DNA from: a virus
IMG/VR virus record: IMGVR_UViG_3300044796_000662
Location: 124,001 to 188,000 of that record
Strand: one strand, 5' to 3'
Length of the DNA stretch: 64,000 nt
The notes below the pieces were generated by a model. The model saw nothing but the letters and a program-made list of their open reading frames with translations. It was not told where the DNA came from and searched no databases. The translations under genes and the position numbers were made by a program. This document shows, one piece after another, positions 1 through 64,000 of this stretch; within the stretch, counting starts at the first letter, position 1, and every line of letters starts with the position of its first letter.

Positions 1-759
1 GCCCACGACACTGAACGTACCGGAGAGCGGGACACCGATGTCCGTGACAGCGCTGGCCCAAGACCCGCCCGGAACTGACGCGGAGAACTGGCTCGTTGGC
101 GTCAACGGGAACGTCCCATTGTTGCCCGCGTGCACTGAATCGTAGACGGTGATGTTCCAGCCGTAGTAGTTCAGCCAGTTCGAACCGAGGTTGATGCCCT
201 GGATCAGGACGTTCGGACCACCGGCCACGATGGACATGGCGGTGCCGCTCGTCTCCTGAGCCAGCATCCGGATCACCTGATCGAGCAGGTTTTGGAGCGT
301 ACCGGCGCCCGTGTTCAAGCTCGGGGCGAGACCGTCCACGAACGCCACGTCGAGAGACGACGCACCGATCGCGCTCATGCCCTGTGTACCAGTCGGGGAA
401 CCGAGCTGCGTGATCAAGTTCTCAAGCAGCGCTTGGAGTGTGCCACCCGTGACCGTGTTGCTGTTTGCGAGAGTTGCGGTCGTCGGGCTCGTACCGCTGA
501 TCCTGTCCGCAGCGGAGTGCAGACGGGTCAGGTTGGTCAGGTCCGTGATGAACTTCGTGAGCTGCGCCCCGACGTTCGTTGCGGGGTTCGTGGTCCCGTC
601 CAACCAAGGGCCGTCACCGACCCAAGAGACCTGGCTCGCAAGAGCAGCTCCACCACCGCCGCCGCTGGGGGCGAGGAGTGCCGAAGCCGGAACCGTGCCG
701 ACCGAGAGCTTGCCCGGCCCCGGGTTGACCGAGGAAAGGGGGTCAGAAGTGGACGGCAT
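1..759 (-). CDS. Virion/tail-fibre-like protein, 3' end beyond window
   Basis: An open frame of 253 codons begins at an ATG on 757-759 and stays open to the window edge, so the C-terminus is missing. The start overlaps the stop of the upstream 1015-residue gene by one base (TAATG), which implies translational coupling. The N-terminus is rich in Gly, Ser and Pro, with a glycine run near residue 34. Helical stretches such as GGTLQALLENLITQLG near residue 107 look like short trimerisation segments. The visible end becomes beta-rich (AGNNGTFPLT, then LSGTFSV) and resembles the start of modules seen in the upstream genes. It is probably a fibre or baseplate appendage protein, inferred from position and composition; the family is not recognised. 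Confidence 0.7.
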   Translation of the reverse strand, partial: MPSTSDPLSSVNPGPGKLSVGTVPASALLAPSGGGGGAALASQVSWVGDGPWLDGTTNPATNVGAQLTKFITDLTNLTRLHSAADRISGTSPTTATLANSNTVTGGTLQALLENLITQLGSPTGTQGMSAIGASSLDVAFVDGLAPSLNTGAGTLQNLLDQVIRMLAQETSGTAMSIVAGGPNVLIQGINLGSNWLNYYGWNITVYDSVHAGNNGTFPLTPTSQFSASVPGGSWASAVTDIGVPLSGTFSVVG

Positions 760-3700
760 TACGTATTCCTCTTGGTGAGCAAGTTGCCCTTGATTCGGAA
801 GATGCTCGCGGTAGTCGTGTTCAAGGCAAGGTTGCTCTCGAAGTAGACCCCGTTGTCCTCGTCGAACACAGCCCAGCGGATGAGAAGAATCAGCACGAGC
901 TGACCCTTGTGTCCGTACGCCGATGCCGTGGGCAGCTCAGCGAGGATCGGCTGGATGACCTTGTGCTTGATCGGGTCCGACAGATCTTGAGCGAAGGCGT
1001 TCGGAACGTACCCAGATGGCACGCTCTTGAAGAACGTGCGCCCCTCTGCGTCGATGTCCGAGCCAGACGCGCGGTTGAACGTGACCGCTTCAGGGTCAGG
1101 CGTGAAGGGGACGAACACGGGCAGCCTGAGCATGCCGGTCGTCGCGTTGAAGTCCGCGATCGAGATAGCCGACCTGGAGTTCAACTCGTGCTCGCCCGTG
1201 TACGAGCCGCCCGAGGTGTTGTAGATGCCGCCCGTTTGCACGTAGGCCGTGGGGAACGGGTAGCCCACATCTTCCGAGGCAGGTCCCTGCGTCAGCGTGT
1301 AGAGCGACGGAGAGATGTACCGGGGAATGACCGTCTGCGTCGTCCCGATGATCGAATCGCGCCCTGTCTGCGGAGCCCGGGTCTCGTACCAGACGATCAG
1401 CTCGACTGCGGTAGGCGCAGCCGGTACCGGGCGAAGCGCCGAGTAGGAGTAGCTGAGGGTGTCCCCCGAAACCGTCCAGTCAGCCGTGTTCGTGAAGGTG
1501 GCGATGCGCCCCGTGGCGTCGAGCGTCACGGAACCTGCGATGGGCGTACCGTTCTTCTGGATCGACGTAGGAATGGCCGAAGCGCGTTCCGGGATACGGA
1601 AGGAGATCCCGTTCATCGTCCAGGAGATCGATCCGCTGTTCGCGTCAGGGAAGACGCCTCCAGAGTTCGTGATCTGAACCGACGTAGGCGACAACCATGC
1701 CGCGATCGGGAAGGAGCCGTTGTTGCCACCGTTCGCTGCCCCCGAGAAGAGAATGCGCTGGCCCACCATCTCGGGCACCATCGCCGTCAGACCTGTGATG
1801 GTCACGAGGGGCGAAGAGAACGCTGAGATCGTGGCCGCAGCGCCAGAACCCGTCAGGGCGTTCTGCGTCGCAATCGCGATCGAAGAGGTCGTGTACTGGA
1901 TCTGCGCTTCACGGTGCGTGTTGTCGATCGACTCGTTCGCGTAGGCGCTGAAGTTGTACGGCGTCCCCGAGGGGATCGCCTGCACGACCTGGAAGCTCGA
2001 CGAACCGTAGTTGTTGGTCGGCGTGCGCGTCAGACCGTTGCCGGTCGGGTAGCCCACGAGGATGTCGAGATACAGGGTCTCGTTTGAGATGCCCGTACCC
2101 GTCAGAGCGTCGAAGGTAACCGACAGGGCTGTGATGGGGATCACGCCCGTGTTCAAGACCTGTGTGATGTGGTTCTTGGCGTAAACGGTCTTCTTGCCGC
2201 TGGCGGAGCCGATGAAGAGACCCCCAAGAACGTCGTACGCGATGGCGTTGGCACCGGACGTCGCCGCCCAGTTGAACGCCGAGTACGGGTAGATCGCCAG
2301 AGACGTGAAGTCGATCGTGACCGTCGAGTTGGCCCAGCCGCCGCCCGGAACCGGGATGGCAACCGTGATGACCTCCAAGATAGGACGATCCGAGAACGTC
2401 CTCCTGGCCGCGTCGAAGGTACCGATGAGAGGGCCGGTACCATCCGAGGGGAACGGTCCAATCTCGTCACCCCAGAGCACCGTGGCGCCGTTCGAAGTGC
2501 CAGCGTACGTGTTCGTGAACCACTCTGTCGTCAGAGCGTTGTCGAACAGGTACGTCATGTTCTTCTCAAGCAGCTCGGCGTAGTTCCAGCCGACCGGAGA
2601 CACGCCCATCCGAAGATCGACGACGTCACGCGACACGATGACGTCCGAAAGCAGGCCGTCAGGACGATCCGAAGCAGCGGGCGAGACCTGGCCACCGTTC
2701 TGGTTGGTCGTGCGAGCGAAGCCGCTGGAGTTGCGGCGGAAGACTGCCATGAGCGGAATGGCGTACATGTAGCCATCCACCGTGCCGAGCGTGTTGGCGG
2801 GGTTGCCGTCGCCCGCGATCCACAAGCCGGGGTCCCCAGCGCCGCCCGCGTTCGAGTAGGTGAACAGCGTGGTCACACCGTCCGGAGCCGTAGAGACCGC
2901 CGGAACCGAGTTGGCGACCATCGTGGGGTCGTCCATCCCGTAGGGGTACGAGTAAACGTCGATCCCCGGGACGACGCGGAGGCGGTACTGGATCTGAACG
3001 CGCTTGGTGGTCTCAGCCCCGACGTTCGCGTTCAGGATGTCGTCCGCGAAGTTGAGGGACATGTCCTGCGCGGGGTCAAGCTTGACGTTGCCGTACTCCC
3101 AGATGCGGCCCGCGGGGCTCTTGCCCACCGTGCTAGGAGCCGCAGAGAGCAAGCAGCGCCACACTTCGAGGATGACGACGTCCGTACGGTTCACGCCAGC
3201 GCCCGCAGGCGGGGCCGGCATGACGAGCTGGTTCAGCCCATGCGCGGGGGGAGACCCGGCGAGGTTCGTGTTCGAGACGTTCAGAATCCAACCGTTGACC
3301 TGCGCGATGAGGTTGTTCGGGATCTGGATGGTGTTCGGGGCTCCAAAGAGAGCCGTTGCGCTTCCGGAGGGCGTGCCCGTATAGGCCGAGGTCAGGACGA
3401 TCGCGGTACCCGTAACGGAAAGCACCTTGTAGTTGACGCCCGCCTGGGACGAGAACGAGATGATGTCACCAGCGAAAAGAAAGCCCGTCTGCGAGACAGA
3501 CGCCGTGACCGAGGTGCTGGCGGAGACCGTGAACGTGCCAGAGAGGCTGCCCGCCGCAGTTCCGACGAAGATCGCCGTCGTGGGGTTGGACGAGCCTGTG
3601 AAGTCGTCCGAGATCCACCCCGAGGGCATGGCAGCACGGACGCCAGCTTCGGCGCTGCCGCCGTCGATGTCTTGCTGAAGATTCAGTTCGACATCGAGGA

Positions 3701-3806
3701 GCGGCTTGCCCGCCTGCGTGACCACCGTCTCCCAGTTGCGAGACGTGGGATCGAGGTAGCCGCTGACCGCAGGGCCATAGTTCTTGGTAACGTCGGGGAA
3801 AGTCAT
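759..3806 (-). CDS. Large virion structural protein (baseplate/tail appendage), 1015 aa
   Basis: The N-terminal 45 residues (GYLDPTSRNWETVVTQAGKP, then LLDVELNLQQDI) look like a virion attachment domain. The rest is beta-rich. Residues about 84-156 form a module (GTFTVSAS, then SSQAGVNYKV and LTSAYTGT) that closely matches residues 702-771 of the tail sheath. Residues about 652-731 form a second module (AFSSPLVTITGLT, then GGNNGSFPIAAW) that matches the first module of the 771-residue fibre protein. Residues about 730-790 (NGTPIAGSVTLD, then LSYSYSALRP) resemble another repeated virion motif. Its 3' end overlaps the next gene by one base. The role as an appendage or baseplate-attached structural protein is inferred; no enzymatic motif is visible. 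Confidence 0.8.
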   Translation of the reverse strand: MTFPDVTKNYGPAVSGYLDPTSRNWETVVTQAGKPLLDVELNLQQDIDGGSAEAGVRAAMPSGWISDDFTGSSNPTTAIFVGTAAGSLSGTFTVSASTSVTASVSQTGFLFAGDIISFSSQAGVNYKVLSVTGTAIVLTSAYTGTPSGSATALFGAPNTIQIPNNLIAQVNGWILNVSNTNLAGSPPAHGLNQLVMPAPPAGAGVNRTDVVILEVWRCLLSAAPSTVGKSPAGRIWEYGNVKLDPAQDMSLNFADDILNANVGAETTKRVQIQYRLRVVPGIDVYSYPYGMDDPTMVANSVPAVSTAPDGVTTLFTYSNAGGAGDPGLWIAGDGNPANTLGTVDGYMYAIPLMAVFRRNSSGFARTTNQNGGQVSPAASDRPDGLLSDVIVSRDVVDLRMGVSPVGWNYAELLEKNMTYLFDNALTTEWFTNTYAGTSNGATVLWGDEIGPFPSDGTGPLIGTFDAARRTFSDRPILEVITVAIPVPGGGWANSTVTIDFTSLAIYPYSAFNWAATSGANAIAYDVLGGLFIGSASGKKTVYAKNHITQVLNTGVIPITALSVTFDALTGTGISNETLYLDILVGYPTGNGLTRTPTNNYGSSSFQVVQAIPSGTPYNFSAYANESIDNTHREAQIQYTTSSIAIATQNALTGSGAAATISAFSSPLVTITGLTAMVPEMVGQRILFSGAANGGNNGSFPIAAWLSPTSVQITNSGGVFPDANSGSISWTMNGISFRIPERASAIPTSIQKNGTPIAGSVTLDATGRIATFTNTADWTVSGDTLSYSYSALRPVPAAPTAVELIVWYETRAPQTGRDSIIGTTQTVIPRYISPSLYTLTQGPASEDVGYPFPTAYVQTGGIYNTSGGSYTGEHELNSRSAISIADFNATTGMLRLPVFVPFTPDPEAVTFNRASGSDIDAEGRTFFKSVPSGYVPNAFAQDLSDPIKHKVIQPILAELPTASAYGHKGQLVLILLIRWAVFDEDNGVYFESNLALNTTTASIFRIKGNLLTKRNT
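1614..1853 (-). repeat. 'NNG[ST]F' beta module in the 1015-aa protein
   Basis: This encodes residues about 652-731. The pattern is SAFSSPLVTITGLT, VGQRILFSG, GGNNGSFPI, then PTSVQITNSGG. The same pattern occurs at 14733-14963 in the 771-residue fibre gene. It is an intragenic protein module, not a DNA repeat, because the nucleotide identity looks modest. Confidence 0.65.
3339..3557 (-). repeat. 'SQAG/AYTGT' beta module shared with tail sheath
   Basis: This encodes residues about 84-156 of the 1015-residue protein. Alternating matches to sheath residues 702-771 run through the whole stretch: GTF-V-AS, SQ-G, F-G--I-F-SQAG, Y-V--V, LT-AYTGT and TA-FG. The other copy lies at 58560-58769. Confidence 0.7.
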
Positions 3807-3822
3807 CTGACGCTCCGTACCC

Positions 3823-4458
3823 TCAGAAGGTCAAACGCCACACGATCGTGAGCGTCGAGGTCGCTGGCTTGTTGATGACCGGAAAGGTCAGGTAATTGAC
3901 CAGCGTCTCGAACTCCGTGAGGTCCACCGTGGGGTCATAGGACCCGTTTGGGGGTGACACGGGGTTGCGGACGTTGAGGTTCGACGAGACGTTGCCCCCG
4001 ATGAGCCCCATCTCGACGAGCGGTCCAACCGCCTCCGACTCTGCGAAGGTCGTCGTGAAGTCCACAACGTTCGTCGGAATAGCGACCGGAATGCCCCCAG
4101 CGTTGATGAACTGCGTGTTGGCAAAGGTCTTGCGCGCAAGCTCCGAGTAGAGGGCGCGCTGAGTGTTCGTGGGCGCCGGAGGGGTCATCGGGTTCCACCC
4201 GATGTCACCCGTGCCCATGGCCAGGCAGAAGATGCCGTTCGGCGGCTCGGCGTTGTCCTTCATCAACCGAGCGATGAGGATCGACGCATCAAGAACGACG
4301 AGGTTGTACCGATGGTCCTGGACTTCGCCCGTCTTCGCGTCCCGCAGAGTGATGAAGACCTCGCCCTTGATCTTGCGGCGAAGGTTCTCCTCGAACTTGG
4401 GACTGAACGCGAATCGGAAGGCGTTGGCCGTACGTCGAAAAGCCTCGCCGATCTTCAT
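3823..4458 (-). CDS. Small virion/fibre-associated protein, about 211 aa
   Basis: Two in-frame ATGs lie at 4464 and 4458. GAGGAG sits directly against the first and six bases before the second, so I chose the second (MKIGEAFRR). The N-terminal 45 residues are basic and helical. The central stretch AMGTGDIGWN, then PTNTQRALYSELAR, has the GTG...P...T..L..E..R pattern common in small phage virion proteins encoded among fibre genes. The 174-residue protein upstream at 18412 has a comparable pattern. The C-terminus is beta-rich (ATSTLTIVWRLTF). The exact role is unknown. A stem-loop and a promoter-like element precede it, so it may start its own transcript. Confidence 0.75.
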   Translation of the reverse strand: MKIGEAFRRTANAFRFAFSPKFEENLRRKIKGEVFITLRDAKTGEVQDHRYNLVVLDASILIARLMKDNAEPPNGIFCLAMGTGDIGWNPMTPPAPTNTQRALYSELARKTFANTQFINAGGIPVAIPTNVVDFTTTFAESEAVGPLVEMGLIGGNVSSNLNVRNPVSPPNGSYDPTVDLTEFETLVNYLTFPVINKPATSTLTIVWRLTF

Positions 4459-4466
4459 GTGCATCT

Positions 4467-4484
4467 CCTCGGGTTCATCCGAGG
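4467..4484. other. Stem-loop upstream of the 211-aa gene
   Basis: A 6-base perfect inverted repeat CCTCGG/CCGAGG with a 6-base loop lies in the 42-base gap between two genes. There is no T-run after it on the minus strand, so it is not a convincing terminator. It partly overlaps the ribosome binding site of the following gene and could affect its translation. Confidence 0.4.
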
Positions 4485-4485
4485 G

Positions 4486-4500
4486 GCTGTATAAGAAGCC
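4486..4500 (-). promoter_or_regulatory. Candidate late-promoter-like element
   Basis: On the minus strand the gap reads GGCTTCTTATACAGC about 30 bases before the start codon. It resembles elements at 18953 and 26033, also in short gaps 25-30 bases before a start codon. The shared core is roughly TTCTtTTATnnnG. The promoter role is inferred by analogy with phage late promoters that have only a -10-like box. Confidence 0.3.
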
Positions 4501-4506
4501 TAGCGG

Positions 4507-5949
4507 CTAAGGCCCTACAGTGAGGGTGGCGGAGAGAGTAGAACCTCCCTGCATAGCCGTCTGTCCCGCTGCCTTGATGCTCGCCTCAGCTTCCACGGTC
4601 GCCATGGCCGTGTCGATGACCGCACTGACCGGCAGGGTGAACATGCTGGAACCGGCCACAATCGAGGCGTGCAGGCCGATTGTGTGCGTCATCGTCGCAG
4701 ACATCGTCGATTCACCGACGAGCTTGAACGATAGCACGAGGACGTTCTCGGACGGTACGGACGGGATCGGCGAGAGGTTGTTCGCCGTGATGAAGAGCAC
4801 GGGCGTGATCGGAACGGTAGATGGGGGCGGCGGCATGGGTAGCGCTGCCGCAGGGGGTGGCCGGTAGGTCAGGAAGGCCAGATTGTTCAGGAGTGCGACG
4901 TAGGTCAGGTTCCAGGTGGAGCCCTGGATGAGGGCGACCGCCATCCCATCAGTGGCGCCCTGGTAGGTGTCAAGCCTATTGTCCAGGACATTGGTCTGCG
5001 CGACGGTCATGCGCGGGAACGGAGCCCAGAGGCTCGCCCCAGCGGGACCAAGGACGCTCCCAACCGGACTCCCCCGCCCGAAGGTATAGAGCGGGATGGG
5101 GTCAATCGGCTGCGGAGGCGTGTACGTGTCGAAGGCGGTCGTGCAAACGTCCACCTCCTCAACCTGGATGATCGAGTTCGCCGCAGAGGTGTTGAGCGCA
5201 GGCGAGAAGAATACGAGCCCGTTGGGGTTGCCGAAGACGCTGTCCTTGACCTCCCCCGTAAACTCCTGGAACTGCATCAGGATCGGGTTGGGGGTTTCCT
5301 GCACCCAGGTGAACGGCACGGTGCTTGGGACGATCGGCTGACCATTCACGGAACGGATGGAGGCCGAGATCGTCGCCTGATAGACCCCGTCCGTGTGCAT
5401 CGGCGTCGAAAGCACAAGGGCGACCGAGAGGGTGTTGGTCGGCTGCTCGGGCGTGACCGACACAATCGTGAAGGCGTTGCCGAACATGTCCTCGACTTGG
5501 TAGTTGAGGGTGTCGTTCAGCGCCGAGTTGTTGAGCATCGGCTGCGCGAAGACGATGCGAACCTTCGTCGTCGAGACCGCAACAGGCGTCATGGTCGCCG
5601 GGATGGCGTTGCCCATGAACGTGACGGTGTTGAGCGAAGGGTCGAGCGGCTGGTTGAAGTAGCCGCGCGACAGAGCAATCGTGCACGTGTACAGAACGTT
5701 GGATTGCTGCGTCGTTTCGAGACGGACGGCGGCCGCCGTGTACTCGTAGACGTTGAGGACTGTCAGCCCCGGGATCGAGAAGTTGGCGGGGGTGAGGTTC
5801 GGACCGTACGTGAAGTCGAGCAGGTCGTTGAAGGTGATCTCGGCCGAGAAGTCCGAGAGGGACTGCGCAGAGATCGCCCCAAAGGGGCCCAGGGCACCAC
5901 CGTAAGGTGAGCCGCTGAAGAGGTCGCTGCCGTAGTTGCCCTGAGCCAT
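4507..5949 (-). CDS. Virion structural protein with Ig-like repeats, 480 aa
   Basis: The N-terminus has the Tyr/Gly motif YGSDLFSGSPYGGALGPFG, a pattern also present at the start of the 711-residue protein (YGLDTYGTAPY). Residues about 30-125 and 125-220 are two beta-sandwich units of bacterial Ig-like character. Their signature lines are VAVSTTKVRIVFAQPM and the following NTLSVALVLSTPM. A proline-rich linker follows (RPPPAAALPMPPPPS, near residue 365). The C-terminal 80 residues are Ala/Thr/Ser-rich with repeated MSATMTHT and TLSATLTVGP. It sits 10 bases after the 1389-residue gene. It is probably a fibre or appendage subunit. Confidence 0.75.
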   Translation of the reverse strand: MAQGNYGSDLFSGSPYGGALGPFGAISAQSLSDFSAEITFNDLLDFTYGPNLTPANFSIPGLTVLNVYEYTAAAVRLETTQQSNVLYTCTIALSRGYFNQPLDPSLNTVTFMGNAIPATMTPVAVSTTKVRIVFAQPMLNNSALNDTLNYQVEDMFGNAFTIVSVTPEQPTNTLSVALVLSTPMHTDGVYQATISASIRSVNGQPIVPSTVPFTWVQETPNPILMQFQEFTGEVKDSVFGNPNGLVFFSPALNTSAANSIIQVEEVDVCTTAFDTYTPPQPIDPIPLYTFGRGSPVGSVLGPAGASLWAPFPRMTVAQTNVLDNRLDTYQGATDGMAVALIQGSTWNLTYVALLNNLAFLTYRPPPAAALPMPPPPSTVPITPVLFITANNLSPIPSVPSENVLVLSFKLVGESTMSATMTHTIGLHASIVAGSSMFTLPVSAVIDTAMATVEAEASIKAAGQTAMQGGSTLSATLTVGP

Positions 5950-5958
5950 GCCTGCCCT

Positions 5959-8900
5959 TTAGGAGTCGATGAAGACGCTAACGCTGCCCTGCGTTGGGTC
6001 GCGCACGAGCCGGTACGAGTGGTAGTTGCCGTCGAGGAAGTCGAAGCGCCGGCCGCCCACGATCTTGTTCGTCTTCTGGTCGAAGACAAGGACGTAGCGC
6101 TCGCCGATGGGGCTCGTGATGAACCCAAGCGAGATGGTCATGCCAGGAGCGCTCATACCGAAGCGCACCTGCGAGTCCCCAAGGCCCAGGCTCGCGTCGC
6201 TCAAGAGCTTGAGCCGGTACGTGACCTGCGTCACAAGACCCACGGCGTCGGGAAGCGGCGTCGGGTTGCTGTAGGCCGTGATCGTTCCCGTGCTGTCCGT
6301 ACCGTACGTCAGGACGTTGTTGAAGACAGAGCGGCTGACGTGCGTGGGGTCCTGCGCGTAGTAGGTCCAGGGGGTGATCGCGGTGGTGTCCGACTCTGGC
6401 AGCGTGTTCGCATCGTACGTGAGGCACTCGGTCTTCTGGTAGTAGATCGTGCCCAGGTCGTGCAGCCAGTCGTCGAAGTCCGCGATGAGGTTCGGCACGC
6501 CCGTGTCCCTCTCGATGACCGAGAGCGAGTTGTACAGTACCTCGTCCGGAACAACGAGCTTGGTCTCGTACGCCGCGTCGTTCAAGACGAAGGACTGCGT
6601 GTTCAAGACGTCCGCGATGTTGTTGAGCGATGCAACCGGAACGTTGACGACCGTGGGGGTGTTGACCTCGAACGTCTGCGTGCTCGGGACAAGCGGCGTG
6701 CCCTCGTTGAGAAGCGTGTACGCCACGAGGTCCGGGTTCGTGAGGAAGTCCGGGTACAGCTCTGGTGGGATGCCCTCCGATTCGCTCCAGAAATCCGTCA
6801 AGGTGTGCGGAAGCGTTGTCAGGTGACGCTCGTAGCTCGCCATGACATTGCGCTGGTTGAGCACCTGGTGGGGCGGCACGATCCGAAGGGAGGTCGGCGC
6901 CCGCGTGATGCCGTAGCGCACGAAGCTCCACACCGTCTGCGAGATGTTGGTCGGATCGAAGGCGCCCCATGCGATGCCAGGGAGCGCGTTGTTGATGATC
7001 CGCAGGACGCCCACGGTGCTCGGCGGCAGGTCAACGTCGTTGTAGCCGATGTAGATGATCGGCTGCGCGTTTGTGCTGTCGAGAAGAACGGACACTCCGC
7101 CGCCCGGGTCACGCACGATGCGGTAGCGGTGTGCGGTCTGCCAGTTGGTCTGCGCAGGGATGCGGTAGCCCACCACGGAGGGGCCCGCGGGGAAAGACGT
7201 GGAGATCGTGAGCGATGTCGAGAGCACGCCCGTGATCGTGTAGGTACCCTTGTTGGGTCCCACGTCGATGACGAGGTAGTCCCCGATCGAGACTCCCGCT
7301 GCAACGAAGTTCGCAGCTCCATCCCCGAGCGCGTTGTTGGCGATGGCCGCCTCGGTCCCGCTAGTCTTGAGCGGCAGGTGGTACCCCGTCAGAGCGTTCG
7401 GATCGTAGCCCCGCCAGATACCCACGTAGGTCTGGAACGAGGACAACACACGCCACGCATTGCAGTAGCTCCAATCGACAACGGACAGTGCCCCGTTCGT
7501 CGCCGGCGTCGAAGAGCCGAAGGTGACAACGCCCGTCTGTGTACCGCCAGGCACGTGGAACGAAGAGTATGGCTCGGTACCGATAAAGACCGAGTCGATG
7601 AAGAGCGAGACGAGGTTACCTCCCGTGCTCTTGACGATGCGGTACGTGTGGGCTTGCCCGTCATCCCAGTTGAACGGGAAGCTGACGAGAGCTGTACCGT
7701 CCGAGTGGAGCGTCACGTTCAGGACGCCACTGAGCTTCGTGAACATCACGCCGACGCTTCTCGCGCCGTCGTAGACCTCCGCATCGACGCCGCAGAAGTG
7801 AGTCGTGGTATCGGCAGTGTACGAGTGCACAAGCACCCGGAACTCCAGCATGTAGTCGTAGTTCGGGGACACGACACGAACCGGCGTGCTCGTGGCGTCC
7901 AGGATCGGGGCGTTGTCGTCGATGTAGTAAACGAGGCCGTCCGTCACGCTCGTGTCCGTGATGCGCAAGATGCGGCCGACCATGTGCGCGGTCTGCCCGC
8001 CCGTAGCCGTCCACGTGTACGGCGTAAACTCGTCTGGCGTCGCGCGGCCGCCGTAGCTCAGCTTCGGAGCAGCCGTATCCGAGAGGAAGCAAAGTTGCGT
8101 CAGACGGTCGCCGTCATCGACTGCGGCCATGACCGCGTTCGGCGTGATACCGTGCGTGAAGGTGCGGAGCTGCACGTTCACATCGAGGACAACGTCAGAG
8201 GAAGCGGCAAGTAGCGGCTCGATGCGGTCGAAGCCCTTGAAGTCTCCGCCCACGAGGCCGAGAGCCGATTCCGAGGCTTGGGTCGTTGCGCTCGTCGAGT
8301 CGAGCAAGAGGGGGTACTTGTTGTTGAGGATCGTCTCCGTGCCACCCGAGCCGATCGGCGTCCACGGCTGCGAAGCTTGCTCAGGGACGGTGTTCGCTTC
8401 GTAGTTGACGAAGATCGACGGCGCTGTCTGTTGGGGGTTGGTCGGAAGGATGTCGTAGAGCACGAACTCCCAATCCGATGTGTTCGCCGACTCACGCGAG
8501 AGCGAACCCCAGAAGGCCCCCTCGACCTCGTTGAACGGAGCCGACAGCTCTTCGAGGAACGGCGCCTGTGTTTCGAGGATCTGCAAAGTCGGCGTGACGT
8601 TGCCGTCGATATAGAGGCCCACGGTTCCGGTCAAGCTGCGGAAGATGCGATAGCTGTGGACGACCGTCCAATCGAAAGCGACAGGTGCGCCCGTGGGGTT
8701 GCCTCCCGAGTCGAGACCGCCAGACCACGAGGCGATGACCGAGGGGTCGTTGCCGCCACCTTGGACAAGGAACCCGATCATCATCGAGCCGCCGTTGTTC
8801 AGGTAGCCTACGACGATGGCATGCTCTTCGTCCGAGTACCCCGCTGCGATGCCCGTGAAGACTCCTTCGGTCGTGGGCGCCGCTGTGATGTACATGCGCC

Positions 8901-10128
8901 ACGCTTGCGCGTAGACGTGCTGGAAGGTCAGATCGATAGGACGGCTCCAGTAGAGGAGCTGCCCGGTCGGATAAGGCCCAGGAGTCGTCGTCTGCACCTT
9001 CAAGGTGCCTGGCGTGAGTGTGGTGATGCCCGTGCCGATGCGCTGCCACGGAGAGACGGGGTCGTTCTCCGGCAGAGTCGCTGCCTCGTACGAGACGAAC
9101 GTCGAGCTGAGCGGCCTTGATAGCGGCGGGAACGCGATGCGATGGTTGGGCGTGTTGAGCGTGAGAAGGTTCGGGTCGTTGAGCACGGGCGTGTATGCCC
9201 GCTCGTAGGCCCGGTACTTGAGGTCCCTCTGGAGCGGTTGTGCCAGCGTCGCTTGGATGTCGAGCGGCGTGTACAAGCTCGGCGTGAGCAGGACGTTGTT
9301 GTAGCGATAGTGGTGTGAGATTTCCGTGGGGTAGCCGACGTCACGGTTCCACGAGTTGAGCCTGAACTCGAAGCTGTTCAAGGCCATGAGTTCGACGGTC
9401 GGGTTTTGGATCCACGAGTAGTTGACCTTGACGTCATCCCCCGGGTCCGGAGCCGAAGGGAGCACGATCTGCCCAAGCAGCCCGAACACCTCGGTCGGGG
9501 TCACGGGGGTGCCGTTGACCGTGACCATGACATCTGTGGGGTCTTCGGCAATCTGGCCGTCACGTGGGTCGAAGATCTCCCACAGGATACTGCCGTTGGC
9601 GTTGTCCGGAAGCCGCAGGTTCGCTGCCACACGGATCGAGGTGGACGAGAGCACCGCCGTGATGAGGTAGGTCCCCGCGTTGACCGTAGTCCCGAGCCCA
9701 AGCAGGCCACCGGCCATCGAGGATCCGCCCCCAAGGCTTGCTTGCAGGGTGTGGTGCACCTTGGCTTGGGACGCCATGCTGGAGCTGGCGGTGATCGAAG
9801 AGTCCGAGCTGCCCGGCAGGAAGAGCGAATGGCCGGTGATGTGCGCCGCGGTGTTGTGGGCAACTGTCAGCGAGGCACTCAGGTTCGAGTTCGCGTTGAG
9901 GTTGGCGTTGGCCAGCGAAACGCCAAGGTCCGCCCCAAGCGTGATGTACAAGCCCACCATCGACGTGGTGATGAGGCCCCCGGGCAGGACCAGAGTCACC
10001 GCATCGAGGATGCGTCCCCCTGCACCGGCCGCAAGAACGAGCGGCGGCTTCGCAATCGGACCGTAGTCGGTGAAGACCGAGTTCTGGACCGTAGGCGAGG
10101 TGGAGGTGAAGATCGCTTGGGTGGTCAT
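5959..10128 (-). CDS. Giant lectin-repeat adhesin-like virion protein, 1389 aa
   Basis: Four concanavalin/LamG-like repeats are recognisable by their end motifs: HSYRIFRSLTGTVGLYIDG (near 492), HTYRIVKSTGGNLVSLFIDS (near 828), HRYRIVRDPGGGVSVLLDS (near 1000) and HSYRLVRDPTQGSVSVFIDS (1370-1389). Three of the repeats open with a line like YEAATLPENDPVSPW (near 347, 575 and 1237). Residues 198-245 carry a VTVNGTPV...VKVNYSW module also seen in the sheath. Residues 140-190 and 932-990 carry variants of the NNGTF module. The protein stops exactly after the fourth FIDS, whereas the first three repeats continue for about 50 more residues, so the last repeat is truncated. Glycan or cell-surface binding is inferred from the fold. 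Confidence 0.8.
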   Translation of the reverse strand: MTTQAIFTSTSPTVQNSVFTDYGPIAKPPLVLAAGAGGRILDAVTLVLPGGLITTSMVGLYITLGADLGVSLANANLNANSNLSASLTVAHNTAAHITGHSLFLPGSSDSSITASSSMASQAKVHHTLQASLGGGSSMAGGLLGLGTTVNAGTYLITAVLSSTSIRVAANLRLPDNANGSILWEIFDPRDGQIAEDPTDVMVTVNGTPVTPTEVFGLLGQIVLPSAPDPGDDVKVNYSWIQNPTVELMALNSFEFRLNSWNRDVGYPTEISHHYRYNNVLLTPSLYTPLDIQATLAQPLQRDLKYRAYERAYTPVLNDPNLLTLNTPNHRIAFPPLSRPLSSTFVSYEAATLPENDPVSPWQRIGTGITTLTPGTLKVQTTTPGPYPTGQLLYWSRPIDLTFQHVYAQAWRMYITAAPTTEGVFTGIAAGYSDEEHAIVVGYLNNGGSMMIGFLVQGGGNDPSVIASWSGGLDSGGNPTGAPVAFDWTVVHSYRIFRSLTGTVGLYIDGNVTPTLQILETQAPFLEELSAPFNEVEGAFWGSLSRESANTSDWEFVLYDILPTNPQQTAPSIFVNYEANTVPEQASQPWTPIGSGGTETILNNKYPLLLDSTSATTQASESALGLVGGDFKGFDRIEPLLAASSDVVLDVNVQLRTFTHGITPNAVMAAVDDGDRLTQLCFLSDTAAPKLSYGGRATPDEFTPYTWTATGGQTAHMVGRILRITDTSVTDGLVYYIDDNAPILDATSTPVRVVSPNYDYMLEFRVLVHSYTADTTTHFCGVDAEVYDGARSVGVMFTKLSGVLNVTLHSDGTALVSFPFNWDDGQAHTYRIVKSTGGNLVSLFIDSVFIGTEPYSSFHVPGGTQTGVVTFGSSTPATNGALSVVDWSYCNAWRVLSSFQTYVGIWRGYDPNALTGYHLPLKTSGTEAAIANNALGDGAANFVAAGVSIGDYLVIDVGPNKGTYTITGVLSTSLTISTSFPAGPSVVGYRIPAQTNWQTAHRYRIVRDPGGGVSVLLDSTNAQPIIYIGYNDVDLPPSTVGVLRIINNALPGIAWGAFDPTNISQTVWSFVRYGITRAPTSLRIVPPHQVLNQRNVMASYERHLTTLPHTLTDFWSESEGIPPELYPDFLTNPDLVAYTLLNEGTPLVPSTQTFEVNTPTVVNVPVASLNNIADVLNTQSFVLNDAAYETKLVVPDEVLYNSLSVIERDTGVPNLIADFDDWLHDLGTIYYQKTECLTYDANTLPESDTTAITPWTYYAQDPTHVSRSVFNNVLTYGTDSTGTITAYSNPTPLPDAVGLVTQVTYRLKLLSDASLGLGDSQVRFGMSAPGMTISLGFITSPIGERYVLVFDQKTNKIVGGRRFDFLDGNYHSYRLVRDPTQGSVSVFIDS
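5962..9090 (-). repeat. Four LamG-like lectin repeats within the 1389-aa gene
   Basis: The copies lie approximately at 8449-9090, 7444-8406, 6904-7431 and 5962-6420. Copy three contains an inserted NNG-type module (7159-7335). Copy four ends at the stop codon without the final strands. Confidence 0.6.
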
Positions 10129-12260
10129 TCAGGCACGTAGTTCAGCGAGGTGTCTTTCGGGCCGATGCGAATGAGTGCGTGCTCTGTACCTGGCCCATAG
10201 ATAACTTGAATGGTCAGGACGTAGGTCCCAGCCGTAAATCCACGTGCGGACAGGAGAACTTGCGTCTGGGTCACTGTCTGCACCCCGGTGACCGTGACCG
10301 GCGTCGGCCCCGTAATCACGTAGATGGCCGGATCGAGCAGCCCGGCGTCGATTGTGAGCCCCTTCGAGAAGGTCACGAGCACGGCCCCCTCGTTCGGGAG
10401 GTAGGTGGCCGATTGGAGCAGCGGACCCACGGCGTTCGCTACCCAGTTGGTCGTCTGGCTGTACGGAGCCCCATCCGCCTGGATCAGCCCTGAGATCTGG
10501 AGCTGGTAGAGGTCGTTGTTCGTCGGCTCGGCGATCGTGAGGAGGATGATGTTCACCGGGGTGAGGTGCTGCCAGGTGATGCTCCCGTTATCGGGGTCCG
10601 CCACGATGAGTGGTGTGTCCAGCTCTACAACCCCAGGACTTGGGAGTCCGACCACCAAAGCGATCGTGTTCTGCCAAGAGGTGGAGATGAGGATGTAGTT
10701 CCAAAGCTCGACCGGCTCGGAACCCACAGCGAAGAGGTACGACACTTCCCCGGATCCGAGGATCGCACCGTTGTGAAAGGTGCCGAGAAGCGTCTGGACG
10801 GGTGTGGCGCTCAAGACCATCGTCGGGACGCCACCGCCAGAGAGCTGGTAGTGCACCGGATCGGACACTCTATCGAGGCGCACACCCTCCCTGAACTGGA
10901 CAAGGAGTTGCTGGTCCTGCGAGATGACTCCAGAAACGGAGACCTCTACCTCGTCGATGAGGGCGATCTCTTCATTGACGGACACGCTCGTGGCCGAGGT
11001 TCCGATGGTTACGGCATCGGAGACGTTCAACACCTCGGGCGCGAAGTGGATGTTGTCGGAGTTGCCCGCGCGTGCCGCATCCGACAACGTTACGGTGTCC
11101 GCAACGGCTCGCCGGGTGCCCGCAGAAAAAACGCCGTTCTCCGAAAGAAACACCGTCTCCGAGAGGTTGTTCGTGAAGTTGTTGTTGAAGGACAGGGCGT
11201 CCGAAACAGACACGGTATCGGACAGTGCGACCAGATGCCCGTATCTGGGGCTCGCCGAATCGGAAACACCCACCGTGTCTGATAGGGACGCTTGGGTTGC
11301 GTGGTGGGTGCTGACGGCATCTGACAAGGAAGCCGTGTCCGCGAGCGCTTGGTGAAACGCAACAGTGAAGGCCAGAGCATCGGACGCAGAGACGGTATCC
11401 GAGAGGGTGATACCACCGCCACCTCCGGCGTGCAGGGTGATGGAGATCTGGTCCGTGACCGCTACAGTCTCCGAGACAAACGGTCGTGCGCGGTACGCAC
11501 GCGTGAGCGAATCCGAGACCGACACGCTGTCCGTGACAGTGTTGAAGTACGCGTGGTACTCCGAGACCGAGTCGCTCGCTGTGACAGTGTCGGAAACGGC
11601 AACCGAGGTTCTGTGCAAAAGGGACGTGGAGTCCGAGACAGAGACGCTATCCGAGACCGTTGGATGTGTGTGGTGCTGAAGACCTACTGCATCTGTGACC
11701 GTCACCGTTTCCGAGACCGGCGCGTGCCCCACCTGATGCAAGGTGGTGATCGAGTCCGAGACGCTGACCGTGTCAGAGCCCGTGACGTACGCCGAGTAGA
11801 GGATGAAGAGCGAGTCCGAGACCGACACACTGTCCGACACACCCACGACGTTCGAGGAGGTCGTCGTGAACGTCGAATTGAAGGTCTGCGAGTTGCCGGC
11901 CAAGTCCGTGACAGAGATGGCCACCGCATTCGAGCCGCTCGCCCAATTCGGGTGCGTGTCGATCGTGACCGTGCAGGTCGTATCGCTGAAGATGATCGAG
12001 CTTCCGTACGTGGGCAGAAAGTCCCCGCCAGCGATGATCGGGTTGCCCCCTATGTTCACGGACAGCGACCACGGGTCCAAGTGCGACGGAGAGCTAACCT
12101 GGAACGACACCGTGGCCGAGTCGGAAACTCCCGTGGCACCGTTGGCTGGACTCAGGTTGGCGATCGAAGGTGTGGTCGCATCGAACGCACGGCTAGCGTA
12201 CGGCGCAGTGCCGTAAGTATCGAGCCCGTACGTTCCTCCCCAGACGACCGTGTTGGGCAT
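10125..12260 (-). CDS. Repeat-containing tail fibre/adhesin-like protein, 711 aa
   Basis: The start is an ATG with the Tyr/Gly motif YGLDTYGTAPY, followed by a bacterial Ig-like domain (LSPANGATGVSDSATVSF, residues 36-130). Residues about 138-420 consist of roughly 14 units of about 20 residues built on VSDSVSVSDS followed by 10-12 variable, often aromatic or His-containing residues. After the repeats, residues 430-711 form beta domains (ISQDQQLLVQFREGVRLD and LPNEGAVLVTFSKGL) of Ig-like type. It overlaps the next gene by ATGA. The regular repeats suggest an extended stalk, with binding by the terminal domains. This is inferred, because no enzymatic residues are seen. Confidence 0.8.
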   Translation of the reverse strand: MPNTVVWGGTYGLDTYGTAPYASRAFDATTPSIANLSPANGATGVSDSATVSFQVSSPSHLDPWSLSVNIGGNPIIAGGDFLPTYGSSIIFSDTTCTVTIDTHPNWASGSNAVAISVTDLAGNSQTFNSTFTTTSSNVVGVSDSVSVSDSLFILYSAYVTGSDTVSVSDSITTLHQVGHAPVSETVTVTDAVGLQHHTHPTVSDSVSVSDSTSLLHRTSVAVSDTVTASDSVSEYHAYFNTVTDSVSVSDSLTRAYRARPFVSETVAVTDQISITLHAGGGGGITLSDTVSASDALAFTVAFHQALADTASLSDAVSTHHATQASLSDTVGVSDSASPRYGHLVALSDTVSVSDALSFNNNFTNNLSETVFLSENGVFSAGTRRAVADTVTLSDAARAGNSDNIHFAPEVLNVSDAVTIGTSATSVSVNEEIALIDEVEVSVSGVISQDQQLLVQFREGVRLDRVSDPVHYQLSGGGVPTMVLSATPVQTLLGTFHNGAILGSGEVSYLFAVGSEPVELWNYILISTSWQNTIALVVGLPSPGVVELDTPLIVADPDNGSITWQHLTPVNIILLTIAEPTNNDLYQLQISGLIQADGAPYSQTTNWVANAVGPLLQSATYLPNEGAVLVTFSKGLTIDAGLLDPAIYVITGPTPVTVTGVQTVTQTQVLLSARGFTAGTYVLTIQVIYGPGTEHALIRIGPKDTSLNYVPE
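11001..11849 (-). repeat. About 14 tandem 'SDSVSVSDS' repeats
   Basis: The repeats occur as 60-66 base units in the DNA, with recurring plus-strand cores like GAGTCCGAGACCGACAC. Units differ mainly in the 10-12 codons between cores. One unit carries a five-glycine insertion (LHAGGGGGI). The periodic acidic pairs could bind Ca2+, but this is inferred. Confidence 0.8.
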
Positions 12261-12263
12261 TCG

Positions 12264-12791
12264 TCACCAGGTCGCATCGACAACGATGTCCACGAGAGCG
12301 TGAACACCACACCTGGAGCCGGCGTACTGAGCGGCGGTTGGGTCTGGAGCGCCAGTCACGACCCAATAGACGTAGGTGGGCTGACTCACGCAGTCCGGGT
12401 CACGAGCCCGCATGAGGTAGTAAATGGTGACGCTCGAACCGCCCGTTGGGATGGGCAGCGTTCCAGCGTCCGCCTGTGTTCCGCCCGAGCCTAGCTGGCC
12501 GCCGAAGAGGGAGGTCGAGTGTCCCACACGATGCAAGCTGGAGTCTTGCTTCGCCCCCAATTCAGCGTAGTGCTGACCAGTTCCGGCATAGGTTGAAGTC
12601 GTTCCAGAGCCAGCGGGAGTGGTGGCGCTGTTCAAGCTTGTGGTCTTAGCGATGCGGCCCTGCGCATCGGGGATGCTGCCCGCCTTGTAGTAAGCGTTCC
12701 CGCGCGATCCTGTAGGGTATCCGGTCTGTCCCGCTGGCGAGTTGCCAAGATTCTGGACCATCCGAGATTGTGACTTGCCGATGTCCGCCAT
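12264..12791 (-). CDS. Unknown fibre-region protein, 175 aa
   Basis: I do not recognise this family. The first 100 residues are Gly/Ser/Thr-rich and low in hydrophobics (GNSPAGQTGYPTGSRGNAYY), as in flexible virion linkers. The last 60 residues form strands (SSVTIYYLMRARDPDCV, then PTYVYWVVTG) with two cysteines, ending in ALVDIVVDATW. It lies 3 bases after a fibre gene and 6 bases from the next one, within the appendage operon. It is likely a small structural component or an adaptor between fibre subunits. Confidence 0.65.
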   Translation of the reverse strand: MADIGKSQSRMVQNLGNSPAGQTGYPTGSRGNAYYKAGSIPDAQGRIAKTTSLNSATTPAGSGTTSTYAGTGQHYAELGAKQDSSLHRVGHSTSLFGGQLGSGGTQADAGTLPIPTGGSSVTIYYLMRARDPDCVSQPTYVYWVVTGAPDPTAAQYAGSRCGVHALVDIVVDATW

Positions 12792-12797
12792 GGCCCC

Positions 12798-15113
12798 TCA
12801 GAAAGTTGGCGTGGAAGCGCCGTCCCAAGGCCCGGCGCAGAACGTAGCGTTAGGGGAGGTGCCACTGGACAGTACAATCCATTTCAGGCTGTCCAACGTC
12901 TGATTGACTTGAAGACCCTGCGTGATCATCAGCCATCTGGGGGTCCCCTTGCGCGCTCGGGGCCAACCGGCTACACCGCCCATCCAAATCCAGACTGGCT
13001 CACGTACGTACGTAAGCGTGGGGGTAGTGGCGAGCTGGTCGGGGTACCCCCAGTTGACCTGGCACAGAGACCCCACCGCATAGTCGTACAGATACGCGGT
13101 GCTCATAGCGACCATGTAGTCACCAAACACAGGGTTCCCGTTGACACCGTAAGGGTTATTCAGACCTCGACGCCTGAAACAACGCCACACCCCGTTATAC
13201 GAGCCGTTCGTGAAGCACGTCTGGCCGAGGTTGTAGGAATCGATCGCAGAGGAGTTAACACTGAGGTTCTGAGTACGGTTGAAACCACTCAGAGTATACC
13301 CGCCGAAGGTTTGGGCGGCATACGGGTCGAGGTCCCCATCCTCTGTGTTGTCCAATCTTTGGAAACCTATGCCGACATACCCAGTCGATTGGCACGACTG
13401 GTAGTAGCCCCATGTGCCGTCTTGAGAGACGCCCTGCTGCTCGATGTTGTTCGCGCACAAAAGCTGCGCTCGACCAGGGTTGGTAGGATTGAGGTTGCTG
13501 CACCAGTACGACGCACTCGTACCGACAGAACCAGCCCCGCCTGTTCCGATGACGGCCATAGTCGCAGTCGCAAGTCCGCCGGGGCCTAGAGGGAAGCCGT
13601 TGGCAGTGGGGTTACCCGTAGAGCCCCCAGGACAGACAGTAGAAGACACCTGAGATAGAGCATTGGCCATCGTGGAGAACCGACCAGTCGATGTCGTCGT
13701 GGCGCCCTCAGTCGAAGTGCTCTGGTCGATGCACTGGTAGTAAATGTGCCCTTGGGTAGCGTTGAGGCGCCACCAGACCATCTCACGAACGTAGGCGATC
13801 GGAGGACCAGCCGTGCTCGTTACTGTGGCCGCTGAAAAGGAGCCCGTGACCGTATCGGTAGTGGAGTTGTTCCACCCGTAGAGGTTGCCCGCCCAGCCGC
13901 TCGAACCTGTACCCACGACACGCGGAGCAATGACCAAGAATCCCGTGCCGCCAGAGGAATCAGGCATGTACCCGAGAAGCTCGCCTTGAGCGCCCGTGCT
14001 CGACTGCGTGACGTTCTCACCGCGGATGAAGGTACCCGTCGAGACGTTCGTCCCGATCGGAATCTTCATGGTCGTTGGGCCTTGGAGACAAATCCACTGT
14101 CCGCCACCACCGGAACCCTGCAAGTAGCTCGGGTAGATGTGCTGTAGAGGATCGGTCTCAACCCATTGGAGATTGGGGTTGTTGCCGTCGCTGGCAACAC
14201 CACCGGGGTTGTAGAGCAGGACGTTCGAAGCGCTCACGTACCCAGCGATCAGGAACGTACCGTTGTTGCCGCCCGCCAAGCTCGAAGGGTTGAGGATGGT
14301 GATTCGGCGCCCAACGTCCGCAGCCGTGAAGCCTGCGAAGGTTGACGTGGTGAAGTTGATGAGAGTGCTCGTCCCCGAGGTTACCGTAGAGAAGGCACCA
14401 ATTGAGCCGTCGTTCCCACCGTACTGCTCTGTGATGGTCAGGCTGGTGTTACCGCTCTCCGCAACGAGCTGCGGTGCGTAAACGATGACCTGCGAGGAGG
14501 TCGCCGAGACGATACGGAAGCTGCCGTTGTTGTTACTGATCGAGCCTGTGATCGTAGCGTACCGCCCAGGCGAACCGTTGACCGTGAAGCCGGACACACC
14601 CGTGATCGTGGCCTGGCCCGTCGAACCGCTGGCCGCCCCGATGACAGCCGCACCGCTGCTCGCGCCACCACCGGACACGTTCGATAGGTGCACTGCTCCG
14701 CCAACACCCCAAAGGTCGAGCGCTGAGTTGCGCAAGAGTGCCCAGGTCAAGCCGGAGTCCGTCGATACGCCGCTGGTGTTGTAGATCGTGACCGAGGTCG
14801 CCGAGACGTACGAGGTGATGAGGAACGTGCCGTCGTTGCCGCCGTGCGAACCTCCCGAGATGGTGATGTACTGACCGACGCAACCGGGGGTCATGTTCGT
14901 CAGGCCACCCAACGTGACAGTGGGGCTTGAGAACGCGGTGACCGTACCGGCCGCCCCGCTCTGAAGGATGTTCGTGCAGCCGGAGCTTTGCCCGTTTCCC
15001 CCAGACATGTACTTCCAACCGGCCGCCAACATCGTGCGAGTGAGCTTCCAGATGGCGTGACTCGTCTCTCCGGAGTTCTGAAGAACGAGGTTGACTGTTG
15101 CTGCGTTGGCCAT
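12798..15113 (-). CDS. Tail fibre-like protein, paralogue A with three NNG modules, 771 aa
   Basis: It is a tandem paralogue of the next upstream gene. Both start with MANA, then carry AIWKLTRTMLAAGWKY, LWGVGGAVHL, IYPSYLQ, the run from GPTTMKIPIGTNV to FIRGENVTQS, TGAQGELLG, and YDYAVGSLCQVNWG (the paralogue has YDFGAAVFPLQTNTG), ending in GPWDGASTPTF. It differs by an extra beta module at residues 51-127 inserted between SSGCTN and NSALDLW. Two more copies lie at 165-230 and 238-317. The shared head and tail suggest identical attachment and oligomerisation, with different surface modules. A role in receptor binding or as a virion decoration fibre is inferred. Confidence 0.8.
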   Translation of the reverse strand: MANAATVNLVLQNSGETSHAIWKLTRTMLAAGWKYMSGGNGQSSGCTNILQSGAAGTVTAFSSPTVTLGGLTNMTPGCVGQYITISGGSHGGNDGTFLITSYVSATSVTIYNTSGVSTDSGLTWALLRNSALDLWGVGGAVHLSNVSGGGASSGAAVIGAASGSTGQATITGVSGFTVNGSPGRYATITGSISNNNGSFRIVSATSSQVIVYAPQLVAESGNTSLTITEQYGGNDGSIGAFSTVTSGTSTLINFTTSTFAGFTAADVGRRITILNPSSLAGGNNGTFLIAGYVSASNVLLYNPGGVASDGNNPNLQWVETDPLQHIYPSYLQGSGGGGQWICLQGPTTMKIPIGTNVSTGTFIRGENVTQSSTGAQGELLGYMPDSSGGTGFLVIAPRVVGTGSSGWAGNLYGWNNSTTDTVTGSFSAATVTSTAGPPIAYVREMVWWRLNATQGHIYYQCIDQSTSTEGATTTSTGRFSTMANALSQVSSTVCPGGSTGNPTANGFPLGPGGLATATMAVIGTGGAGSVGTSASYWCSNLNPTNPGRAQLLCANNIEQQGVSQDGTWGYYQSCQSTGYVGIGFQRLDNTEDGDLDPYAAQTFGGYTLSGFNRTQNLSVNSSAIDSYNLGQTCFTNGSYNGVWRCFRRRGLNNPYGVNGNPVFGDYMVAMSTAYLYDYAVGSLCQVNWGYPDQLATTPTLTYVREPVWIWMGGVAGWPRARKGTPRWLMITQGLQVNQTLDSLKWIVLSSGTSPNATFCAGPWDGASTPTF
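14163..14963 (-). repeat. Three NNG[TS]F beta modules in fibre paralogue A
   Basis: The copies encode residues 51-127 (14733-14963), 165-230 (14424-14621) and 238-317 (14163-14402). Each has the pattern VG-x-I-x-I..G, NNGTF.I, then S.V.LYN. The first copy is absent from paralogue B and best matches the module of the 1015-residue protein. Confidence 0.7.
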
Positions 15114-15122
15114 GGTGCTCTC

Positions 15123-17192
15123 TCAGAAAGAAGGAGTCGTCACGCCGTCCCATGGCCCGACAACCATCTGTGAAATTGCGGATGCGGAGGTCAACACAAT
15201 CCACTGCAAAGAGTCGAACGTCGAGTTGACGCTTGCCCCCTGACAGAGCTGTAGCCACCTGGGGGTGCCTTTACGCATTCGACCGGACGCAAGCTGTGCA
15301 GTGTAGGGGGAGAGATAGAGCCATAGTTGGTCACGCACATAGGTCGTGGTGACTGCGGTTCCAACTTGATCTGGGTTGCCCGTGTTTGTTTGAAGCGGAA
15401 ACACAGCGGCCCCGAAGTCGTACAGCATCATCACGCTGAACCAGTTGTAGGTCTCTCCCGAAAGACCTCGACGGCGGAAACCCTTGAACCCGTGACCGCC
15501 GGTAGAGTTAGCGATCCATGTTTGGTCTGTACGGCAATTGTCCGTAGCGCTGCCAGCGCCGTTGATCGTCACCGTATCCGCTGATCTGTTAGCCGCTGCG
15601 TTCAGCGAACCTGACCAGTGCCCTTGATGGACGTACGGATCGAGATCCCCGTCCTCCTGGTTGTCCAACCTCAAGTACGAGAGCATCTGGTACCCGGTCG
15701 AGTTGCACGACTGGAGATAGAACCAGGTCCCGTCCGCCGAGACTCCTTGCTGAGGCACACAGTTGGCCGCAATGAGCTGCGCCCTTCCAGGAGATGTGGG
15801 AGACACAACCGACCAGTAGCTCCAGTAGCTACCACCGCCGCCTTGCCCTGGCTGGCCGAGAACTGCGTACGTGCCCGTCCACGAAGTCGAGAACCCGTTG
15901 GTCGTGCAGTTACCGCCCGTAGACCCGCCAGGAGCGAGGATCGAGGTGACCTGGCTCAACGTGCCCGCCATCGTCGAGAGGCGGCCCGTGCTTGCAGTCG
16001 TCGCCGACTCCGTGGACGAGTTCTGATCGATCCTCTGATGCCACATGAGCCCAGAGTTGTTGTAGTTCTTGTAGATGCAGGTCTCGGCGATATACGCGAT
16101 GGGCGTCGAGCTGGCAGGGGTTGTAATGGTGACCCCCGAGAAGGCCCCCGTGATGGTGTCCGTGTTGGCCGAGTTGTTCCAGCCGTACGTCGCGAACGGA
16201 CCGGCTTGCACACCCGTCCCCACGACTCTTGGAGCGACGACGAGGTAGCCGGTACCACCGGAGGTGTCCGTCACGATCCCAAGAAGCTCCCCCTGCGCGC
16301 CGGTCGTGCTCTGTGTGATGTTTTCACCACGGATGAAAGTGCCGCCCACGGGCACGTTCGTACCAATGGGGATCTTCATGATGGTCGGCCCCTGAAGGAC
16401 GATCCAACACCCGTTACCCGTGATGTTCTGGATGTAGCTCGGGTAGATCTGGTTCAGCGGCGAGTATTCGACCCACTGAAGGGTTGGGTTCTGCGAGTCG
16501 TTGATCGTGACTGTCGGAGTGCACTCAGGCCCAGCATGCAGAAGGATGTGGTTGTTGGCCACGTAGCCGGCAATCAGATATGTGCCGTTGTTCCCGCTAC
16601 CCGAGTTGAGGATCGTGATCATACGACCAACGTCCGTGGTCGTGAATCCAGTGAACGAGCTGGTCGTGAAGTTGATGAGGGTGCTCTGCCCTGTGGTCGT
16701 GGTGGAGTACGTCGTGATGGAGCCATCGGCTCCGCCGTACTGCTCGACCACGGCCAAACTGGAGTTGCTCGTCTCCGCCACGAGTTGAGGAGCGAACACC
16801 GTGACCGTTGTTCCAGTCTGCGCCGTGATGCGGAAGCTGCCATTGTTGCCGCTCCCCGACCCCGTGATGGTCAGGTAGTCGCCAACGGAAGCCGACGTGA
16901 AGCTACTGACTCCCGTGATGGTCGAGGCGCCCGTCGATGCGACCGCAGCCCCGATGCTCACTCCCGAGCCGCTGCCGGTACCACGGCTCGCGTTCTGGAG
17001 GTTGACGGCCCCGTCTACGCCCCACCAGTCCAGAGCCGCGTTGTTGGAGTGATCGACCGTGCCGCTGTTGCCGTTGCCGCTCGCCTTGTACTTCCACCCA
17101 GCCGAGAGCATGGCCCGGGAGAGCTTCCAAATGGCGCTGAACTGATCGACCGAGGTGTTCAGTGTGTAGTTGAGTACGTATGCGTTTGCCAT
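15123..17192 (-). CDS. Tail fibre-like protein, paralogue B with two NNG modules, 689 aa
   Basis: It is similar to paralogue A over almost its whole length: AIWKLSRAMLSAGWKYKAS, LDWWGVDGAVNLQNAS, the FIRGENITQ block and the ending GPWDGVTTPSF. It has two NNG-type modules (residues about 87-145 and 155-240: GNNGSFRITA and GNNGTYLIAGY) rather than three. At residue 46 it passes directly from TVDHSN to NAALDWW, where paralogue A carries the extra module. It starts 6 bases after the 399-residue gene. It is probably a fibre or decoration protein; the ligand is unknown. Confidence 0.8.
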   Translation of the reverse strand: MANAYVLNYTLNTSVDQFSAIWKLSRAMLSAGWKYKASGNGNSGTVDHSNNAALDWWGVDGAVNLQNASRGTGSGSGVSIGAAVASTGASTITGVSSFTSASVGDYLTITGSGSGNNGSFRITAQTGTTVTVFAPQLVAETSNSSLAVVEQYGGADGSITTYSTTTTGQSTLINFTTSSFTGFTTTDVGRMITILNSGSGNNGTYLIAGYVANNHILLHAGPECTPTVTINDSQNPTLQWVEYSPLNQIYPSYIQNITGNGCWIVLQGPTIMKIPIGTNVPVGGTFIRGENITQSTTGAQGELLGIVTDTSGGTGYLVVAPRVVGTGVQAGPFATYGWNNSANTDTITGAFSGVTITTPASSTPIAYIAETCIYKNYNNSGLMWHQRIDQNSSTESATTASTGRLSTMAGTLSQVTSILAPGGSTGGNCTTNGFSTSWTGTYAVLGQPGQGGGGSYWSYWSVVSPTSPGRAQLIAANCVPQQGVSADGTWFYLQSCNSTGYQMLSYLRLDNQEDGDLDPYVHQGHWSGSLNAAANRSADTVTINGAGSATDNCRTDQTWIANSTGGHGFKGFRRRGLSGETYNWFSVMMLYDFGAAVFPLQTNTGNPDQVGTAVTTTYVRDQLWLYLSPYTAQLASGRMRKGTPRWLQLCQGASVNSTFDSLQWIVLTSASAISQMVVGPWDGVTTPSF
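16473..16934 (-). repeat. Two NNG[TS]F/Y modules in fibre paralogue B
   Basis: The copies encode residues about 87-145 (16758-16934) and 155-240 (16473-16730). They match modules two and three of paralogue A in order, so the pair predates the gene duplication. Confidence 0.65.
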
Positions 17193-17198
17193 CTGATC

Positions 17199-18398
17199 TT
17201 ACCCCCAAGTGATGACCACGGAGGCGTAGCTGCAAGTGACTGCGTTGGAGCCGGAGACGCTGCCCATCTTGAGCTGCACCTCGTAGAGCTTCGAAGCCGA
17301 AGGAAGCGTCAGAGTCGCGGTAACAAGCGTGGGGGTCAGCGCCGAGCTGCTAAGGGGAAAGGTGGGGCTCGACGTGACGACGTTGCCATCTGTCACGTTG
17401 TAGAGCTGGATTACCGCGGCAACGCTTGCCGAAGTCGTGACCAACACTGCATTGAAGGTCGCCTGCGCGTTCGCCGGGTAGACCGTTGGGTTGATCTGAC
17501 GGTTGCCGATCCGCTGGTATGTGGTCGTCGAGTTGACCTGGACCCCGGCAACGAGGGGCAGCTCGATGGAGGTCGCCACCGTCAGGGGGTCTGTCCGGCC
17601 GACGTCGAGCACGTCCCAGTTCGTGCCGTCGAACGCAACCTCAACCGAGTAGTACGTGGTCCCGTTCGGAGGAGCGGAAAGCGACAGGATGATGGACCCG
17701 CCCACCCCGTTCAGGAGGTTGAACCCGCCGCAGCCGGCCGTGAGCCCGATCTTGTACTTGAAGCGCTTGCCCGATTGGGGTGTGGGAGAGGTGCTAGCGA
17801 TCTGCTCCTGGTACAGACCCGTGCCCGTGAGGTTCAGGTTACGCCAGGGGTAGTCGGTCCCATCGACAATGGTGACCGTGGAGGCTCCCGAGCCCGTGAA
17901 GTTGACGGTGACAGGAAGCCCTACGAACCGGCCAACCGTCGCCCGCAGGAACCGTAGCAGACCATCGACGAAGACGTTCGTGCTGGCCGCCTGAGAGCCC
18001 TCCCAGCCCGCGTTCTGCGCGGCGGAAGAACCCCCGATGTTGGTCATGTTGCCGGTCATGCCGGCGCTGGGGAGGACGTAACCGTACGTGTCGGCGATGG
18101 CGAAGAACTTGACGTCCGTCGTCACCACCGGGCCGGAATCGGTCCGGACAAGCTTGATGACGTACACGCCGTCGAGCGTCGGGGCGTTAATGTTCGCCGT
18201 CTGACTGGTCGGGTTGTTGATGGTCGGAGCCGAGGACAGGGGCCCGGGCCAACCAACGATGGACCACGACCAAGACGTAGCGCCAGCGCCCGCCGCATCG
18301 GTGAAGTTCACCTGCGTGCCAGTCACGTAGCCGAGCGCCGACTGACCTGCGGTGGTCGTCGTGAGGCCCTGTGAGAACTGGATCTGGGCGCTGGGCAT
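17199..18398 (-). CDS. Virion protein with PKD-like N-terminal domain, 399 aa
   Basis: Residues about 20-105 resemble a PKD/Ig-like domain: GTQVNFTDAAGAGATSWSWS, INNPTSQTANINAP and DGVYVIKLVRTD. Helix-containing residues follow (NVFVDGLLRFLRATVGRFVG near 142-162). Then come two beta domains, ending in YEVQLKMGSV and CSYASVVITWG. These resemble jelly-roll strands seen in phage appendage proteins. It sits at the head of the duplicated fibre pair. It is probably an adhesin or a fibre-attachment protein; the ligand and exact family are unknown. Confidence 0.7.
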   Translation of the reverse strand: MPSAQIQFSQGLTTTTAGQSALGYVTGTQVNFTDAAGAGATSWSWSIVGWPGPLSSAPTINNPTSQTANINAPTLDGVYVIKLVRTDSGPVVTTDVKFFAIADTYGYVLPSAGMTGNMTNIGGSSAAQNAGWEGSQAASTNVFVDGLLRFLRATVGRFVGLPVTVNFTGSGASTVTIVDGTDYPWRNLNLTGTGLYQEQIASTSPTPQSGKRFKYKIGLTAGCGGFNLLNGVGGSIILSLSAPPNGTTYYSVEVAFDGTNWDVLDVGRTDPLTVATSIELPLVAGVQVNSTTTYQRIGNRQINPTVYPANAQATFNAVLVTTSASVAAVIQLYNVTDGNVVTSSPTFPLSSSALTPTLVTATLTLPSASKLYEVQLKMGSVSGSNAVTCSYASVVITWG

Positions 18399-18411
18399 CT
18401 CGCCCCCTTAC

Positions 18412-18930
18412 TTATCCCAGAGTTATGGTGAACGTCAGCGTCAGGGTGTCGCTCGTGAACAGCGTTCGGGCTGAACCGAAGAGGATCTCGTGGTTCATGA
18501 CACCGGAGGGGTAGCCCGCCGTGAAGAGAGCCGTCTTCGCAACCGACTGCGAGGTACCGCCCGTGTACGTGAACGTGTTGGAGATGGTGGTCTGGTTGCC
18601 GGAGCCGCTCGCCAGAGTGACCGAGCCCTGGATGCGACCGAGGCCGCTGCCCGTCAGCTCGCTCGCAAGGCTGGTGTCGCCTGCGTTGGGGCTGCCCGTG
18701 TCGGCCGTGAGGGCGATGTAGTTGAAGCCGTTGGTCAGAAGGCCCGAAGTGCCGTAGCACTGCGAGTGCATCTGGACACGCCCGGCGTTCAGGATGAGGT
18801 TCCCGGCCACCTCGTCCTCGCCAACTTGCTTGAAGAGCCAGATGCCCTTGGCCTCATCGTAGGCGTAAGGCCGCTCCTGGTGGATGAGCACCTTTGCTCG
18901 TGGCAGCGCTACAGAATCCTGGATGAGCAT
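18412..18930 (-). CDS. Small virion protein, 172 aa
   Basis: Two in-frame ATGs lie at 18936 and 18930. AGGAG is directly against the first and has good spacing to the second, so I chose the second (MLIQDSVALPR). The same double-start arrangement precedes the gene at 4458. The protein has an N-terminal beta region, then NGFNYIALTADTGSPN, AGDTSLASELTGSGLGR and YPSGVMNHEILFGSARTL. The layout of a T.L..E.....R motif followed by a strand-rich C-terminus is common in small phage virion proteins. It is likely a baseplate- or fibre-associated structural subunit. Confidence 0.75.
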   Translation of the reverse strand: MLIQDSVALPRAKVLIHQERPYAYDEAKGIWLFKQVGEDEVAGNLILNAGRVQMHSQCYGTSGLLTNGFNYIALTADTGSPNAGDTSLASELTGSGLGRIQGSVTLASGSGNQTTISNTFTYTGGTSQSVAKTALFTAGYPSGVMNHEILFGSARTLFTSDTLTLTFTITLG

Positions 18931-18952
18931 GCACATCTCCTAGCGAGGATGA

Positions 18953-18964
18953 CCCATAAAAGGA
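18953..18964 (-). promoter_or_regulatory. Candidate late-promoter-like element
   Basis: The plus strand reads CCCATAAAAGGA (minus TCCTTTTATGGG), 23 bases before the chosen start codon. It matches 26034-26045 (CCCATAAAGAGA) at 10 of 12 positions. Both lie in short gaps that break the otherwise overlapping gene chain. The promoter role is inferred. Confidence 0.35.
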
Positions 18965-18967
18965 CGC

Positions 18968-19843
18968 TCAGAAGTCGTCTGAGTGGTCCTCATCGACGAC
19001 GGCCTTGTTCGTCTTCTTGCCGAGCCGGTCCCGGTTCCGGATGCCGCCCCAGTACGAGCGGAAGTCGTCGTAGTAGTAGGCGCTCAGCGACGCCCGCATG
19101 GCATCCAGGACGATCTTGGCCGTGTCGTTCGGGATGTACGTGTCCTGGAAGATGTACCGGATCGTGTAGAGCGTGTGCGCTGGGCGCAGAATGTCGATGA
19201 TCTGCCGCAGGGAGGAGTCCGAGTTGAACAGGTCGGGCGGGAACCCTCCCCCGGACGGGGTCAGGATCTCGATGTTGAACCCGAACTCGTCGGAGATGTC
19301 GAGCCCGGCCGCACCCTCGCGCAGGAGCAGGAAGTTCTCCGTGACCGTGATCTGACCCGAGAGAAACAGAGCCGCCGCATCGGCCATCGACTTGGGGATC
19401 GACCCCTGGAAGTAGATGCTGATGATGCTCAGGAGAAAGGACCGGAACGAGGCGTCTGTCCACTGCGTCGGAGGGATCTTGCCGTTCAAGACCATCAGGT
19501 AGCCGATGATCGAGTACAGGAAGTCCGAGCGCGTCGAGGACTGGATCGGGTTGTACGTCCCGTTCGAGACCTGCCAGGATGTCGTCGGCGTAGGGGCCAC
19601 GAACGAGTAGTCACCGGCCACGTCTTCGAGCGCCAGCTCCAGCTTTGCCAGCTCTACGGAGACCGCCTTCAACTCTTGGGTGTAGTTCGGACCCTCGATG
19701 GTCGAGAGGTAGTTGCTCGGCAGGAGGTTCATCACGGTCGTGAAGATGGCCTGCGACCGATAGAGCAGCCGGAGGTTGTACTCCTTGCCCGTTTGCGAGA
19801 CGGTGTTGTTCAGCCGGTTGGGGTCAAATGCGAACCTGGGCAT
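18968..19843 (-). CDS. Baseplate wedge protein, gpI-like, 291 aa
   Basis: The gene follows the gpJ-like gene by 3 bases, the place of P2 gpI or Mu gp48. The N-terminal half is helical (NLRLLYRSQAIFTTVMNLLP). The region LRQIIDILRPAHTLYTIRYI (near 213-232) matches the characteristic line of tail protein I families, in which a PAHT-like motif closes the domain. The C-terminus is charged (KKTNKAVVDEDHSDDF). It would sit at the outer baseplate, linking gpJ to fibres. The call rests on gene order plus this motif; overall similarity to classic gpI is weak. Confidence 0.65.
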   Translation of the reverse strand: MPRFAFDPNRLNNTVSQTGKEYNLRLLYRSQAIFTTVMNLLPSNYLSTIEGPNYTQELKAVSVELAKLELALEDVAGDYSFVAPTPTTSWQVSNGTYNPIQSSTRSDFLYSIIGYLMVLNGKIPPTQWTDASFRSFLLSIISIYFQGSIPKSMADAAALFLSGQITVTENFLLLREGAAGLDISDEFGFNIEILTPSGGGFPPDLFNSDSSLRQIIDILRPAHTLYTIRYIFQDTYIPNDTAKIVLDAMRASLSAYYYDDFRSYWGGIRNRDRLGKKTNKAVVDEDHSDDF

Positions 19844-19846
19844 GGA

Positions 19847-22800
19847 TCAGGCGCTCGCGTAAGTGATGTTGAAATTACCGAGGGTGATGTATTCGACCTG
19901 GGCCGCTGTGATGTCGTGCGCTCCGGTCTGGCCGCTCACGATGTATGTCACCGTGTAGACGTGATTCGTGGGCACGTCCGCAGGGGATCCTGCGTTCGAG
20001 AGCGAGACGACCACGTGATTCGCGGTGAGCAAGAGACGCTGGGCCAAGATGGCAGCCGGAGTGGTGAAGCCCTGAGCTATGAGGGTGGCGTCGTCCGAGT
20101 ACCCGAGGATGCTTGCGCCCTCGCTACCGATGATCCACCCCTGGTTGGCGGCAAGACAGACTTGTGCGAGCGAAGCCGCGTTCGTGAGCTGCACGTCATC
20201 CTGGAAGACGCCGTGCGTCTGCGTCGGCAAACCCCCGTTGTCGGTCGTGGGGTTCTCCAGAGCAGCCGTCAGGATGAAGGCGTTGTTACCACCGATGTCC
20301 AGCGAGGCTACGGACTCGAAGGCAGAGTTGACCGCCTCTCGAAGCTTGATCGACCCGTCCGCGTACCCCATCGTCGCGAAGGGCAGGACGTTGAAGGACA
20401 CACCCGACTGGTCATTGATGGCGCCGTCCACGTTCGACTGCGCTACACCCTGGCCGATGAGCTTCGTGTTGAGCACGATGCTCACCGCCGACCGGATCTC
20501 GGCGTCCACGGTGGACTGGCTCGCGCCCGCCTTGAGCTGGACAGTGGTCTCGATGTTGACGTTGTTGTCGATCGCCTGCTTCACGAGCACGTCGGCCGTG
20601 ACGTGGCGCTTCGTGTTCACGACCTCTTGGAGCTGCTGGAGCAGGTCGTTGATGACGTAGGTGACCGTGAAGTTCTCGTCGTGCGTGTAGTCCACGCTCA
20701 CGGTCTGGCCGCTGACGATCGTGGAGGTGGCCGTCCGGATGATGAGCGCCGGCGTCGTGGGCGTTCCCTGGATGATGTCGTAGTCGGGGGTCGGGCTGGA
20801 CGGACCGTTGTACTCGATCGTTCTGTCTGCCGAGTAGACGGCGATCGTGTCCGTGTTGATGCCCACGTTGCTGAGGGGCACCTGGAAGAACCCGATGATG
20901 ACGTGCGTCTCGTTGTTGACCTGGATCGGCGAACCGCTCGGAATGCCGTTGTACTGGACAAGGGTGAGGTTGTCGGTCGCGATCGTGGACTGCCCCGTGA
21001 TGAGCGGGTCGTCAGACTGGTCGAAGATGATGTTGTGCGTGAGGTCGAGCGGTCCGGCAATCTCGCCGACAACCGAGACGATCCTGCGCACGGGCTGGTA
21101 GCTGAAGGTGAAGGTGTTGACCGACTGGAAGCGGTAGTCCACCTCGATGACGTCGTCGATGTGGGTAGTCGGCTGATCCGGTAGCGCAGCGTTGAGCTGG
21201 AATGTGTTGTAGGAGAGGATCGTGGCTCCCGTGAGGTCGTACGCGATCCCTTGCGTCACGTTGAACACGCCCTGACCAGGGCCGCTCAAGATCTCCGTGA
21301 TGGGGGTGCTCGGAGTCACACGCGAGTCGAGCACCTGGAAGACGAGCGTCGAGATGTTGATGATCTCGACAGGGATGTTGAGCGCGAGCTGGTAGGTGAA
21401 GGCGAACGTCTCCGTGATGTTGCGCTCGTTGACGCCCTGGACCCAGATGTCCACCTTGCCGCCGATGTGCTTGTGGCGAACCGGGTCGTAGTCCCGCATC
21501 ATGAGGGGATCGCCGCTCTTGACGACCAGCGCCTTGATGATGCCGATCTGCGAGGCTGCCGTGAGGGCGTAACCGCCTTGGGTCCCTGTATCGACGGCCT
21601 GGAAGCCGAGCATGGCACGAGCGGCTAGATCCTCGTTGGTCTCCACGTCCGTGCCGAAGACCGTTGAGGACTCGTTGACGACACTGACGCCCGCCACACC
21701 AGAGATCGAGGTGATGGTGCCTGCGGACCTATTACCGTCAGCGCCCGCCTGCGTGGCCACGATGTCGGCCACAATCTCGTAGCGTTGCGTCGAGAAGTTG
21801 TAGTACGCCTGGGAGTTCTCCGCGGGCAGCGTGTACGAACCTGCGATGAGGAACGGCCACGCAGGGAGGTTCTGCGAGCTGTCAGCCGACGCGGTCACGA
21901 TGGTGCCGGCTGGGATGACGATGTCCAGAAGGGGACGAGTCGGCGTGTAGATGACCACCTGACCGACCGCAGGAGCGCCAGGCAAGCGTGTCTTGTCTAC
22001 GTTCGCCGCGAGCTTGTCGTACTGCGTGTCGATGAGCGACTGCGTCTGGTCGTCGGTCGTGGCGCCGATGGCTGCCTTGAGGGCCGACTTGTACGGGCTC
22101 GACGCCACCGCATCCGGCATCCCGTTGCCCGTGGTGTCGTCGATCTGAATGAGCGTGAGGAAGCTCTGCGACCTGTGGATGAAGTCGAGCAGGAACCAGA
22201 GACGCTCAGCCTCGCTAGCGAACGGGTCGATCGAGACGTCACGGGACGTGGAGCCTGGGATGAGTGCGACGCTCGCGTTCACCCGTTGGATGGCTGTGAT
22301 GTAGTCGGTCGTGATCTGCGCTGCGGTGCGGCCCGGCAAGTCCAGGATCGCCGTGTCGATGGTGAGAGGTGTGCCGAGTACCTCTTGCGAGTACGGGGTC
22401 TCGACCTCCTGGTTCAACACGCTGTCGAAGAAGACCGCCGTGACCACGTAGTAGAGCGGGTCACTGTTCGAGACATTGGCGAACTGGTCGGAGTTGATGA
22501 TCCCCGTGCCGCCGCTTCGGGTGTGCGTGAACGAGATGAAGTTGTTGAACTGGTAGCTCTGGAGGTTGCTGCTGTACCGCAGCTTCGGCCCGAGCGCACC
22601 GGCCGGGTAGGACTTGTCGAAGCGGACGTTGAGTAGGTTGCCGAAGTTGTCCGTCTCCGTCACCTGGATGCGGATGTTCTTGAGCGTGGTGTTGTCCCAA
22701 GTCGCAATATCTTGCGCGGAAGAGACGTCATCCTCTTCGTAGACCGTGGGCGTGGTCACGGGGGACTGATTGACGAGGAAGTACCCGGTGGCGCCGCCCG

Positions 22801-23332
22801 GAGTCGTAGAGGCGTAGAAGTTGAACCCCTGGAACGTCGTGCTCGGCGGTACCACCAGCGTTGCTGGGTTCGAGACGAGCGACGACGGGTTCGTGATCGT
22901 TGCGGTGTTTGAGACCAGGTTCGGCTGGATGGCCTGGATGTTGACGGAGCCGTTCGCGCGCACCACGCGCACGCCCGTGGGGATGAGCGTGGACACGTCG
23001 TTGACCGTGAGCACGTACGTCACGGTCGCCGTAGAGGTTGCGCTCACGGCACCGAGGATGTCGATCGCTCGGATGGCGATGGTGTTGACGCCAAGGGCGA
23101 GCGCGAGACCCGAGGGGTAGGAGTTCGGGTTCGGGATCGTGAAGGTCTGCTGGTCGAACAGGATGAGCGTGGGGTCGGACGAAAACGCCGACCCGTTCAC
23201 GGAGATCTGAAGCGCCACGGTATCGACCGTGACTGTTCCCGTGATCACGATCGCGCTCTCGTTCGTGGAGAACACGAGCGACGTGGTGTATCCGAGTCCG
23301 TTTCTGAGTGCGATTTGGGGAGCGGTTGCCAT
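19847..23332 (-). CDS. Baseplate J-like wedge protein, 1161 aa
   Basis: The centre (about 450-620) has the Baseplate_J signature: VVIYTPTRP, PAGTIVTAS, VVATQAGADGNRSAGTI (with the G..GN motif), VVNESSTVFGTDVETNEDLA and AARA. This is the family of P2 gpJ and Mu gp47, which form the wedge ring. The N-terminal 110 residues look like an Ig-like domain (NGLGYTTSLVFSTNE, then INVSGSA-type strands). Residues 115-320 look fibronectin-like. The C-terminal third resembles repeated strands (SGQTVSVDYTHDENFTV). At 1161 residues it is far longer than the 300-500 of classic gpJ. It sits between gp25-like and gpI-like genes, the usual order. Confidence 0.85.
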   Translation of the reverse strand: MATAPQIALRNGLGYTTSLVFSTNESAIVITGTVTVDTVALQISVNGSAFSSDPTLILFDQQTFTIPNPNSYPSGLALALGVNTIAIRAIDILGAVSATSTATVTYVLTVNDVSTLIPTGVRVVRANGSVNIQAIQPNLVSNTATITNPSSLVSNPATLVVPPSTTFQGFNFYASTTPGGATGYFLVNQSPVTTPTVYEEDDVSSAQDIATWDNTTLKNIRIQVTETDNFGNLLNVRFDKSYPAGALGPKLRYSSNLQSYQFNNFISFTHTRSGGTGIINSDQFANVSNSDPLYYVVTAVFFDSVLNQEVETPYSQEVLGTPLTIDTAILDLPGRTAAQITTDYITAIQRVNASVALIPGSTSRDVSIDPFASEAERLWFLLDFIHRSQSFLTLIQIDDTTGNGMPDAVASSPYKSALKAAIGATTDDQTQSLIDTQYDKLAANVDKTRLPGAPAVGQVVIYTPTRPLLDIVIPAGTIVTASADSSQNLPAWPFLIAGSYTLPAENSQAYYNFSTQRYEIVADIVATQAGADGNRSAGTITSISGVAGVSVVNESSTVFGTDVETNEDLAARAMLGFQAVDTGTQGGYALTAASQIGIIKALVVKSGDPLMMRDYDPVRHKHIGGKVDIWVQGVNERNITETFAFTYQLALNIPVEIINISTLVFQVLDSRVTPSTPITEILSGPGQGVFNVTQGIAYDLTGATILSYNTFQLNAALPDQPTTHIDDVIEVDYRFQSVNTFTFSYQPVRRIVSVVGEIAGPLDLTHNIIFDQSDDPLITGQSTIATDNLTLVQYNGIPSGSPIQVNNETHVIIGFFQVPLSNVGINTDTIAVYSADRTIEYNGPSSPTPDYDIIQGTPTTPALIIRTATSTIVSGQTVSVDYTHDENFTVTYVINDLLQQLQEVVNTKRHVTADVLVKQAIDNNVNIETTVQLKAGASQSTVDAEIRSAVSIVLNTKLIGQGVAQSNVDGAINDQSGVSFNVLPFATMGYADGSIKLREAVNSAFESVASLDIGGNNAFILTAALENPTTDNGGLPTQTHGVFQDDVQLTNAASLAQVCLAANQGWIIGSEGASILGYSDDATLIAQGFTTPAAILAQRLLLTANHVVVSLSNAGSPADVPTNHVYTVTYIVSGQTGAHDITAAQVEYITLGNFNITYASA

Positions 23333-23335
23333 GGG

Positions 23336-24484
23336 TCACCCGGTGAGGACGAAGCCGCTGAGCGACTGCCGAATGAGACCCTGCTGGGCAGTCGAACCAA
23401 GCAGGTTGAGTGGTTGGGGCAGAATCAAACCGCGAGTGATCTGAATCGGCTTGGTTGATCGGTTCTGTATCGTCATCGACACGTAGAGCAGCGTTGGATC
23501 GGACGTGTCTTGAGTGACCGTCGTCTGAAGGAGCCTGTAGGGGTACTCCTCGTCAGAGAGGTACTGCCCGACGACCGTCTCCTGTTGCTGCTTGATTGAC
23601 TGCCAGCGGGTGAACGTCGTCGTGATGTCCGTCACGATCTGGTTCTGAAGGATGCTGCCGTTCGCGATCTTCTTGCCAACGGTATCGACGATGTACGTCC
23701 CGTACCACGTGTGGAACGGGTTGGACCCGCGCCGCGTGAACATGAGCTTCTGGGTCTCTTGGAGAAGCAGAGCTTCGTCCGTGACGTTCGCTGTCTCGCC
23801 TGTGTTGCCGTAGCGCCAGTCGTTCTCGTAGTTCAGCCCACCGCACCGCCGGCAGTCCTGGTACTGCGTCGTGTACGAGACCTGTACGAAGTCGTTGTAG
23901 CCCTTGAGGGGCTCATCGAAGACGATGAGACGCGTCGGCCGCGGTGACACTGAGGTCGAGGGATCGATGACCAGGCTCCACCCTGGCGCCACCTGACGTC
24001 CTCGATACTCGCGGCCGGTCTGGATGCCGAACGTAGCCGCCAGAGTGCTTGTCGAGCTGACGTAGATGCTTGCCCCCGTGCCCATCCCTGCGGTCACGAG
24101 GCCGATCTGCGAACCATTGGTCGTGAAGGCGAACTCAGTCCCAGCCTGCTGGTTCAAGATCTGAATGAGCTGGCCAGCCTGCATACGGTTGGTCGCCGGA
24201 GCAGTGATGGTGATGGACGGCCCCTGATTCACTGAGACCACCATCGTGTCGTTGACCCCGGTCGTGATGGTGAACGGCCCCACAACCGTCCCCGTCGTCG
24301 AGGCTGGAACCTGCACGCCGTACGAGGGGATCTGGTAGGAGCCGTTGTACAGAACCGAGACCGACTGGATGTTCGAGATCGGCTTGAGCGGCACCACCGT
24401 CTGGTGGTCGAGGGGGCTCACGAAAAGCGCCTCGTCCACGACGAAGTGTGGGCACACCTGGTCGATCTGGCGGTCGTAGCTCAC
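23336..24484 (-). CDS. gp25/W-like baseplate wedge protein with inserted module, 382 aa
   Basis: The start is GTG at 24484, overlapping the upstream stop (GTGA). C-terminal residues about 235-290 (EALLLQETQKLMFTRRGSNP, HTWYGTYIVDTVGKKI) resemble the gp25/gpW line with G.n...YG. C11 (CPH) and the CRRC pair (211-214) may bind a metal. Residues 68-160 are a separate module: GPFTITTGVNDTMVVSVN, ITITAP and STSTLAATFGIQTG. It is strikingly like sheath residues 880-968 (GPYNITLGVNDQLIISVN). Position before the gpJ-like gene fits a sheath-initiating wedge protein. The gp25 call is probable rather than certain. Confidence 0.65.
   Translation of the reverse strand: MSYDRQIDQVCPHFVVDEALFVSPLDHQTVVPLKPISNIQSVSVLYNGSYQIPSYGVQVPASTTGTVVGPFTITTGVNDTMVVSVNQGPSITITAPATNRMQAGQLIQILNQQAGTEFAFTTNGSQIGLVTAGMGTGASIYVSSTSTLAATFGIQTGREYRGRQVAPGWSLVIDPSTSVSPRPTRLIVFDEPLKGYNDFVQVSYTTQYQDCRRCGGLNYENDWRYGNTGETANVTDEALLLQETQKLMFTRRGSNPFHTWYGTYIVDTVGKKIANGSILQNQIVTDITTTFTRWQSIKQQQETVVGQYLSDEEYPYRLLQTTVTQDTSDPTLLYVSMTIQNRSTKPIQITRGLILPQPLNLLGSTAQQGLIRQSLSGFVLTG
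24005..24283 (-). repeat. IN-like module shared with tail sheath
   Basis: This encodes residues about 68-160 of the gp25-like protein. The matches to the sheath copy at 57969-58235 run from GPFTITTGVNDTMVVSVN to LAATFGIQTG. The pattern resembles flagellin-hook IN motifs. Confidence 0.65.
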
Positions 24485-25227
24485 TGGCTGTCCAATCCGT
24501 CGTTGGGGGTCACGTAGCCCTGGAAGGCGCGGTAGAACCCATCGACCACGGTACGAGCCGGCCCCGGTTCGAGGCCGATGTACGGCGCGTAGGCGTAGTT
24601 GCCGGTCGGGTCCTGCCCCTTGTCGTCAGCGATGGCGCGGTAGTTCTGGCTGGTGATGAGGGCGTTGATCGCAGCGATGAGATTGGCGAGGGACCCTGTG
24701 GTCGTCGCATCCCCCTGGATGGTGTTGAGGAGCTGCGCCTCGGCTGCGAGCTGGTCGGCGTAGTCGAGAGCGCGGCGGATCTTGCGCTCGATGGCCTCCC
24801 GCTTGTACTGGATGCTGTCGTTCATCCACGCGCGGATCTGCTGCACGGGGATGGCCGAGTCGGCATCCATGAGCCCTTGCGTGCCCACGACCTTGCCGTT
24901 GCTGATGAGCTGCGCCGAATGGGACTCATCCCCCTTCATGAGGAAGAGCGCTTGCGTCTGCGACTGACGAAGAGGCAGGTCGTAGAACGCGTCACCCCCA
25001 AGGATCTCGTAGACCGCGAACAGACGTCCGATATACGAGTCCGGGTCGCTGACGGCATAGCTGACCACCACGGACTGGTTGAACTGGAACAGAACGTTCC
25101 CCACCCGGGCCTGCTCCGCCGCAAGGTGGGCCAGCCGTCCAGGGATGTCCGCAAGCTGCGCTTGCGCGAACGTCTGGAGCCGCTTGAATTGCGACGCATT
25201 GAACGTTCCCAAGAAGTCCCAAGCCAA
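24481..25227 (-). CDS. Baseplate-region structural protein, 248 aa
   Basis: I do not recognise this family. The N-terminus is helical (FNASQFKRLQTFAQAQLADI, then RLAHLAAEQARVGN). A beta section follows (VVVSYAVSDPDSYIGRLFAV), then a long helical stretch (IQYKREAIERKIRRALDYAD) with a coiled-coil pattern (residues 130-190). The C-terminus is Gly/Pro-rich. It overlaps the gp25-like gene by four bases, so the two are probably co-translated and work together in the wedge. The inserted HNH gene lies 3 bases upstream. Confidence 0.7.
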   Translation of the reverse strand: MAWDFLGTFNASQFKRLQTFAQAQLADIPGRLAHLAAEQARVGNVLFQFNQSVVVSYAVSDPDSYIGRLFAVYEILGGDAFYDLPLRQSQTQALFLMKGDESHSAQLISNGKVVGTQGLMDADSAIPVQQIRAWMNDSIQYKREAIERKIRRALDYADQLAAEAQLLNTIQGDATTTGSLANLIAAINALITSQNYRAIADDKGQDPTGNYAYAPYIGLEPGPARTVVDGFYRAFQGYVTPNDGLDSQ

Positions 25228-25229
25228 AA

Positions 25230-26009
25230 CTAACTCCTCGCGTGACGGGTCAGGTACTCAGCAGCTCGTAGAAGAAGGTCAGGGACGTCCTTGAAAAACC
25301 CCAAGCCTCTGTTGCAATGGGCGCACAAGAGGGATCGCATTTTGCCGGTGCGGTGGTCGTGATCGGCATGAACAGAATTTGGGTTTTTCCCGGTCTTGGA
25401 CATCGGGGTGCGACAGATGGCGCAGCACCCTTCCTGCGCCTGCCACATCTGCTCGAACTGCCCAGACGACCATCCAGAACGGCGACGCCTCTCAGCGTCA
25501 AGCCGTTCCTTTCGGTACACTTCGTCGTTTTGGTACTTGGCCCCGTTCACCTCTGACGTACAACTTCGGCAGACGGAAGTACGACAGCCCTCCCCGTAAA
25601 AGGCCCCACGGGGCAGATCGTTTCTACAGACCGAGCAAACCTTAGTCGGCTTGGAGGGTTTGGGGGTCCGACCAGAGGGACGTCTTGCAATACCCTGTCG
25701 CAGCAAGACATTCCGAATGGTGCCAACCGATAGCTTGTGATGTGTTGCGAGGGTCTCCAGAGACAAACCCCTTTGGTACCCTTCTGCAATAGCCAGAGCG
25801 GTCTCTGAACTGACCTTCGATCCCACTGGTCGCGTTAGACGACCATGCACCTCTTCGGCGCTGAGAGGGTAGTCCCTCAACCAAACGCTCAAGGATGCGG
25901 TGGAGACACCCGTGCATCTTGAAATGTCTGCAAGAGACAGGCGTTCTTCCAGACGTAGCCGGAGAGCTTCCGCCTTCTCCTCGGACGTTCTACGGACCCC
26001 TCTGGGCAT
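25230..26009 (-). CDS. HNH endonuclease, endonuclease VII-like, 259 aa
   Basis: The C-terminal domain has the endonuclease VII/HNH layout: CCAIC (about 195-199), HADHDHRTGKMRSLLCAHCN (214-233) and RGLGFFKD. C196, C199, C229 and C232 are the likely Zn ligands and the DHDH set the catalytic metal site. A second cysteine cluster lies at 125-150 (CSVC...CRTSVCRSC). Two helix-turn-helix-like segments lie at about 24-43 (SLADISRCTGVSTASLSVW) and 83-105, probably for site recognition. The gene lies between two baseplate genes, a typical site for a phage free-standing homing endonuclease. It is read as a mobile intruder rather than a virion gene. Base composition appears somewhat less GC-rich than in its neighbours. 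Confidence 0.85.
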   Translation of the reverse strand: MPRGVRRTSEEKAEALRLRLEERLSLADISRCTGVSTASLSVWLRDYPLSAEEVHGRLTRPVGSKVSSETALAIAEGYQRGLSLETLATHHKLSVGTIRNVLLRQGIARRPSGRTPKPSKPTKVCSVCRNDLPRGAFYGEGCRTSVCRSCTSEVNGAKYQNDEVYRKERLDAERRRRSGWSSGQFEQMWQAQEGCCAICRTPMSKTGKNPNSVHADHDHRTGKMRSLLCAHCNRGLGFFKDVPDLLLRAAEYLTRHARS

Positions 26010-26032
26010 TGAATCCCCTGTTGATAAAGGGA

Positions 26033-26047
26033 GCCCATAAAGAGAAA
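26033..26047 (-). promoter_or_regulatory. Candidate late-promoter-like element before HNH gene
   Basis: The plus strand GCCCATAAAGAGAAA (minus TTTCTCTTTATGGGC) lies 24 bases before the HNH start. It shares CCCATAAA with 18953. It could have arrived with the HNH gene or be a phage late promoter. Confidence 0.35.
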
Positions 26048-26052
26048 AGCCG

Positions 26053-28281
26053 TTAGAAGATCAGGCCAAAGGCCGTAGCAAAGGGCCCGGGATCCACGGC
26101 CACGTACGCCAGGGCGATACCGGCCGAGTAGCCCCCCGGCCCGCTCGGGGGGACGGTCCCGGTCGCGTTGTCGATCTGGGAGAACCAGTCGAAGACGCTT
26201 CCGCTGCTCTGAACCGAGAGCAGGTAGAACCCCACGGACAGGCTGAGGATGAAGTCGAGGATGCTGATCAGGAACTCGATGAACTGCTCCAAGACCGTGA
26301 TCTTGCGCTCGATAGCGGAGATGAACTCCGCGATCTCCTCGAAGATCCCCTTGAAGGCGTCCACGAGAGCCTGAATCTTGGCGATCAGGTCGTATACGAG
26401 CTGACCCACCCAGGGGATGAGATCCCTCAAGATGCTGATCCGAACCCAGTCCGGCGGCACACCCCCATGCAGGAAGTTCGTCACGTACTGGAGCGCGAAC
26501 TGAATGTTCTTGCGGCAGCTCGGATCCTTGTACGCTGCGATGTACGCCTGGTAGGTGTCGAGGGTGTAGTTACCGTCCGCGTCGAGAGCGATGATGTTCG
26601 CGCAGAGCTGTTGAAGGTTCGTCGCGTCCTTGATCTGCCGAACCGATGGCGTCAGGGGTCCACGTGGGAAGGCCCCCTGCATGACTTGCTGGAAGCCGGA
26701 AGTGGCTGCATAGCCCTGCTCCAAGAAGGCCGAGCCCACGACGCCCGCAAGGCGGTTCGCCTGTAGACGTACGAGCTTGTTCTGGAAAGGCTGCTGTACT
26801 TCCACGCCGCCGTTCGTAGGAAGTGGCGAGTTGGGGGTCAGGGCGCTGACCGTAGCGTTGTCAGCGTTGGACGTGACCTCCGGTTGCAGGAGGAGACCCC
26901 CAAGAACGCCCGCGTACCGGGTGAGGGTGCCCTTACCGATGGCCCAAGGCGGGGTAGTTCCCGTGGGGTTGCCCGCGGCATCGAAGGTGTCCTGTGGGAC
27001 GCTCGCCCCCGTACCGTCCTTTTGCCCGGCCTGTGTGACCGGCGCCTGGAAGTTGAGCGCGAAGCCTGCGATGAACAGGTTCGTGAGGTTCTGAATGACG
27101 TCGAAGTTCGGCGGGATTTTGGGGACTCTGACGCGGAAGATGCCGCTCGGGTTGCCCACGACAACGTTATCCCCCGGCCACGGCAAGTACCACTTGCGAG
27201 TCTTGGGGTTCTGTAGAGGGGTAGTGGCCCAGTTGAGCTGCGTCCCGTTGATGTCCAAAGTGCCCGTGTAGGCGCGCAGACGGTAGTAGTAGGTCTGATC
27301 CGACTGGATGTTCTCCGTGTCGAACCACTGGATGAAGCCGAGTTCCCCGATGAGCCCATTGAGGATCGTCGTGAGGATGTTCCCGCTGTCGTCTCCGAGC
27401 GTGAGCGTTTGGTACGTGTCGAACTTGATGATCGGCTCACCATGGTCGTCGGTGAGGTGGATCGTCTGGTTGTAGAACTGTCCCGGGATACCGCGAGTCT
27501 CGTGCAGCGTGGGCACGCTTGCCGTGACGCGACCGACACCACTAGCGCCAACGTCGATGTCGTTGTTGATGGGGGTCGAGCTGCGTTCGATGAGCCACTG
27601 CGGCGGGATGAACTCGTTGGCAACGATACCCGCGAGGTCCGTGAATCCGGGGTCGGGGGGCTGCATACCACCGCCAAGAGTCCACGAGAGCGAGACTGCG
27701 TTGGCCTGAATCGAGAACGCCTTCGCGAGGCTGTTGATCGGTTGGACGGGAGTGGTGTTGTTGTTGACCGGGAAGATCTTCACGTTCGCCGGCGCAGCGA
27801 AGCGCGGCATGATGAAATCGCGAGAGAAGAACTTGAGCAGGATCTTGATGAGACGCAGGAGTCCGACCGGGCCGACCGCATCCGCGACGAGCAAGATGAA
27901 TCCGCTCTGTGTCGCCCCTGCGATGGGCTGCGGACGGTTCGGGTCACGCGAGTCGAGCAGCGATCCCTTGAACCGGCCCGTGAACGCTTGGTAGCCGCCC
28001 ACGTACTTGAAGAAGTTGGGGTCTTTCGTTGGGTCTGGGATGTCGAAGTAGGCGTAGAGCCCTGTCTGATCGAGCGCCTGGACGAGGGTCTCGATGAGCT
28101 GGATGAGGGCCTTGACGAGCGCCTCGATGGGGTTGAGCAGCGCGAGAAGAAACGCCTTGACCGTTTCGAGGATGGTCTTGAGCACTTCCAGGAAAACGAG
28201 AAGCGTCTCCAGAACGTTCCGCACCGGCTCCAGGAGGTCCTGGCCGGGGAGCTGAATAGAGAAGCCTTCCCAGGATGCCAT
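26053..28281 (-). CDS. Virion protein with amphipathic helical ends and FN3-like core, 742 aa
   Basis: The first 75 residues form a long hydrophobic amphipathic helix array (TLLVFLEVLKTILETVKAFL, then EALVKALIQLIETLVQAL). Residues about 590-690 form another (AKIQALVDAFKGIFEEIAEF, then EQFIEFLISILDFILSLSVG). The core contains a fibronectin-III-like unit (NAVSLSWTLGG ... YYYRLRAYTG, residues about 195-345). The ends could pack together in an oligomer or touch a membrane during DNA delivery; both are inference. The gene lies between the 73-residue gene (3 bases upstream) and the HNH insertion. The family is not recognised. Confidence 0.75.
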   Translation of the reverse strand: MASWEGFSIQLPGQDLLEPVRNVLETLLVFLEVLKTILETVKAFLLALLNPIEALVKALIQLIETLVQALDQTGLYAYFDIPDPTKDPNFFKYVGGYQAFTGRFKGSLLDSRDPNRPQPIAGATQSGFILLVADAVGPVGLLRLIKILLKFFSRDFIMPRFAAPANVKIFPVNNNTTPVQPINSLAKAFSIQANAVSLSWTLGGGMQPPDPGFTDLAGIVANEFIPPQWLIERSSTPINNDIDVGASGVGRVTASVPTLHETRGIPGQFYNQTIHLTDDHGEPIIKFDTYQTLTLGDDSGNILTTILNGLIGELGFIQWFDTENIQSDQTYYYRLRAYTGTLDINGTQLNWATTPLQNPKTRKWYLPWPGDNVVVGNPSGIFRVRVPKIPPNFDVIQNLTNLFIAGFALNFQAPVTQAGQKDGTGASVPQDTFDAAGNPTGTTPPWAIGKGTLTRYAGVLGGLLLQPEVTSNADNATVSALTPNSPLPTNGGVEVQQPFQNKLVRLQANRLAGVVGSAFLEQGYAATSGFQQVMQGAFPRGPLTPSVRQIKDATNLQQLCANIIALDADGNYTLDTYQAYIAAYKDPSCRKNIQFALQYVTNFLHGGVPPDWVRISILRDLIPWVGQLVYDLIAKIQALVDAFKGIFEEIAEFISAIERKITVLEQFIEFLISILDFILSLSVGFYLLSVQSSGSVFDWFSQIDNATGTVPPSGPGGYSAGIALAYVAVDPGPFATAFGLIF

Positions 28282-28284
28282 CTG

Positions 28285-28506
28285 TCATGCCCCGTACGTG
28301 AGCTTGCGCAACTTCTTGCGCTGGCGGTCGATCTCCAACCGCGTGGTCTTGATCGTCTCGTTGATGATCGTGCGCATGTGGCCGATGATGGCGAATTCCT
28401 GCTTGTACTGCCACTGCGCCCGAGGCTCAGCAGCGGCCTCAGGTTCAGGAGCAGGCGCCTCGGGGGCCGCCGCTTGCTCTTCGGGGATCTTGGGTTCGTC
28501 GCTCAT
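28285..28506 (-). CDS. Small baseplate-operon protein, 73 aa
   Basis: The stop of the giant 2033-residue gene overlaps this start (ATGA), so the two are translationally coupled. The first 30 residues are Pro/Ala/Glu-rich (EEQAAAPEAPAPEPEAAAEP). The rest is one amphipathic basic helix (AIIGHMRTIINETIKTTRLE, then IDRQRKKLRKL). Such a layout fits a small chaperone or a linker that binds a larger virion protein. The family is unknown. Confidence 0.7.
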   Translation of the reverse strand: MSDEPKIPEEQAAAPEAPAPEPEAAAEPRAQWQYKQEFAIIGHMRTIINETIKTTRLEIDRQRKKLRKLTYGA

Positions 28507-31500
28507 GCCGCCTGTACCGCCAGAATCATGAGTAGTTGGTTGAGAATGTTCGCTTGAGCCGCGATGCGGTTCGTGATCGCAACAGCCTCTTGAATCAGCA
28601 AGCCGCTCTGCTGGTCGATGCGGGCGTCAATCCAGGTGTACCGTGCGTCATACAAACGGTCTGTGCCAGTCAAAGCGTTCTCGATGAGCGCTATGGGTCC
28701 GGTCGCTGGGTTGGTCAGGTAGTTCACACGGTTCTGCACCACAGTGTGCCGTGCCGTGAGGTCCGTGGCCAAGAAACCCCAGGCCACCGCTTGAGCGTCC
28801 CCCACGACCGGCACTGAGGTGGTGAGGAGCGTCTGCCATGTGGTGGTCGTCGTGACGAAGGTCGTGTTCTGCGCGAGAATGCTGAACACGTTCGTAAGCG
28901 TCGTGAAGCTCAGGCCAAACGTGCTCACGATCTGGTAGGTCGTCGGAATCGCGGCCGTGAAGTTCTGCGTTGTCGTCAGCACGTGCGGCGGGGTCGTGCT
29001 CGCGATCTGGTAGATGCCAGCGTTCGAGCCGCTAGGCACGTACACGTAGTCGGACCCCGTCACCTCCGTGAAGTCCTGCGTGCTGTCCGTCAGGGTGGTG
29101 GGCAGCGTAACGGTGCCCGTGCTCGGTCCTACGACCACCGTGAAGGCATCCGTGAAGAACTGGTTGATCGCTGCCTCTTCGGTCGTCCCGATCGTGACCA
29201 GCTCTTGAGACACTGCCGCGAGGAGCGATTGGTAGAAGAACCCGTCGTACGTCGCGAGGGTGTTGTCCACGCGATAGGAGAACGCCGAGTCGGTCGTCAG
29301 GGATTGGTCGAGCGTGACGGAGTTCGAGGCATTGTACGTGGCGATGTTCCGGCGAAGACCCGCGTTCGCGCCCGTAGTCACAACAATCGTGTACCCGACC
29401 ATAGACGCACTGAATGGCGTGCCGGAATCCGTGAAGGCTGTGCCAGTGACGGATCCAGAGAGGGTCTCGACGAGGCTCGACGTCGTGGTCACAACCTCGA
29501 ACGAGAAGGGGTTCGGGTCGTACGTGAAGGGCTCGGACGGGGCGACGAACAATGCTGTAGTGGTGCTGCCGGTTCCGGCGTGGTGGAAAGAGGACCCTGC
29601 GTTCACACCCGTCAGGATGCGCACGAGGTCGTATTGCTTGGGGGCTCCCGGGAAGGTGCCGGACGTGAGCGTGATGTGCAGACCGCTGACGTCGATGGTG
29701 CCGGTCCCGACGAAGGGCAGCGCCAAGGTCTGCAAGTTCGTGATCTGCGCCAGCTCGCTGTTGAGCGGGCCGCCCCCTGCTTCCGTGGTCTCGCCATTGA
29801 ATAGCGGGCCGACGAGCGGGATCGCTTGGTCACCATCGTCATCAACGGTGCCGCCATCGAGCGCAGGGAAGCGATAGGGTGCAACGTTCGTTGCGAAGAG
29901 GCCAGCACCGTAGACCTGAAGAATGTCCCCGCTCGTGGTCCCGAGCTGCACGGGGTAGATGAGCAGGAACTTGGGGATAATGGTGGTCGGCAGGGTACCG
30001 TCGAACGGGAAGTGCCGCTTCTTGTAGCGGATCTCCCCAGTGCCAAGGTCGCAGTCCACGTCCTTGCCGAACTGGTAGACCATCTGGTAGCCGCCGCTGC
30101 CAGGCGGGTCGTTGCCGCCCGAGAGCATCGAGTTGGCATCGGAGGGGGACATCGTGATGGTCGCCCCGGCAGGTATCTCGAAAGCGGAGCCGCCGCTCAA
30201 TGTGATGGTTTGAGGGGTGCCGCCCGAGATAGCGGTGACCGTGACGTTTGCTGAGGCCGGGATGTACGAGTTGCCGAGAGACTCGTTGTGCGTCGGATCC
30301 TCGACGACCACCTTCATCGGGGAGTTGGGACCGCTAGTCGGGAACGCAGGGCGCTGGAGCGCATCGTTGGTCCCAGTCGCGTTGTCCACGGCGAAGACCG
30401 TGTTGCCAGGCGGGTAGGGCTGGAGGATCTGAGCACGGGGCGCCCGACGCGAGACCTGCGAAGGCAGAGACGAGAGGTTCGAGAAGGTCAACTTCGCGAC
30501 CGTATCTCCGTCGTTGGGGCCGCTCGCGTCCTGGCACGGTGAGGTTGTGAACAGGTTCCGGCGTGTCGTGAAGAAGCGGCTGTAGGGACCAGCGATGTAG
30601 AGCTTCTGGTACGTGCCGTTGGGGAGCGGGAACGGCGAGACCTGCACGAGGTCGTCAATCTGGTTGAGCGCATCCGCGGGCGAGGACACCGTGCGGCCGA
30701 TGACCCCATCGAACTTGAAGAGACCGTCATGGTCGCCTACCACACGCCCGTCGAAGGCCGCGAGCACCGCTTCGAGGTCGTTGACGATGGTGTTGTAGTA
30801 GGTGAGGGTCGAGCGAGCGATGATGTCCTGGTTGGCCAGGTGCCCCTCGGAGTAGTAGATCGATTGACGGCCCTGGCTGTAGAGCTGGGGAGACGACGAG
30901 TTCGAGGTCTGCGGACCGCTCGTGGGCGCGCCCGAGGTCGAGTCCTGTTGAAGCTCCTGCGCGAACTCCCCTCGGAAGTTCGTCATCGTCTCGACCCGGT
31001 AGTAGAAGCTGTCCGGACTGAACGTGTAGTAGTTCGCCATCAAGCTCTGGTTGAGGAGCCCGTTGGGGGCGCTGGGAGTGATGACGTTCGTGTAGCTCGC
31101 CCGGAAGTGCAACCCAGCCTGAACCGTGTAGTAGCCCGTGTAGAAGATCGAGACTTCCTCACCTGGCTGCAAGGGCACTGTCAAGGTGATGTTGCCCGAT
31201 GGCTCGATCGTATAGTCGGTCGGCGAGGAGAGGATCGTTCCGACCTGACCGCCCATACGCCGCCAGACGATGTACGGCTGCGTGAGCACAGGAACGTAGG
31301 TGGTCGTGACGACCTTGGCCCCAGCTTCGTAAATGGGCCGGACAGAGTAACTTAGCGTCTCGACGTCGTACTGAAGGACGGTGTTGCGTGCGAGTGTGAT
31401 GTTGGTGACGTTGTTCGTCGAGTCGTAGGTGACACCCGTCGCCTCGTAGAAATCCTGTTCCGAGCCGGTCGTGAAGAGCAAGATCGTGCCGGTCTTGTAC

Positions 31501-34500
31501 GAGCCCGTACGGTTGCCCGCGATCGTGACCTGGTTCATCCCGATCGAGACAGGCTCGTAAGAGGCCAGCTCCGTCTGGAAGTACGAAGGGATGAAGACGG
31601 TCGGCGTCAGGGGTGTCGGCCCCGAAGCCACGTAGAGGGTCGGATTCTGGAAGTCGTCTGTGAAGGACTCGCCGCCCCCAAGGGTTACCGTGGTCATGCC
31701 GGTCCCGGCGTCGTACGTAGACGAGCCGATCAGATAGACCTGCTGCGTCTCGATGCGCAGGAGGAAACCGGGCGGGAAGCTAGCGGCATAGTTGCCCGCG
31801 ATCATGAAGTAGGTGTTGTCCGGGATGACCGAGGGTGCCGTGATGTTCGAGTCGCTGACGATGTTCACCTGGGCGAGATTGATCGGCGGTTGCAGGACCG
31901 TCGTCGTCTTCTCGCCACCGATCGCCTCGTAGACGTAGTAGTCGATGTAGACGTTCTCGATCGGGTTGACGATCGCGCCATGGGGCAGTGCGTTCGTCAG
32001 AATGGCGTCCGGTTGGAAGGTGATCGTCGAGTTGGATGCGTTGACGACACACTGTGTGGGAATGACCTGTGGTCGGCCTCCACGCCAGACGGCTTGCGTG
32101 GGGTTCGTTGCAACCGTGCGCCCGAGAGGGTTGAACTGGAGGGTCGTCGTGGGCACGGGATGCGGCTGGCACAACTCCTTGCGCACGAGAAACGTCATCG
32201 GCTCGACGATCACGGTGCTCGGCGCGTTCTGCGACGTGTACGTGACCAAACCCTCTTCCTCCGCGAGCATGCGGACAGTGAAGGTGATCGTGCCGAGAGC
32301 CGGCGTCATCACGTAGTCCACGTTCTGCGTCAGGAGGCGCACGAAGTAGACGGTCCCACCCGCGGTCACGTCCACCTGCGAGAAGTTCAGGTCGCCAGTC
32401 GCGGCGCTGACCTCGACTGTGCCCTGAGGCAGAGACGACGGACTGGAGAACGCCGCATCGTTTGCGACGACGTTGACGTGCGTGGAAAAGGTCGCGTTCG
32501 GCCCCTTGCCGTAGCGGAATCGCACGACATTCACGTAGGTCGTCATCACGCTCAGGCGCGGCGAGTTCGTGATCGTGCCGAGGGCTCGGATGCGCTCGAC
32601 CTTCGTGTTCGGATCGACCAGCTCCACCTCTTGGAAGAATCGATCCGCCAAGACCTCCTTCGAGGCGAACACCTGGTAGTCGAGGTTCGAAGAGGTGGTA
32701 CCGGCAACATCCGTGAGGAGCAACGTCGGGTTGACCGGGGACCCAATCGTGTAGACGCCCTGCGCAGCGCCCGAAGTCACCGCGAGGTACATGCCTGGAA
32801 GCACATTGTCCGTGGTGAAGTCAGCGCTCGTGTCGGTGAAGGACGTCCCGGAGAACGAGCCTGTAGACCCTTCCGCAAGCTGCTCATTCACCTGCGTGAA
32901 GGAGAACTGGCCGGCGGTCTCGTCGAAGAGCCCTCCAAGGCCCGTAGTCGAGACGAACACTCCAGAGCCGGGCGGGCTCTCCGTGAACGGCGTGTAGAAG
33001 CCTGAGCCGGGCGCTGTCTCGATGGCGAAGTTCAGGTTCGACGGGAAGACTAGCGGGTTTGGCAAGACCGCGATGGCGGTCGCTTGCTGTAGCAGCAACG
33101 ATTGGGTGTTGTAGCGCTGCGCGTACTGAAGCGTGCCCGTGTCCGAGTCCAAGACATACCCGATGCCCGCAGTGGGGGTCGTCGTCTGGTTCGGGAGGTT
33201 GCTGGAGATGAAGCTGCCCGTCCCCTGCTCGACCATCACCACGAGGGGGTACTGCGTGTACGGGGCGTACGTCGGGTTGTCGATCGGGATGGCAGGCAAG
33301 AAGACCTGTGGCATCGCGATGATGGGGGACTGGAACGTGGCGTCCGTCACCTGATATATGGCCGAGACGTCCTTGATCGAAGCGTCCGTACCCGCGAGGT
33401 CCACGGGGCACCTGAAGAACCGCATCGACACGCCGCGCTCAACCGGAAGGTCTCCGGAGACCATCTGGAGCGTCTGGCCGCCGTACAGGAGGCGATCCGC
33501 CTGCGAGAACTGAATCTGGCCCGTCGTCGGGTCGTACTGGACCTGCCCTTGTTTGCCGACTGCACTGAACGAGGCAACCGGAGTGGCTACCGCTTCCTCG
33601 AACTGGACGACGCCAGGGACGCGGAAGATGATGTCCCCGCCCGGCGCCGGGATGGGGCTCAAGACGCTCGCCTGGGGCGATGTGTTGCCGACCAGGTTGA
33701 TGGTGCCGAGGTTCTGGACCGGCAGCGTCAGGTTCGCCGAGATGAGCACCCCATCGTAGTAGACGGGGGTCCCTGCGTTGTTGGTGATGTCGGTCGAGTT
33801 GAACTTGAGCAGCCCGGTGGTCGTGTTCCACTCGACGGTGCCGATCGTTGGGTTCGGTGAGAAGGTCGAGACGCCGATCGCCTGCAAGTAGAGCCCGTAT
33901 CCGATCCGGAGCAGCGGGTACTGCGACGTTCCAGGGATGGGGGTGAGCAGGAGCGAGTTGTTGCCGATGTCCCCGATGTTGCCGTTCGACTGTTGCGTGG
34001 TGAACGGCGCCTGTTGCTGGAACAGGATGGGCTGCCCCTGGTAGGACGGGTTCGTCAGGTCAGTTGTGTTCCAGAGAAGCTGACCCGCCGTCGAGCCGGT
34101 CGTGATCATCTGCACGTTGCCCGGCGCGGGCGTCGTGAAGCTGGTCACGAGCGTCAGGGTGAACGTGAAGATGGGAGCGGCGGGGGTACCTATCGACAAC
34201 CGGAACGGGGCAACGGCCGGCGACGTTGAGGTGTTGCTGATCTGAACGGGAGCCTTGACCGTCGAGGTATTCAACGTGGGGCCGAACAACCCGAGGTTGA
34301 GGGGTGTGCTGCCAGGCAAGGGACGGAACTGCTGGTGCTTGCCGTCGTACGTGAAGCGCTGGATGGCCGCCTCTCCGACGACGAAGCCCTCGTTCTTCGT
34401 CCACCCAAAGGTAGCCGAAGGGAGCTTCCCGTCCGTCATGACGAGAACGAGGTAGTCCGTTCTCGGGACGTTCTCGGCCGAGGAATAGTAGGAGCTGAAC

Positions 34501-34604
34501 GCGCCGGGGTTAGACTCGAAGTTCGCTGGGGTCAGCGTGAACTGCGAGTTGGCCGCCCCGACGAGCGGTGGCTCCAACACGTATCCCGTGATCGAGAAGC
34601 CCAT
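28503..34604 (-). CDS. Giant virion structural protein, 2033 aa
   Basis: It is the largest gene in the window. It starts with MGFSITGYVLEPPLVGAANS and is almost all beta-strand with Thr, Ser, Pro and Gly. Several repeats of one small unit occur toward the C-terminus: SGTSFTDTSADFTTDNV, TGTAFTDSGTPFSASMVG and LTDSTQDFTEVTGSDYVYV. Each is followed by S.ANAG.Y.I-type strands. Other stretches (TIEPSGNITLTVPLQPGEEV, SIFYTGYY) resemble a motif seen in the sheath and lectin-repeat protein. The last 100 residues are helical (LTGTDRLYDARYTWIDARID, then AVAITNRIAAQANIL). Position after the spike suggests a baseplate scaffold or long fibre, but no family is recognised. Confidence 0.75.
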   Translation of the reverse strand: MGFSITGYVLEPPLVGAANSQFTLTPANFESNPGAFSSYYSSAENVPRTDYLVLVMTDGKLPSATFGWTKNEGFVVGEAAIQRFTYDGKHQQFRPLPGSTPLNLGLFGPTLNTSTVKAPVQISNTSTSPAVAPFRLSIGTPAAPIFTFTLTLVTSFTTPAPGNVQMITTGSTAGQLLWNTTDLTNPSYQGQPILFQQQAPFTTQQSNGNIGDIGNNSLLLTPIPGTSQYPLLRIGYGLYLQAIGVSTFSPNPTIGTVEWNTTTGLLKFNSTDITNNAGTPVYYDGVLISANLTLPVQNLGTINLVGNTSPQASVLSPIPAPGGDIIFRVPGVVQFEEAVATPVASFSAVGKQGQVQYDPTTGQIQFSQADRLLYGGQTLQMVSGDLPVERGVSMRFFRCPVDLAGTDASIKDVSAIYQVTDATFQSPIIAMPQVFLPAIPIDNPTYAPYTQYPLVVMVEQGTGSFISSNLPNQTTTPTAGIGYVLDSDTGTLQYAQRYNTQSLLLQQATAIAVLPNPLVFPSNLNFAIETAPGSGFYTPFTESPPGSGVFVSTTGLGGLFDETAGQFSFTQVNEQLAEGSTGSFSGTSFTDTSADFTTDNVLPGMYLAVTSGAAQGVYTIGSPVNPTLLLTDVAGTTSSNLDYQVFASKEVLADRFFQEVELVDPNTKVERIRALGTITNSPRLSVMTTYVNVVRFRYGKGPNATFSTHVNVVANDAAFSSPSSLPQGTVEVSAATGDLNFSQVDVTAGGTVYFVRLLTQNVDYVMTPALGTITFTVRMLAEEEGLVTYTSQNAPSTVIVEPMTFLVRKELCQPHPVPTTTLQFNPLGRTVATNPTQAVWRGGRPQVIPTQCVVNASNSTITFQPDAILTNALPHGAIVNPIENVYIDYYVYEAIGGEKTTTVLQPPINLAQVNIVSDSNITAPSVIPDNTYFMIAGNYAASFPPGFLLRIETQQVYLIGSSTYDAGTGMTTVTLGGGESFTDDFQNPTLYVASGPTPLTPTVFIPSYFQTELASYEPVSIGMNQVTIAGNRTGSYKTGTILLFTTGSEQDFYEATGVTYDSTNNVTNITLARNTVLQYDVETLSYSVRPIYEAGAKVVTTTYVPVLTQPYIVWRRMGGQVGTILSSPTDYTIEPSGNITLTVPLQPGEEVSIFYTGYYTVQAGLHFRASYTNVITPSAPNGLLNQSLMANYYTFSPDSFYYRVETMTNFRGEFAQELQQDSTSGAPTSGPQTSNSSSPQLYSQGRQSIYYSEGHLANQDIIARSTLTYYNTIVNDLEAVLAAFDGRVVGDHDGLFKFDGVIGRTVSSPADALNQIDDLVQVSPFPLPNGTYQKLYIAGPYSRFFTTRRNLFTTSPCQDASGPNDGDTVAKLTFSNLSSLPSQVSRRAPRAQILQPYPPGNTVFAVDNATGTNDALQRPAFPTSGPNSPMKVVVEDPTHNESLGNSYIPASANVTVTAISGGTPQTITLSGGSAFEIPAGATITMSPSDANSMLSGGNDPPGSGGYQMVYQFGKDVDCDLGTGEIRYKKRHFPFDGTLPTTIIPKFLLIYPVQLGTTSGDILQVYGAGLFATNVAPYRFPALDGGTVDDDGDQAIPLVGPLFNGETTEAGGGPLNSELAQITNLQTLALPFVGTGTIDVSGLHITLTSGTFPGAPKQYDLVRILTGVNAGSSFHHAGTGSTTTALFVAPSEPFTYDPNPFSFEVVTTTSSLVETLSGSVTGTAFTDSGTPFSASMVGYTIVVTTGANAGLRRNIATYNASNSVTLDQSLTTDSAFSYRVDNTLATYDGFFYQSLLAAVSQELVTIGTTEEAAINQFFTDAFTVVVGPSTGTVTLPTTLTDSTQDFTEVTGSDYVYVPSGSNAGIYQIASTTPPHVLTTTQNFTAAIPTTYQIVSTFGLSFTTLTNVFSILAQNTTFVTTTTTWQTLLTTSVPVVGDAQAVAWGFLATDLTARHTVVQNRVNYLTNPATGPIALIENALTGTDRLYDARYTWIDARIDQQSGLLIQEAVAITNRIAAQANILNQLLMILAVQAA

Positions 34605-34622
34605 CCTGTCTGCATCCTGTCT

Positions 34623-35195
34623 TCATACGACGGACCCGAACCCGACCCCCACTGAGGGGGCCGGACCTGCTCCGCCCGCGATCGGTGTCACGGTAGTGTA
34701 GGCCGCAAAAGTAGTATCGAGCGCGATTCCGATGGCTGTTGCTTTCTTGACGGACCCTGGCCCCACCATCCCTGCCGTAGCGAACCCAGCGATCATGGCA
34801 GGGATCGCGGAGCCGCCCTGGAAACGTACTACACCGGCCCCGACCCCTACCGTGGTGTGAGCTGTCGTGATGAGCCCCTGGGCGAAACCTGTCGTCAGAC
34901 CGATGGACAGGCCGAGGATGGTCAGAGGGGCAAAGGGCCCAACAATGCCCATGGCCGCGAACCCCTGCGTGAGCCCTGCCGTAATGAGCGGAGTAGGGAC
35001 CAGGAGAGGCGTGGCCCCCACCCCGACCCCGACCACACCAGAATCGACCGTGATCGGCTTGACGATGCCCGTCAGGTACGCGAAGACGCCGGACGCGACC
35101 CCGTTTGCAAACTGAGGCACAGACGGCCCAATGTGGCCCGTTGAGACCAACGCGGCCGCAATCGTCGCCGTGAGCCCTACCGGAGTGATCGGCAT
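34623..35195 (-). CDS. Gly-rich hydrophobic protein next to the tail spike, 190 aa
   Basis: The start overlaps the stop of the spike gene by one base (TGATG), so the two are coupled. Composition is Gly, Ala, Val, Thr and Ile with few charges. About three imperfect internal repeats are visible: IGPSVPQFANGVASGVFAYL, VGPFAPLTILGLSIGLTTGF and VGPGSVKKATAIGIALDTTF. The repeats suggest a pseudo-symmetric structure. A protein coupled to the spike might cap, chaperone or hold it in the hub, or act as a tip component. It lacks recognisable PAAR motif residues, so that call is not made. Confidence 0.7.
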   Translation of the reverse strand: MPITPVGLTATIAAALVSTGHIGPSVPQFANGVASGVFAYLTGIVKPITVDSGVVGVGVGATPLLVPTPLITAGLTQGFAAMGIVGPFAPLTILGLSIGLTTGFAQGLITTAHTTVGVGAGVVRFQGGSAIPAMIAGFATAGMVGPGSVKKATAIGIALDTTFAAYTTVTPIAGGAGPAPSVGVGFGSVV

Positions 35196-37414
35196 CAGAT
35201 TGACCTCACCACGGCGCAGCCTTGGAGCGGCAGGCCCGTGATCCAGTCGAGGGAGGGAGAGCCTGGGGGCATCATCGGGGCGCCACGGGCAACCCCAAAG
35301 ACAGCCGCGGGACCCCCAAAGAGCATCTGTGGAGCGATGAGGGACACAACGCTGGTCGAGGTGATGGTCGCCGGTCCGCCTGCCGTCAGAGAGATGGCTG
35401 CGGCCGCCTGCATACTGACCGCTGCGGCTGCGGTCAGGGCGATAGCGCCCGCGCCCACGTTGACCGAGAAGGCTCCGGCGCCCACGTTGATCGCGAAGGC
35501 ACCGCCGCCGTTGTTGAAGGTCGTCACGCCGGCGGCGGTGTTGTACGATCGGGCTCCTGCGACCACGGAGTCCAGAAGGGCGCCCGCGAGAATGGTCTTG
35601 ATCTCCCCGCCCGCCAGGATGTTGGTCGTGACGAGGAGCGCGTAGTTCATGATGGTCTTGTCGGTCACCGTGAGCGACAAGCCGCCATAGCTGCCCGTGA
35701 ACCCGCCGTTAGCCGACTGAGACATGGTGTCGGCTTTGATCGAATGCCGACCGTTCGCGGTCTCCGTAATCGATCCGTAGGCATTGAGGACGTAGTCCCC
35801 GGTCAGCACCTTGTTCTCGTTACCCTCGACCGTTGTATCGAGCGAGATGCCCTGACCCGTAGAGTCGGACGGCGAGCCCGAGTGCGTGACCTTCACGGGG
35901 CAGTCGTACTCGATGTCCACGGACTGACCCGCCGCGAGGTGGCCGACACGGGCCTTAATGCCCCCCGCAAAGTCCGCGATGAGCGAGGCGCCAAGGGATG
36001 TCTCCATCCCGAGGAACATCTTGAGCGCGCCGCCCATCGTGACCTCGGCGCTAACGTTCTTGGACCCGCTCGGGTAGCGCTCGACGACCGAGCCTGGGAC
36101 GCTGAGAAACAGCTTACCCTGCTTGGAGATCGAGCAAGAGAACGGATCGACCTTGTCTTGCTGATTCGGGGGGTTGATCTGGAAGAAGAACGCGCCCGCT
36201 GTGGTGTTCGCTTCGAGATCTGGCTCCGTGGCCAAACGTGGCACCACGTTCATCGTGAATTTGCCAGGGTCCTTCGAATCCGACCAGATGTCGTCGAAGA
36301 TCTGCGGCTTGAGCATCTGCGCGTACTGGCGCATGCCGTTGCCAGAGAGCGCGTCGTTGCCCACGACCGTCCCCATCGCAAGCTCGATGAACCGACGAGG
36401 CTGCGACATCTGGAAGCCGTCGATCTCGTCCCGAACCTCCTGCGAGGCGTCTGTCGTGTGCGAGATCTCGACCCTGCGCTCCGTGTACGCGAGGGCGCCC
36501 AAGGAGGTATCCGGATCCTCGAAATTCACCCCGACGTTCGTTGCCGGGTAGAAGACTCGCCTGCCGTTGTTGTACGTGACCGGAGGGAAGTCAGACACGT
36601 CGTTGAAGAACCCAAGCACCTTGCCGTTCGAGTTGGCGTACTTGTTCGGGCCGTTGGGTACGTCCGGGCCGATGGCCGCAAGGTCAGTCTGACCGAAATA
36701 GCGGTTGGCTGTCGTTTGCAGCGTCACCCCGTCCTTCTGGAAGATGTCATTGGGGAGGAACGCTTGCCCGCGGCGGATCGGACCCGTGATCTCGTGCACG
36801 CCCGAAGTGTTCTCGACCCTATGGATGCCCTGCGTGATCAGCGTGCGGTCCACATCGCGCAGCTCGATGAAGTCGCCGGCACGGTTGTAGAACTTGGCGT
36901 CTCGCGTAAGGGCGAACTCGGCACCCTGCGACGACATGCCGCCAACGTCGCCAGGACGCAAGCGCATGCGCTTGTAGCGGATGGTCGGCCCGAGGAAGTT
37001 GTTCAGGAAGGCCACGTCACTCGGATCCACTTGAGAGGGATCCGTGGGGGCCATCGGGTCGAAGTTGAGTGCGAGGCGCGAGGCTGCCGGCAGGTAGCCG
37101 AGGATGACGCCTTGCGTGATCTGCTTACTCTTGCGTCGGTAGCCGAGAATGACGAGCGAGTTGACCTCTGGGATGCCCCCGAGGAAGCTTCGTGGACCCG
37201 CCATGCTCTGCGAGAGGTCCACCTCGTAGTGGTCACCACCTCCGGTGAGCACCTTGAGGTCCGCGACCATGTTGATCTCGTCAACGCGGGTGATGATCGC
37301 GACCTTGAGGCCGAACCCGCCGCCCTCCCCTGAGTCAGCGAACTTAGAATCCTTCCTCTGCCCCACTTCACGGGGCATCGGAGCGCCGGGCGGTCTGGTA
37401 CCTGCGATTGACAT
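35195..37414 (-). CDS. Central tail spike, gp5/VgrG-like, 739 aa
   Basis: Residues about 35-115 (AIITRVDEINMVADLKVL, HYEVDLSQSMAG, NSLVILGYRR) look like the OB-fold of gp5 and VgrG spikes. The C-terminal 130 residues carry repeated beta-helix-like lines (AINVGAGAFSVNVGAGAIAL, TAAAAVSMQAAAAISLTAGG), typical of a trimeric needle. No lysozyme domain sits inside it; that domain is in the nearby 617-residue protein. It lies directly downstream of the hub gene, as in other contractile tails. It would form the membrane-piercing tip. The middle 300 residues are unassigned. Confidence 0.75.
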   Translation of the reverse strand: MSIAGTRPPGAPMPREVGQRKDSKFADSGEGGGFGLKVAIITRVDEINMVADLKVLTGGGDHYEVDLSQSMAGPRSFLGGIPEVNSLVILGYRRKSKQITQGVILGYLPAASRLALNFDPMAPTDPSQVDPSDVAFLNNFLGPTIRYKRMRLRPGDVGGMSSQGAEFALTRDAKFYNRAGDFIELRDVDRTLITQGIHRVENTSGVHEITGPIRRGQAFLPNDIFQKDGVTLQTTANRYFGQTDLAAIGPDVPNGPNKYANSNGKVLGFFNDVSDFPPVTYNNGRRVFYPATNVGVNFEDPDTSLGALAYTERRVEISHTTDASQEVRDEIDGFQMSQPRRFIELAMGTVVGNDALSGNGMRQYAQMLKPQIFDDIWSDSKDPGKFTMNVVPRLATEPDLEANTTAGAFFFQINPPNQQDKVDPFSCSISKQGKLFLSVPGSVVERYPSGSKNVSAEVTMGGALKMFLGMETSLGASLIADFAGGIKARVGHLAAGQSVDIEYDCPVKVTHSGSPSDSTGQGISLDTTVEGNENKVLTGDYVLNAYGSITETANGRHSIKADTMSQSANGGFTGSYGGLSLTVTDKTIMNYALLVTTNILAGGEIKTILAGALLDSVVAGARSYNTAAGVTTFNNGGGAFAINVGAGAFSVNVGAGAIALTAAAAVSMQAAAAISLTAGGPATITSTSVVSLIAPQMLFGGPAAVFGVARGAPMMPPGSPSLDWITGLPLQGCAVVRSI

Positions 37415-37421
37415 TTGATCC

Positions 37422-40400
37422 TCAGGGGGTCGAAGCCGGGGGCAGCGCAGCTAGCTGAGACTGCGCGTTCGCGAGTTGCTGTTGTGTCGTGTAGAGCTGG
37501 CTTTCCAAGTTCTTGAGCGTCTGCGTGGTGTCCCCAGGCGCGACAACGTTCGGTTGGGACAGAGCCTTGATCTGCGTCTGGAGGCTAGAGATCTGACTCT
37601 GGTACCCTTGAATCTGTTGCGTGAGCTGCGCCCTCTGCGCGTTACTCTTGACCGAAGCTCCGAAGTTCTGCCAGTTCTGCGAGAGGGAAGACAGTGCGCT
37701 GTCCGCTTGCTGCGCGATGGCGATCGGGTTGTCCGTCTGCCCAGGCCCACCTGGTCCGTATGGCGGAGTAACGTTCGCGAACCCGTTGCCCGATGTTCCG
37801 AACTCGACGTTCTGCACAAGTTCCTGGTCGCTCTGCGCGATGAGTTCTTGCTGGCTGGGGTCGAGGTTGGTGGGGTCGCCACGCAGCGCGTTCTCGTACT
37901 GCTGGTGCACCTGGTCGAGCTGGTTGTAGAGGTTGTAGAGGAACGTGTCGATCGTGTTCTCCACTTCCTGAGGCGTCATCGGCACGGCCTGACTATCGTT
38001 GACCGGCACCGGGGTGTTCGTAGCGGCGGCCGTAGCCGGAGCGAGGTTGCCCTGATCCGGTGTCGCAGCATTGGGCGAGGAAAGCGTGGAGACGCTGTAC
38101 CCGTTGCCCGAGGAGATGAAGATGAGGTCCGCACGACCGAGCAAGCACGCGCACTCCGTGTCTGAGGTGACGTCGCCCGTCTTCGGAACCATCTCGTAGA
38201 GCGTCAGGCCGTTCGAGAGCTGCCCAGCTTCGACGCTGTTCGGCACACCCGCTTGCTGCGGGGAGTTGAGTGTGGTGGCTTTCGGGTCGCCCAACATGGG
38301 GTACGCGCCGGGAGTCGTGGGCGGCGTGTAGTATTGCGGCCCGGTGTCTGGGTTGACGAAGCCTGCGGTCTGGAGATCCTCGGGGGTGAGCGTAGAGAGC
38401 GTAGCTGCCGGGTTCTGGTAGGCGCTCGTGACAGACGTGATCCCCTGCGCCTGTGCGTTGAGCGTGGCGTAGAGGTCACCACCGAGAGCGGTCTGCTCCG
38501 AGACAGTGGCCATGCTGTCCCGTTGGCCTTGTTGCTGCACGACCAGGTTTCCATCCCGAAGCATGACGCCACGGCCGTAGCGGAACACGCCCACGACCTC
38601 GAACCCACGCTCATCCGAGACCGGCCGAATGAGACCCGAAGCCCCTTGCAAGGCTTGAATTCCTCCAGAAGTGCCCTGGATGTGCAGGTTCTTGTTCGGG
38701 AAGATGAGCACCTCTTTGATCACATCCGCCTTGTCATACGCGTAGACGTACGCGCCAGCGGAGTTCAAACCGTACTGGTAGCGGTTGTTGAGATACTGCT
38801 CGCGCACACGCGTGTCGGTGTTTGCAGCGTTGAAGGGCGCGAGCACTGCACTTGCTGTCTGATTGGCGGCGTTCGTGAAGGCGGTCTTCTTCGCAGCGAG
38901 CACGTCTGGGTTCGTCGAGGACTGTGGCCGGTGACCCGCGACTTGACCCGTCTGATCCGTGGTCCCTTGAAAGGAACGCGTGAAGAGCATGACCGCGTTC
39001 GGGTAGCCTACGATGCGACCCGTCTTCGAGTTGCGAAGGATGAGAGGGTCGTATGGGCTTTGGCTGCCCGCATTCGGAATGGGAGGCGTCGGCGGGAAGG
39101 TGGCCGCCGTGCCCATCTTCAGGTTGAACGAAGCGCTCTGGGAGAGCTGCTTCGAGCTGTACGATACCTGGCCCGACGCTGAAGTGGTGGGGGTGCCCTG
39201 CGGCGCGCTGGCGAGCGAGAGCGTTCCAATACCCTGAGGGGCGATGAACTTCTTACGCCGAGCGGTCAAGGTCAACGAGGTTGTAGCTCGCCCACCGTAC
39301 GCGATGTTGTGGCTGATACCGCTGACGTACCAGACCTCGTCCTTGGGGGCGATGTAGACAGGGAACCCAAGACGCAGCTCTGGACGGATGGGGATCGTGA
39401 CCGTTCCACGATGCCGGCGGGCGTTCCACCTGTCGAGCATGTCTAGGCCAACGTAGAACATCTTGTTGGTGTCGCCCAGGAACTCCGAGTTGAAGGTCTG
39501 CGACCGCCAACCGTACTGACGAAGCAAGTGGAAGTCCGTAACCGACGTCATCGGCGTCAGCTCTTGGGCAAGGCCGTAATCCACGTTGCCGCCGTAGCTG
39601 CCCTGCATGATGATCTGCGTGACGACTTCCGACTCGGAGGAGGAAAAGTCCCAGTCGATGATGTCGATGTCCTGGATCCAGGAGATCGGCTTGTTCCCGA
39701 GCACGTCCAGGTTGTAGAACGGTGGCTTGAAAACAACGCTCCCGTCCACGTCCATGTACAGCTCGAAGCCGATGGCCTCTTTCGCGGCCGTACCGAGTTC
39801 AAGCTTGGTCTGGTACTCGGAGTTCCACAGGGGGACTTCGACGTTGAGGTTGCTGCGGAAGGCTACGACCTCTTCATCCGTAGGGTCGTAGACCGCCTGA
39901 CCCGAGTTGGGGCCGCCCATCGCCTTCGCGATGCTCTTGGCAACCCAGTGCTTGCCGACCTTTGTTGTACCCGTGGGAACGTACTCGTTCAGAACGTCGC
40001 CCCGGATGGAGTAACCGTTCGCAGCATAGAGCATCAAGTTGCTGCGGATGCGTTGGAACCGCTCCTCCCAATAGATGGCGAGGTCGGCGAAGATACCGTT
40101 GAAGAGGTTCTTCTGCGCGCCCGACTCCCGGTACTGAGCCACAAGGCCGCCCGTACCGACGATGATGTCCCCGAAGGACTGCTGCGCGAGGGTCCAGATG
40201 ATGTCGTAAGGATTGGCACCGAAGAAGGCGTTGCCGAAGAGCGCCATGCCCATCGCGCCCGGGTGCGGCGACGTGAACGCGCTGTTCGTCGCCATCTTGC
40301 AGACTTCCCACCACTTGAGGATGTCTGCGCAGTGGATGGAAACCGAGTGCTCGCCGCCCGAGTAGCTGTCGTTGACCTCCGTGACGAGACCCCAGAAGAT

Positions 40401-40736
40401 CGGGTAGTATTGCGGCAGACCCTCCACGAGGAAGTGGCCCTTCGTGTAGATCTCGACCTCCATCATCGGGCAGATGATGGGGCTGTTGTCGAAGTAGAAG
40501 TCGTCTATGGCATGCCGGGGCACGGACAGGTTCAGGCTCGCCGAACCGGGCACACTGTCGATCGACAGGTCCACCTGGACCGACGTGATGTACTTGTTGA
40601 ACGGGAAGCTCTTGTTGCAGACCGGGCAGCCGATCACATCCGAGTTGCCGTTGATGAGTACGATGGAGTCTGGCGCCGTCACAACAGTGGGGCGGGCTCC
40701 GTTGACGTACGTGCCTTGGAAGGGACTGCGGGCCAT
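37422..40736 (-). CDS. Baseplate hub protein, gp27/gpD-like, 1104 aa
   Basis: The N-terminal 520 residues fit the gp27/late-control D fold. These include ITSVQVDLSIDSVPGSASLN, an early CPVC pair (37-40), IFWGLVTEVNDSYSGGEHSV, and the late line GFPVYIAPKDEVWYVSGISH followed by TTSLTLTARRKKF, the closing strands of hub proteins. The C-terminal half is an extra region. It ends in a coiled coil (LTQQIQGYQSQISSLQTQIK, then NLESQLYTTQQQLANAQSQL, about 1030-1095). The spike gene lies 7 bases downstream. Hub proteins form the trimeric platform on which the spike sits. At 1104 residues it is about three times the usual length. Confidence 0.8.
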   Translation of the reverse strand: MARSPFQGTYVNGARPTVVTAPDSIVLINGNSDVIGCPVCNKSFPFNKYITSVQVDLSIDSVPGSASLNLSVPRHAIDDFYFDNSPIICPMMEVEIYTKGHFLVEGLPQYYPIFWGLVTEVNDSYSGGEHSVSIHCADILKWWEVCKMATNSAFTSPHPGAMGMALFGNAFFGANPYDIIWTLAQQSFGDIIVGTGGLVAQYRESGAQKNLFNGIFADLAIYWEERFQRIRSNLMLYAANGYSIRGDVLNEYVPTGTTKVGKHWVAKSIAKAMGGPNSGQAVYDPTDEEVVAFRSNLNVEVPLWNSEYQTKLELGTAAKEAIGFELYMDVDGSVVFKPPFYNLDVLGNKPISWIQDIDIIDWDFSSSESEVVTQIIMQGSYGGNVDYGLAQELTPMTSVTDFHLLRQYGWRSQTFNSEFLGDTNKMFYVGLDMLDRWNARRHRGTVTIPIRPELRLGFPVYIAPKDEVWYVSGISHNIAYGGRATTSLTLTARRKKFIAPQGIGTLSLASAPQGTPTTSASGQVSYSSKQLSQSASFNLKMGTAATFPPTPPIPNAGSQSPYDPLILRNSKTGRIVGYPNAVMLFTRSFQGTTDQTGQVAGHRPQSSTNPDVLAAKKTAFTNAANQTASAVLAPFNAANTDTRVREQYLNNRYQYGLNSAGAYVYAYDKADVIKEVLIFPNKNLHIQGTSGGIQALQGASGLIRPVSDERGFEVVGVFRYGRGVMLRDGNLVVQQQGQRDSMATVSEQTALGGDLYATLNAQAQGITSVTSAYQNPAATLSTLTPEDLQTAGFVNPDTGPQYYTPPTTPGAYPMLGDPKATTLNSPQQAGVPNSVEAGQLSNGLTLYEMVPKTGDVTSDTECACLLGRADLIFISSGNGYSVSTLSSPNAATPDQGNLAPATAAATNTPVPVNDSQAVPMTPQEVENTIDTFLYNLYNQLDQVHQQYENALRGDPTNLDPSQQELIAQSDQELVQNVEFGTSGNGFANVTPPYGPGGPGQTDNPIAIAQQADSALSSLSQNWQNFGASVKSNAQRAQLTQQIQGYQSQISSLQTQIKALSQPNVVAPGDTTQTLKNLESQLYTTQQQLANAQSQLAALPPASTP

Positions 40737-40744
40737 GGTCTGAT

Positions 40745-42598
40745 CTAGGTCTGGGTTGAGAGCGTGAGGCCGCCGGGACCAACTTCGTCGATGGTGGCGT
40801 TGTAGATAGGCACGGGAGCCGCAGGCTGCGGGATGACAGGAGAAGAGTTCGGGACCGTCGTCGATTGATTGGTAGGCGTCGTCGGCGGTTGCTGGACCGT
40901 GAAGCCCCCTTGAGGAATGCCATAGGTGAAGTTGGGGTCCGCCACCTGATCGAAGACGAAGGTCGCACGAGCCGTGAAGGAGAAGCTGTACTCCAACGAG
41001 TAAGGTTCCGTGTCGGTCTCGGTGATCGTGAAGTTGTCGAACGACCCCACGTACAGCGTGTAGTCGAAGTAGATGTAGATGGAGCCCAGGACCGAGAGGT
41101 TGCTCTTCGAGAAGTCGATGGGGTCGGGCACGTAGATGCCCGCATTGTTGCGGTAGATCTGGTAGAGCGACACGAGGTTCTGGAACGACAGCGAATACTG
41201 CCGTGCCGTCCTCGTGAGGCCAGGACCCATCGAATCGGTAGTCGTGTCGATCGCTTGGAAAGCAGCGATCTTGCCCGAGCCCTCGATCTTGTCCTGGTTG
41301 TCACCCCAGTGCTCGACGATGTCTTGCGGGCCGAAGCGGGTCCAGTTACCGTCCGCAATGACCTTCTCGTTGTTGACCTTGAACGACCTCGGGTTGACGA
41401 GGAGTTGCAGAGGCGGCGTCTGCGCCATCTGCGTAATGAGTTGCTGCGAGGCCAAGGCAGACGCTCGCTGCGCCTGTGCGTAGTTCTGCGCGACCTGGTT
41501 CTGCGAGTTCTGGAGGTCCGTGTTTTGGGACGTAGAGATCTGCGAGGCTGCCTGCGCGCTAGCTCCTGACCCGGTAGCAACCCAATCTGTCGAGACGTTC
41601 GTGGTGATCGTACCCGCAGGGCTGAACGTGAGCGGCGCGGGGAGCTGACTCGTGTCCAGGGACCCAAGCTGGCCCACGAGAGTGTTTGGGTCGTGGAACC
41701 CTTGGAGGTACCCGCCCACGCTGACGCCCATGTACGAGTATTGGCCAGCGCTCTTCAGGGCGTTCACGTAGCCCTGCGTGTCCCCCGCCGCTGCCGCCTG
41801 GAAGGCCGCTTGGCCGCCCGTTCCCTGGATGGCGTTGAGGAACGCGGTCGCGCCCCCCACCGCCGTGCTGTACGACGTGTAGTAGGAGACCGGGCCTTCG
41901 CCCTGCGTCCCCGGGCAGTTCACGTACCCGAAAGTGTTGTGGTTGGCGATGGCCTTCGCGCCCCAGGACGTCGAGGGGTTGAAGTTGCCGATGTACCCAG
42001 GGTTGTTGTTGGGCCACTGGACCGTCGTGCCGCTCGGAGAGCCGGTCTCACGCATCGAGTGGGCACAGAGCGTTGCAAGAGTCAGTGCTGAAGGCGGGCT
42101 TCCGAACTTCTGCGTGTAGGCGGTGTTGAGGGCGGCCGCAAGCTGTTGCAAGCTCAACGTCTGAACGATGGGCGGTCCCTGGTTCGATCCCGGATCACCG
42201 TCCACGTTCTGCCCGTGGCAGCCTCCGAAGGCCCCCGCCGGTCCCTGACTCGAACTGACGGTGGAAGCACTGCCGCTCGCTGGCTGCGGTTGCGCCTGAG
42301 GGGCGGTCCCCAGAGTAGGCTGCTTGGGCGTGCGGTCCAACGTGCGCCCGGTAGGGAGCGACGAAGGCGGGATGAGCCCGATGACGAAGAGCTTCTTGCT
42401 CTGGTCAGGGTTGTTCATCGCGTCGGAAACGGGGATGAACTGCGCTCCCATCGCATCCGGTTGCAGGATGAGCGACTGGCTGAGCTGCGACAGAAGCGAG
42501 TAGTAGAGCGACGGCGAGTAGTAGTTCGCGTTCTGCGCGATCTGTTGGTAGATCGACGTGTTCGACGGGTTCGTGTTGTTGTTGCCGTTGTCCGCCAT
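40745..42598 (-). CDS. Tail protein with lysozyme-like domain and hub-related C-terminus, 617 aa
   Basis: Residues about 145-305 form a lysozyme/glucosaminidase-like domain. They contain LCAHSMRETGSPSG with E184 the likely catalytic residue, then NNNPGYIGNF, GEGPVSYYTSYST and AAGDTQGYVNALKSAGQYS. Such domains cut peptidoglycan during tail penetration. The C-terminal part (about 396-550) parallels the next gene: LVNPRSFKVN, VEHWGDN, LYQIYRNNAGIY and YVGSFDNFTITETDTEPY correspond to HVNPQNFSEN, VEQHWGD, LYDLYRNNGSVF and YIGYFKTFEVEETDDTPF. It thus looks like a fusion of an enzyme to a second copy of that tail protein. The lysozyme call is from pattern recall. Confidence 0.75.
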   Translation of the reverse strand: MADNGNNNTNPSNTSIYQQIAQNANYYSPSLYYSLLSQLSQSLILQPDAMGAQFIPVSDAMNNPDQSKKLFVIGLIPPSSLPTGRTLDRTPKQPTLGTAPQAQPQPASGSASTVSSSQGPAGAFGGCHGQNVDGDPGSNQGPPIVQTLSLQQLAAALNTAYTQKFGSPPSALTLATLCAHSMRETGSPSGTTVQWPNNNPGYIGNFNPSTSWGAKAIANHNTFGYVNCPGTQGEGPVSYYTSYSTAVGGATAFLNAIQGTGGQAAFQAAAAGDTQGYVNALKSAGQYSYMGVSVGGYLQGFHDPNTLVGQLGSLDTSQLPAPLTFSPAGTITTNVSTDWVATGSGASAQAASQISTSQNTDLQNSQNQVAQNYAQAQRASALASQQLITQMAQTPPLQLLVNPRSFKVNNEKVIADGNWTRFGPQDIVEHWGDNQDKIEGSGKIAAFQAIDTTTDSMGPGLTRTARQYSLSFQNLVSLYQIYRNNAGIYVPDPIDFSKSNLSVLGSIYIYFDYTLYVGSFDNFTITETDTEPYSLEYSFSFTARATFVFDQVADPNFTYGIPQGGFTVQQPPTTPTNQSTTVPNSSPVIPQPAAPVPIYNATIDEVGPGGLTLSTQT

Positions 42599-42601
42599 AG
42601 G

Positions 42602-43486
42602 TCACACCCCCGTCTGGCCGCTGCCCCGGGCTCCGATGACAGGAGCGTTCGGGTTGGCGATGCCGGTTGCGGCCGAGGTCGTTCCTGAGGTCCCGATGGA
42701 TGCCAGTGCAGCCGCTTGCTGCCCAGCCGTCAGGCCGCCTGAGGCGACGAAGCCTGCCTGTGACTGCACAGGAGGCGAGGTGTTTGGAGCTTGCACGGAG
42801 GTTGACGAGGTTGTCGGGTTCACCCCAGGCGTGCCCTGGAAGTTCGTAGACTGGAAGGCAGGCGTCCCGACGTAGCCGTTCGGAGAGAGACCGCCGCCCA
42901 CGGGAATGAGCTGAATCGTCTGCTGGACCTTGAAGGACCAGGAGACCTTGAACATGAACGGCGTGTCGTCCGTCTCTTCCACTTCGAAGGTCTTGAAGTA
43001 CCCGATGTACGTCCCGCGATCGTACATGAGCATGACGTTGCCCTGGAGGACGATGTTGCCAGCCGGATCGAAGACCGACCCGTTATTGCGGTACAGATCG
43101 TAGAGGTCCCGATAGCGGTCCCATGCAATCGTGTACTGGCGAACGACGCTGGCCGTGCCCGAGTAGATGTTGAGGAAGGCTCCGGTCACGCCGTCTGCGG
43201 AGAGGTCCGTCATCTCGTCGCCCCAGTGCTGCTCGACGAAGCCGCCGCGCGTCTGGATGCGTTCGATCTTCTTCGTGTAGTTCTCGGAGAAGTTCTGCGG
43301 GTTGACGTGCATGACGAGTGCGTGTGGAAGCAGAGCCTTGGTGTTGTCGAGAGGGCTTGTGATCTGGAACGCCATCGGGATGAACGACCGACGAGAGTCC
43401 ACACCATGGACGTACGACGGCTGATTCGTCGGTCCCGAGTTGACCGGGAAGTTGTTGGGGTTCGCGGGAGAGTTGATCGCGGGCAT
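42602..43486 (-). CDS. Tail/baseplate hub-region protein, 294 aa
   Basis: Residues about 50-190 form one domain (ALVMHVNPQNFSENYTKKIE, GGFVEQHWGDEMTDLSADGV, LYDLYRNNGSVF, YDRGTYIGYFKTFEVEET). A second copy ends the lysozyme-containing protein just downstream. The C-terminal 100 residues are a low-complexity Ser/Thr/Gly/Ala/Pro tail. It lies directly after the tape measure, the place of LysM-type (XkdP-like) or tube-to-hub adaptor proteins in other contractile tails. I infer such an adaptor role, but see no LysM motif. The separation from the downstream gene is 3 bases. Confidence 0.7.
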   Translation of the reverse strand: MPAINSPANPNNFPVNSGPTNQPSYVHGVDSRRSFIPMAFQITSPLDNTKALLPHALVMHVNPQNFSENYTKKIERIQTRGGFVEQHWGDEMTDLSADGVTGAFLNIYSGTASVVRQYTIAWDRYRDLYDLYRNNGSVFDPAGNIVLQGNVMLMYDRGTYIGYFKTFEVEETDDTPFMFKVSWSFKVQQTIQLIPVGGGLSPNGYVGTPAFQSTNFQGTPGVNPTTSSTSVQAPNTSPPVQSQAGFVASGGLTAGQQAAALASIGTSGTTSAATGIANPNAPVIGARGSGQTGV

Positions 43487-43494
43487 AGGTCAGA

Positions 43495-46400
43495 TCACGT
43501 GAACTTGTTCCGCCGGTTGTACTCGGCGATACCGTTCATGACGTGCCCTTTGATCACGTTGGCCAGCTCTTGGCCCCCAGGACCATTGACGTTGATCGAG
43601 ATGCCACCACCTCCACCACCTGCCCGCCCGATCGTCTCCTTCGGGCCCACAGACGCGAAGCCCTCGCCCGCAGGAGCGCGCATGGTCTTGGCGACGCCAC
43701 CCTGAATGCTCGTGACGTAGCCGCCCGATGCGTGCGCGGGCGCAACCGGAACAGGTCCGATGGCCTCTTGGGCAGCGTTCTTGCCGAACGTGGACATCGT
43801 GGACGCACCCGACCGGAGTTGTTCGAGCACGCCTTCCTTGCTGTCGTCCTTGTAGAGGAAGTACTCCAGGAGGGCCTCGCGGTTCGCGTCGAGAACCTGG
43901 TCGTGGCCTTCCTTCCAGAACTTGTCCTTCATGAAGGACTGGTTGATCTTGATCCCACGGATCCAAAGGACGTTGTAGAGATCGTCGATCGTCTTGCCGC
44001 TCGACATCACATCGAGCTGATCGCTGACGTTCTGGATGGTCTGGTTCGCCTGTGCCAGGGTCGGCGTCTGGTTGTTGATGGCGTCCACGACCTGCGGGAT
44101 CGGCGCCGTGTTGTCCGCCACCTTCTGCTCCGCCTGCGACTGAGCAGGGGGTCCAGCGGCGGGCGTGCCCGCACCTGCCGGGGCTCCGGTAGTGGCCACG
44201 GACGGCGCCGCGGGGCCGGCTACCCCGGGCTTGTCGTCCGAATCATCGTCCGATTCACCCATCCCTGGCTTCACCGTTCCGGGAAGACCCAGGCCACCCT
44301 TCGTGATCTTCGCGAAGCCCACCATCTTCACGAGCTGTTGCTCGGTCATGCCCGCCATGGCGCCCTTCATGAGGGACTGCATCTGCGCGGGATTGAGTCC
44401 CGCCGCATTGGAGGCGGACGTCAGGTTCGCGCCCATCCCCTCTTCCTGCAACGCCTTCTGGAGATTGTCCTTGATGTCGTCAGACAGATCCGACTTGTTG
44501 ATCGCATCCGCCTGTTGATCCGGATTGAGCGCGGCGGTGACGGACTTGAGCGCGTCGAACTGGTCGGCCGAAGAGGCGCCGCCCACCTTCTTCATGAAGG
44601 CATCGCGAAGAGCTTCGCTGGCAGTGGTCGCGTTCCCGCTCTCCGCAAGCAGCCTGCCGAGATCCTTGCTCAGAACGTCTTGCTGACCACTCAGGCTCCG
44701 GATCAGCTCCTTGTGCGCCTTGGCGGGGTCGTTCTGGTTGTTCTTGGTAGACCAGAAATCGAAGAACTCATCCAGAGTCGAGCTGACCTGTTCAAGAACC
44801 TTGTACAGGTAATTCATGATCCCATCGACGACGAGATCCAGCTTGTCACCGAGCTTCGACGTGAGCTTCGTCTGTTGCTTGGCGTAGTTGATCTCCTTCT
44901 GCGTGTCGGCGAGCGCTTGCTGTTGCGTCTCGTCCATCGCAGCGATGATCTTCTGATCGTTGACCTTGGACTCGTCGCCCACCGTATCGGCGGTGATGCC
45001 GAGTTCCTGCATGCGCTTGACCATCTGCGCCTGCTCGGGGGACGGGTTCGGGTTCGCGAACGCCGCCTTCATCTCGTCGCGCTGCTTGTCGATCGCCTTC
45101 TCCAGCTTGACCGCCTGATCGAACTGGTCCTGGGAGATGTTGGCCGCCTTACGTGCAGCGAACGCCTGGATGCCCACCATGTCCGAAAGCTTCTTGCCCC
45201 CGCCGAACTTCTGAAGAGCAGCCTTCGTCGCGGTTACGGCACCCGCGGCACTGAGGTTCTGCATGGCCTCGGCTACGCCCACCATGCCGCCCTGCTGGAC
45301 TCGCTTGTAGTCCATCTCGATCGAGGTGATGGCCTCGTTGAGCGGACCCGAGAGCTTCTTGCCGCTCTTGGCCGACGCATCGGCCAGTGCCTTCTCCAGG
45401 GACTTGCCGCCGTCCTTGCCCGCCTTGGCCATCGCATCCTGGAACTCTTGAGCGTTCAGGCCGATGGTGCTCTGCACCTGCGTGCTGAGGGCACGGGTCT
45501 TGTCCTCAAGGTCATCGGTCACGACCTTGGCGGCCTTACCGACGCCGAGGATGGCAACCTGACGGATGCGGTCTTCCTCGCTCATGCCCTTGTACATGTT
45601 GACGAGGGTGCCCATGAACTTCTGTGCTTCGCGCGGGTTCATCTGCTTGCCCATCAGCTTGAGCAGAGACGTCGCCTGATCGATGCGAGTGTTGTAGAGG
45701 TTCAAGTCTGCGGAGACGCCACGGATGATGGCGAAGAACTTGTTGGACGCGATGCCCGAGTCCGCGGCCGAGTCCGCGGCCGCACGGCTCATCTTGGACA
45801 TCGAGAGCATCGTAGAGTCGAAGCTCTGGCCCATGTCGCGCATGGCCTCGCTCTGGAACTGCGTGATCTCCTGGAGGCTCACACCCCAGTTGCGAGAGAA
45901 GGCCACCGCGACGTGAACGGCGTCACCCCAGTCCTGAACCTGACCCGTCATTCCCGAAGCCGAGTCCTTGGCGGACTTGAACTCCCGCTTCATCGTCTTG
46001 AGGTCCACACCCTCTTGGAAGAGCGTTTGCTCGAATTGCTTGTGCTCTTGCGCAGTGATGCCCCACTGCATGTTGTCGTTGATGTCGAAGGCCGAGTCGC
46101 GCATCTTGTCGAGCGTCGCACTCAGGCTCTTGTACGCCTTGTCGGCGTCCATGCCGTTGGCGTAGAGAATCGCAGAGGTGTCCGCGCTCGCCAGCACTTC
46201 CTTGTTGAAGTCCTTGGCCTGTCCTTCGATCTGCATGAAGAGCTTGACGAGCATCCCCGCAATGTCAGCCACACCTCCAAGAGCGGGGCCCATCTTCGAG
46301 AACGCGCTCGTGAGCCCGCCGATACCCTCGGTGAGCTTGCCGACGCCCTTCATGAGGCCGCCCATGGCACCCAAACCAATGGCGCCCGCTTTGCCCCCGG

Positions 46401-47034
46401 CCCCGCCCTTGCCCCATAGCTTCCCGGCCTTCTTGAAGGTCAGGTCGCCCATGTGCCACATCTTCTTGCCGCTGACTCTGAAGACCTTGCCGATGGTGTT
46501 TTCGAGGATCTTGGCCGCAAACGAGAAGCCCTCGGAGAGCGTCTTGACCGCCTCCGTGACAGCGCCCTCAAGATCCTTGCGGAGCAACGCTCCGCCGACC
46601 TTGAACGCTCCGGTGAGTATCTGACCCGTTCCGTGGCTGGTCGCCGCCCCGCCCTTGGAGACCGCGCCGGCGATCTTGCCGCCCACGCCAGCCTTCTGAG
46701 CCGCCGAACGAAGGCGCTTGTACTCGGCGACCGTCTCCTGGATCTTCTTCTTCTCCGCGCCGGTCGCGTGGAGCATCTTCTCTTGCTGACGACCGATGAG
46801 GACGTTGTACTTGTGGACCTTCTGGTAGCCAGTGACGACGTCCTTGATCCTCCGGGTCATGCCGCGAAGGTTCACGTCCGAGATCTTCTTGAGCGCCTTG
46901 CTGAAAAGCTGCGCTGCACGGCTCGTCTGCTTGAACCCTTGCTGCGTACGCAGGTTGAGGTTCTTGAAGTCCTTGAGCGCTGCCTGCGTCTCAAGCTGTA
47001 GCTTTACTTGCAGTACCTCTTGTTCCGTGGGCAT
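43495..47034 (-). CDS. Tail tape measure protein, 1179 aa
   Basis: It is a long, helix-rich protein, basic in its first 130 residues (KALKKISDVNLRGMTRRIKD). Hydrophobic Gly/Ala segments follow (GAIGLGAMGGLMKGVGKLTE, residues about 215-260), then long coiled-coil stretches and a Pro/Ala-rich linker near 920-955 (PSVATTGAPAGAGTPAAGPP). The last 60 residues are glycine-rich (GRAGGGGGGISINVNGPGGQ). Length, composition and position between the chaperone pair and hub genes are typical. At roughly 0.15 nm per residue, 1179 residues would set a tail of about 175 nm, an inference from the usual rule. No peptidase motif was spotted. Confidence 0.9.
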   Translation of the reverse strand: MPTEQEVLQVKLQLETQAALKDFKNLNLRTQQGFKQTSRAAQLFSKALKKISDVNLRGMTRRIKDVVTGYQKVHKYNVLIGRQQEKMLHATGAEKKKIQETVAEYKRLRSAAQKAGVGGKIAGAVSKGGAATSHGTGQILTGAFKVGGALLRKDLEGAVTEAVKTLSEGFSFAAKILENTIGKVFRVSGKKMWHMGDLTFKKAGKLWGKGGAGGKAGAIGLGAMGGLMKGVGKLTEGIGGLTSAFSKMGPALGGVADIAGMLVKLFMQIEGQAKDFNKEVLASADTSAILYANGMDADKAYKSLSATLDKMRDSAFDINDNMQWGITAQEHKQFEQTLFQEGVDLKTMKREFKSAKDSASGMTGQVQDWGDAVHVAVAFSRNWGVSLQEITQFQSEAMRDMGQSFDSTMLSMSKMSRAAADSAADSGIASNKFFAIIRGVSADLNLYNTRIDQATSLLKLMGKQMNPREAQKFMGTLVNMYKGMSEEDRIRQVAILGVGKAAKVVTDDLEDKTRALSTQVQSTIGLNAQEFQDAMAKAGKDGGKSLEKALADASAKSGKKLSGPLNEAITSIEMDYKRVQQGGMVGVAEAMQNLSAAGAVTATKAALQKFGGGKKLSDMVGIQAFAARKAANISQDQFDQAVKLEKAIDKQRDEMKAAFANPNPSPEQAQMVKRMQELGITADTVGDESKVNDQKIIAAMDETQQQALADTQKEINYAKQQTKLTSKLGDKLDLVVDGIMNYLYKVLEQVSSTLDEFFDFWSTKNNQNDPAKAHKELIRSLSGQQDVLSKDLGRLLAESGNATTASEALRDAFMKKVGGASSADQFDALKSVTAALNPDQQADAINKSDLSDDIKDNLQKALQEEGMGANLTSASNAAGLNPAQMQSLMKGAMAGMTEQQLVKMVGFAKITKGGLGLPGTVKPGMGESDDDSDDKPGVAGPAAPSVATTGAPAGAGTPAAGPPAQSQAEQKVADNTAPIPQVVDAINNQTPTLAQANQTIQNVSDQLDVMSSGKTIDDLYNVLWIRGIKINQSFMKDKFWKEGHDQVLDANREALLEYFLYKDDSKEGVLEQLRSGASTMSTFGKNAAQEAIGPVPVAPAHASGGYVTSIQGGVAKTMRAPAGEGFASVGPKETIGRAGGGGGGISINVNGPGGQELANVIKGHVMNGIAEYNRRNKFT

Positions 47035-47037
47035 CTG

Positions 47038-48342
47038 TTATCTCCCCTTGCGGAACGTCGGGGGCTTCGCCGCAGACGCCGGGATACTGGGTTGAACCTC
47101 TTGGGGAGGCTGGATCCCCAAACGCGCCATGCGCCGTTCGAACTGCTCATCATGCAGCTCGGGCCAAGTCATCCGCTTCGCATCGGATTGTGCCTCGTAC
47201 TGCTTGTGTCGAACCATGCGCTCCCGGACCTCGACGGGGGTCAGACCCGTCATGTCTGTGCCTCCGACAAGTGCTTTCCCGTCGAACTCCTCTTCGCGGG
47301 CCTTCGCCATGGCGGTCAGTTCTTCACGACGATCTTCGTAGCCCTTTCGGATCTTCGCCTCGGACTGCTCCACGATGATGTCGTGCCAGTCTTTCTCACC
47401 GCGAAGGTCGCTGTCGAGCTGCTTGATCAGCTCCTCGGTCGTGCGTGCGGCAACCCAGACCGCCCCGTCCTTGAGCAGCTTGGGGCGCATAGGCTCCCCA
47501 AGTAGGACATGCCGCAGAAGCTCGTCCTTGCGGGAGATCAGCTCTTCACGCTCTTGCTTTCGGCGCTGGTTGTCCTGGTTGTAGATCTTCGAGACACCCT
47601 TGCCCGCGCTGCACGACCCAATGAACTTCGCGTGATCCCAGCGGTGCTCCAAGTCCTCTCGGAGATCCTCGAAGCGGTTGAGGGCACGCCAGATAAGCTG
47701 CGCCCAGTTCAGCCCGAGCTGCGATGTTCCTGCGATCCCCGTCATGGCCGTCGAGGTCATGTCGATGTTCTGGACCTGGAACCAGCGGTAGCGGGACTGC
47801 TTCTCGGTCACGTAGCACTCCGTCAAGGTGACCGCGTTGCTGGCGCGACGGTTGATCTCGCTGAGGTGGCGGACGATACGCTGCTTGACCGACAGGTGGA
47901 AGTCCCCGAACGTCTTGGCCAGAACCGAGATGAAGTGGTCCCGGTTCGGCAGCACGTTGACGCCGTCCACCATGAGGACGCCGTAGGCCAGGAACATGTC
48001 CCAGAAGCGCTGCGACGGCTGACCGTTCTTCGTGTGACCCCCAGACATGCGGATCAGCTCGAACTCGTGATGGTTGAGAGACTTGAAGACGAAGTGCACG
48101 TCGTTGATCTCGGCGCTCTGCGTCAGGAAGCCGCGATAGAGAAGCGACTCGACGTCCTTGTAGACCTCGGGATTGACCTCCGGTTCACGAGGAGCTTCGA
48201 CTCGCTTCTCTTCGTCCTTCTCAAGCTGGTCCAGTTCCGCTTGCTGCCGATCGTAAGGCGTAGCACTAGCGGGCCGATCGAACTCGGTCCGACCATGGAG
48301 CCTGGCCTGCTCCTCCCGATAGCTACGAGCGGCTTGCGGCAT
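47038..48342 (-). CDS. Candidate tail assembly chaperone 2, 434 aa
   Basis: It lies 3 bases upstream of the tape measure start, where the second tail assembly chaperone normally sits. It is helical and charged: QQAELDQLEKDEEKRVEAP, VYKDVESLLYRGFLTQSAEI and FGDFHLSVKQRIVRHLSEIN. Near the end it carries RKQEREELISRKDELLRHVL and YEDRREELTAMAKAREEEF. It has its own ATG, and I see no overlap or slippery heptamer joining it to the upstream gene. It is longer than classical gpT-type chaperones. The assignment is by position; a structural role is an alternative. Confidence 0.6.
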   Translation of the reverse strand: MPQAARSYREEQARLHGRTEFDRPASATPYDRQQAELDQLEKDEEKRVEAPREPEVNPEVYKDVESLLYRGFLTQSAEINDVHFVFKSLNHHEFELIRMSGGHTKNGQPSQRFWDMFLAYGVLMVDGVNVLPNRDHFISVLAKTFGDFHLSVKQRIVRHLSEINRRASNAVTLTECYVTEKQSRYRWFQVQNIDMTSTAMTGIAGTSQLGLNWAQLIWRALNRFEDLREDLEHRWDHAKFIGSCSAGKGVSKIYNQDNQRRKQEREELISRKDELLRHVLLGEPMRPKLLKDGAVWVAARTTEELIKQLDSDLRGEKDWHDIIVEQSEAKIRKGYEDRREELTAMAKAREEEFDGKALVGGTDMTGLTPVEVRERMVRHKQYEAQSDAKRMTWPELHDEQFERRMARLGIQPPQEVQPSIPASAAKPPTFRKGR

Positions 48343-48345
48343 GGA

Positions 48346-49497
48346 TCAGCGCTGCGGGCGGAACTTGGGGTTGATGCCGCCTGCTGGCCTCGGTTCGAGG
48401 ATGCTTGCGAGGCCCCTCGGGTCCGTGTGCTGTTGTCCACGCTGCGCCAAAACCGGGGTAGGCGCCCTCTCTGCGGGCGATACGAACGTCCCCGGCGGAG
48501 CGTTGGGGGGTGCCACCATCCCGGGCGGAATGACCGCCTGGGGAGGCGCTGCGCGAAGGGCCTCATCGATCATGGCGGCCTCGGCCGGGATGCGGCCAGC
48601 GACTACGGGCGGCCCGGTCATGGCTGGTGGAGCAACCGGAGGCGGACTGACGTACTGCGGCGCAGACGTTGCCGGCTCACGAACCTCAATCGGAGCCTTC
48701 GGCATCTCGGGGATGGGCACCGGCTGTTGGTTCATGGGCACCCGCTGCCTCATGATGTTGGCGACGTTCTGGATGGGGTCCGCCTTCTCGGCGACCGGAC
48801 CACGAGTCGGGGTCGGTGCGGGAGCCTGAACCGGAGGCGGGGCTGCCTGCGGAGCTTCCGCAGCCGGAGCCGGCTGGGGGTCGGAATGCCGCTGGTCGAA
48901 CTCCCGCAACATCTCCGTGTCCTGCGGCGTCGTGTAGAACGTGTACCCGTTCTCGTGCAGGATCGCTTCGAGGATGGGCGGCGGAACCTCCGCTTCCAGT
49001 TCCTTCAGCTCGCCGAGGATGCGGCGGTACTTCTCCTCCGCGCTCTCCTCCGCGACGACGAAGTGCACACCCTCTTTGGCCTTGTTCTCGGCGAGCTGCA
49101 CCGCGTCCGTGAACTTCCGGTACGCCGTGAAGATCGCTTCCTTACTCCACGTCGCCAGGACGTTCTTGCGGAGCCAGTCGTGCACCTCACGCTTGACAGT
49201 GCGCATCTGTGCCCGATTCTTGGGGTCGGGCTCCTCGACCTCTACGAAGTCAGCTTCACGGAGATCGACGCCGTTGATCTCGACGATCGAACGGCAGACG
49301 TGCCCCTCTTGCCACTTGTTGAGGTACGCCAGATCTTCCAGGTCTTTGCATTCCTGGACGACGGCCTCGTATTCGTCGGGACGGAGGTTGCGAAGAACAA
49401 CCTCACAGTCCCCGACCTTGAACTTCTCTTCGACGAGCCCGACAGCCTTTGCTTGCTGAAGAGCCTCGGTGAGGTGCTTTGCGGATACGACTCCCAT
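48346..49497 (-). CDS. Candidate tail assembly chaperone 1, 383 aa
   Basis: Residues 1-190 are a compact charged domain: FKVGDCEVVLRNLRPDEYEA, DLEDLAYLNKWQEGHVCRSI and VEINGVDLR. This has the flavour of chaperones encoded between tube and tape measure, where an R.L..dEy..i motif is common. Residues 190-383 are a long Pro/Ala-rich tail (PAPAAEAPQAAPPPVQAPAP). AAGGAG lies upstream (about 49504-49509), seven bases from the ATG, as a good ribosome binding site. It is followed by a 3-base gap to the 434-residue gene. The long disordered tail is unusual for a chaperone. Confidence 0.6.
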   Translation of the reverse strand: MGVVSAKHLTEALQQAKAVGLVEEKFKVGDCEVVLRNLRPDEYEAVVQECKDLEDLAYLNKWQEGHVCRSIVEINGVDLREADFVEVEEPDPKNRAQMRTVKREVHDWLRKNVLATWSKEAIFTAYRKFTDAVQLAENKAKEGVHFVVAEESAEEKYRRILGELKELEAEVPPPILEAILHENGYTFYTTPQDTEMLREFDQRHSDPQPAPAAEAPQAAPPPVQAPAPTPTRGPVAEKADPIQNVANIMRQRVPMNQQPVPIPEMPKAPIEVREPATSAPQYVSPPPVAPPAMTGPPVVAGRIPAEAAMIDEALRAAPPQAVIPPGMVAPPNAPPGTFVSPAERAPTPVLAQRGQQHTDPRGLASILEPRPAGGINPKFRPQR

Positions 49498-49676
49498 CCT
49501 CGATCTCCTTGTCCATTTTGTTTGGACGCGACCTAGAGGATGGCGACGGATAGGCGAGAGCGAATCTACATCTGGATCCGAGTCCCACTACAGGGAGACA
49601 GGAGCCATGTGCATTTGGTCTGATCTGGTCCGATTTACATCTTGGATCGCGTCGCCGTCTCAGGCTGCGTGCCCGA
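49498..49676. promoter_or_regulatory. 179-base intergenic region between tail tube and chaperone genes
   Basis: There is no gene here. Two direct repeats are visible on the plus strand: CTACATCTGGATCCGAG (49566-49582) and TTTACATCTTGGATCGCG (49634-49651). A related string lies at 60918-60936 in the gap upstream of the sheath gene. A short hairpin GTCCA-TTTTGTT-TGGAC lies near 49512-49528. The repeats may be a promoter, an operator or an RNA-processing site for the chaperone and tape-measure transcript. Confidence 0.35.
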
Positions 49677-50426
49677 TCACACGTTCGGTGGGACCGGAAT
49701 GACCGCCGCGCTGTTGCTTGCGAAGCGGAGCGAGAAGCCCGAACCCGCCTGTCCGTTGGACGAGATGGGAGCGAGGCCCGTGTCGATGAACTCCCCGTAC
49801 TGGGAGAAGCCGTCGATGACGTCAGAGACCTTGACCGAGGAGTTCTCGGCCACCATCGCTGCGTCCGACGTGTAGCTGGCGTTGTACGACTCGAACCAGC
49901 AACCCTCGAAGAAGGTGTACAGCGACTTGACCGCGATGATCGGGGTGGTCGCCGGGTTGAAGATGAACTGCTGCGAGGGCGAGTTGCCGTTGGGGGACGA
50001 CGCGGGCTGCGCGTTCGGTCCAGCGCCGACGTCCTGTTGGACGCTGATCTCGCTGATCACCAGCTCTTGCTTGATGTCGAACGGCCAGCGGTGGTGCTTG
50101 AGCGAGCGGGCGATGCCGTCGATCCCTGCCTTGTAGCCCACCGTCTGGAAGATGTTGGCCGTGTAGAGCAGGGTCTTGTTGAGCGTGAGCGTCATCGGCT
50201 CAGTGACGCCGGGCACCAGCTCGGCGATCTGATCACCGAAGCCGACACCACGCACCGGGTCGATCGTACGAGACTCGTCAGAGCCGAACTCGGAGATCGC
50301 GCCGATCTGCACGAACCCCTGTCCGCCCACGGAGTAACCGTAGACCTTGTTCTTCTGGGAGACGGCTGCGCGCGTGTTCGGCGCAGTCCCCATCCTGTAG
50401 ATGTAGTTCGTGGTCGTGACCGGCAT
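49677..50426 (-). CDS. Probable tail tube protein, 249 aa
   Basis: It is a single-domain beta-rich protein of the size of contractile tail tubes (150-250 residues). Recognisable lines are YGYSVGGQGFVQIGAISEFG, RTIDPVRGVGFGDQIAELVP, GVTEPMTLTLNKTLLYTANI and SLKHHRWPFDIKQELVISEI. It also has a GCWFESYNASYTSDAAMVAE segment. The gene lies just upstream of the chaperones and tape measure, the standard tube position. Tube protein rings surround the tape measure and carry DNA through the sheath. The sheath gene is separated from it by the helicase group rather than adjacent. GAGGGG precedes the start. Confidence 0.7.
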   Translation of the reverse strand: MPVTTTNYIYRMGTAPNTRAAVSQKNKVYGYSVGGQGFVQIGAISEFGSDESRTIDPVRGVGFGDQIAELVPGVTEPMTLTLNKTLLYTANIFQTVGYKAGIDGIARSLKHHRWPFDIKQELVISEISVQQDVGAGPNAQPASSPNGNSPSQQFIFNPATTPIIAVKSLYTFFEGCWFESYNASYTSDAAMVAENSSVKVSDVIDGFSQYGEFIDTGLAPISSNGQAGSGFSLRFASNSAAVIPVPPNV

Positions 50427-50447
50427 GACTGCTTACCCCTCGTCCCT

Positions 50448-51413
50448 TCAGACCTTCGCCGAAGCGAAGAGCCCGTGGATGTACTGAGCTTGCTTGGCGA
50501 GAGCCGTCAGGTCCTTGGCGACCCAGGGCTGCGCGAGATCGACGTTGTTGACGATCTCGGTCACGCGCGACGCGATGGCATAGAGGTCTTCCTTCGCCTT
50601 GGACGCGTTGAACTTGCGACCTGCCGTCACGAGGGCATCGACCTTGACGCTCGTCTCCTCGACCGTGTTGATGATCGAGTCGGCGAGGCCGGTGTTCTGC
50701 TTGAGGCTTTCGAGCGAAGGCTGAGCCGCGGGTGCCGCAGCAGCCGGGGCGACCTCAGCGGCCGTCTTCGGGGCGTAGACCGGGGTGGTCGAGGGCTCCG
50801 GAGCGTAGACCGACTTGGTCGAAGGGCTGGCCGTCTCCACCTTCACGCCCTGCGCACTTCCGTGCGTGGCGCTCGCGGGGAGCTTCTGGCCTGCGTCTGC
50901 CGTGTCCACGACAGGCTTCGAGTCGATGTACCACGCGTCGTTCTTGCTCTGGTCACCCGGGTCGTAGAAGTGCAGCCCGCCGACCAGTGAACGAAGCTCA
51001 CTGTGCAGCTTCGGAGCGATCAGTTGTCCTGAGGCGTGCTTGTCGAGCAGGGTAACAACCCCCTCGATCTTCCCGAGCCTCTCCAGGAGCGTCTTTGCGT
51101 CAGCCATGGCTGGTCCTTCCCTCGTCGAGGTTCGATCTGAGCGCGGGATAAGAGAACTAGTGAAGTCCCCAGCGGTACCCCACCTGGATACATGGGGCTT
51201 CAAAAGCTCTCCCATAGCGTCCAGGTCCACCGTAACTACGGCCGAACCGCCTTGGTTGAAGGCGTCGAGCACCTTACGTGCGAACCGCAAGGGGGTCAGC
51301 TCTGTCACGAACTTCAGCATCGAGACTGGGCCCAGCATCATCCGCTGGCCACCCGGCAGGGTCACGAAGTCTCGCAGACCATCCGTTCCGATGGTGACAA
51401 TCGCCTTCCGCAT
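50448..51413 (-). CDS. Unknown structural-region protein with nested start, about 321 aa
   Basis: The frame opens at a GTG (51434), with an ATG at 51413 (MRKAIVTIGTDGLRDF). The ATG follows a 9-base stem-loop that holds its only weak ribosome binding sequence. A third start, ATG at 51107 (MADAKTLLERLGKIEG), has a good GAAGGA-type site. Two products may therefore be made: about 321 residues, or 219 residues lacking the first domain (TLPGGQRMMLGPVSMLKFVT). A Pro/Ala-rich linker (VYAPKTAAEVAPAAAAPAA) precedes a helical C-terminal domain (LYAIASRVTEIVNNVDLAQP). No family is recognised. The gene lies directly before the tube gene. Confidence 0.6.
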   Translation of the reverse strand: MRKAIVTIGTDGLRDFVTLPGGQRMMLGPVSMLKFVTELTPLRFARKVLDAFNQGGSAVVTVDLDAMGELLKPHVSRWGTAGDFTSSLIPRSDRTSTREGPAMADAKTLLERLGKIEGVVTLLDKHASGQLIAPKLHSELRSLVGGLHFYDPGDQSKNDAWYIDSKPVVDTADAGQKLPASATHGSAQGVKVETASPSTKSVYAPEPSTTPVYAPKTAAEVAPAAAAPAAQPSLESLKQNTGLADSIINTVEETSVKVDALVTAGRKFNASKAKEDLYAIASRVTEIVNNVDLAQPWVAKDLTALAKQAQYIHGLFASAKV

Positions 51414-51434
51414 GTGCGCTCTATCAGAGCGCAC
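51414..51434. promoter_or_regulatory. Perfect 9-base stem-loop before start of the 321-aa gene
   Basis: GTGCGCTCT and AGAGCGCAC pair completely around a 3-base loop. On the minus strand the structure ends directly against the ATG at 51413. No T-run follows on either strand, so it is not an intrinsic terminator. A translational control element or RNA-processing site is likely. Confidence 0.6.
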
Positions 51435-51445
51435 GAAAGGAAACG

Positions 51446-51613
51446 TCAGTCTGCGTCTAGCGCTTCGTCATCAAGCCCGAGGTGGTCGAAGTCGGGAGGG
51501 GGCGATGGGATAGTGTCTCTCCGCCCCTCTTCCACCATCTCTTCGAAGTCCTCGAAGTGGTCGAACACGGGGTGGTCTACGCTGAGCAACTCGTCGATGA
51601 CGGGGACTGCCAT
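51446..51613 (-). CDS. Small acidic protein, 55 aa
   Basis: This open frame begins at ATG 51611-51613 with AGGAAG about six bases upstream (51620-51625). It encodes a protein of 55 residues, 18 of them Asp or Glu (VFDHFEDFEEMVEEGRRD, then PDFDHLGLDDEALDAD). It fills the gap between the 284-residue gene and the stem-loop. Small acidic phage proteins often bind or mimic nucleic-acid-binding partners, or serve as scaffold. No family is recognised and the role is unknown. The ribosome binding site, the fit to the gap and the unbroken gene chain are the evidence for coding. Confidence 0.65.
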   Translation of the reverse strand: MAVPVIDELLSVDHPVFDHFEDFEEMVEEGRRDTIPSPPPDFDHLGLDDEALDAD

Positions 51614-51632
51614 GTTCTGCTTCCTGTACCCG

Positions 51633-52487
51633 TCAGACCCTCAAAAAGACTTCCATCAAATGGGGGATGTCGATGAGGGTGCCCGTAGGTGGGGAACGCA
51701 GCCATAGCTCGTCTGCCGTCCATTCCGGGGGTTGACCCAAAGCCGCCTCAATCTGGTTGAGCAGAGAGGCCGCCTGCACGAGATTAAAGGGCACGTACAC
51801 GCTCTTGCGCGATCCCAGCACCTCGCGATGGCCAGCCTTACCCGGGGGTCCCAGGAGCACCCCTCGGAGGTACCCCTGGCGGTACAGGTCAATCCACGTG
51901 AGGTTCAACCTCCCCCGACCCTCAGCTACTACGAATCCATTTGTTCCAGTTTCAAGGATCGTTGCCGTTGGGAGTTGTTGCCCAACATGGGGGAGACGAT
52001 CTTCCGTGACGTGCTCGTAGATCCACCCAACAACCGTCCGTAGCTGCTCGCCTTGCTCCTTCTTGGAAGTCTCCCGGGTGAAGAGGAGCGTGACCATCAC
52101 AAGAAAGTTCACGAGATCTGGGGCCAGGTGCGCGAGGCCCTGAATGCCACGTCGATGTGCCAGGTCCACGGAGGCAAGCAAGCCGGGCGTGGCCGGATGT
52201 GTCACGAGATCACGGTGCAGGAACAACGTGATGGCGTATAGCGTGTCGAAGTTCTCAAGTGTCCGAGTGACGAACTTCTCTGGCAGCGGACGCCCAAGCA
52301 GCACATCCTCGTAGAAGCTCCACAAGGCACCTGGGTCCACGAGTGTGAACTCCGCCCCGTGATGCTCGTACGCATACAGGTGCGGATCAGCCGCTTGCGC
52401 ACGCGTGAGGCCGGTCTCGAACGAGATAGCGTCCTTGACGAGGCCGTTGACCTTGGGGTCAACGAGCACCTGAAGCTGGATCTCCAC
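51633..52487 (-). CDS. Unknown protein in sheath-tube interval, 284 aa
   Basis: The start is GTG (52487), giving VEIQLQVLVDPKVNGLVKD with the first residue read as Met. It lies 9 bases after the upstream stop, with no strong ribosome binding site, so coupling is likely. The protein is mixed alpha/beta with helices FDTLYAITLFLHRDLVTHP and LVNFLVMVTLLFTRETSKK, and a later strand set GTNGFVVAEGRGRLNLTWID. The end (IDIPHLMEVFLRV) is hydrophobic. I do not recognise a family. It may be a late structural or assembly factor given its neighbours. Confidence 0.7.
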   Translation of the reverse strand: MEIQLQVLVDPKVNGLVKDAISFETGLTRAQAADPHLYAYEHHGAEFTLVDPGALWSFYEDVLLGRPLPEKFVTRTLENFDTLYAITLFLHRDLVTHPATPGLLASVDLAHRRGIQGLAHLAPDLVNFLVMVTLLFTRETSKKEQGEQLRTVVGWIYEHVTEDRLPHVGQQLPTATILETGTNGFVVAEGRGRLNLTWIDLYRQGYLRGVLLGPPGKAGHREVLGSRKSVYVPFNLVQAASLLNQIEAALGQPPEWTADELWLRSPPTGTLIDIPHLMEVFLRV

Positions 52488-52496
52488 CGAGGGTCG

Positions 52497-52931
52497 TTAC
52501 ACCGGCTCGGCTTCGGGCTCCGGCTTCTTCGCGTGCCAGTCGATGAACCGACCCGCCTCGATGGCGTCCTCGTGCTCGTCGAACAGCTCCATGTACTTCT
52601 CGATGCGGTCCCGCACGCCGTCACGCCAGTTCTGCGTGCGCTTGACCTTGAGGATCATGTCCCTGGGCATGAGCGGCCGGTTCTTCGAGAAGTCGTACAT
52701 GATCATCTGGATGATGTCGGCGCCGCTCTTGCGGGTCTGCGCCCCCTCGGTCGGAACCGTCGTACGGATGCGGATACCGACCTTCGGCGTCAGAAAGAGG
52801 TCGTAGGTCACCTCTCCCATCGAACTGCCCTGCTTGGGGTGGAGCGCGTGGAAGGCGCGCTTGAGGAAGGTATCCCACTCCTCAAGCGAAGCCTCCGTGT
52901 ACGTCGCCCCTGCCATGCCCTCTCGCTTCAT
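52497..52931 (-). CDS. Unknown protein coupled to helicase, 144 aa
   Basis: A longer in-frame start exists 219 bases upstream, but that part is only the other-frame reading of the helicase gene and has an Arg-rich composition. I therefore chose ATG 52931, which overlaps the helicase stop (ATGA). The protein begins MKREGMAGATYTEASLEEWD and includes GEVTYDLFLTPKVGIRIRTT, IIQMIMYDFSKNRPLMPRDM and a charged tail. It is a small mixed-fold protein that is not recognised. Translational coupling suggests it is made with the helicase and may be its partner. Confidence 0.65.
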   Translation of the reverse strand: MKREGMAGATYTEASLEEWDTFLKRAFHALHPKQGSSMGEVTYDLFLTPKVGIRIRTTVPTEGAQTRKSGADIIQMIMYDFSKNRPLMPRDMILKVKRTQNWRDGVRDRIEKYMELFDEHEDAIEAGRFIDWHAKKPEPEAEPV

Positions 52932-55900
52932 GACGGCCTCCGGTCGTATGCGGACACCGCTGGGAAGTCCTCCGGGGTCCTCGGGTCGATCGTGTCCGAC
53001 TCGAAGAAGCTGGCGAGCACGGTGGTTGCGTCCGGCGGCTCGGGGGTCGGGTCGTTCTTGCCGGGGACGTTCTGTCCCTTCTTGAGCCCTGCCTCCGAGA
53101 CGAAGACGCTCGGTCCAGCATCTCGCCCGTAAGCGCTCTTGGCCGGGCACACGATGGTCAGGTTTTTCGCTGCGCGGGTCATCGCAACGTAGGCGAGCTG
53201 GCGCTCTGTCTTGAACTCCTCGGCCCGCTCCTTGGCCAGGCGCTCTTGCGCCTCGGGCGGGAGAAGCTCCTCACCCGGCTTCGGCCTCGGCTCGTACGGG
53301 AAGACACCCCTGGCCATGACCACAGAGGTGTTGTTCCACTGCGCGCCCTTGACCGAGTGCACGGTGGAGAGGGTCACGCAGGGCGGCGCCTTGCGCTCGT
53401 TCGGGGGGAGCTTCTGCTGCTCCGCATCCCACTGGTCGAGATCGATGCGCAGATCCTTCGAGGCGGCCACGAGCTTGTCGATGCGCGCCTTGAACTTCTT
53501 GGGATCGCTCGGGTCCGTGTCCAGGTTCGCTGGATCCGGCTGCGCGATCTGGAAGAGGAAGACCACGTTGCCGATCGGCTTCTTCGACGGGTCATCATCC
53601 GGATCGGGCGGCGAGTCGCTCTCTTCCTCGTGTCCCCCAAATACGGGCATGAGCACGTCGCGCAGGGTCGGAGCAGGAGCATCCCTGCGTTCGGGCACAC
53701 CCTTGACGTTGAGGATGTCGCCGAAGAGGTCTTGTGTCGTGTAAGGCTTGTTCTCGCCGGTCAGCCTGTCGTAGATCTTGCCGACCTCTACGGACTCCCG
53801 CATCCCACGAAGAGCGCGGCCGAGGTTCTCCAGCTCCTCACCCGTAGCCCGAACCTTCCAGTTCTCCCAGCGGCGGGCCGGGTCCATCGCGTCCATGAAC
53901 GCGTTGATACCGGGACGGTCGAAGAGATCGAGCGGGTTGACGTTCTTCGAAGAGGTGCCGAGCTGGCGCGCCCTCTTTTCGACGACCTCGTTAACGATGC
54001 GCTCCGACTCCCCCGCCTTGAGGTAGAACCTGTTCGGCTTGTTCAAGACCTCGATGAGCGACTTCTGCATGCGCTCGAAATCCTGACCCGCTGCCAGGTT
54101 GAAGTAGCTCATCACGGTCACGGTCTCGGGGGACCGGAGGAAGCTCGTGCCGCCCTTGCGTGCGTACGGGATGCCCTGGATGATGCAGGCCGTCTCGAAG
54201 TCGTTCTGCTCCATGTTGGTACGGGTCAGAACGGCGTAGTCTTCCAGCGGAGCGCCGGCGTCCACGTCCTGCTTGATCTGCGAGACGACGCTCAGAGCGC
54301 CCGCTGCATGGGTCGGCGGCTCTTGAACGACGATCGAAGACTGCCCCCGCGGCTTGGACGCATCCGGCACCGCCTCCATGGGGACGCCACGGGGGTGGTT
54401 GGTCATGAGCTGGTTGGCGTGATCGACGATCTCGGGCAAGCAGCGATAGTTCGTGCGGATGGTCTTGGTCTTCCACCCGGGCTTGCCGTGGAACTGCGTG
54501 AGCAGCTCCGGACGAGCGCCCACGAAGCGGTTGACGCTCTGCACTTCGTCGCCCACGAGCCATACGGACTTGCCGTCCGAACCGTCGCCAATGTGCTCGG
54601 ACATCATGGCGATGATCTGGTGCTGCACCGTGTTGAGGTCTTGGGCCTCATCGACCAGGATGTGATCGAACATGGCCTGAACGCGCTTGCGCACGATGGG
54701 GTCTCGCTTGAGCACGTCGCGGAACATGATGATCATGTCCGAGAAGTCGCCAAGACGAGCCTTGCCGTTATCGCGCCACTTCGCGAGGAACTCTCCCCAC
54801 TGCTTCATCGCCTTGGGGCTGGTGTCCTTGCAGGGCGGGCTCCAGGTCTTGTCGATGCCCTTGAAGCCGTTGAGCCAGGCGTACCACTCGGCCTGGTCCT
54901 TCTCTTCTTCCGTTCCGGCCATCGCCTTCGCTTGCGCGGGAGTGATGTCGTTCATCATCCAGGACTGGACGACATTCTTCGCCCGCCCCGGCGGATCCTG
55001 GTCCCGGCATTCCTTCCAGATGCGGGCCATGTACCCGCCGAAGGCTCCCGGGGAAGGTGCCCGGCCTGAACGCTGGTCCTGGTCGCCCGCCTTCTTCGAG
55101 GGCGTAGTCATGAGCCACGTGGTGAGCGCGGCCTTCTCCTCAGGCGTGCCGTTCTCGACGACGAACTTGCGGAACATGCCGTGCATCGTCCCGACGTTCA
55201 TCTGCTTGAGCGCGTCGTCGCCGACCTGCGCTCCGATGCGCTCCCGAAGCTCGCGGGCGGCCTTGCGGTTGAAGCTCACGACGAAGATACGAGCCGGGTT
55301 GACCTTGCGGTCCTTGACCAGGTAAGCCGCACGAGCCGTGACCGTGGTGGTCTTGCCCGAACCGGCGCCGGCCATGATGACGACGCGGCCGTCTGTCAGA
55401 GCGGCATCGAGCTGCTCGGGGTCCAGGCGGGCCAGAGACTCGGGGACGGCCCCGGCCTTCGAGGCGGCTGCGGCCGCTGTGGCGATGCCGATGACCTCGG
55501 ACTTGGTAGGCGGAGCGTCCGCCTCCCCGCTCACATCAAGAGCCCGCTTGGCAGCCTCCTGAGCGTCCTTCTGGATGACTGTCAATCGGTCTGCATGGTC
55601 CTTGGTCGCAACGTGTGCCTCTTCACTGAGGACGGGGCCTGCCACCCTCTTGGCGTTGTCGAGGGTCAAGGCATGGGTGTCGTCGAGCGTGGCCGTTGCA
55701 GCGGCATCCACGGCGTTCTGAACATCGCCAGCGCCCGCGACCTTCGCCGCGAGGTCAATCCATGCGCGCACCCGCGCGTTGCGGATCGAGACCGTGGCGA
55801 TTTGACCCATCGCCGAAGCGCCATCGTCGTACGTGGACGCCTGCATGACCAAGTTCACCTCGCGACGTGCGCGGGCGGACTCGAAGACCTTGCGGATGGT

Positions 55901-56278
55901 GGCCGTACCCCCAAGAGAGAGCACGTTGCGGAGCTGGAGGGCCTGACGAGGCAGGCCAGCGCGGCTCGTGGCAAACCGGAACGCCTTGGCCAGCATCTTC
56001 TTGCGCGTCTCGTTGGGCATGTGCCCGGTCAGAAACGCATGGTACGCGTCGCCGTGCTGCGAGTTGGCCTGCTGAAGAAGCCTCAGGCCCCGCTTGAGAA
56101 CGGGGTCCATGGGGTCGTGAAGACCCGTCTTCTCCTTCAGGAACCGGAAGTACGTGTCATAGGCGAAGACGAAGACCACCCATTCGGCGACTTCGAGATC
56201 TCCCACATCCTCGACCGGATCAGAGTGCCCGGTCGGAACTGGCTCAGCGGCGGTGCGACGGTCGTAGCTCATCACCAT
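52928..56278 (-). CDS. UvrD/Rep-type SF1 DNA helicase with N-terminal extension, 1116 aa
   Basis: Canonical SF1A motifs appear in order: Walker A AGAGSGKTT (303-311, K309), Ia SFNRKAARELRERI, motif II ILVDEAQDL with DEAQ near 543-546, and motif III WLVGDEVQSVNRFVGA. They continue with motif IV NYRC, motif V LSTVHSVKGAQW and motif VI LAYVAMTRA. It would unwind DNA 3'-5' with ATP. The first 280 residues have no helicase motif; they are helical with Arg/Ala-rich stretches (FESARARREVNLVMQA) and may mediate partner or virion binding. Its place between sheath and tube genes is unusual, because replication genes normally cluster elsewhere. Starts at 56278 or 56272 are both possible. Confidence 0.9.
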   Translation of the reverse strand: MVMSYDRRTAAEPVPTGHSDPVEDVGDLEVAEWVVFVFAYDTYFRFLKEKTGLHDPMDPVLKRGLRLLQQANSQHGDAYHAFLTGHMPNETRKKMLAKAFRFATSRAGLPRQALQLRNVLSLGGTATIRKVFESARARREVNLVMQASTYDDGASAMGQIATVSIRNARVRAWIDLAAKVAGAGDVQNAVDAAATATLDDTHALTLDNAKRVAGPVLSEEAHVATKDHADRLTVIQKDAQEAAKRALDVSGEADAPPTKSEVIGIATAAAAASKAGAVPESLARLDPEQLDAALTDGRVVIMAGAGSGKTTTVTARAAYLVKDRKVNPARIFVVSFNRKAARELRERIGAQVGDDALKQMNVGTMHGMFRKFVVENGTPEEKAALTTWLMTTPSKKAGDQDQRSGRAPSPGAFGGYMARIWKECRDQDPPGRAKNVVQSWMMNDITPAQAKAMAGTEEEKDQAEWYAWLNGFKGIDKTWSPPCKDTSPKAMKQWGEFLAKWRDNGKARLGDFSDMIIMFRDVLKRDPIVRKRVQAMFDHILVDEAQDLNTVQHQIIAMMSEHIGDGSDGKSVWLVGDEVQSVNRFVGARPELLTQFHGKPGWKTKTIRTNYRCLPEIVDHANQLMTNHPRGVPMEAVPDASKPRGQSSIVVQEPPTHAAGALSVVSQIKQDVDAGAPLEDYAVLTRTNMEQNDFETACIIQGIPYARKGGTSFLRSPETVTVMSYFNLAAGQDFERMQKSLIEVLNKPNRFYLKAGESERIVNEVVEKRARQLGTSSKNVNPLDLFDRPGINAFMDAMDPARRWENWKVRATGEELENLGRALRGMRESVEVGKIYDRLTGENKPYTTQDLFGDILNVKGVPERRDAPAPTLRDVLMPVFGGHEEESDSPPDPDDDPSKKPIGNVVFLFQIAQPDPANLDTDPSDPKKFKARIDKLVAASKDLRIDLDQWDAEQQKLPPNERKAPPCVTLSTVHSVKGAQWNNTSVVMARGVFPYEPRPKPGEELLPPEAQERLAKERAEEFKTERQLAYVAMTRAAKNLTIVCPAKSAYGRDAGPSVFVSEAGLKKGQNVPGKNDPTPEPPDATTVLASFFESDTIDPRTPEDFPAVSAYDRRPS

Positions 56279-56317
56279 CTCTACCCTTACACCCGTCGTT
56301 CAATAGATGGAAGCAAA

Positions 56318-56351
56318 CAGCCCCGGAGTCCGACGAGGGACTTCGGGGCTG
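56318..56351 (-). terminator. Probable intrinsic terminator after tail sheath gene
   Basis: An 8-base stem CAGCCCCG/CGGGGCTG, one mismatch, a further 5-base stem AGTCC/GGACT and a 6-base loop are followed on the minus strand by TTTGCTT. It lies 22 bases after the sheath stop and about 40 bases before the helicase start, a natural place to end or reduce the abundant sheath transcript. Confidence 0.65.
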
Positions 56352-56372
56352 CCGGCTGGGGTTTCCCTAGCC

Positions 56373-59300
56373 TCAGAGGCTCGCGCGGAGGTTGAACGTC
56401 AGCACGAGGTAGAGGAGGGGGAAGATCGGCTGGTAGTAGGCCGAGAAGTCGAGCGTCGTGGGGTCGTTCGGATCGACCACTGCGCTCACGCCCGTGTACG
56501 CGCCGATGATCTGCGCCTCGATGAGGCCCTTGAGAAGGGCGGTCATCGAAACCGTGACCTCGTTGGTACGCGAGAGCAGGTACTTCGTGCCGACGAACGA
56601 GTCCAGGATGACTCGGCTCTGCTGCTGCACGAAGTCGCTGATCTGCGTCACCGTGGGGAGACGCGTCAGGATCGTGCTCATGTTCGTCGTCAGAGCAGCG
56701 CGGATGCGGATGAGCGGTTGCAGCTCTTCGAGCACCGTGATGCCTGCGACGGCGGTCTGGTTGGCCGTGACAGGGTCGAGCACCCGGGGGATGCTCGTGA
56801 AGCCCTGGAGGCGGCGACGGTCGTAGGGGGTCGCGACGTCCACCGCAGGCGAGCACCCCGCGCCGGCAACTGCCGCCGCGTAGAAGGTACCGTCCACGAT
56901 CGAGTCGTAGCTTGCGCCCGTCTCGTCCGTCAGGGTGATGTCGGAGCTGTCGGGGTAGAACGCGACGATGCGGTTTGAGAGCAAGCTCCGAACGACCGTC
57001 TGAGCGTTCGTCGGCGACGTGCCCGAAGCGAACCCGATGAAGCCCATCCGCTCCGACTGGTTGCGGATGTTGGATTCCACTTCACAGTGCTGCGTCAGGT
57101 AGGCGTAGACTGCCGTGCTGGTCGCGAGCGGGACGAGGATGTCCGGCTTCACGTTGCCAGGCAGCGGGGTCGCGAGGTTCTGGATGGCCGTGATGAAGCT
57201 CGCGTCCGACGCCTGGTTCGTGTTCGGCACCGCGAGCACCTGGCTGATACCCACGAGCACCGCGCCGTTGAGGATGGCGAGGTACGCCGCGAGGCTGACC
57301 CGGTTTTGCGGGGCCACGACGCCGAAGTTGGCGTTGATGGTCGCTTGCTGCTGGAAGAGCCGGACCGTGAAGTCCTGCTTCATGTACTGGTAGGACACGA
57401 AGTAGAAGTCGCCGACTGCCGGAGCGGTGCCGCTCGGGTTGAAGGTCGTGATCGTGCCCGTGTCGTTCGTTCCGACGCCCACGGTGTTGGAGACGGTGGT
57501 CTCCAGACCCGGGATGGCGTAGGTCGGAATGGCCGAGGTCACGTTGAACGTCTGCGAGACGAGCAGCGTGAAGCTTCCGGATCCCCCGTAGCTGCCGATG
57601 GCGGACGGCAGCACCGTGAAGCGCAGGCCCGTCTTCGCATCGACGTACGTCTGACCAGGGTAGCCAGTTCCGCTCGAACCCGAGGAGTTCGAAGACGTGA
57701 CCACGAAGTTGTCGATCGGGTTCTCGCCGTCATCCCCATCCGTGCCCGGCACGAGACCGATGTTGGTGCTCGTGTTGAACGCGGAGTTCGAGGAGGTGAC
57801 GAAGCCGATGCTCGAACCTGCCGCGCCGACCGTCAACGACTCGAACGTGATGTAGTTCAGGCTGTTGATCTGATCGACGTAGGCAATGGCCGCCGACTTG
57901 AAGCCGGAGGTCGCCATGAGTTCGTCCACGATCTCGTAGGCGAAGACCTGGACCTGGCTTGCCGAGGCGTTCTGCGTGAAGCCGAGTGGCGTGTTCGCCG
58001 TTCCCGTGCCGATGATGATCGACGAGTTGGCGTTGTTGGTCGGGCTCGTGAGGCGGAGCTTGCCCGAGTTTGCGAGAGTACCAACCGAGGCGACACCAGA
58101 GAGACCCGGGGTCGTGTTGATCGCGGTCACGATGGCCGACGTAGCGACCGACGTCCCGTTGGGGATGGTGATCGTGTACTGGTTGCCGTTGACCGAGATG
58201 ATGAGCTGGTCGTTGACCCCCAACGTGATGTTGTAGGGGCCTGCGATGCTGCTCAGGAGGGTTGCCGGCTTGTTGATCGCGCCGGTCGTGCCCTTACCCG
58301 TCGAGAAGGTCTGGAACCCGAGGGTCGAGGTGACAGTACCCTGGTTGATCTCGACTGCCGAGGGGCTGTCGAAACCGCCAGGCAGCGCGCCCGGAACCGA
58401 GTAGCTGTAGATGTAGAACAGTACGTCGCCCGTGCTCGGCCCGATCTGGGAGAAGTTGGCGAGGTTGTTCGGTGCCGTTCCGGAGAACGCAGCGTTGAGG
58501 TCGATGACCTCGTTGATCGAGGCCACGATGGCTGCCGGGCTGTAGTAGCCCCCAGCCGCCGAGCCGAAGACCGCCGTGGTCGAGGGGTTGGTCGTACCCG
58601 TGTAAGCCGTCGTGAGCGTGATGTTGCCGCTCGTGACCGCCTGGACCACGTAGTACGTGCCCGCCTGCGAAGCGAACGTGATGACGTTGCCCGGGAAGAC
58701 GAGCCCGACTTGCGAGGTCGAAGTCGTGACCGTGGCGCTTGCCGTCACATCGAAGGTACCCGTGAGGGCTCCCGTGGGCAGCGTGACCGAGAGGGCCGTG
58801 CCGTCGATGGTCAGGTTGAGGACGTTGTTCGGAGCGGCCGGGATCTGGATGAACCCAGAGTCGCCACCCGACTGGACCGGCGTGACGTGCCCGCCGACCA
58901 CGACACCGCGCTCTGCGGCAGCGAGGTTGGTCGTCACGTTGCTGCCGTTGACTTCCGTGACCCACGTCGCCGAGGACGGCGTGAAGATCGAGTACGGCTC
59001 AGCGTTGCGGTTCGTGAAGCTCGCGTTGTTGGCGGCCGCCGTACCGAACGTCACCGTCACGGTCTCGGGGACCGGCGTTCCGGCGCCCGTCATGAAGGCG
59101 TCGGGGATGCTCTGAACGCCACGCGGCCAGATGACCTGTTGGCTGAGACCAGACGTCGTGCCGAACCGGATCTGCCAGGCGTTCTGGTTCTGGTTCGAGT
59201 CGAGGATCTGGTACGTACCCGCCCCGTACGCCCCAGGGGTCGTGCAGGTCAGGATGAACGTGTCATCCGTAATCCGGTTGTACCAGAAGGTGGCCCAAGC

Positions 59301-60872
59301 CTGGAAGTCGGGCGGGACCGGGTTGGCCAGCGTGACGAGACGCTGAAGTCCGTCCACCGCCGTCACCGTGACCGGGCCACGGTTGACTGCATCACGGAAC
59401 GAGCGACCCACGTAGACCTGAACGAGGTCCGGGCGGTTCGTCACGAGGTCTTGGCGCGCGTTCGTGACCGAGTTGAAGAGCGGCAGGCCAAGGGGCGTGT
59501 CGCGGCCGTTGCCGGTCGTCGGGATTTCCGGCAGCGTGAACTGGTTGGTCGAAACCGTCGCCGGGATCGTCGTGGTGTTCACAACGCGCGTGCACGGGGC
59601 CAGCCAGAGCTTGTCGTCCACGAGAAGGGCGCTGACGAGCGTGTTGTCGAACGGCTGCGCACCAGTCGAGGTCGAACCTGCTGCGATGACGAAGCTCGTC
59701 CCCCAGAGGATGACCGAGACCGACTTCGAAGGGTTGGAGACGATGAAGTCCACACCCTGCACGTAGTCGTTGCGGCCTGGCGAGATGCCGCACGCGACCA
59801 CGTTGGTCACGAGGGAGTTCGGCAGGTAGTCGAACGTGTTCTGCCAGGTGTTGGCCGAGTATTGAACCGTGACCGTGGTCCCCGCTGCCGGAGCGTAGGG
59901 GAGCGTCACGACACCGTTCGTACCGTCGAGGCTCGTCGGGATGACCTGGACGTTGTTGACGAGAACGACCACCTTCGAGGTGTCCGTCGTCGTCACGCCG
60001 CCGCCCGTGCCGTCCGTGACCGGGATGTTGAAGACCCGGAACGCCTGGTTGCGGACCGTCTTCGCACCGGCCGAGAAGCCGAGGATGCCGTTGGCCGTGC
60101 CCGAACCGATGATGAGGTTCTGGGTCGTCGTGAACTGCACGTGGTTCAGACCCGCGTTGTCGGTGAAGACCGACGCCACGAGGTTGGTCACCGCGGCTGC
60201 GTTGATCGCAGAAGCGAAACCCGCCGCCGTGTAGCTCTGTGCCCCGAGCGAGATCGTCGAGGTGACGCCGTTGACCGAGACAGCGAACTGGTCGCTCTGG
60301 CCACCGACCACCACGTACGGCTCGAACGCCGGCGCAACGAGGGTTGCGAGGCTGTTGCTCACCTGGGCCGAGACGTCGTCCTTGAAGGACGTGTCGCCAC
60401 GGTGGAAGTAGTAGGTGACGTTGACCTGGTCGGTCGGCTGCGTCGGCACCTGGAGGGTGATGAGACCCTGCGAACCGTTGACCGCTGCGAGAGCAACCGG
60501 CGTCCCGTTGACCGTAACGGTCACAGCGCTCGTGTTGTTCGAGACCGTCCCGGTCCCTTGACCGTTGGTGATCGGGAAGTTCGCCACCTTGAAGGTGACA
60601 AGGGTTCCCGTCTGGAGGCCGAGGATGAGGTTCTGGGGGTTCGTCGCGTTGACGACCCACTCCTCAGTGACGTCCTCGTTGACGATCTGTTCGTCGGCCG
60701 AGCCGGACGAACCGCGCACGATCTCGACGTTGTCGTTCTCCAGCACTTGCTGGCCGACCCCGATAATGACAGGGATCCTTAGACCCGCCGTCAGGTTCGA
60801 GACGTTGGCTTCAGTCAGCGTCCGCGTGTAAACGCCGGGCGGGACGTAGGAAATGAACGGGCCGAGTGCCAT
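56373..60872 (-). CDS. Tail sheath protein, giant form, 1499 aa
   Basis: The N-terminus (ISYVPPGVYTRTLTEANV) and C-terminus are sheath-like. The latter includes YDRRRLQGFTSIPRVLD, ELQPLIRIRAALTTNMST, TQISDFVQQQSRVILDSFVG and KGLIEAQIIGAYTGVSAVV, the lines that carry the contractile mesh. Sheath subunits contract on infection to drive the tube into the cell. The 1000-residue middle is an insertion. Residues 192-270, 684-860 and 880-968 are three IN-like repeats (IGSGTANGILGF, IGTGTANTPLGF), the second split by the SQAG/AYTGT module at 702-771. Residues 114-157 and 297-343 carry a VTVNGTPV...VNVTYY module. Most sheaths are 400-700 residues. Confidence 0.9.
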   Translation of the reverse strand: MALGPFISYVPPGVYTRTLTEANVSNLTAGLRIPVIIGVGQQVLENDNVEIVRGSSGSADEQIVNEDVTEEWVVNATNPQNLILGLQTGTLVTFKVANFPITNGQGTGTVSNNTSAVTVTVNGTPVALAAVNGSQGLITLQVPTQPTDQVNVTYYFHRGDTSFKDDVSAQVSNSLATLVAPAFEPYVVVGGQSDQFAVSVNGVTSTISLGAQSYTAAGFASAINAAAVTNLVASVFTDNAGLNHVQFTTTQNLIIGSGTANGILGFSAGAKTVRNQAFRVFNIPVTDGTGGGVTTTDTSKVVVLVNNVQVIPTSLDGTNGVVTLPYAPAAGTTVTVQYSANTWQNTFDYLPNSLVTNVVACGISPGRNDYVQGVDFIVSNPSKSVSVILWGTSFVIAAGSTSTGAQPFDNTLVSALLVDDKLWLAPCTRVVNTTTIPATVSTNQFTLPEIPTTGNGRDTPLGLPLFNSVTNARQDLVTNRPDLVQVYVGRSFRDAVNRGPVTVTAVDGLQRLVTLANPVPPDFQAWATFWYNRITDDTFILTCTTPGAYGAGTYQILDSNQNQNAWQIRFGTTSGLSQQVIWPRGVQSIPDAFMTGAGTPVPETVTVTFGTAAANNASFTNRNAEPYSIFTPSSATWVTEVNGSNVTTNLAAAERGVVVGGHVTPVQSGGDSGFIQIPAAPNNVLNLTIDGTALSVTLPTGALTGTFDVTASATVTTSTSQVGLVFPGNVITFASQAGTYYVVQAVTSGNITLTTAYTGTTNPSTTAVFGSAAGGYYSPAAIVASINEVIDLNAAFSGTAPNNLANFSQIGPSTGDVLFYIYSYSVPGALPGGFDSPSAVEINQGTVTSTLGFQTFSTGKGTTGAINKPATLLSSIAGPYNITLGVNDQLIISVNGNQYTITIPNGTSVATSAIVTAINTTPGLSGVASVGTLANSGKLRLTSPTNNANSSIIIGTGTANTPLGFTQNASASQVQVFAYEIVDELMATSGFKSAAIAYVDQINSLNYITFESLTVGAAGSSIGFVTSSNSAFNTSTNIGLVPGTDGDDGENPIDNFVVTSSNSSGSSGTGYPGQTYVDAKTGLRFTVLPSAIGSYGGSGSFTLLVSQTFNVTSAIPTYAIPGLETTVSNTVGVGTNDTGTITTFNPSGTAPAVGDFYFVSYQYMKQDFTVRLFQQQATINANFGVVAPQNRVSLAAYLAILNGAVLVGISQVLAVPNTNQASDASFITAIQNLATPLPGNVKPDILVPLATSTAVYAYLTQHCEVESNIRNQSERMGFIGFASGTSPTNAQTVVRSLLSNRIVAFYPDSSDITLTDETGASYDSIVDGTFYAAAVAGAGCSPAVDVATPYDRRRLQGFTSIPRVLDPVTANQTAVAGITVLEELQPLIRIRAALTTNMSTILTRLPTVTQISDFVQQQSRVILDSFVGTKYLLSRTNEVTVSMTALLKGLIEAQIIGAYTGVSAVVDPNDPTTLDFSAYYQPIFPLLYLVLTFNLRASL
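57969..60299 (-). repeat. Three IN-like repeats in tail sheath, one with a nested module
   Basis: The copies lie at about 60063-60299, 58293-58823 and 57969-58235. The middle copy carries the 70-residue SQAG/AYTGT module (58560-58769) between VTLPTG and YYSPAAIVASINE. The terminal line GTANxxLGF marks copies one and three. Confidence 0.65.
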
Positions 60873-61033
60873 CCGAGTGTCTCCTCAGCAGAGTGGAGAG
60901 AGGTGCTGCGTTCTCATCCGCATCTGGGTGCGATCTGCCGGAAATCGACAGTGCTTTCGCTTATCTGATTCGGATTCGGATCTCGCCCGTAGGTCGGCGC
61001 TGACGTTCTACGCTGGATAGAGTTACAAGAGAA
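60873..61033. promoter_or_regulatory. 161-base region upstream of tail sheath gene
   Basis: There is no gene. GAGGAG near 60880-60885 serves as the ribosome binding site for the sheath. The string CCGCATCTGGGTGCGATCT (60918-60936) is related to two strings in the gap at 49498-49676. On the minus strand, CTAGTTCTCTT (61027-61037) overlaps the stop of the zinc-ribbon gene. It recurs as CTAGTTCTCTTATCC at about 51146-51160, before the nested start at 51107. A strong promoter for the abundant sheath would be expected here; no classical -35/-10 pair is clear. Confidence 0.35.
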
Positions 61034-61480
61034 CTAGCGATGCTCGCCGCCGGGTCCCCTCTGTGCCCTGACCGAGTCGATGGCGACCTTGGCGAGATTG
61101 CGCCTCGCTGTACGTCCGCCGTCGCTCATAGGCTCATAATCAATGTAATCGCGGTTGTTGTGGCGGATCAGGGCATGGGTTCCACCCTGTTTACGGGCTT
61201 CGGCCTTGACCTTCTCCCGTTCGTGGATCTCCGCCCAGCGGACTTCCGCATCCCGCCCGACAAGCTTGTCCGCCGTAGGATAGTCGTTGTCGTGGACGCC
61301 CGTGTTCGCCGTAGCGCCCGTCTGGGAGCCCTTGAAGGCGAAAGCCAGTGAGTCCGCGTCCCACACTCGCGGTGCATCGCGCCCGCACGAGGGGCACTCG
61401 TGCGTCAGGTGCTCTGCCATCTTGAGGGTGCGGAGGAACTCGACGTTGCAGTCCTCGCACGCGAACGTGTACATGGGCAT
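61034..61480 (-). CDS. FmdB-type zinc-ribbon protein, 148 aa
   Basis: The N-terminus is the FmdB zinc-ribbon pattern (MPMYTFACEDCNVEFLRTLK), with C8, C11, C29 and C32 as likely Zn ligands, followed by a helix-rich charged C-terminus (EVRWAEIHEREKVKAEARK). In bacteria FmdB-type proteins are small putative regulators. Here the 110-residue tail is phage specific. It lies between the 397-residue structural gene and the sheath gene. GAGGAT lies before the start. It may act in late-gene control or virion assembly, but this is not shown by the sequence. Confidence 0.75.
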   Translation of the reverse strand: MPMYTFACEDCNVEFLRTLKMAEHLTHECPSCGRDAPRVWDADSLAFAFKGSQTGATANTGVHDNDYPTADKLVGRDAEVRWAEIHEREKVKAEARKQGGTHALIRHNNRDYIDYEPMSDGGRTARRNLAKVAIDSVRAQRGPGGEHR

Positions 61481-61496
61481 GGGATCCTCATTTGGG

Positions 61497-62690
61497 TCAG
61501 CGGATGCGCTCGAAGTCGTTGTTGCGCCCGTTGAAGATGGGCAAGGAGGGGTAGATCAGGGGGCTTGCGCCGCTGGCGAGGGGGGCGACCTGGTCTGACG
61601 GCGTATTGGGGTCGGCCGGCTGACCGGCTGCGTTTGTCTGCCTGACACGACTGATCGTGAAGGGCATCGGCGCGTGCACTTCCCAGTCCGCGCGCAACTG
61701 GAGCGACAACGAGGCCGAGTACATGTAGATGTCGCCCGTCTCATCCATGGGCTCTTCGCTCTCACCGCCCATGGAGAGGTCCACGATCTCGATGCCCTCG
61801 TTCTCCAGGTACGGCTTCTTGTCCGCCCAGAGGTACATCATCGCGAGGTCGGAGATCTCTTCCATCTGGATCGGGTCTTGAGCCACGGCTTCCAGTTCGA
61901 AGCTGACCTCCCACTTGCCACCGTACGCCCGCGCCACATCCACACGGTCCGGGTAGACCACGACCGCGCACTTGTCCCCAACGCGGGCACGCTTGCCGAA
62001 CGCCATGACCACACCGGGCAGTGTCTTGAAGTCCGAGACGTTCCAAAAGAACGGGATCGGACCAAGGGACGGGACCGAGTAGCGGTACTCCGCCATGACC
62101 CTCGCCCCGGGCTTGAAGCGGGTCTTGAAGACAATCGCTCCGGTCGAGTAGTTGACAACGTAGTCAGTACCCTCCGTGAGCAGCCAGTTGCCGTTCTCGT
62201 AGATCCGGAGCGTGCCCTTCGAAGGAGGGTTCTGAAGCTGACCCTCAGTCTCGATGCCGGTCTGAAAGAAGAGCAGAGGTTCTTGGGGGACCGTGATGAG
62301 GGGGTCAATCGTGTACATGCCAGGCTCGGAGGCGTTCTTGGGCACGGACAAGATCTCGATGTAGTAGACCCCAGGCAGGATCGGCATCTGCTCTTGGTTG
62401 TTCGCGAGGACAGCCTGATCCTCGCGAACCCACTCGATAGGATGCGCGGGCGTACCAAAGTAGAAGAGACCCACGTGGCTCTCGACCGTCCCCATGAAGT
62501 TGTCGCCAGCTAGGGAGATCTTGTTGGCACTCGATCCCTTGACGATGATCCCGTACTGCGGACGCTCGTTGAAGCTGTACTTGTTCTGGATGTACGGAAC
62601 GATCTTGCTGTAGATGGGGTGGCGCGAGAACGAGTCTTTCAACTCGTTGATGATGCGCCGCTTGAGAGCCCCAATGATGTAGTAGTACAC
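61497..62690 (-). CDS. Probable virion protein, 397 aa
   Basis: The start is GTG at 62690, preceded by GAGG that overlaps the stop of the actin-like gene, so translation is likely coupled. The protein has no repeats and a mixed fold: IIGALKRRIINELKDSFSRH, YGIIVKGSSANKISLAGDNF, VYYIEILSVP, LTEGTDYVVNYSTGAIVFKT and VVVYPDRVDVARAYGGKWEV. It looks globular with balanced composition, unlike the fibre genes, which suggests a core role. Position upstream of the sheath gene suggests neck, tail terminator or tail completion. I cannot name a family with certainty. Confidence 0.7.
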   Translation of the reverse strand: MYYYIIGALKRRIINELKDSFSRHPIYSKIVPYIQNKYSFNERPQYGIIVKGSSANKISLAGDNFMGTVESHVGLFYFGTPAHPIEWVREDQAVLANNQEQMPILPGVYYIEILSVPKNASEPGMYTIDPLITVPQEPLLFFQTGIETEGQLQNPPSKGTLRIYENGNWLLTEGTDYVVNYSTGAIVFKTRFKPGARVMAEYRYSVPSLGPIPFFWNVSDFKTLPGVVMAFGKRARVGDKCAVVVYPDRVDVARAYGGKWEVSFELEAVAQDPIQMEEISDLAMMYLWADKKPYLENEGIEIVDLSMGGESEEPMDETGDIYMYSASLSLQLRADWEVHAPMPFTISRVRQTNAAGQPADPNTPSDQVAPLASGASPLIYPSLPIFNGRNNDFERIR

Positions 62691-62697
62691 GTGGGCC

Positions 62698-63711
62698 TCA
62701 GGCGTGTTCCTCCATCGCCAGGACCAGGAGGCCCTCTGCGACAGCGGTCATGGGGTCCTTCGCCATCCGGATCTCGCTGATCTCGATGGGGAAGCCCTTC
62801 TTCTTGATCTCGGAGAACTCCGACTTGAAGACCTCCTCGAAACCGATGGCCTTGCACGTGCCGCCGGAAACGACGAACGGGATCGGCCCTGGCAGCTCAA
62901 TGCTCGACTGCGCCTTGCGGAACTGGATGGCGATGTTCTCCAGGCAATGGCGGATGAGCGCGCGGATGTAGAGAGAGATCGCTTCGGCGTCCCGATCATC
63001 ATCCTTGTGGTTGATGAGGTCCACGCCCTTCTCCTTGATGGTGCACATGCGCGAGGCCGTAGACCCGGTCGCCTTGGCTGCGTGGGAGTCGATCCAGTCG
63101 CCGCCACGTGCAAGAGAAAACTCCAGACCCTTGATGGTCTGATAGGAGAGCGCCACGTTGCACATGCCCGAACCGAATGACACGGACAGGCCCGAGAATG
63201 TCTCGTCGGCGCACTGGCTGTAGATGATCGCCATCGCCTCGTTCATCGGGTGCGCCGTGAACCCGTGCTCGGTGATGATCTTGCGGAAGATCTCCGTGTG
63301 GTAGACGACGTCCTGGTCCGGCATGTCCACGGGCGCCGCGGGGACGCTGTAGAAGCAGTGCTCGTCCTTGCAAGACGGCTCTTCGAGTACACTCTTGACG
63401 AGGAGACTCAGGATCTGCTGCGCCTTGAGTTCCCCGGCCGCGATGACGCCGTTGCTCAGGGGACGACGCACTTCCCTCTTGAAGAGGTTGGCCATCGTCA
63501 GAGCTGAATCGCCGATGACGACGAGCTGGCCGTCGCCCATCTCGATGTAATCGACCTTCGAGAGCCGGAGCTGCTTCTTGGCCTCCGATTCGAGGTCGAT
63601 GAATGCGTCGCGGATGCGGTTGGTCGAGACCTTGTCGCCGACCTGGCGTGCCGAGACGATGTTCATGGTCCCAATGTCGAGACCAATGCCCTTCCTCTTG
63701 TCCGTGCTCAT
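62698..63711 (-). CDS. Actin-fold ATPase-like protein (ParM/MreB/FtsA superfamily), 337 aa
   Basis: Phosphate-1 is GIGLDIGTMNIVSARQ (D12, G14, T15). Connect-1 is MNEAMAIIYS (156-165). Phosphate-2 is LSVSFGSGMCN (175-185), where the usual Asp is a Ser (S178). It is followed by ARGGDWIDSHAAKATG, resembling the GG..I. line of MreB and FtsA. The adenosine motif is FVVSGGTCKAIGFEEVF (279-295). These proteins bind ATP and can form filaments that move or position DNA, plasmids or virus particles. A ribosome binding site AGAGGA precedes the ATG, and a stem-loop lies upstream. The Asp loss may mean altered hydrolysis. Hsp70-like or sugar-kinase folds are less likely at this size. Confidence 0.8.
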   Translation of the reverse strand: MSTDKRKGIGLDIGTMNIVSARQVGDKVSTNRIRDAFIDLESEAKKQLRLSKVDYIEMGDGQLVVIGDSALTMANLFKREVRRPLSNGVIAAGELKAQQILSLLVKSVLEEPSCKDEHCFYSVPAAPVDMPDQDVVYHTEIFRKIITEHGFTAHPMNEAMAIIYSQCADETFSGLSVSFGSGMCNVALSYQTIKGLEFSLARGGDWIDSHAAKATGSTASRMCTIKEKGVDLINHKDDDRDAEAISLYIRALIRHCLENIAIQFRKAQSSIELPGPIPFVVSGGTCKAIGFEEVFKSEFSEIKKKGFPIEISEIRMAKDPMTAVAEGLLVLAMEEHA

Positions 63712-63730
63712 CTGGGTCCTCTTTCATCTG

Positions 63731-63749
63731 ACCGGGCAACGTGCCCGGT
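63731..63749. promoter_or_regulatory. Perfect 8-base stem-loop upstream of actin-like gene
   Basis: ACCGGGCA and TGCCCGGT pair around a 3-base loop in the 43-base gap between two genes. No T-run follows on the minus strand, so it is not a strong terminator. It resembles the loop at 51414-51434 in having a 3-base loop. It may set mRNA stability or processing. Confidence 0.5.
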
Positions 63750-63754
63750 GAACT

Positions 63755-63997
63755 TCATTTGATCTTCCAGTCGGAAGCAGTCTTCACGCTCTTCGAAGCA
63801 ACCCGGCCGCCCGCACGCTGCTTGAGCAGGTACACGAACGACTCGTTCACGTCAGCGATGCCCTGGAGAAGGTTGTCAATGCCGTGCGAGAGCATCCCCT
63901 TCTTTTCCAACAGCTCGTAGCCGATACGCAGAAGCACGAGGAACCGGAGCACACCCTTGAGCGAGATGAGAACGCACTGCTCGGGCGCGGCCTGCAT
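63755..63997 (-). CDS. Small protein upstream of actin-like gene, possibly partial, 80 aa
   Basis: The visible frame starts at ATG 63997 (MQAAPEQCVLISLKGVLRFL), but the frame is still open at the window edge, so this may be the C-terminal part of a longer gene. It is helical: LLRIGYELLEKKGMLSHGID and LLQGIADVNESFVYLLKQRA, then a basic tail (GGRVASKSVKTASDWKIK). Actin-like segregation systems usually have a small adaptor gene beside the filament gene, so a partner role is possible but is only suggested by position. Confidence 0.55.
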   Translation of the reverse strand: MQAAPEQCVLISLKGVLRFLVLLRIGYELLEKKGMLSHGIDNLLQGIADVNESFVYLLKQRAGGRVASKSVKTASDWKIK

Positions 63998-64000
63998 AGG

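What the first reader, a model, noticed from the sequence alone, without database searches (positions are those of the whole stretch)
14733..14963. Clean insertion of one module distinguishes two tandem fibre paralogues
Paralogue B runs from VDHSN straight to NAALDWW, whereas paralogue A has about 80 extra residues at that point. The insert best matches a module in the 1015-residue protein, not the other modules of paralogue A. This is direct evidence for module gain after gene duplication.
Basis: seen in the sequence. Interest (0 to 1): 0.7.

Follow-up and report, generated by a model that had tools for sequence, protein, structure and literature searches.

The report
Extra beta-barrel module in phage fibre paralogue
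One of two neighbouring, duplicated tail-fibre-like genes of a giant phage carries an extra 78-residue beta-barrel building block that its twin lacks; relatives show that the block was most likely gained rather than lost, and that such blocks are repeatedly slotted into this protein family, a neat but not unprecedented case of phage protein mosaicism.

Summary
Gene A (771 aa) and gene B (689 aa) are tandem paralogues. A carries an in-frame insert (residues ~46-128; module core 14730-14963) where B has a ~6-residue linker. Within this phage the insert is closest to a module of the 1015-aa protein (58 bits; a 506-aa protein 45; A's own modules 30 and 8).

Among 34 family members in A's phage and relatives, only A and two proteins of one related phage have this module at this site; 30 have a 15-20-residue linker. 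Parsimony on the body tree gives 2 changes for gain, 3 for one gain plus losses. The insert clade (97/81) falls outside both core-module clades, so it is probably not a tandem copy, though AU tests exclude this only weakly. The 1015-aa protein as donor is unresolved.

New here: the insert apparently spread between paralogues in the related phage (body and insert trees conflict), and further module insertions occur in the family, some inside modules. The module is confidently predicted as a six-stranded barrel resembling E1-FCCH and the glycan-binding barrel of phage endosialidases; probably a spacer or glycan-binding module. A known kind of event in an undescribed family.

The parts
12798..15113 (-). 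Gene A, 771 aa: N-cap, inserted NNG module, two core NNG modules, conserved body
14730..14978 (-). The insert in A (residues ~46-128); module core 14730-14963, six-stranded beta-barrel prediction
14421..14654 (-). A core module M2 (groups with B M2)
14154..14399 (-). A core module M3 (groups with B M3)
12801..14084 (-). A body domain used for the gene tree
15123..17192 (-). Gene B, 689 aa, tandem paralogue without the insert
17043..17060 (-). Empty site in B (TVDHSN linker)
16737..16970 (-). B core module M2
16464..16715 (-). B core module M3
15126..16394 (-). B body domain
759..3806 (-). 1015-aa protein (C) that carries the most similar NNG module in this genome
1611..1844 (-). NNG module of the 1015-aa protein
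3342..3566 (-). Second module type (type 2) in the 1015-aa protein; the same type lies in the longer inserts of R993 and R959
12264..12791 (-). 175-aa gene next to A; its homologue adjoins the A-orthologue R993 (47% over 156 aa)
17199..18398 (-). 399-aa gene upstream of B; a gene with a related C-terminus lies upstream of R959 in the related phage
19847..23332 (-). Baseplate wedge subunit (PHROG 6, E 1.3e-23), placing A and B near the baseplate genes

Best explanation
A and B are tandem paralogues of a baseplate-adjacent tail-fibre (or receptor-binding) protein family of huge phages. Each has a ~38-residue N-terminal cap (probably the attachment end), a neck of small six-stranded beta-barrels (NNG modules; none to three in the family) and a ~420-residue conserved body. 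After the A-type and B-type genes had separated, the A lineage gained one further NNG barrel between cap and neck, probably by copying from a pool of such modules in phage structural genes (the 1015-aa and 506-aa proteins carry close members). In a related phage a longer version of the insert was also copied between the A-orthologue and the B-orthologue. The added barrel most likely lengthens the neck or adds a weak glycan contact. Shown: presence, homology, position, absence in outgroups, conflict between body and insert trees, high-confidence barrel prediction. Inferred: fibre role, copying as the mechanism, spacer or glycan-binding function.
For: Collinear alignment with one large gap. Copies of the module in other structural genes of the genome. 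Site occupied by this module only in A, R993 and R959; 15-20-residue linker in 30 others. Body tree ((R993,A)99/97,(R704,(R959,B)99/96)100/98)100/100; fewest changes 2; insert bearers as one clade by body rejected, p 0.001. Insert tree joins R993 and R959 (99/94) against the body tree. A and R993 are followed by homologous genes. Insert GC3 0.87 against 0.71 in the rest of A (p 0.002), nearer the 1015-aa gene's 0.83. Barrel model pLDDT 94.9; structural matches to E1 FCCH (Z up to 7.9) and endosialidase barrels (Z 7.2-8.2). Further insertions of FCCH-like, NNG and other modules in orthologue pairs. A baseplate wedge gene lies nearby.
Against: Losses in B and R704 cost only one step more. 77 alignment columns cannot resolve the donor; AU tests exclude neither descent from M3 (p 0.17) nor A1+R993 as a vertical pair (p 0.22). 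GC3 as high as the insert's also occurs in 78-codon windows of B, and against A's own N-terminal part p is only 0.02. No curated family names A or B as a fibre; the full-length A model is poor (pLDDT 44.8). Fold matches have Z near 8, where a common arrangement is possible.
Confidence: 0.65

Rival explanations
1. The insert was present in the common ancestor of the A, B, R704, R959, R993 clade and was lost cleanly from B and R704.
For: R959, the closest body relative of B (99/96), does carry an insert at this site. Precise loss of a folded module by recombination is possible.
Against: Needs three changes against two. R959's insert groups with R993's, and both share extra modules that A lacks, as expected for transfer inside the related phage. 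The linkers of B and R704 resemble the short linker of the outgroups.
Confidence: 0.2
2. The insert is a local tandem duplication of A's own module M2 or M3 followed by divergence.
For: M3 is recognisably similar to the insert (45%, E 3e-9). The AU test does not reject insert+M3 (p 0.17).
Against: The insert lacks the two-residue loop insertion seen in M2 and M3 of A and B and shares first-strand and GLT.M motifs with the 1015-aa and 506-aa modules. The tree puts it outside the M2 and M3 clades; insert+M2 is rejected at p 0.04.
Confidence: 0.12
3. The module came from another phage or from a host gene rather than from within the genome.
For: Equally similar modules (51%) occur in other huge phages, most of which carry several module-bearing genes.
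Against: The best match found inside the genome is in the same structural gene region, and GC and GC3 fit the phage. The module itself was not searched in bacterial genomes.
Confidence: 0.3
4. Assembly or frame artefact.
For: The window comes from a metagenomic virus record.
Against: The insert is in frame, and the same site holds a homologous insert in contigs L032 and L034 of other metagenomes.
Confidence: 0.01

Closest known systems
Domain mosaicism of phage tail fibres and tail spikes (Nat Commun 2023, PMC10684548)
   Same: Structural tail proteins gain, lose and share domains; [quoted passage not shown]
   Different: Here the same small barrel is shared between tandem paralogues and other structural genes of one genome, and the paralogue pair gives with/without states; the family has no Pfam match and no named PHROG.
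Evolved Dit proteins and CBM decorations of 936 lactococcal phages (PMC6669499)
   Same: An internal insertion adds a small beta domain to a conserved tail protein, and the same module type decorates several virion proteins.
   Different: Those are BppA-like carbohydrate-binding modules with shown host binding; here it is a different barrel in huge phages without binding data.
Beta barrel of phage endosialidases (K1F, phi92; PF12195)
   Same: The predicted insert fold superposes on K1F residues 423-508 and phi92 255-340 (Z 7.3 and 8.2); the K1F barrel holds a sialic-acid site and is a host-discrimination hotspot (PMC12632334).
   Different: No sequence match to PF12195 for the insert, and no catalytic propeller found in A or B by the searches run here.
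E1_FCCH domain (PF16190)
   Same: Similar predicted fold (UBA1 179-259, Z 7.9); a true PF16190 member is inserted elsewhere in this same protein family (L033_5992, 30.2 bits).
   Different: The insert itself gives no PF16190 hit, and profile comparison is inconclusive (probability 7%).

Membership tests
E1_FCCH (PF16190) | Sequence score above the Pfam cut-off | tested here: not met
   The insert and seven sister modules give no PF16190 match up to E 5; hhalign against FCCH-like modules gives probability 7%
E1_FCCH (PF16190) | Six-stranded FCCH-type barrel fold | tested here: inconclusive
   AF2 pLDDT 94.9, six strands; UBA1 FCCH Z 7.9, rmsd 2.3, 75 aligned; Z under 8 may be a common arrangement
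Endosialidase beta barrel (PF12195) | Sequence match to PF12195 | tested here: not met
   No hit for any of eight NNG modules; only the different type-2 module of the 1015-aa protein reaches E 0.18, below cut-off
Endosialidase beta barrel (PF12195) | Glycan binding | not testable with these tools
   Needs expressed protein and a glycan binding assay
Phage tail fibre / receptor-binding protein | Gene near baseplate genes | tested here: met
   Baseplate wedge gene 19847-23332 is four genes upstream of B; homologues of it and of the 291-aa and 174-aa genes lie upstream of family members in L047/L048 too
Phage tail fibre / receptor-binding protein | Match to a named fibre family | tested here: not met
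   No Pfam match for A or B beyond chance level; PHROG matches only to unnamed families in a few relatives
Phage tail fibre / receptor-binding protein | Located on the virion tail and needed for adsorption | not testable with these tools
   Needs virion proteomics, microscopy or adsorption assays
Module gain after gene duplication | Outgroups lack the module at the site and bearers are nested among non-bearers | tested here: met
   the loss alternative is one step longer

The most novel reading that the evidence does not exclude
Small barrel modules (NNG, FCCH-like, type 2 and others) act in these huge phages as a shared pool within the genome that is repeatedly copied into a few acceptor points of tandem fibre paralogues (cap/neck junction, a late loop of a module, neck/body junction), even into one another, so that fibre length and binding valency are tuned by domain-level copying between genes of one genome.
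Probability: 0.3. Interest if true: 0.6.

Novelty: new member of a known kind. Interest (0 to 1): 0.42.

Why it matters
Most evidence for domain shuffling in phage fibres compares different phages. Here a tandem pair, its three relatives in a second phage and about 28 further family members give a with/without series in which gain, position and spread between paralogues can be polarised. It makes a testable case of how fibres of uncultured huge phages grow by small barrels, and it adds an undescribed fibre-like family and module for annotation.

Tried and rejected
Full-length structure of A with 11 sequences: pLDDT 44.8, not used. PDB sequence search with the module profile returned almost only antibody light chains over about 28 residues: judged a chance likeness of VTISG...NN. 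Phage-record tblastn with A, B or single modules: only a weak module hit in Virus Rctr197k. Bacterial genomes: no relative of the body. Nesting of other modules inside the NNG insert of R993/R959: joining the halves raises the HMM score by 3.8 bits in R993 (just above all 200 shuffles) and not significantly in R959, so it is kept only as a suggestion. The same test supports nesting in L033_5992 (68.6 against at most 66.6 in 300 shuffles) but not clearly in two L041 proteins, where the orthologue alignments carry the case. Flanking direct repeats as insertion scars: none convincing. Artefact rejected because independent contigs carry a homologous insert.

Full report
What was checked. Gene A (12798-15113, minus strand, 771 aa) and gene B (15123-17192, minus, 689 aa) lie head to tail and are collinear paralogues. 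The only large difference is at the stated place: A residues ~46-128 stand against a six-residue stretch TVDHSN in B. The flanks GWKY..GNG and N(A/S)ALD.WGV.GAV are conserved in both.

What the insert is. Searching the insert against its own 362,937-base record gives the 1015-aa protein first (54%, E 1.6e-18), then an ORF outside the window at 204564-204797 (49%), then A's third module (45%), an ORF at 121879-122046, and B's modules. An iterated HMM finds eight copies: three in A, two in B, and one each in the 1015-aa, 506-aa and 411-aa proteins. The insert, the 1015-aa and the 506-aa modules share a first strand GAA.T(I/V/L)..F and lack a two-residue loop present in the core modules M2 and M3 of A and B. 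AlphaFold2 on 61 modules gives a confident six-stranded model (pLDDT 94.9). The best structural matches are the barrels of phi92 and K1F endosialidases (Z 8.2 and 7.3) and the FCCH domain of ubiquitin E1 (Z 7.9). No Pfam family matches the insert. In K1F the matched residues 423-508 include positions of a sialic-acid site that governs host discrimination, which is a lead for function, not a test.

Relatives and polarity. Scans of viral contigs with the A/B alignment and then with the body alignment gave relatives in about a dozen other phage contigs, and 33 body sequences went into a maximum-likelihood tree. A pairs with R993 of contig L032 (99/97); B pairs with R959 of the same contig (99/96), with R704 outside them (100/98); the five form one clade (100/100). 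Gene order agrees: A and R993 are each followed by homologous 175/167-aa genes, and a gene with a related C-terminus lies upstream of B and of R959. The stretch between cap and WG motif is 15-20 residues in B, R704 and 28 others, but ~94 in A, 265 in R959, 286 in R993 and 160 in L040_6056 (A's value). Only A, R993 and R959 have an NNG module there; L040_6056 has two modules of another type. The fewest changes are two, against three if one early gain was followed by losses in R704 and B. Gain in the A lineage after the A/B split is therefore favoured, not proved.

Spread between paralogues. The bodies of the three insert bearers are not one clade (p 0.001), yet the inserts of R959 and R993 are sisters (99/94) with A's insert outside. 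They also share an extra stretch of about 150 residues that A lacks and that contains a second module type. The simplest reading is that the insert was copied between the A- and B-orthologues inside that phage's lineage. The AU test does not exclude A's and R993's insert as a vertical pair (p 0.22). In phage L041 two paralogues with distant bodies carry sister third modules (99/82) that their orthologues in L033 lack, a second likely case.

A wider habit. Orthologue pairs show more insertions: L041_8255 against L033_3994 (an NNG module before the last strand of another NNG module), L041_10538 against L033_5992 (different modules in the same loop), L040_6056 against L035_7426 (cap/neck junction), and L039 against L041_4473 (an FCCH-like module before the body). 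The module in L033_5992 is a true E1_FCCH by Pfam (30.2 bits, cut-off 29.5). NNG modules occur in other large ORFs of these phages as well.

Donor. Inside this genome the 1015-aa module is the best match, and third-position GC of the insert (0.87) is nearer that gene (0.83) than the rest of A (0.71), but modules of other phages are equally similar (51%). The tree does not resolve the sister, and insert + M3 is not rejected.

Function. A and B lie a few genes from a baseplate wedge gene, and homologues in L047/L048 keep such neighbours. A tail-fibre or receptor-binding role is the best inference, with no named family to confirm it. The extra barrel would extend the neck or add a glycan contact.

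Verdict. Real, mostly correctly read, and a well-polarised example of a known kind of event in an undescribed family.

Noticed in passing
window 10125-12260 (-): 711-aa protein with many V(S/T)DSVSVSDS-type repeats, PHROG 12240 (unknown function, E 2.8e-10).
   Followed up: no
L015:4907-13228 (-), genome 192907-201228: 2773-aa protein with a long array of short repeats of the form LPPxDxVxAGYGQPxQxA among other domains; read from the translation.
   Followed up: no
window 25230-26009 (-): 259-aa ORF with CxxC clusters and [24 protein letters not shown], looks like an endonuclease VII / HNH gene lying among structural genes; by eye only.
   Followed up: no
L014:15656-17077 (+), genome 119656-121077: 473-aa lipoprotein-like ORF on the opposite strand with DSG-rich stretches and VDATNVYWT repeats, of a kind I recall from myxobacterial lipoproteins; may hint at the host. 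From memory, not tested.
   Followed up: no
window 56373-60872 (-): 1499-aa ORF carries the type-2 module of the 1015-aa protein (E 9e-15), so a second module type is also shared between genes of this phage.
   Followed up: partly
L033:5992-8235 (+) and L014:10295-14857 (-): Pfam E1_FCCH domains: one nested in an NNG module of a fibre paralogue (above cut-off), one just under cut-off (29.0 against 29.5) in a 1520-aa protein of this phage.
   Followed up: partly
L042:2452-4530 (+), L043:2336-4504 (+): The body HMM match of these two paralogues is broken into two or three pieces, so insertions may also reach the body domain.
   Followed up: no

Follow-up and report, generated by a model that had tools for sequence, protein, structure and literature searches.

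A very large tail sheath of a giant soil phage with beta modules inserted in its probably outward-facing part

The multi-domain tail sheaths of contractile phages were surveyed by Evseev et al. in 2022, who described a 'type 3' class in large phages, in which extra, often Ig-like, beta domains lie away from the tube between an N- and a C-terminal core part (PMC9230969). These sheaths reach 1283 aa (LacPavin_0818_WC45), with further versions of 1248 and 1086 aa, and those of the largest jumbo phages possess five or more domains (PMC9230969). The additional domains of the T4 and 812 sheaths are likewise placed farther from the tube, and adhesion, appendage formation and cementing are named as possible roles of such domains (PMC9230969). 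In the cryo-EM maps of Bacillus phage G, the core was fitted by residues 1-119 and 219-579 of gp178 and the outermost domain by residues 120-218 (PMC8570332). For the family considered below the only isolate is Tunturi 5, whose tail is a 167-nm contractile one typical for myoviruses as seen by negative stain; both extended and contracted tails were recorded by EM (PMC11924767).

The window analyzed here, a 64,000-nucleotide stretch taken from a 362,937-bp virus record (positions 124001-188000), contains a large example of this large modular design already described for big phages. The product of its gene at 56373-60872 (-) is the contractile-tail sheath of a giant soil phage. With 1499 aa, it exceeds the usual sheath size two- to threefold, owing to a string of small Ig-like and related beta modules inserted in what is very probably the outward-facing part. 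The 400-700 residues that the initial annotation gave for known sheaths hold as a typical size and not as the limit, since versions of 800-1283 aa are described (PMC9230969).

The sheath gene and its neighborhood

The gene is one intact ORF running from ATG to stop, with a GAGGAG ribosome-binding site just 5' of the ATG, and codes for a protein of 155.7 kDa; there are no Ns or ambiguous bases in the window. In the whole 362,937-bp record, phrog_2839 'tail sheath' has a single match, namely the 1499-aa protein (E 5.6e-24). PF04984 and PF17482 match nothing in that record, the 1499-aa sequence included; PF17482 does, however, match 10 of 16 relatives of the protein. Thus, no second sheath gene was found in the record by phrog_2839, PF04984 or PF17482. 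A Pfam scan of the whole protein returned nothing significant, the matches coming from its relatives or from isolated modules, and sequence searches of the PDB gave no match with the protein or the family profile and chance matches only with the module profiles.

A tblastn search with the sheath found matches in 203 phage records, mostly pairing residues 1154-1495 with tail sheaths; the two best matches, the Tunturi_5 'tail sheath' (1204 aa) and a product of the unannotated uncultured phage LR745208.1 (1652 aa), cover both halves of the protein. In an hhalign profile alignment against phage G gp178 and relatives (gp178 plus three actinobacteriophage sheaths), residues 1119-1496 pair with gp178 194-576 (probability 100, E 5.5e-45) and residues 8-54 with gp178 2-48 (E 6e-4, 30% identity). 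This bears out the initial annotation in placing the sheath core at the two ends of the protein.

The gene lies in a tail cluster, with homologs of Tunturi_5 gp324, gp325 and gp329 nearby. The gp324 homolog at 61497-62690 (-), annotated as a tail terminator in Tunturi_5, carries a DUF2460-like stretch of its own (residues 156-207, E 0.001); module A of the sheath is marked by this weak family too (see below). Between it and the sheath gene lies an FmdB-like zinc-ribbon gene (61034-61480, -) matching gp325, with homologs in 105 related loci. The homolog of the virion structural protein gp329 (49677-50426, -; 45%) is a candidate for the tail tube by position, and this assignment stays positional because no match to a T4 gp19-type tube was obtained. 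Taken together, the agreement of homologs, synteny and structure prediction (next section) supports the sheath identity, an uninterrupted gene and the insertion of beta repeats.

Adjoining the sheath cluster at 62698-63711 (-) is an actin-like protein of 337 aa, with a match to Pfam Volactin (haloarchaeal actin) at E 2.5e-74 and homologs in 64 related loci; the volactin literature is mostly on Haloferax. Directly 3' of the sheath gene, within the tail cluster, a 1116-aa UvrD-type helicase is encoded at 52928-56278 (-), with homologs in 50 related loci. Farther away, the C-terminal stretch of a 1104-aa protein (37422-40736, -) resembles the MscS_porin domain (E 6.5e-5).

Module anatomy and predicted fold

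Beta modules fill the about 1,065 residues between the two core parts (about 55-1118), which corrects the roughly 1000 middle residues noted in the initial annotation. We delimited the following parts, all on the minus strand. The N-terminal core part (residues 1-83; 60624-60872) runs from YVPPGVYTRTL to RIPVIIGVGQ. It is followed by module A1 (84-160; 60393-60623), module B1 (188-278; 60039-60311), module A2 (269-345; 59838-60068), which ends in a conserved NTWQ.TFD, and domain X1 (346-440; 59553-59837), which is conserved in nearly all complete members of the family. Module A3 (441-540; 59253-59552), with an internal insertion, and domain X2 (541-635; 58968-59252) come next. Module B2 (672-865; 58278-58859), recognized by a profile match to B3, is interrupted by a nested insert of 76 residues (701-776; 58545-58772) present in few close relatives only. 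Module B3 (866-980; 57933-58277), a variable stretch (981-1052; 57717-57932) and domain C1 (1053-1156; 57405-57716), the last third of which matches phage G 184-218, lead to the C-terminal sheath core (1157-1499; 56376-57404).

Profile-profile comparison found three copies of the VTVNGTPV-type module A (84-160, 269-345 and 441-540) with pairwise probabilities of 98.5-99.7, correcting the two counted initially. The three IN-like repeats reported earlier were recovered as the copies of module B (180-278, 672-865 and 866-980), with probabilities of 97-99 for two pairs and 85 for the third. Against a maximum of 9.6 bits in 500 shuffles of the sequence, the A1 and A2 profiles give the other A copies 20-62 bits, A1 scores only 10.6 bits with the A3 profile, and B1 versus B3 gives 36-41 bits. 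B2 reaches 6.9 bits in the single sequence, below the shuffle maximum, and its assignment rests on the family profile. Module A is of an Ig-like/DUF2460 type: A1 scanned alone matches TIG at 23.1 bits against a cut-off of 20.9, Big_15 matches more weakly and below its cut-off, and DUF2460 matches 24 of 25 module A copies with E up to 0.1. Module B takes its IN-like label from weak matches to Flagellin_IN (PF07196, the flagellin hook IN motif) in 4 of 29 copies (best E 0.0029).

The same modules recur in other proteins of this phage, a clear case of a sheath sharing its modules within a single phage. A copy of the nested insert, about half identical (iE 2e-20), lies at 3339-3551 (-) in a 1015-aa protein (759-3806); a module A copy (9415-9558, -; iE 3e-11) in a 1389-aa protein (5959-10128); and a module B copy (23990-24307, -; iE 9e-9) in a 382-aa protein (23336-24484). 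The last of these has a weak baseplate/gp25-like match, the sole such clue among the three module-sharing proteins. With the nested insert as query, the viral scan gave nothing beyond a contig identical to the window, and there was no match among the phage records.

As for the fold, AlphaFold2 was run with family alignments on residues 352-1499 and on a complete 1182-aa relative. The models, with mean pLDDT of 85.8 and 84.0, respectively, both show many beta-rich segments in series, followed by a C-terminal core of mixed alpha/beta type; the pTM of these monomer models is 0.55-0.62, and the relative placement of their domains is therefore unreliable. In Foldseek searches of the PDB both were nearest to contractile-tail sheaths, and all listed matches were contractile-tail proteins; for residues 352-1499 the top match was the phage 812 sheath (8q1i; TMt 0.72, E 6e-13). 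Among viral models (BFVD), the best match was the 1117-aa tail sheath A0A6J5LIZ5 (E 2e-31), with phage G gp178 next. The predicted models differ from one continuous ordinary sheath fold, the alternative that the initial annotation had set against an enlarged sheath.

The position of the insertion indicates where the additional mass lies. Between the core parts that align, phage G gp178 has 145 residues and the present sheath about 1,065; in phage G this segment includes the protruding domain, and therefore the extra residues have been added in that stretch. Profile comparison detected no similarity of modules A and B to the short phage G segment, and we accordingly reject a derivation of the modules from it. 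The extra sheath mass very probably faces outwards. Because the insertion coincides with the protruding domain of phage G, and the extra domains of T4 and 812 lie away from the tube, an extra outer layer on the tail is well founded as something we infer rather than observe. The decorated outer layer suggested initially is an idea already published for large phages in general.

The split core also bears on whether the long chain might be a precursor, from which a phage protease excises the modules before or after tail assembly to leave a sheath of normal size. Jumbo phages do process their head proteins extensively (PMC13282480); however, with the core divided between the two ends, excising the middle would leave two chains, and we consider such processing very improbable.

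Relatives and conservation

In scans of viral contigs, a profile scan confirmed 295 relatives and a second scan 122, the best 80 being kept from each and pooled with three genome-assembly loci. The pooled sequences include 82 complete relatives, non-redundant at about 88% identity, of 1164-1764 aa, the longest lengths depending on the start codon chosen; one of them is the contig identical to the window. Their sources are numerous metagenomes plus one isolate and a deposited 485-kb genome, and their lengths fall into groups of around 1164-1312 and 1406-1542 aa, plus two longer ones. The longest member (about 1764 aa) is encoded at 7746-13280 of L119, a 155-kb contig assigned by binning to a Verrucomicrobiota MAG; both the binning and the start codon are uncertain. 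Each of the 18 jumbo records checked (275-485 kb, the isolate Tunturi_5 included) contains exactly one sheath gene, and in all 18 it belongs to the large modular family. In a large clade of soil jumbo phages, such a very large sheath is the norm, with no other sheath detected.

Nearly every complete member has the module order A-B-A-X1-A-X2 ... C1-core. One or more B copies are added in the long group, whereas the short group lacks B2, B3 and the nested insert and has no B copy in its middle. Identity between the length groups is 44% in A2 and 35% in A1 and the core, falling to only 18% in residues 981-1052. Relative to an 85%-identical sequence (L007), dN/dS is 0.08-0.43 across every module, values that indicate purifying selection on the sheath gene throughout. 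The corresponding dN rises from 0.03-0.04 for the core parts to 0.16-0.24 for the B modules and nested insert (about 4-6 times the core); such faster change of the outer modules would be expected under relaxed constraint as much as under surface display.

These data also bear on whether a sheath and a neighboring beta-repeat protein were joined through a fusion or an assembly error, the merged genes or read error against which the initial annotation had cautioned. Size alone speaks for it. Against it stand the 82 complete non-redundant relatives from the sources named, a dN/dS well below 1 throughout versus the closest relative, and the N- and C-terminal core halves at opposite ends of a single frame. 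On these three grounds we reject such an error, which has next to no probability left.

Possible working and comparison with described sheaths

We favor a reading, with a probability of roughly 0.6, in which the protein is the single sheath of a contractile jumbo phage, with a split core, a conserved inner belt bracing the subunits and a variable outer zone contacting glycans. By homology and predicted fold, residues ~1-60 and ~1119-1499 form an ordinary core wrapping the tube, which, by extension from phage G, T4 and 812, would polymerize as a six-start helix and contract. As the alignment shows, the chain exits the core at the site of the phage G protruding domain, crosses the ~1,065 module residues and returns. 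The conserved inner series A-B-A-X1-A-X2 would most likely be a belt bracing neighboring subunits. The variable zone at ~636-1052, in which modules appear to be gained, lost and exchanged with other putative virion proteins, would most likely form the outermost surface, and most likely provide weak multivalent contact with envelope glycans. We separate a belt from an outer zone because of the conserved module order, the absence of B2, B3 and the insert from the short group and the contrast in identity.

The modules may serve in adhesion or stabilization, and the computed data favor neither. One could suppose that they are cement only, tying neighboring subunits and rings together and stiffening the tail without any host contact. 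The conserved A-B-A-X1-A-X2-C1 order in nearly all complete relatives, a conservation of A2 between the groups that equals or exceeds that of the core (0.44 versus 0.35), and the added domain of phage 812, which touches the core of a neighbor (cited in PMC9230969), are all in its favor. However, the 636-1052 zone is variable, gained or lost and fast-evolving, unlike a fixed subunit contact, and the T4 extra domains are supposed to be non-essential for sheath formation (PMC9230969); we hence regard a purely cementing role as doubtful. Equally tentative is the proposal of the sheath as a display surface, with a conserved Ig-like belt and an exchangeable outer array drawn from the module pool of the phage, which would bring the whole tail, rather than its fibers alone, into host contact.

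Alternatively, separate tail whiskers or a wrapping fiber, as on some jumbo phages, might dock on the modules. In phage G, whose sheath is the closest classical one, an outer coil surrounds the sheath (PMC8570332), Erwinia phage Y3 has hair-like tail appendages (PMC13282480), and CBB bears whisker-like structures (PMC5259590). Yet the phage G coil is seemingly uncoupled from the sheath, which at 579 aa implies that a large sheath is unnecessary for it, and our analysis identified no partner protein; docking is, thus, improbable. With Tunturi 5 as a cultured member of the clade, the purpose of the extra sheath domains is directly testable.

Among the closest described sheaths is gp326 of the Tunturiibacter phage Tunturi_5 (XOB77769.1, 1204 aa), which belongs to the same family, with both halves homologous at 32-35% identity and the neighbors gp324, gp325 and gp329 shared. 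It differs over residues about 560-1068, where B2 and B3 lie and where it has no match. Both core halves also align with Bacillus phage G gp178, known from cryo-EM maps, in which the 145-residue segment with one protruding domain and no detected A or B replaces the ~1,065 residues. Two further oversized sheaths match the predicted fold at low identity, namely A0A6J5LIZ5 from an uncultured phage (14%) and the 1137-aa tail sheath of cyanophage S-TIM5 (10%), and the 587-aa, three-domain sheath of Staphylococcus phage 812 is the best core match among solved structures. Of the sheaths in the Evseev survey, those of phage G and the mycobacteriophages were compared, and they are distant relatives of this family. 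As in type 3, the 1499-aa sheath has three or more domains, with the extra ones inserted between the core halves according to alignment and models, and module A among these is Ig-like, judging by its TIG, Big_15 and DUF2460 matches. In contrast to the surveyed versions, members of its family are mostly longer and contain A and IN-like B modules that recur in a set order. By its testable features, the protein is therefore a large new member of the known type 3 class, and what is new here is the size range, the breadth of the clade, the division into fixed and variable zones, and the sharing of modules.
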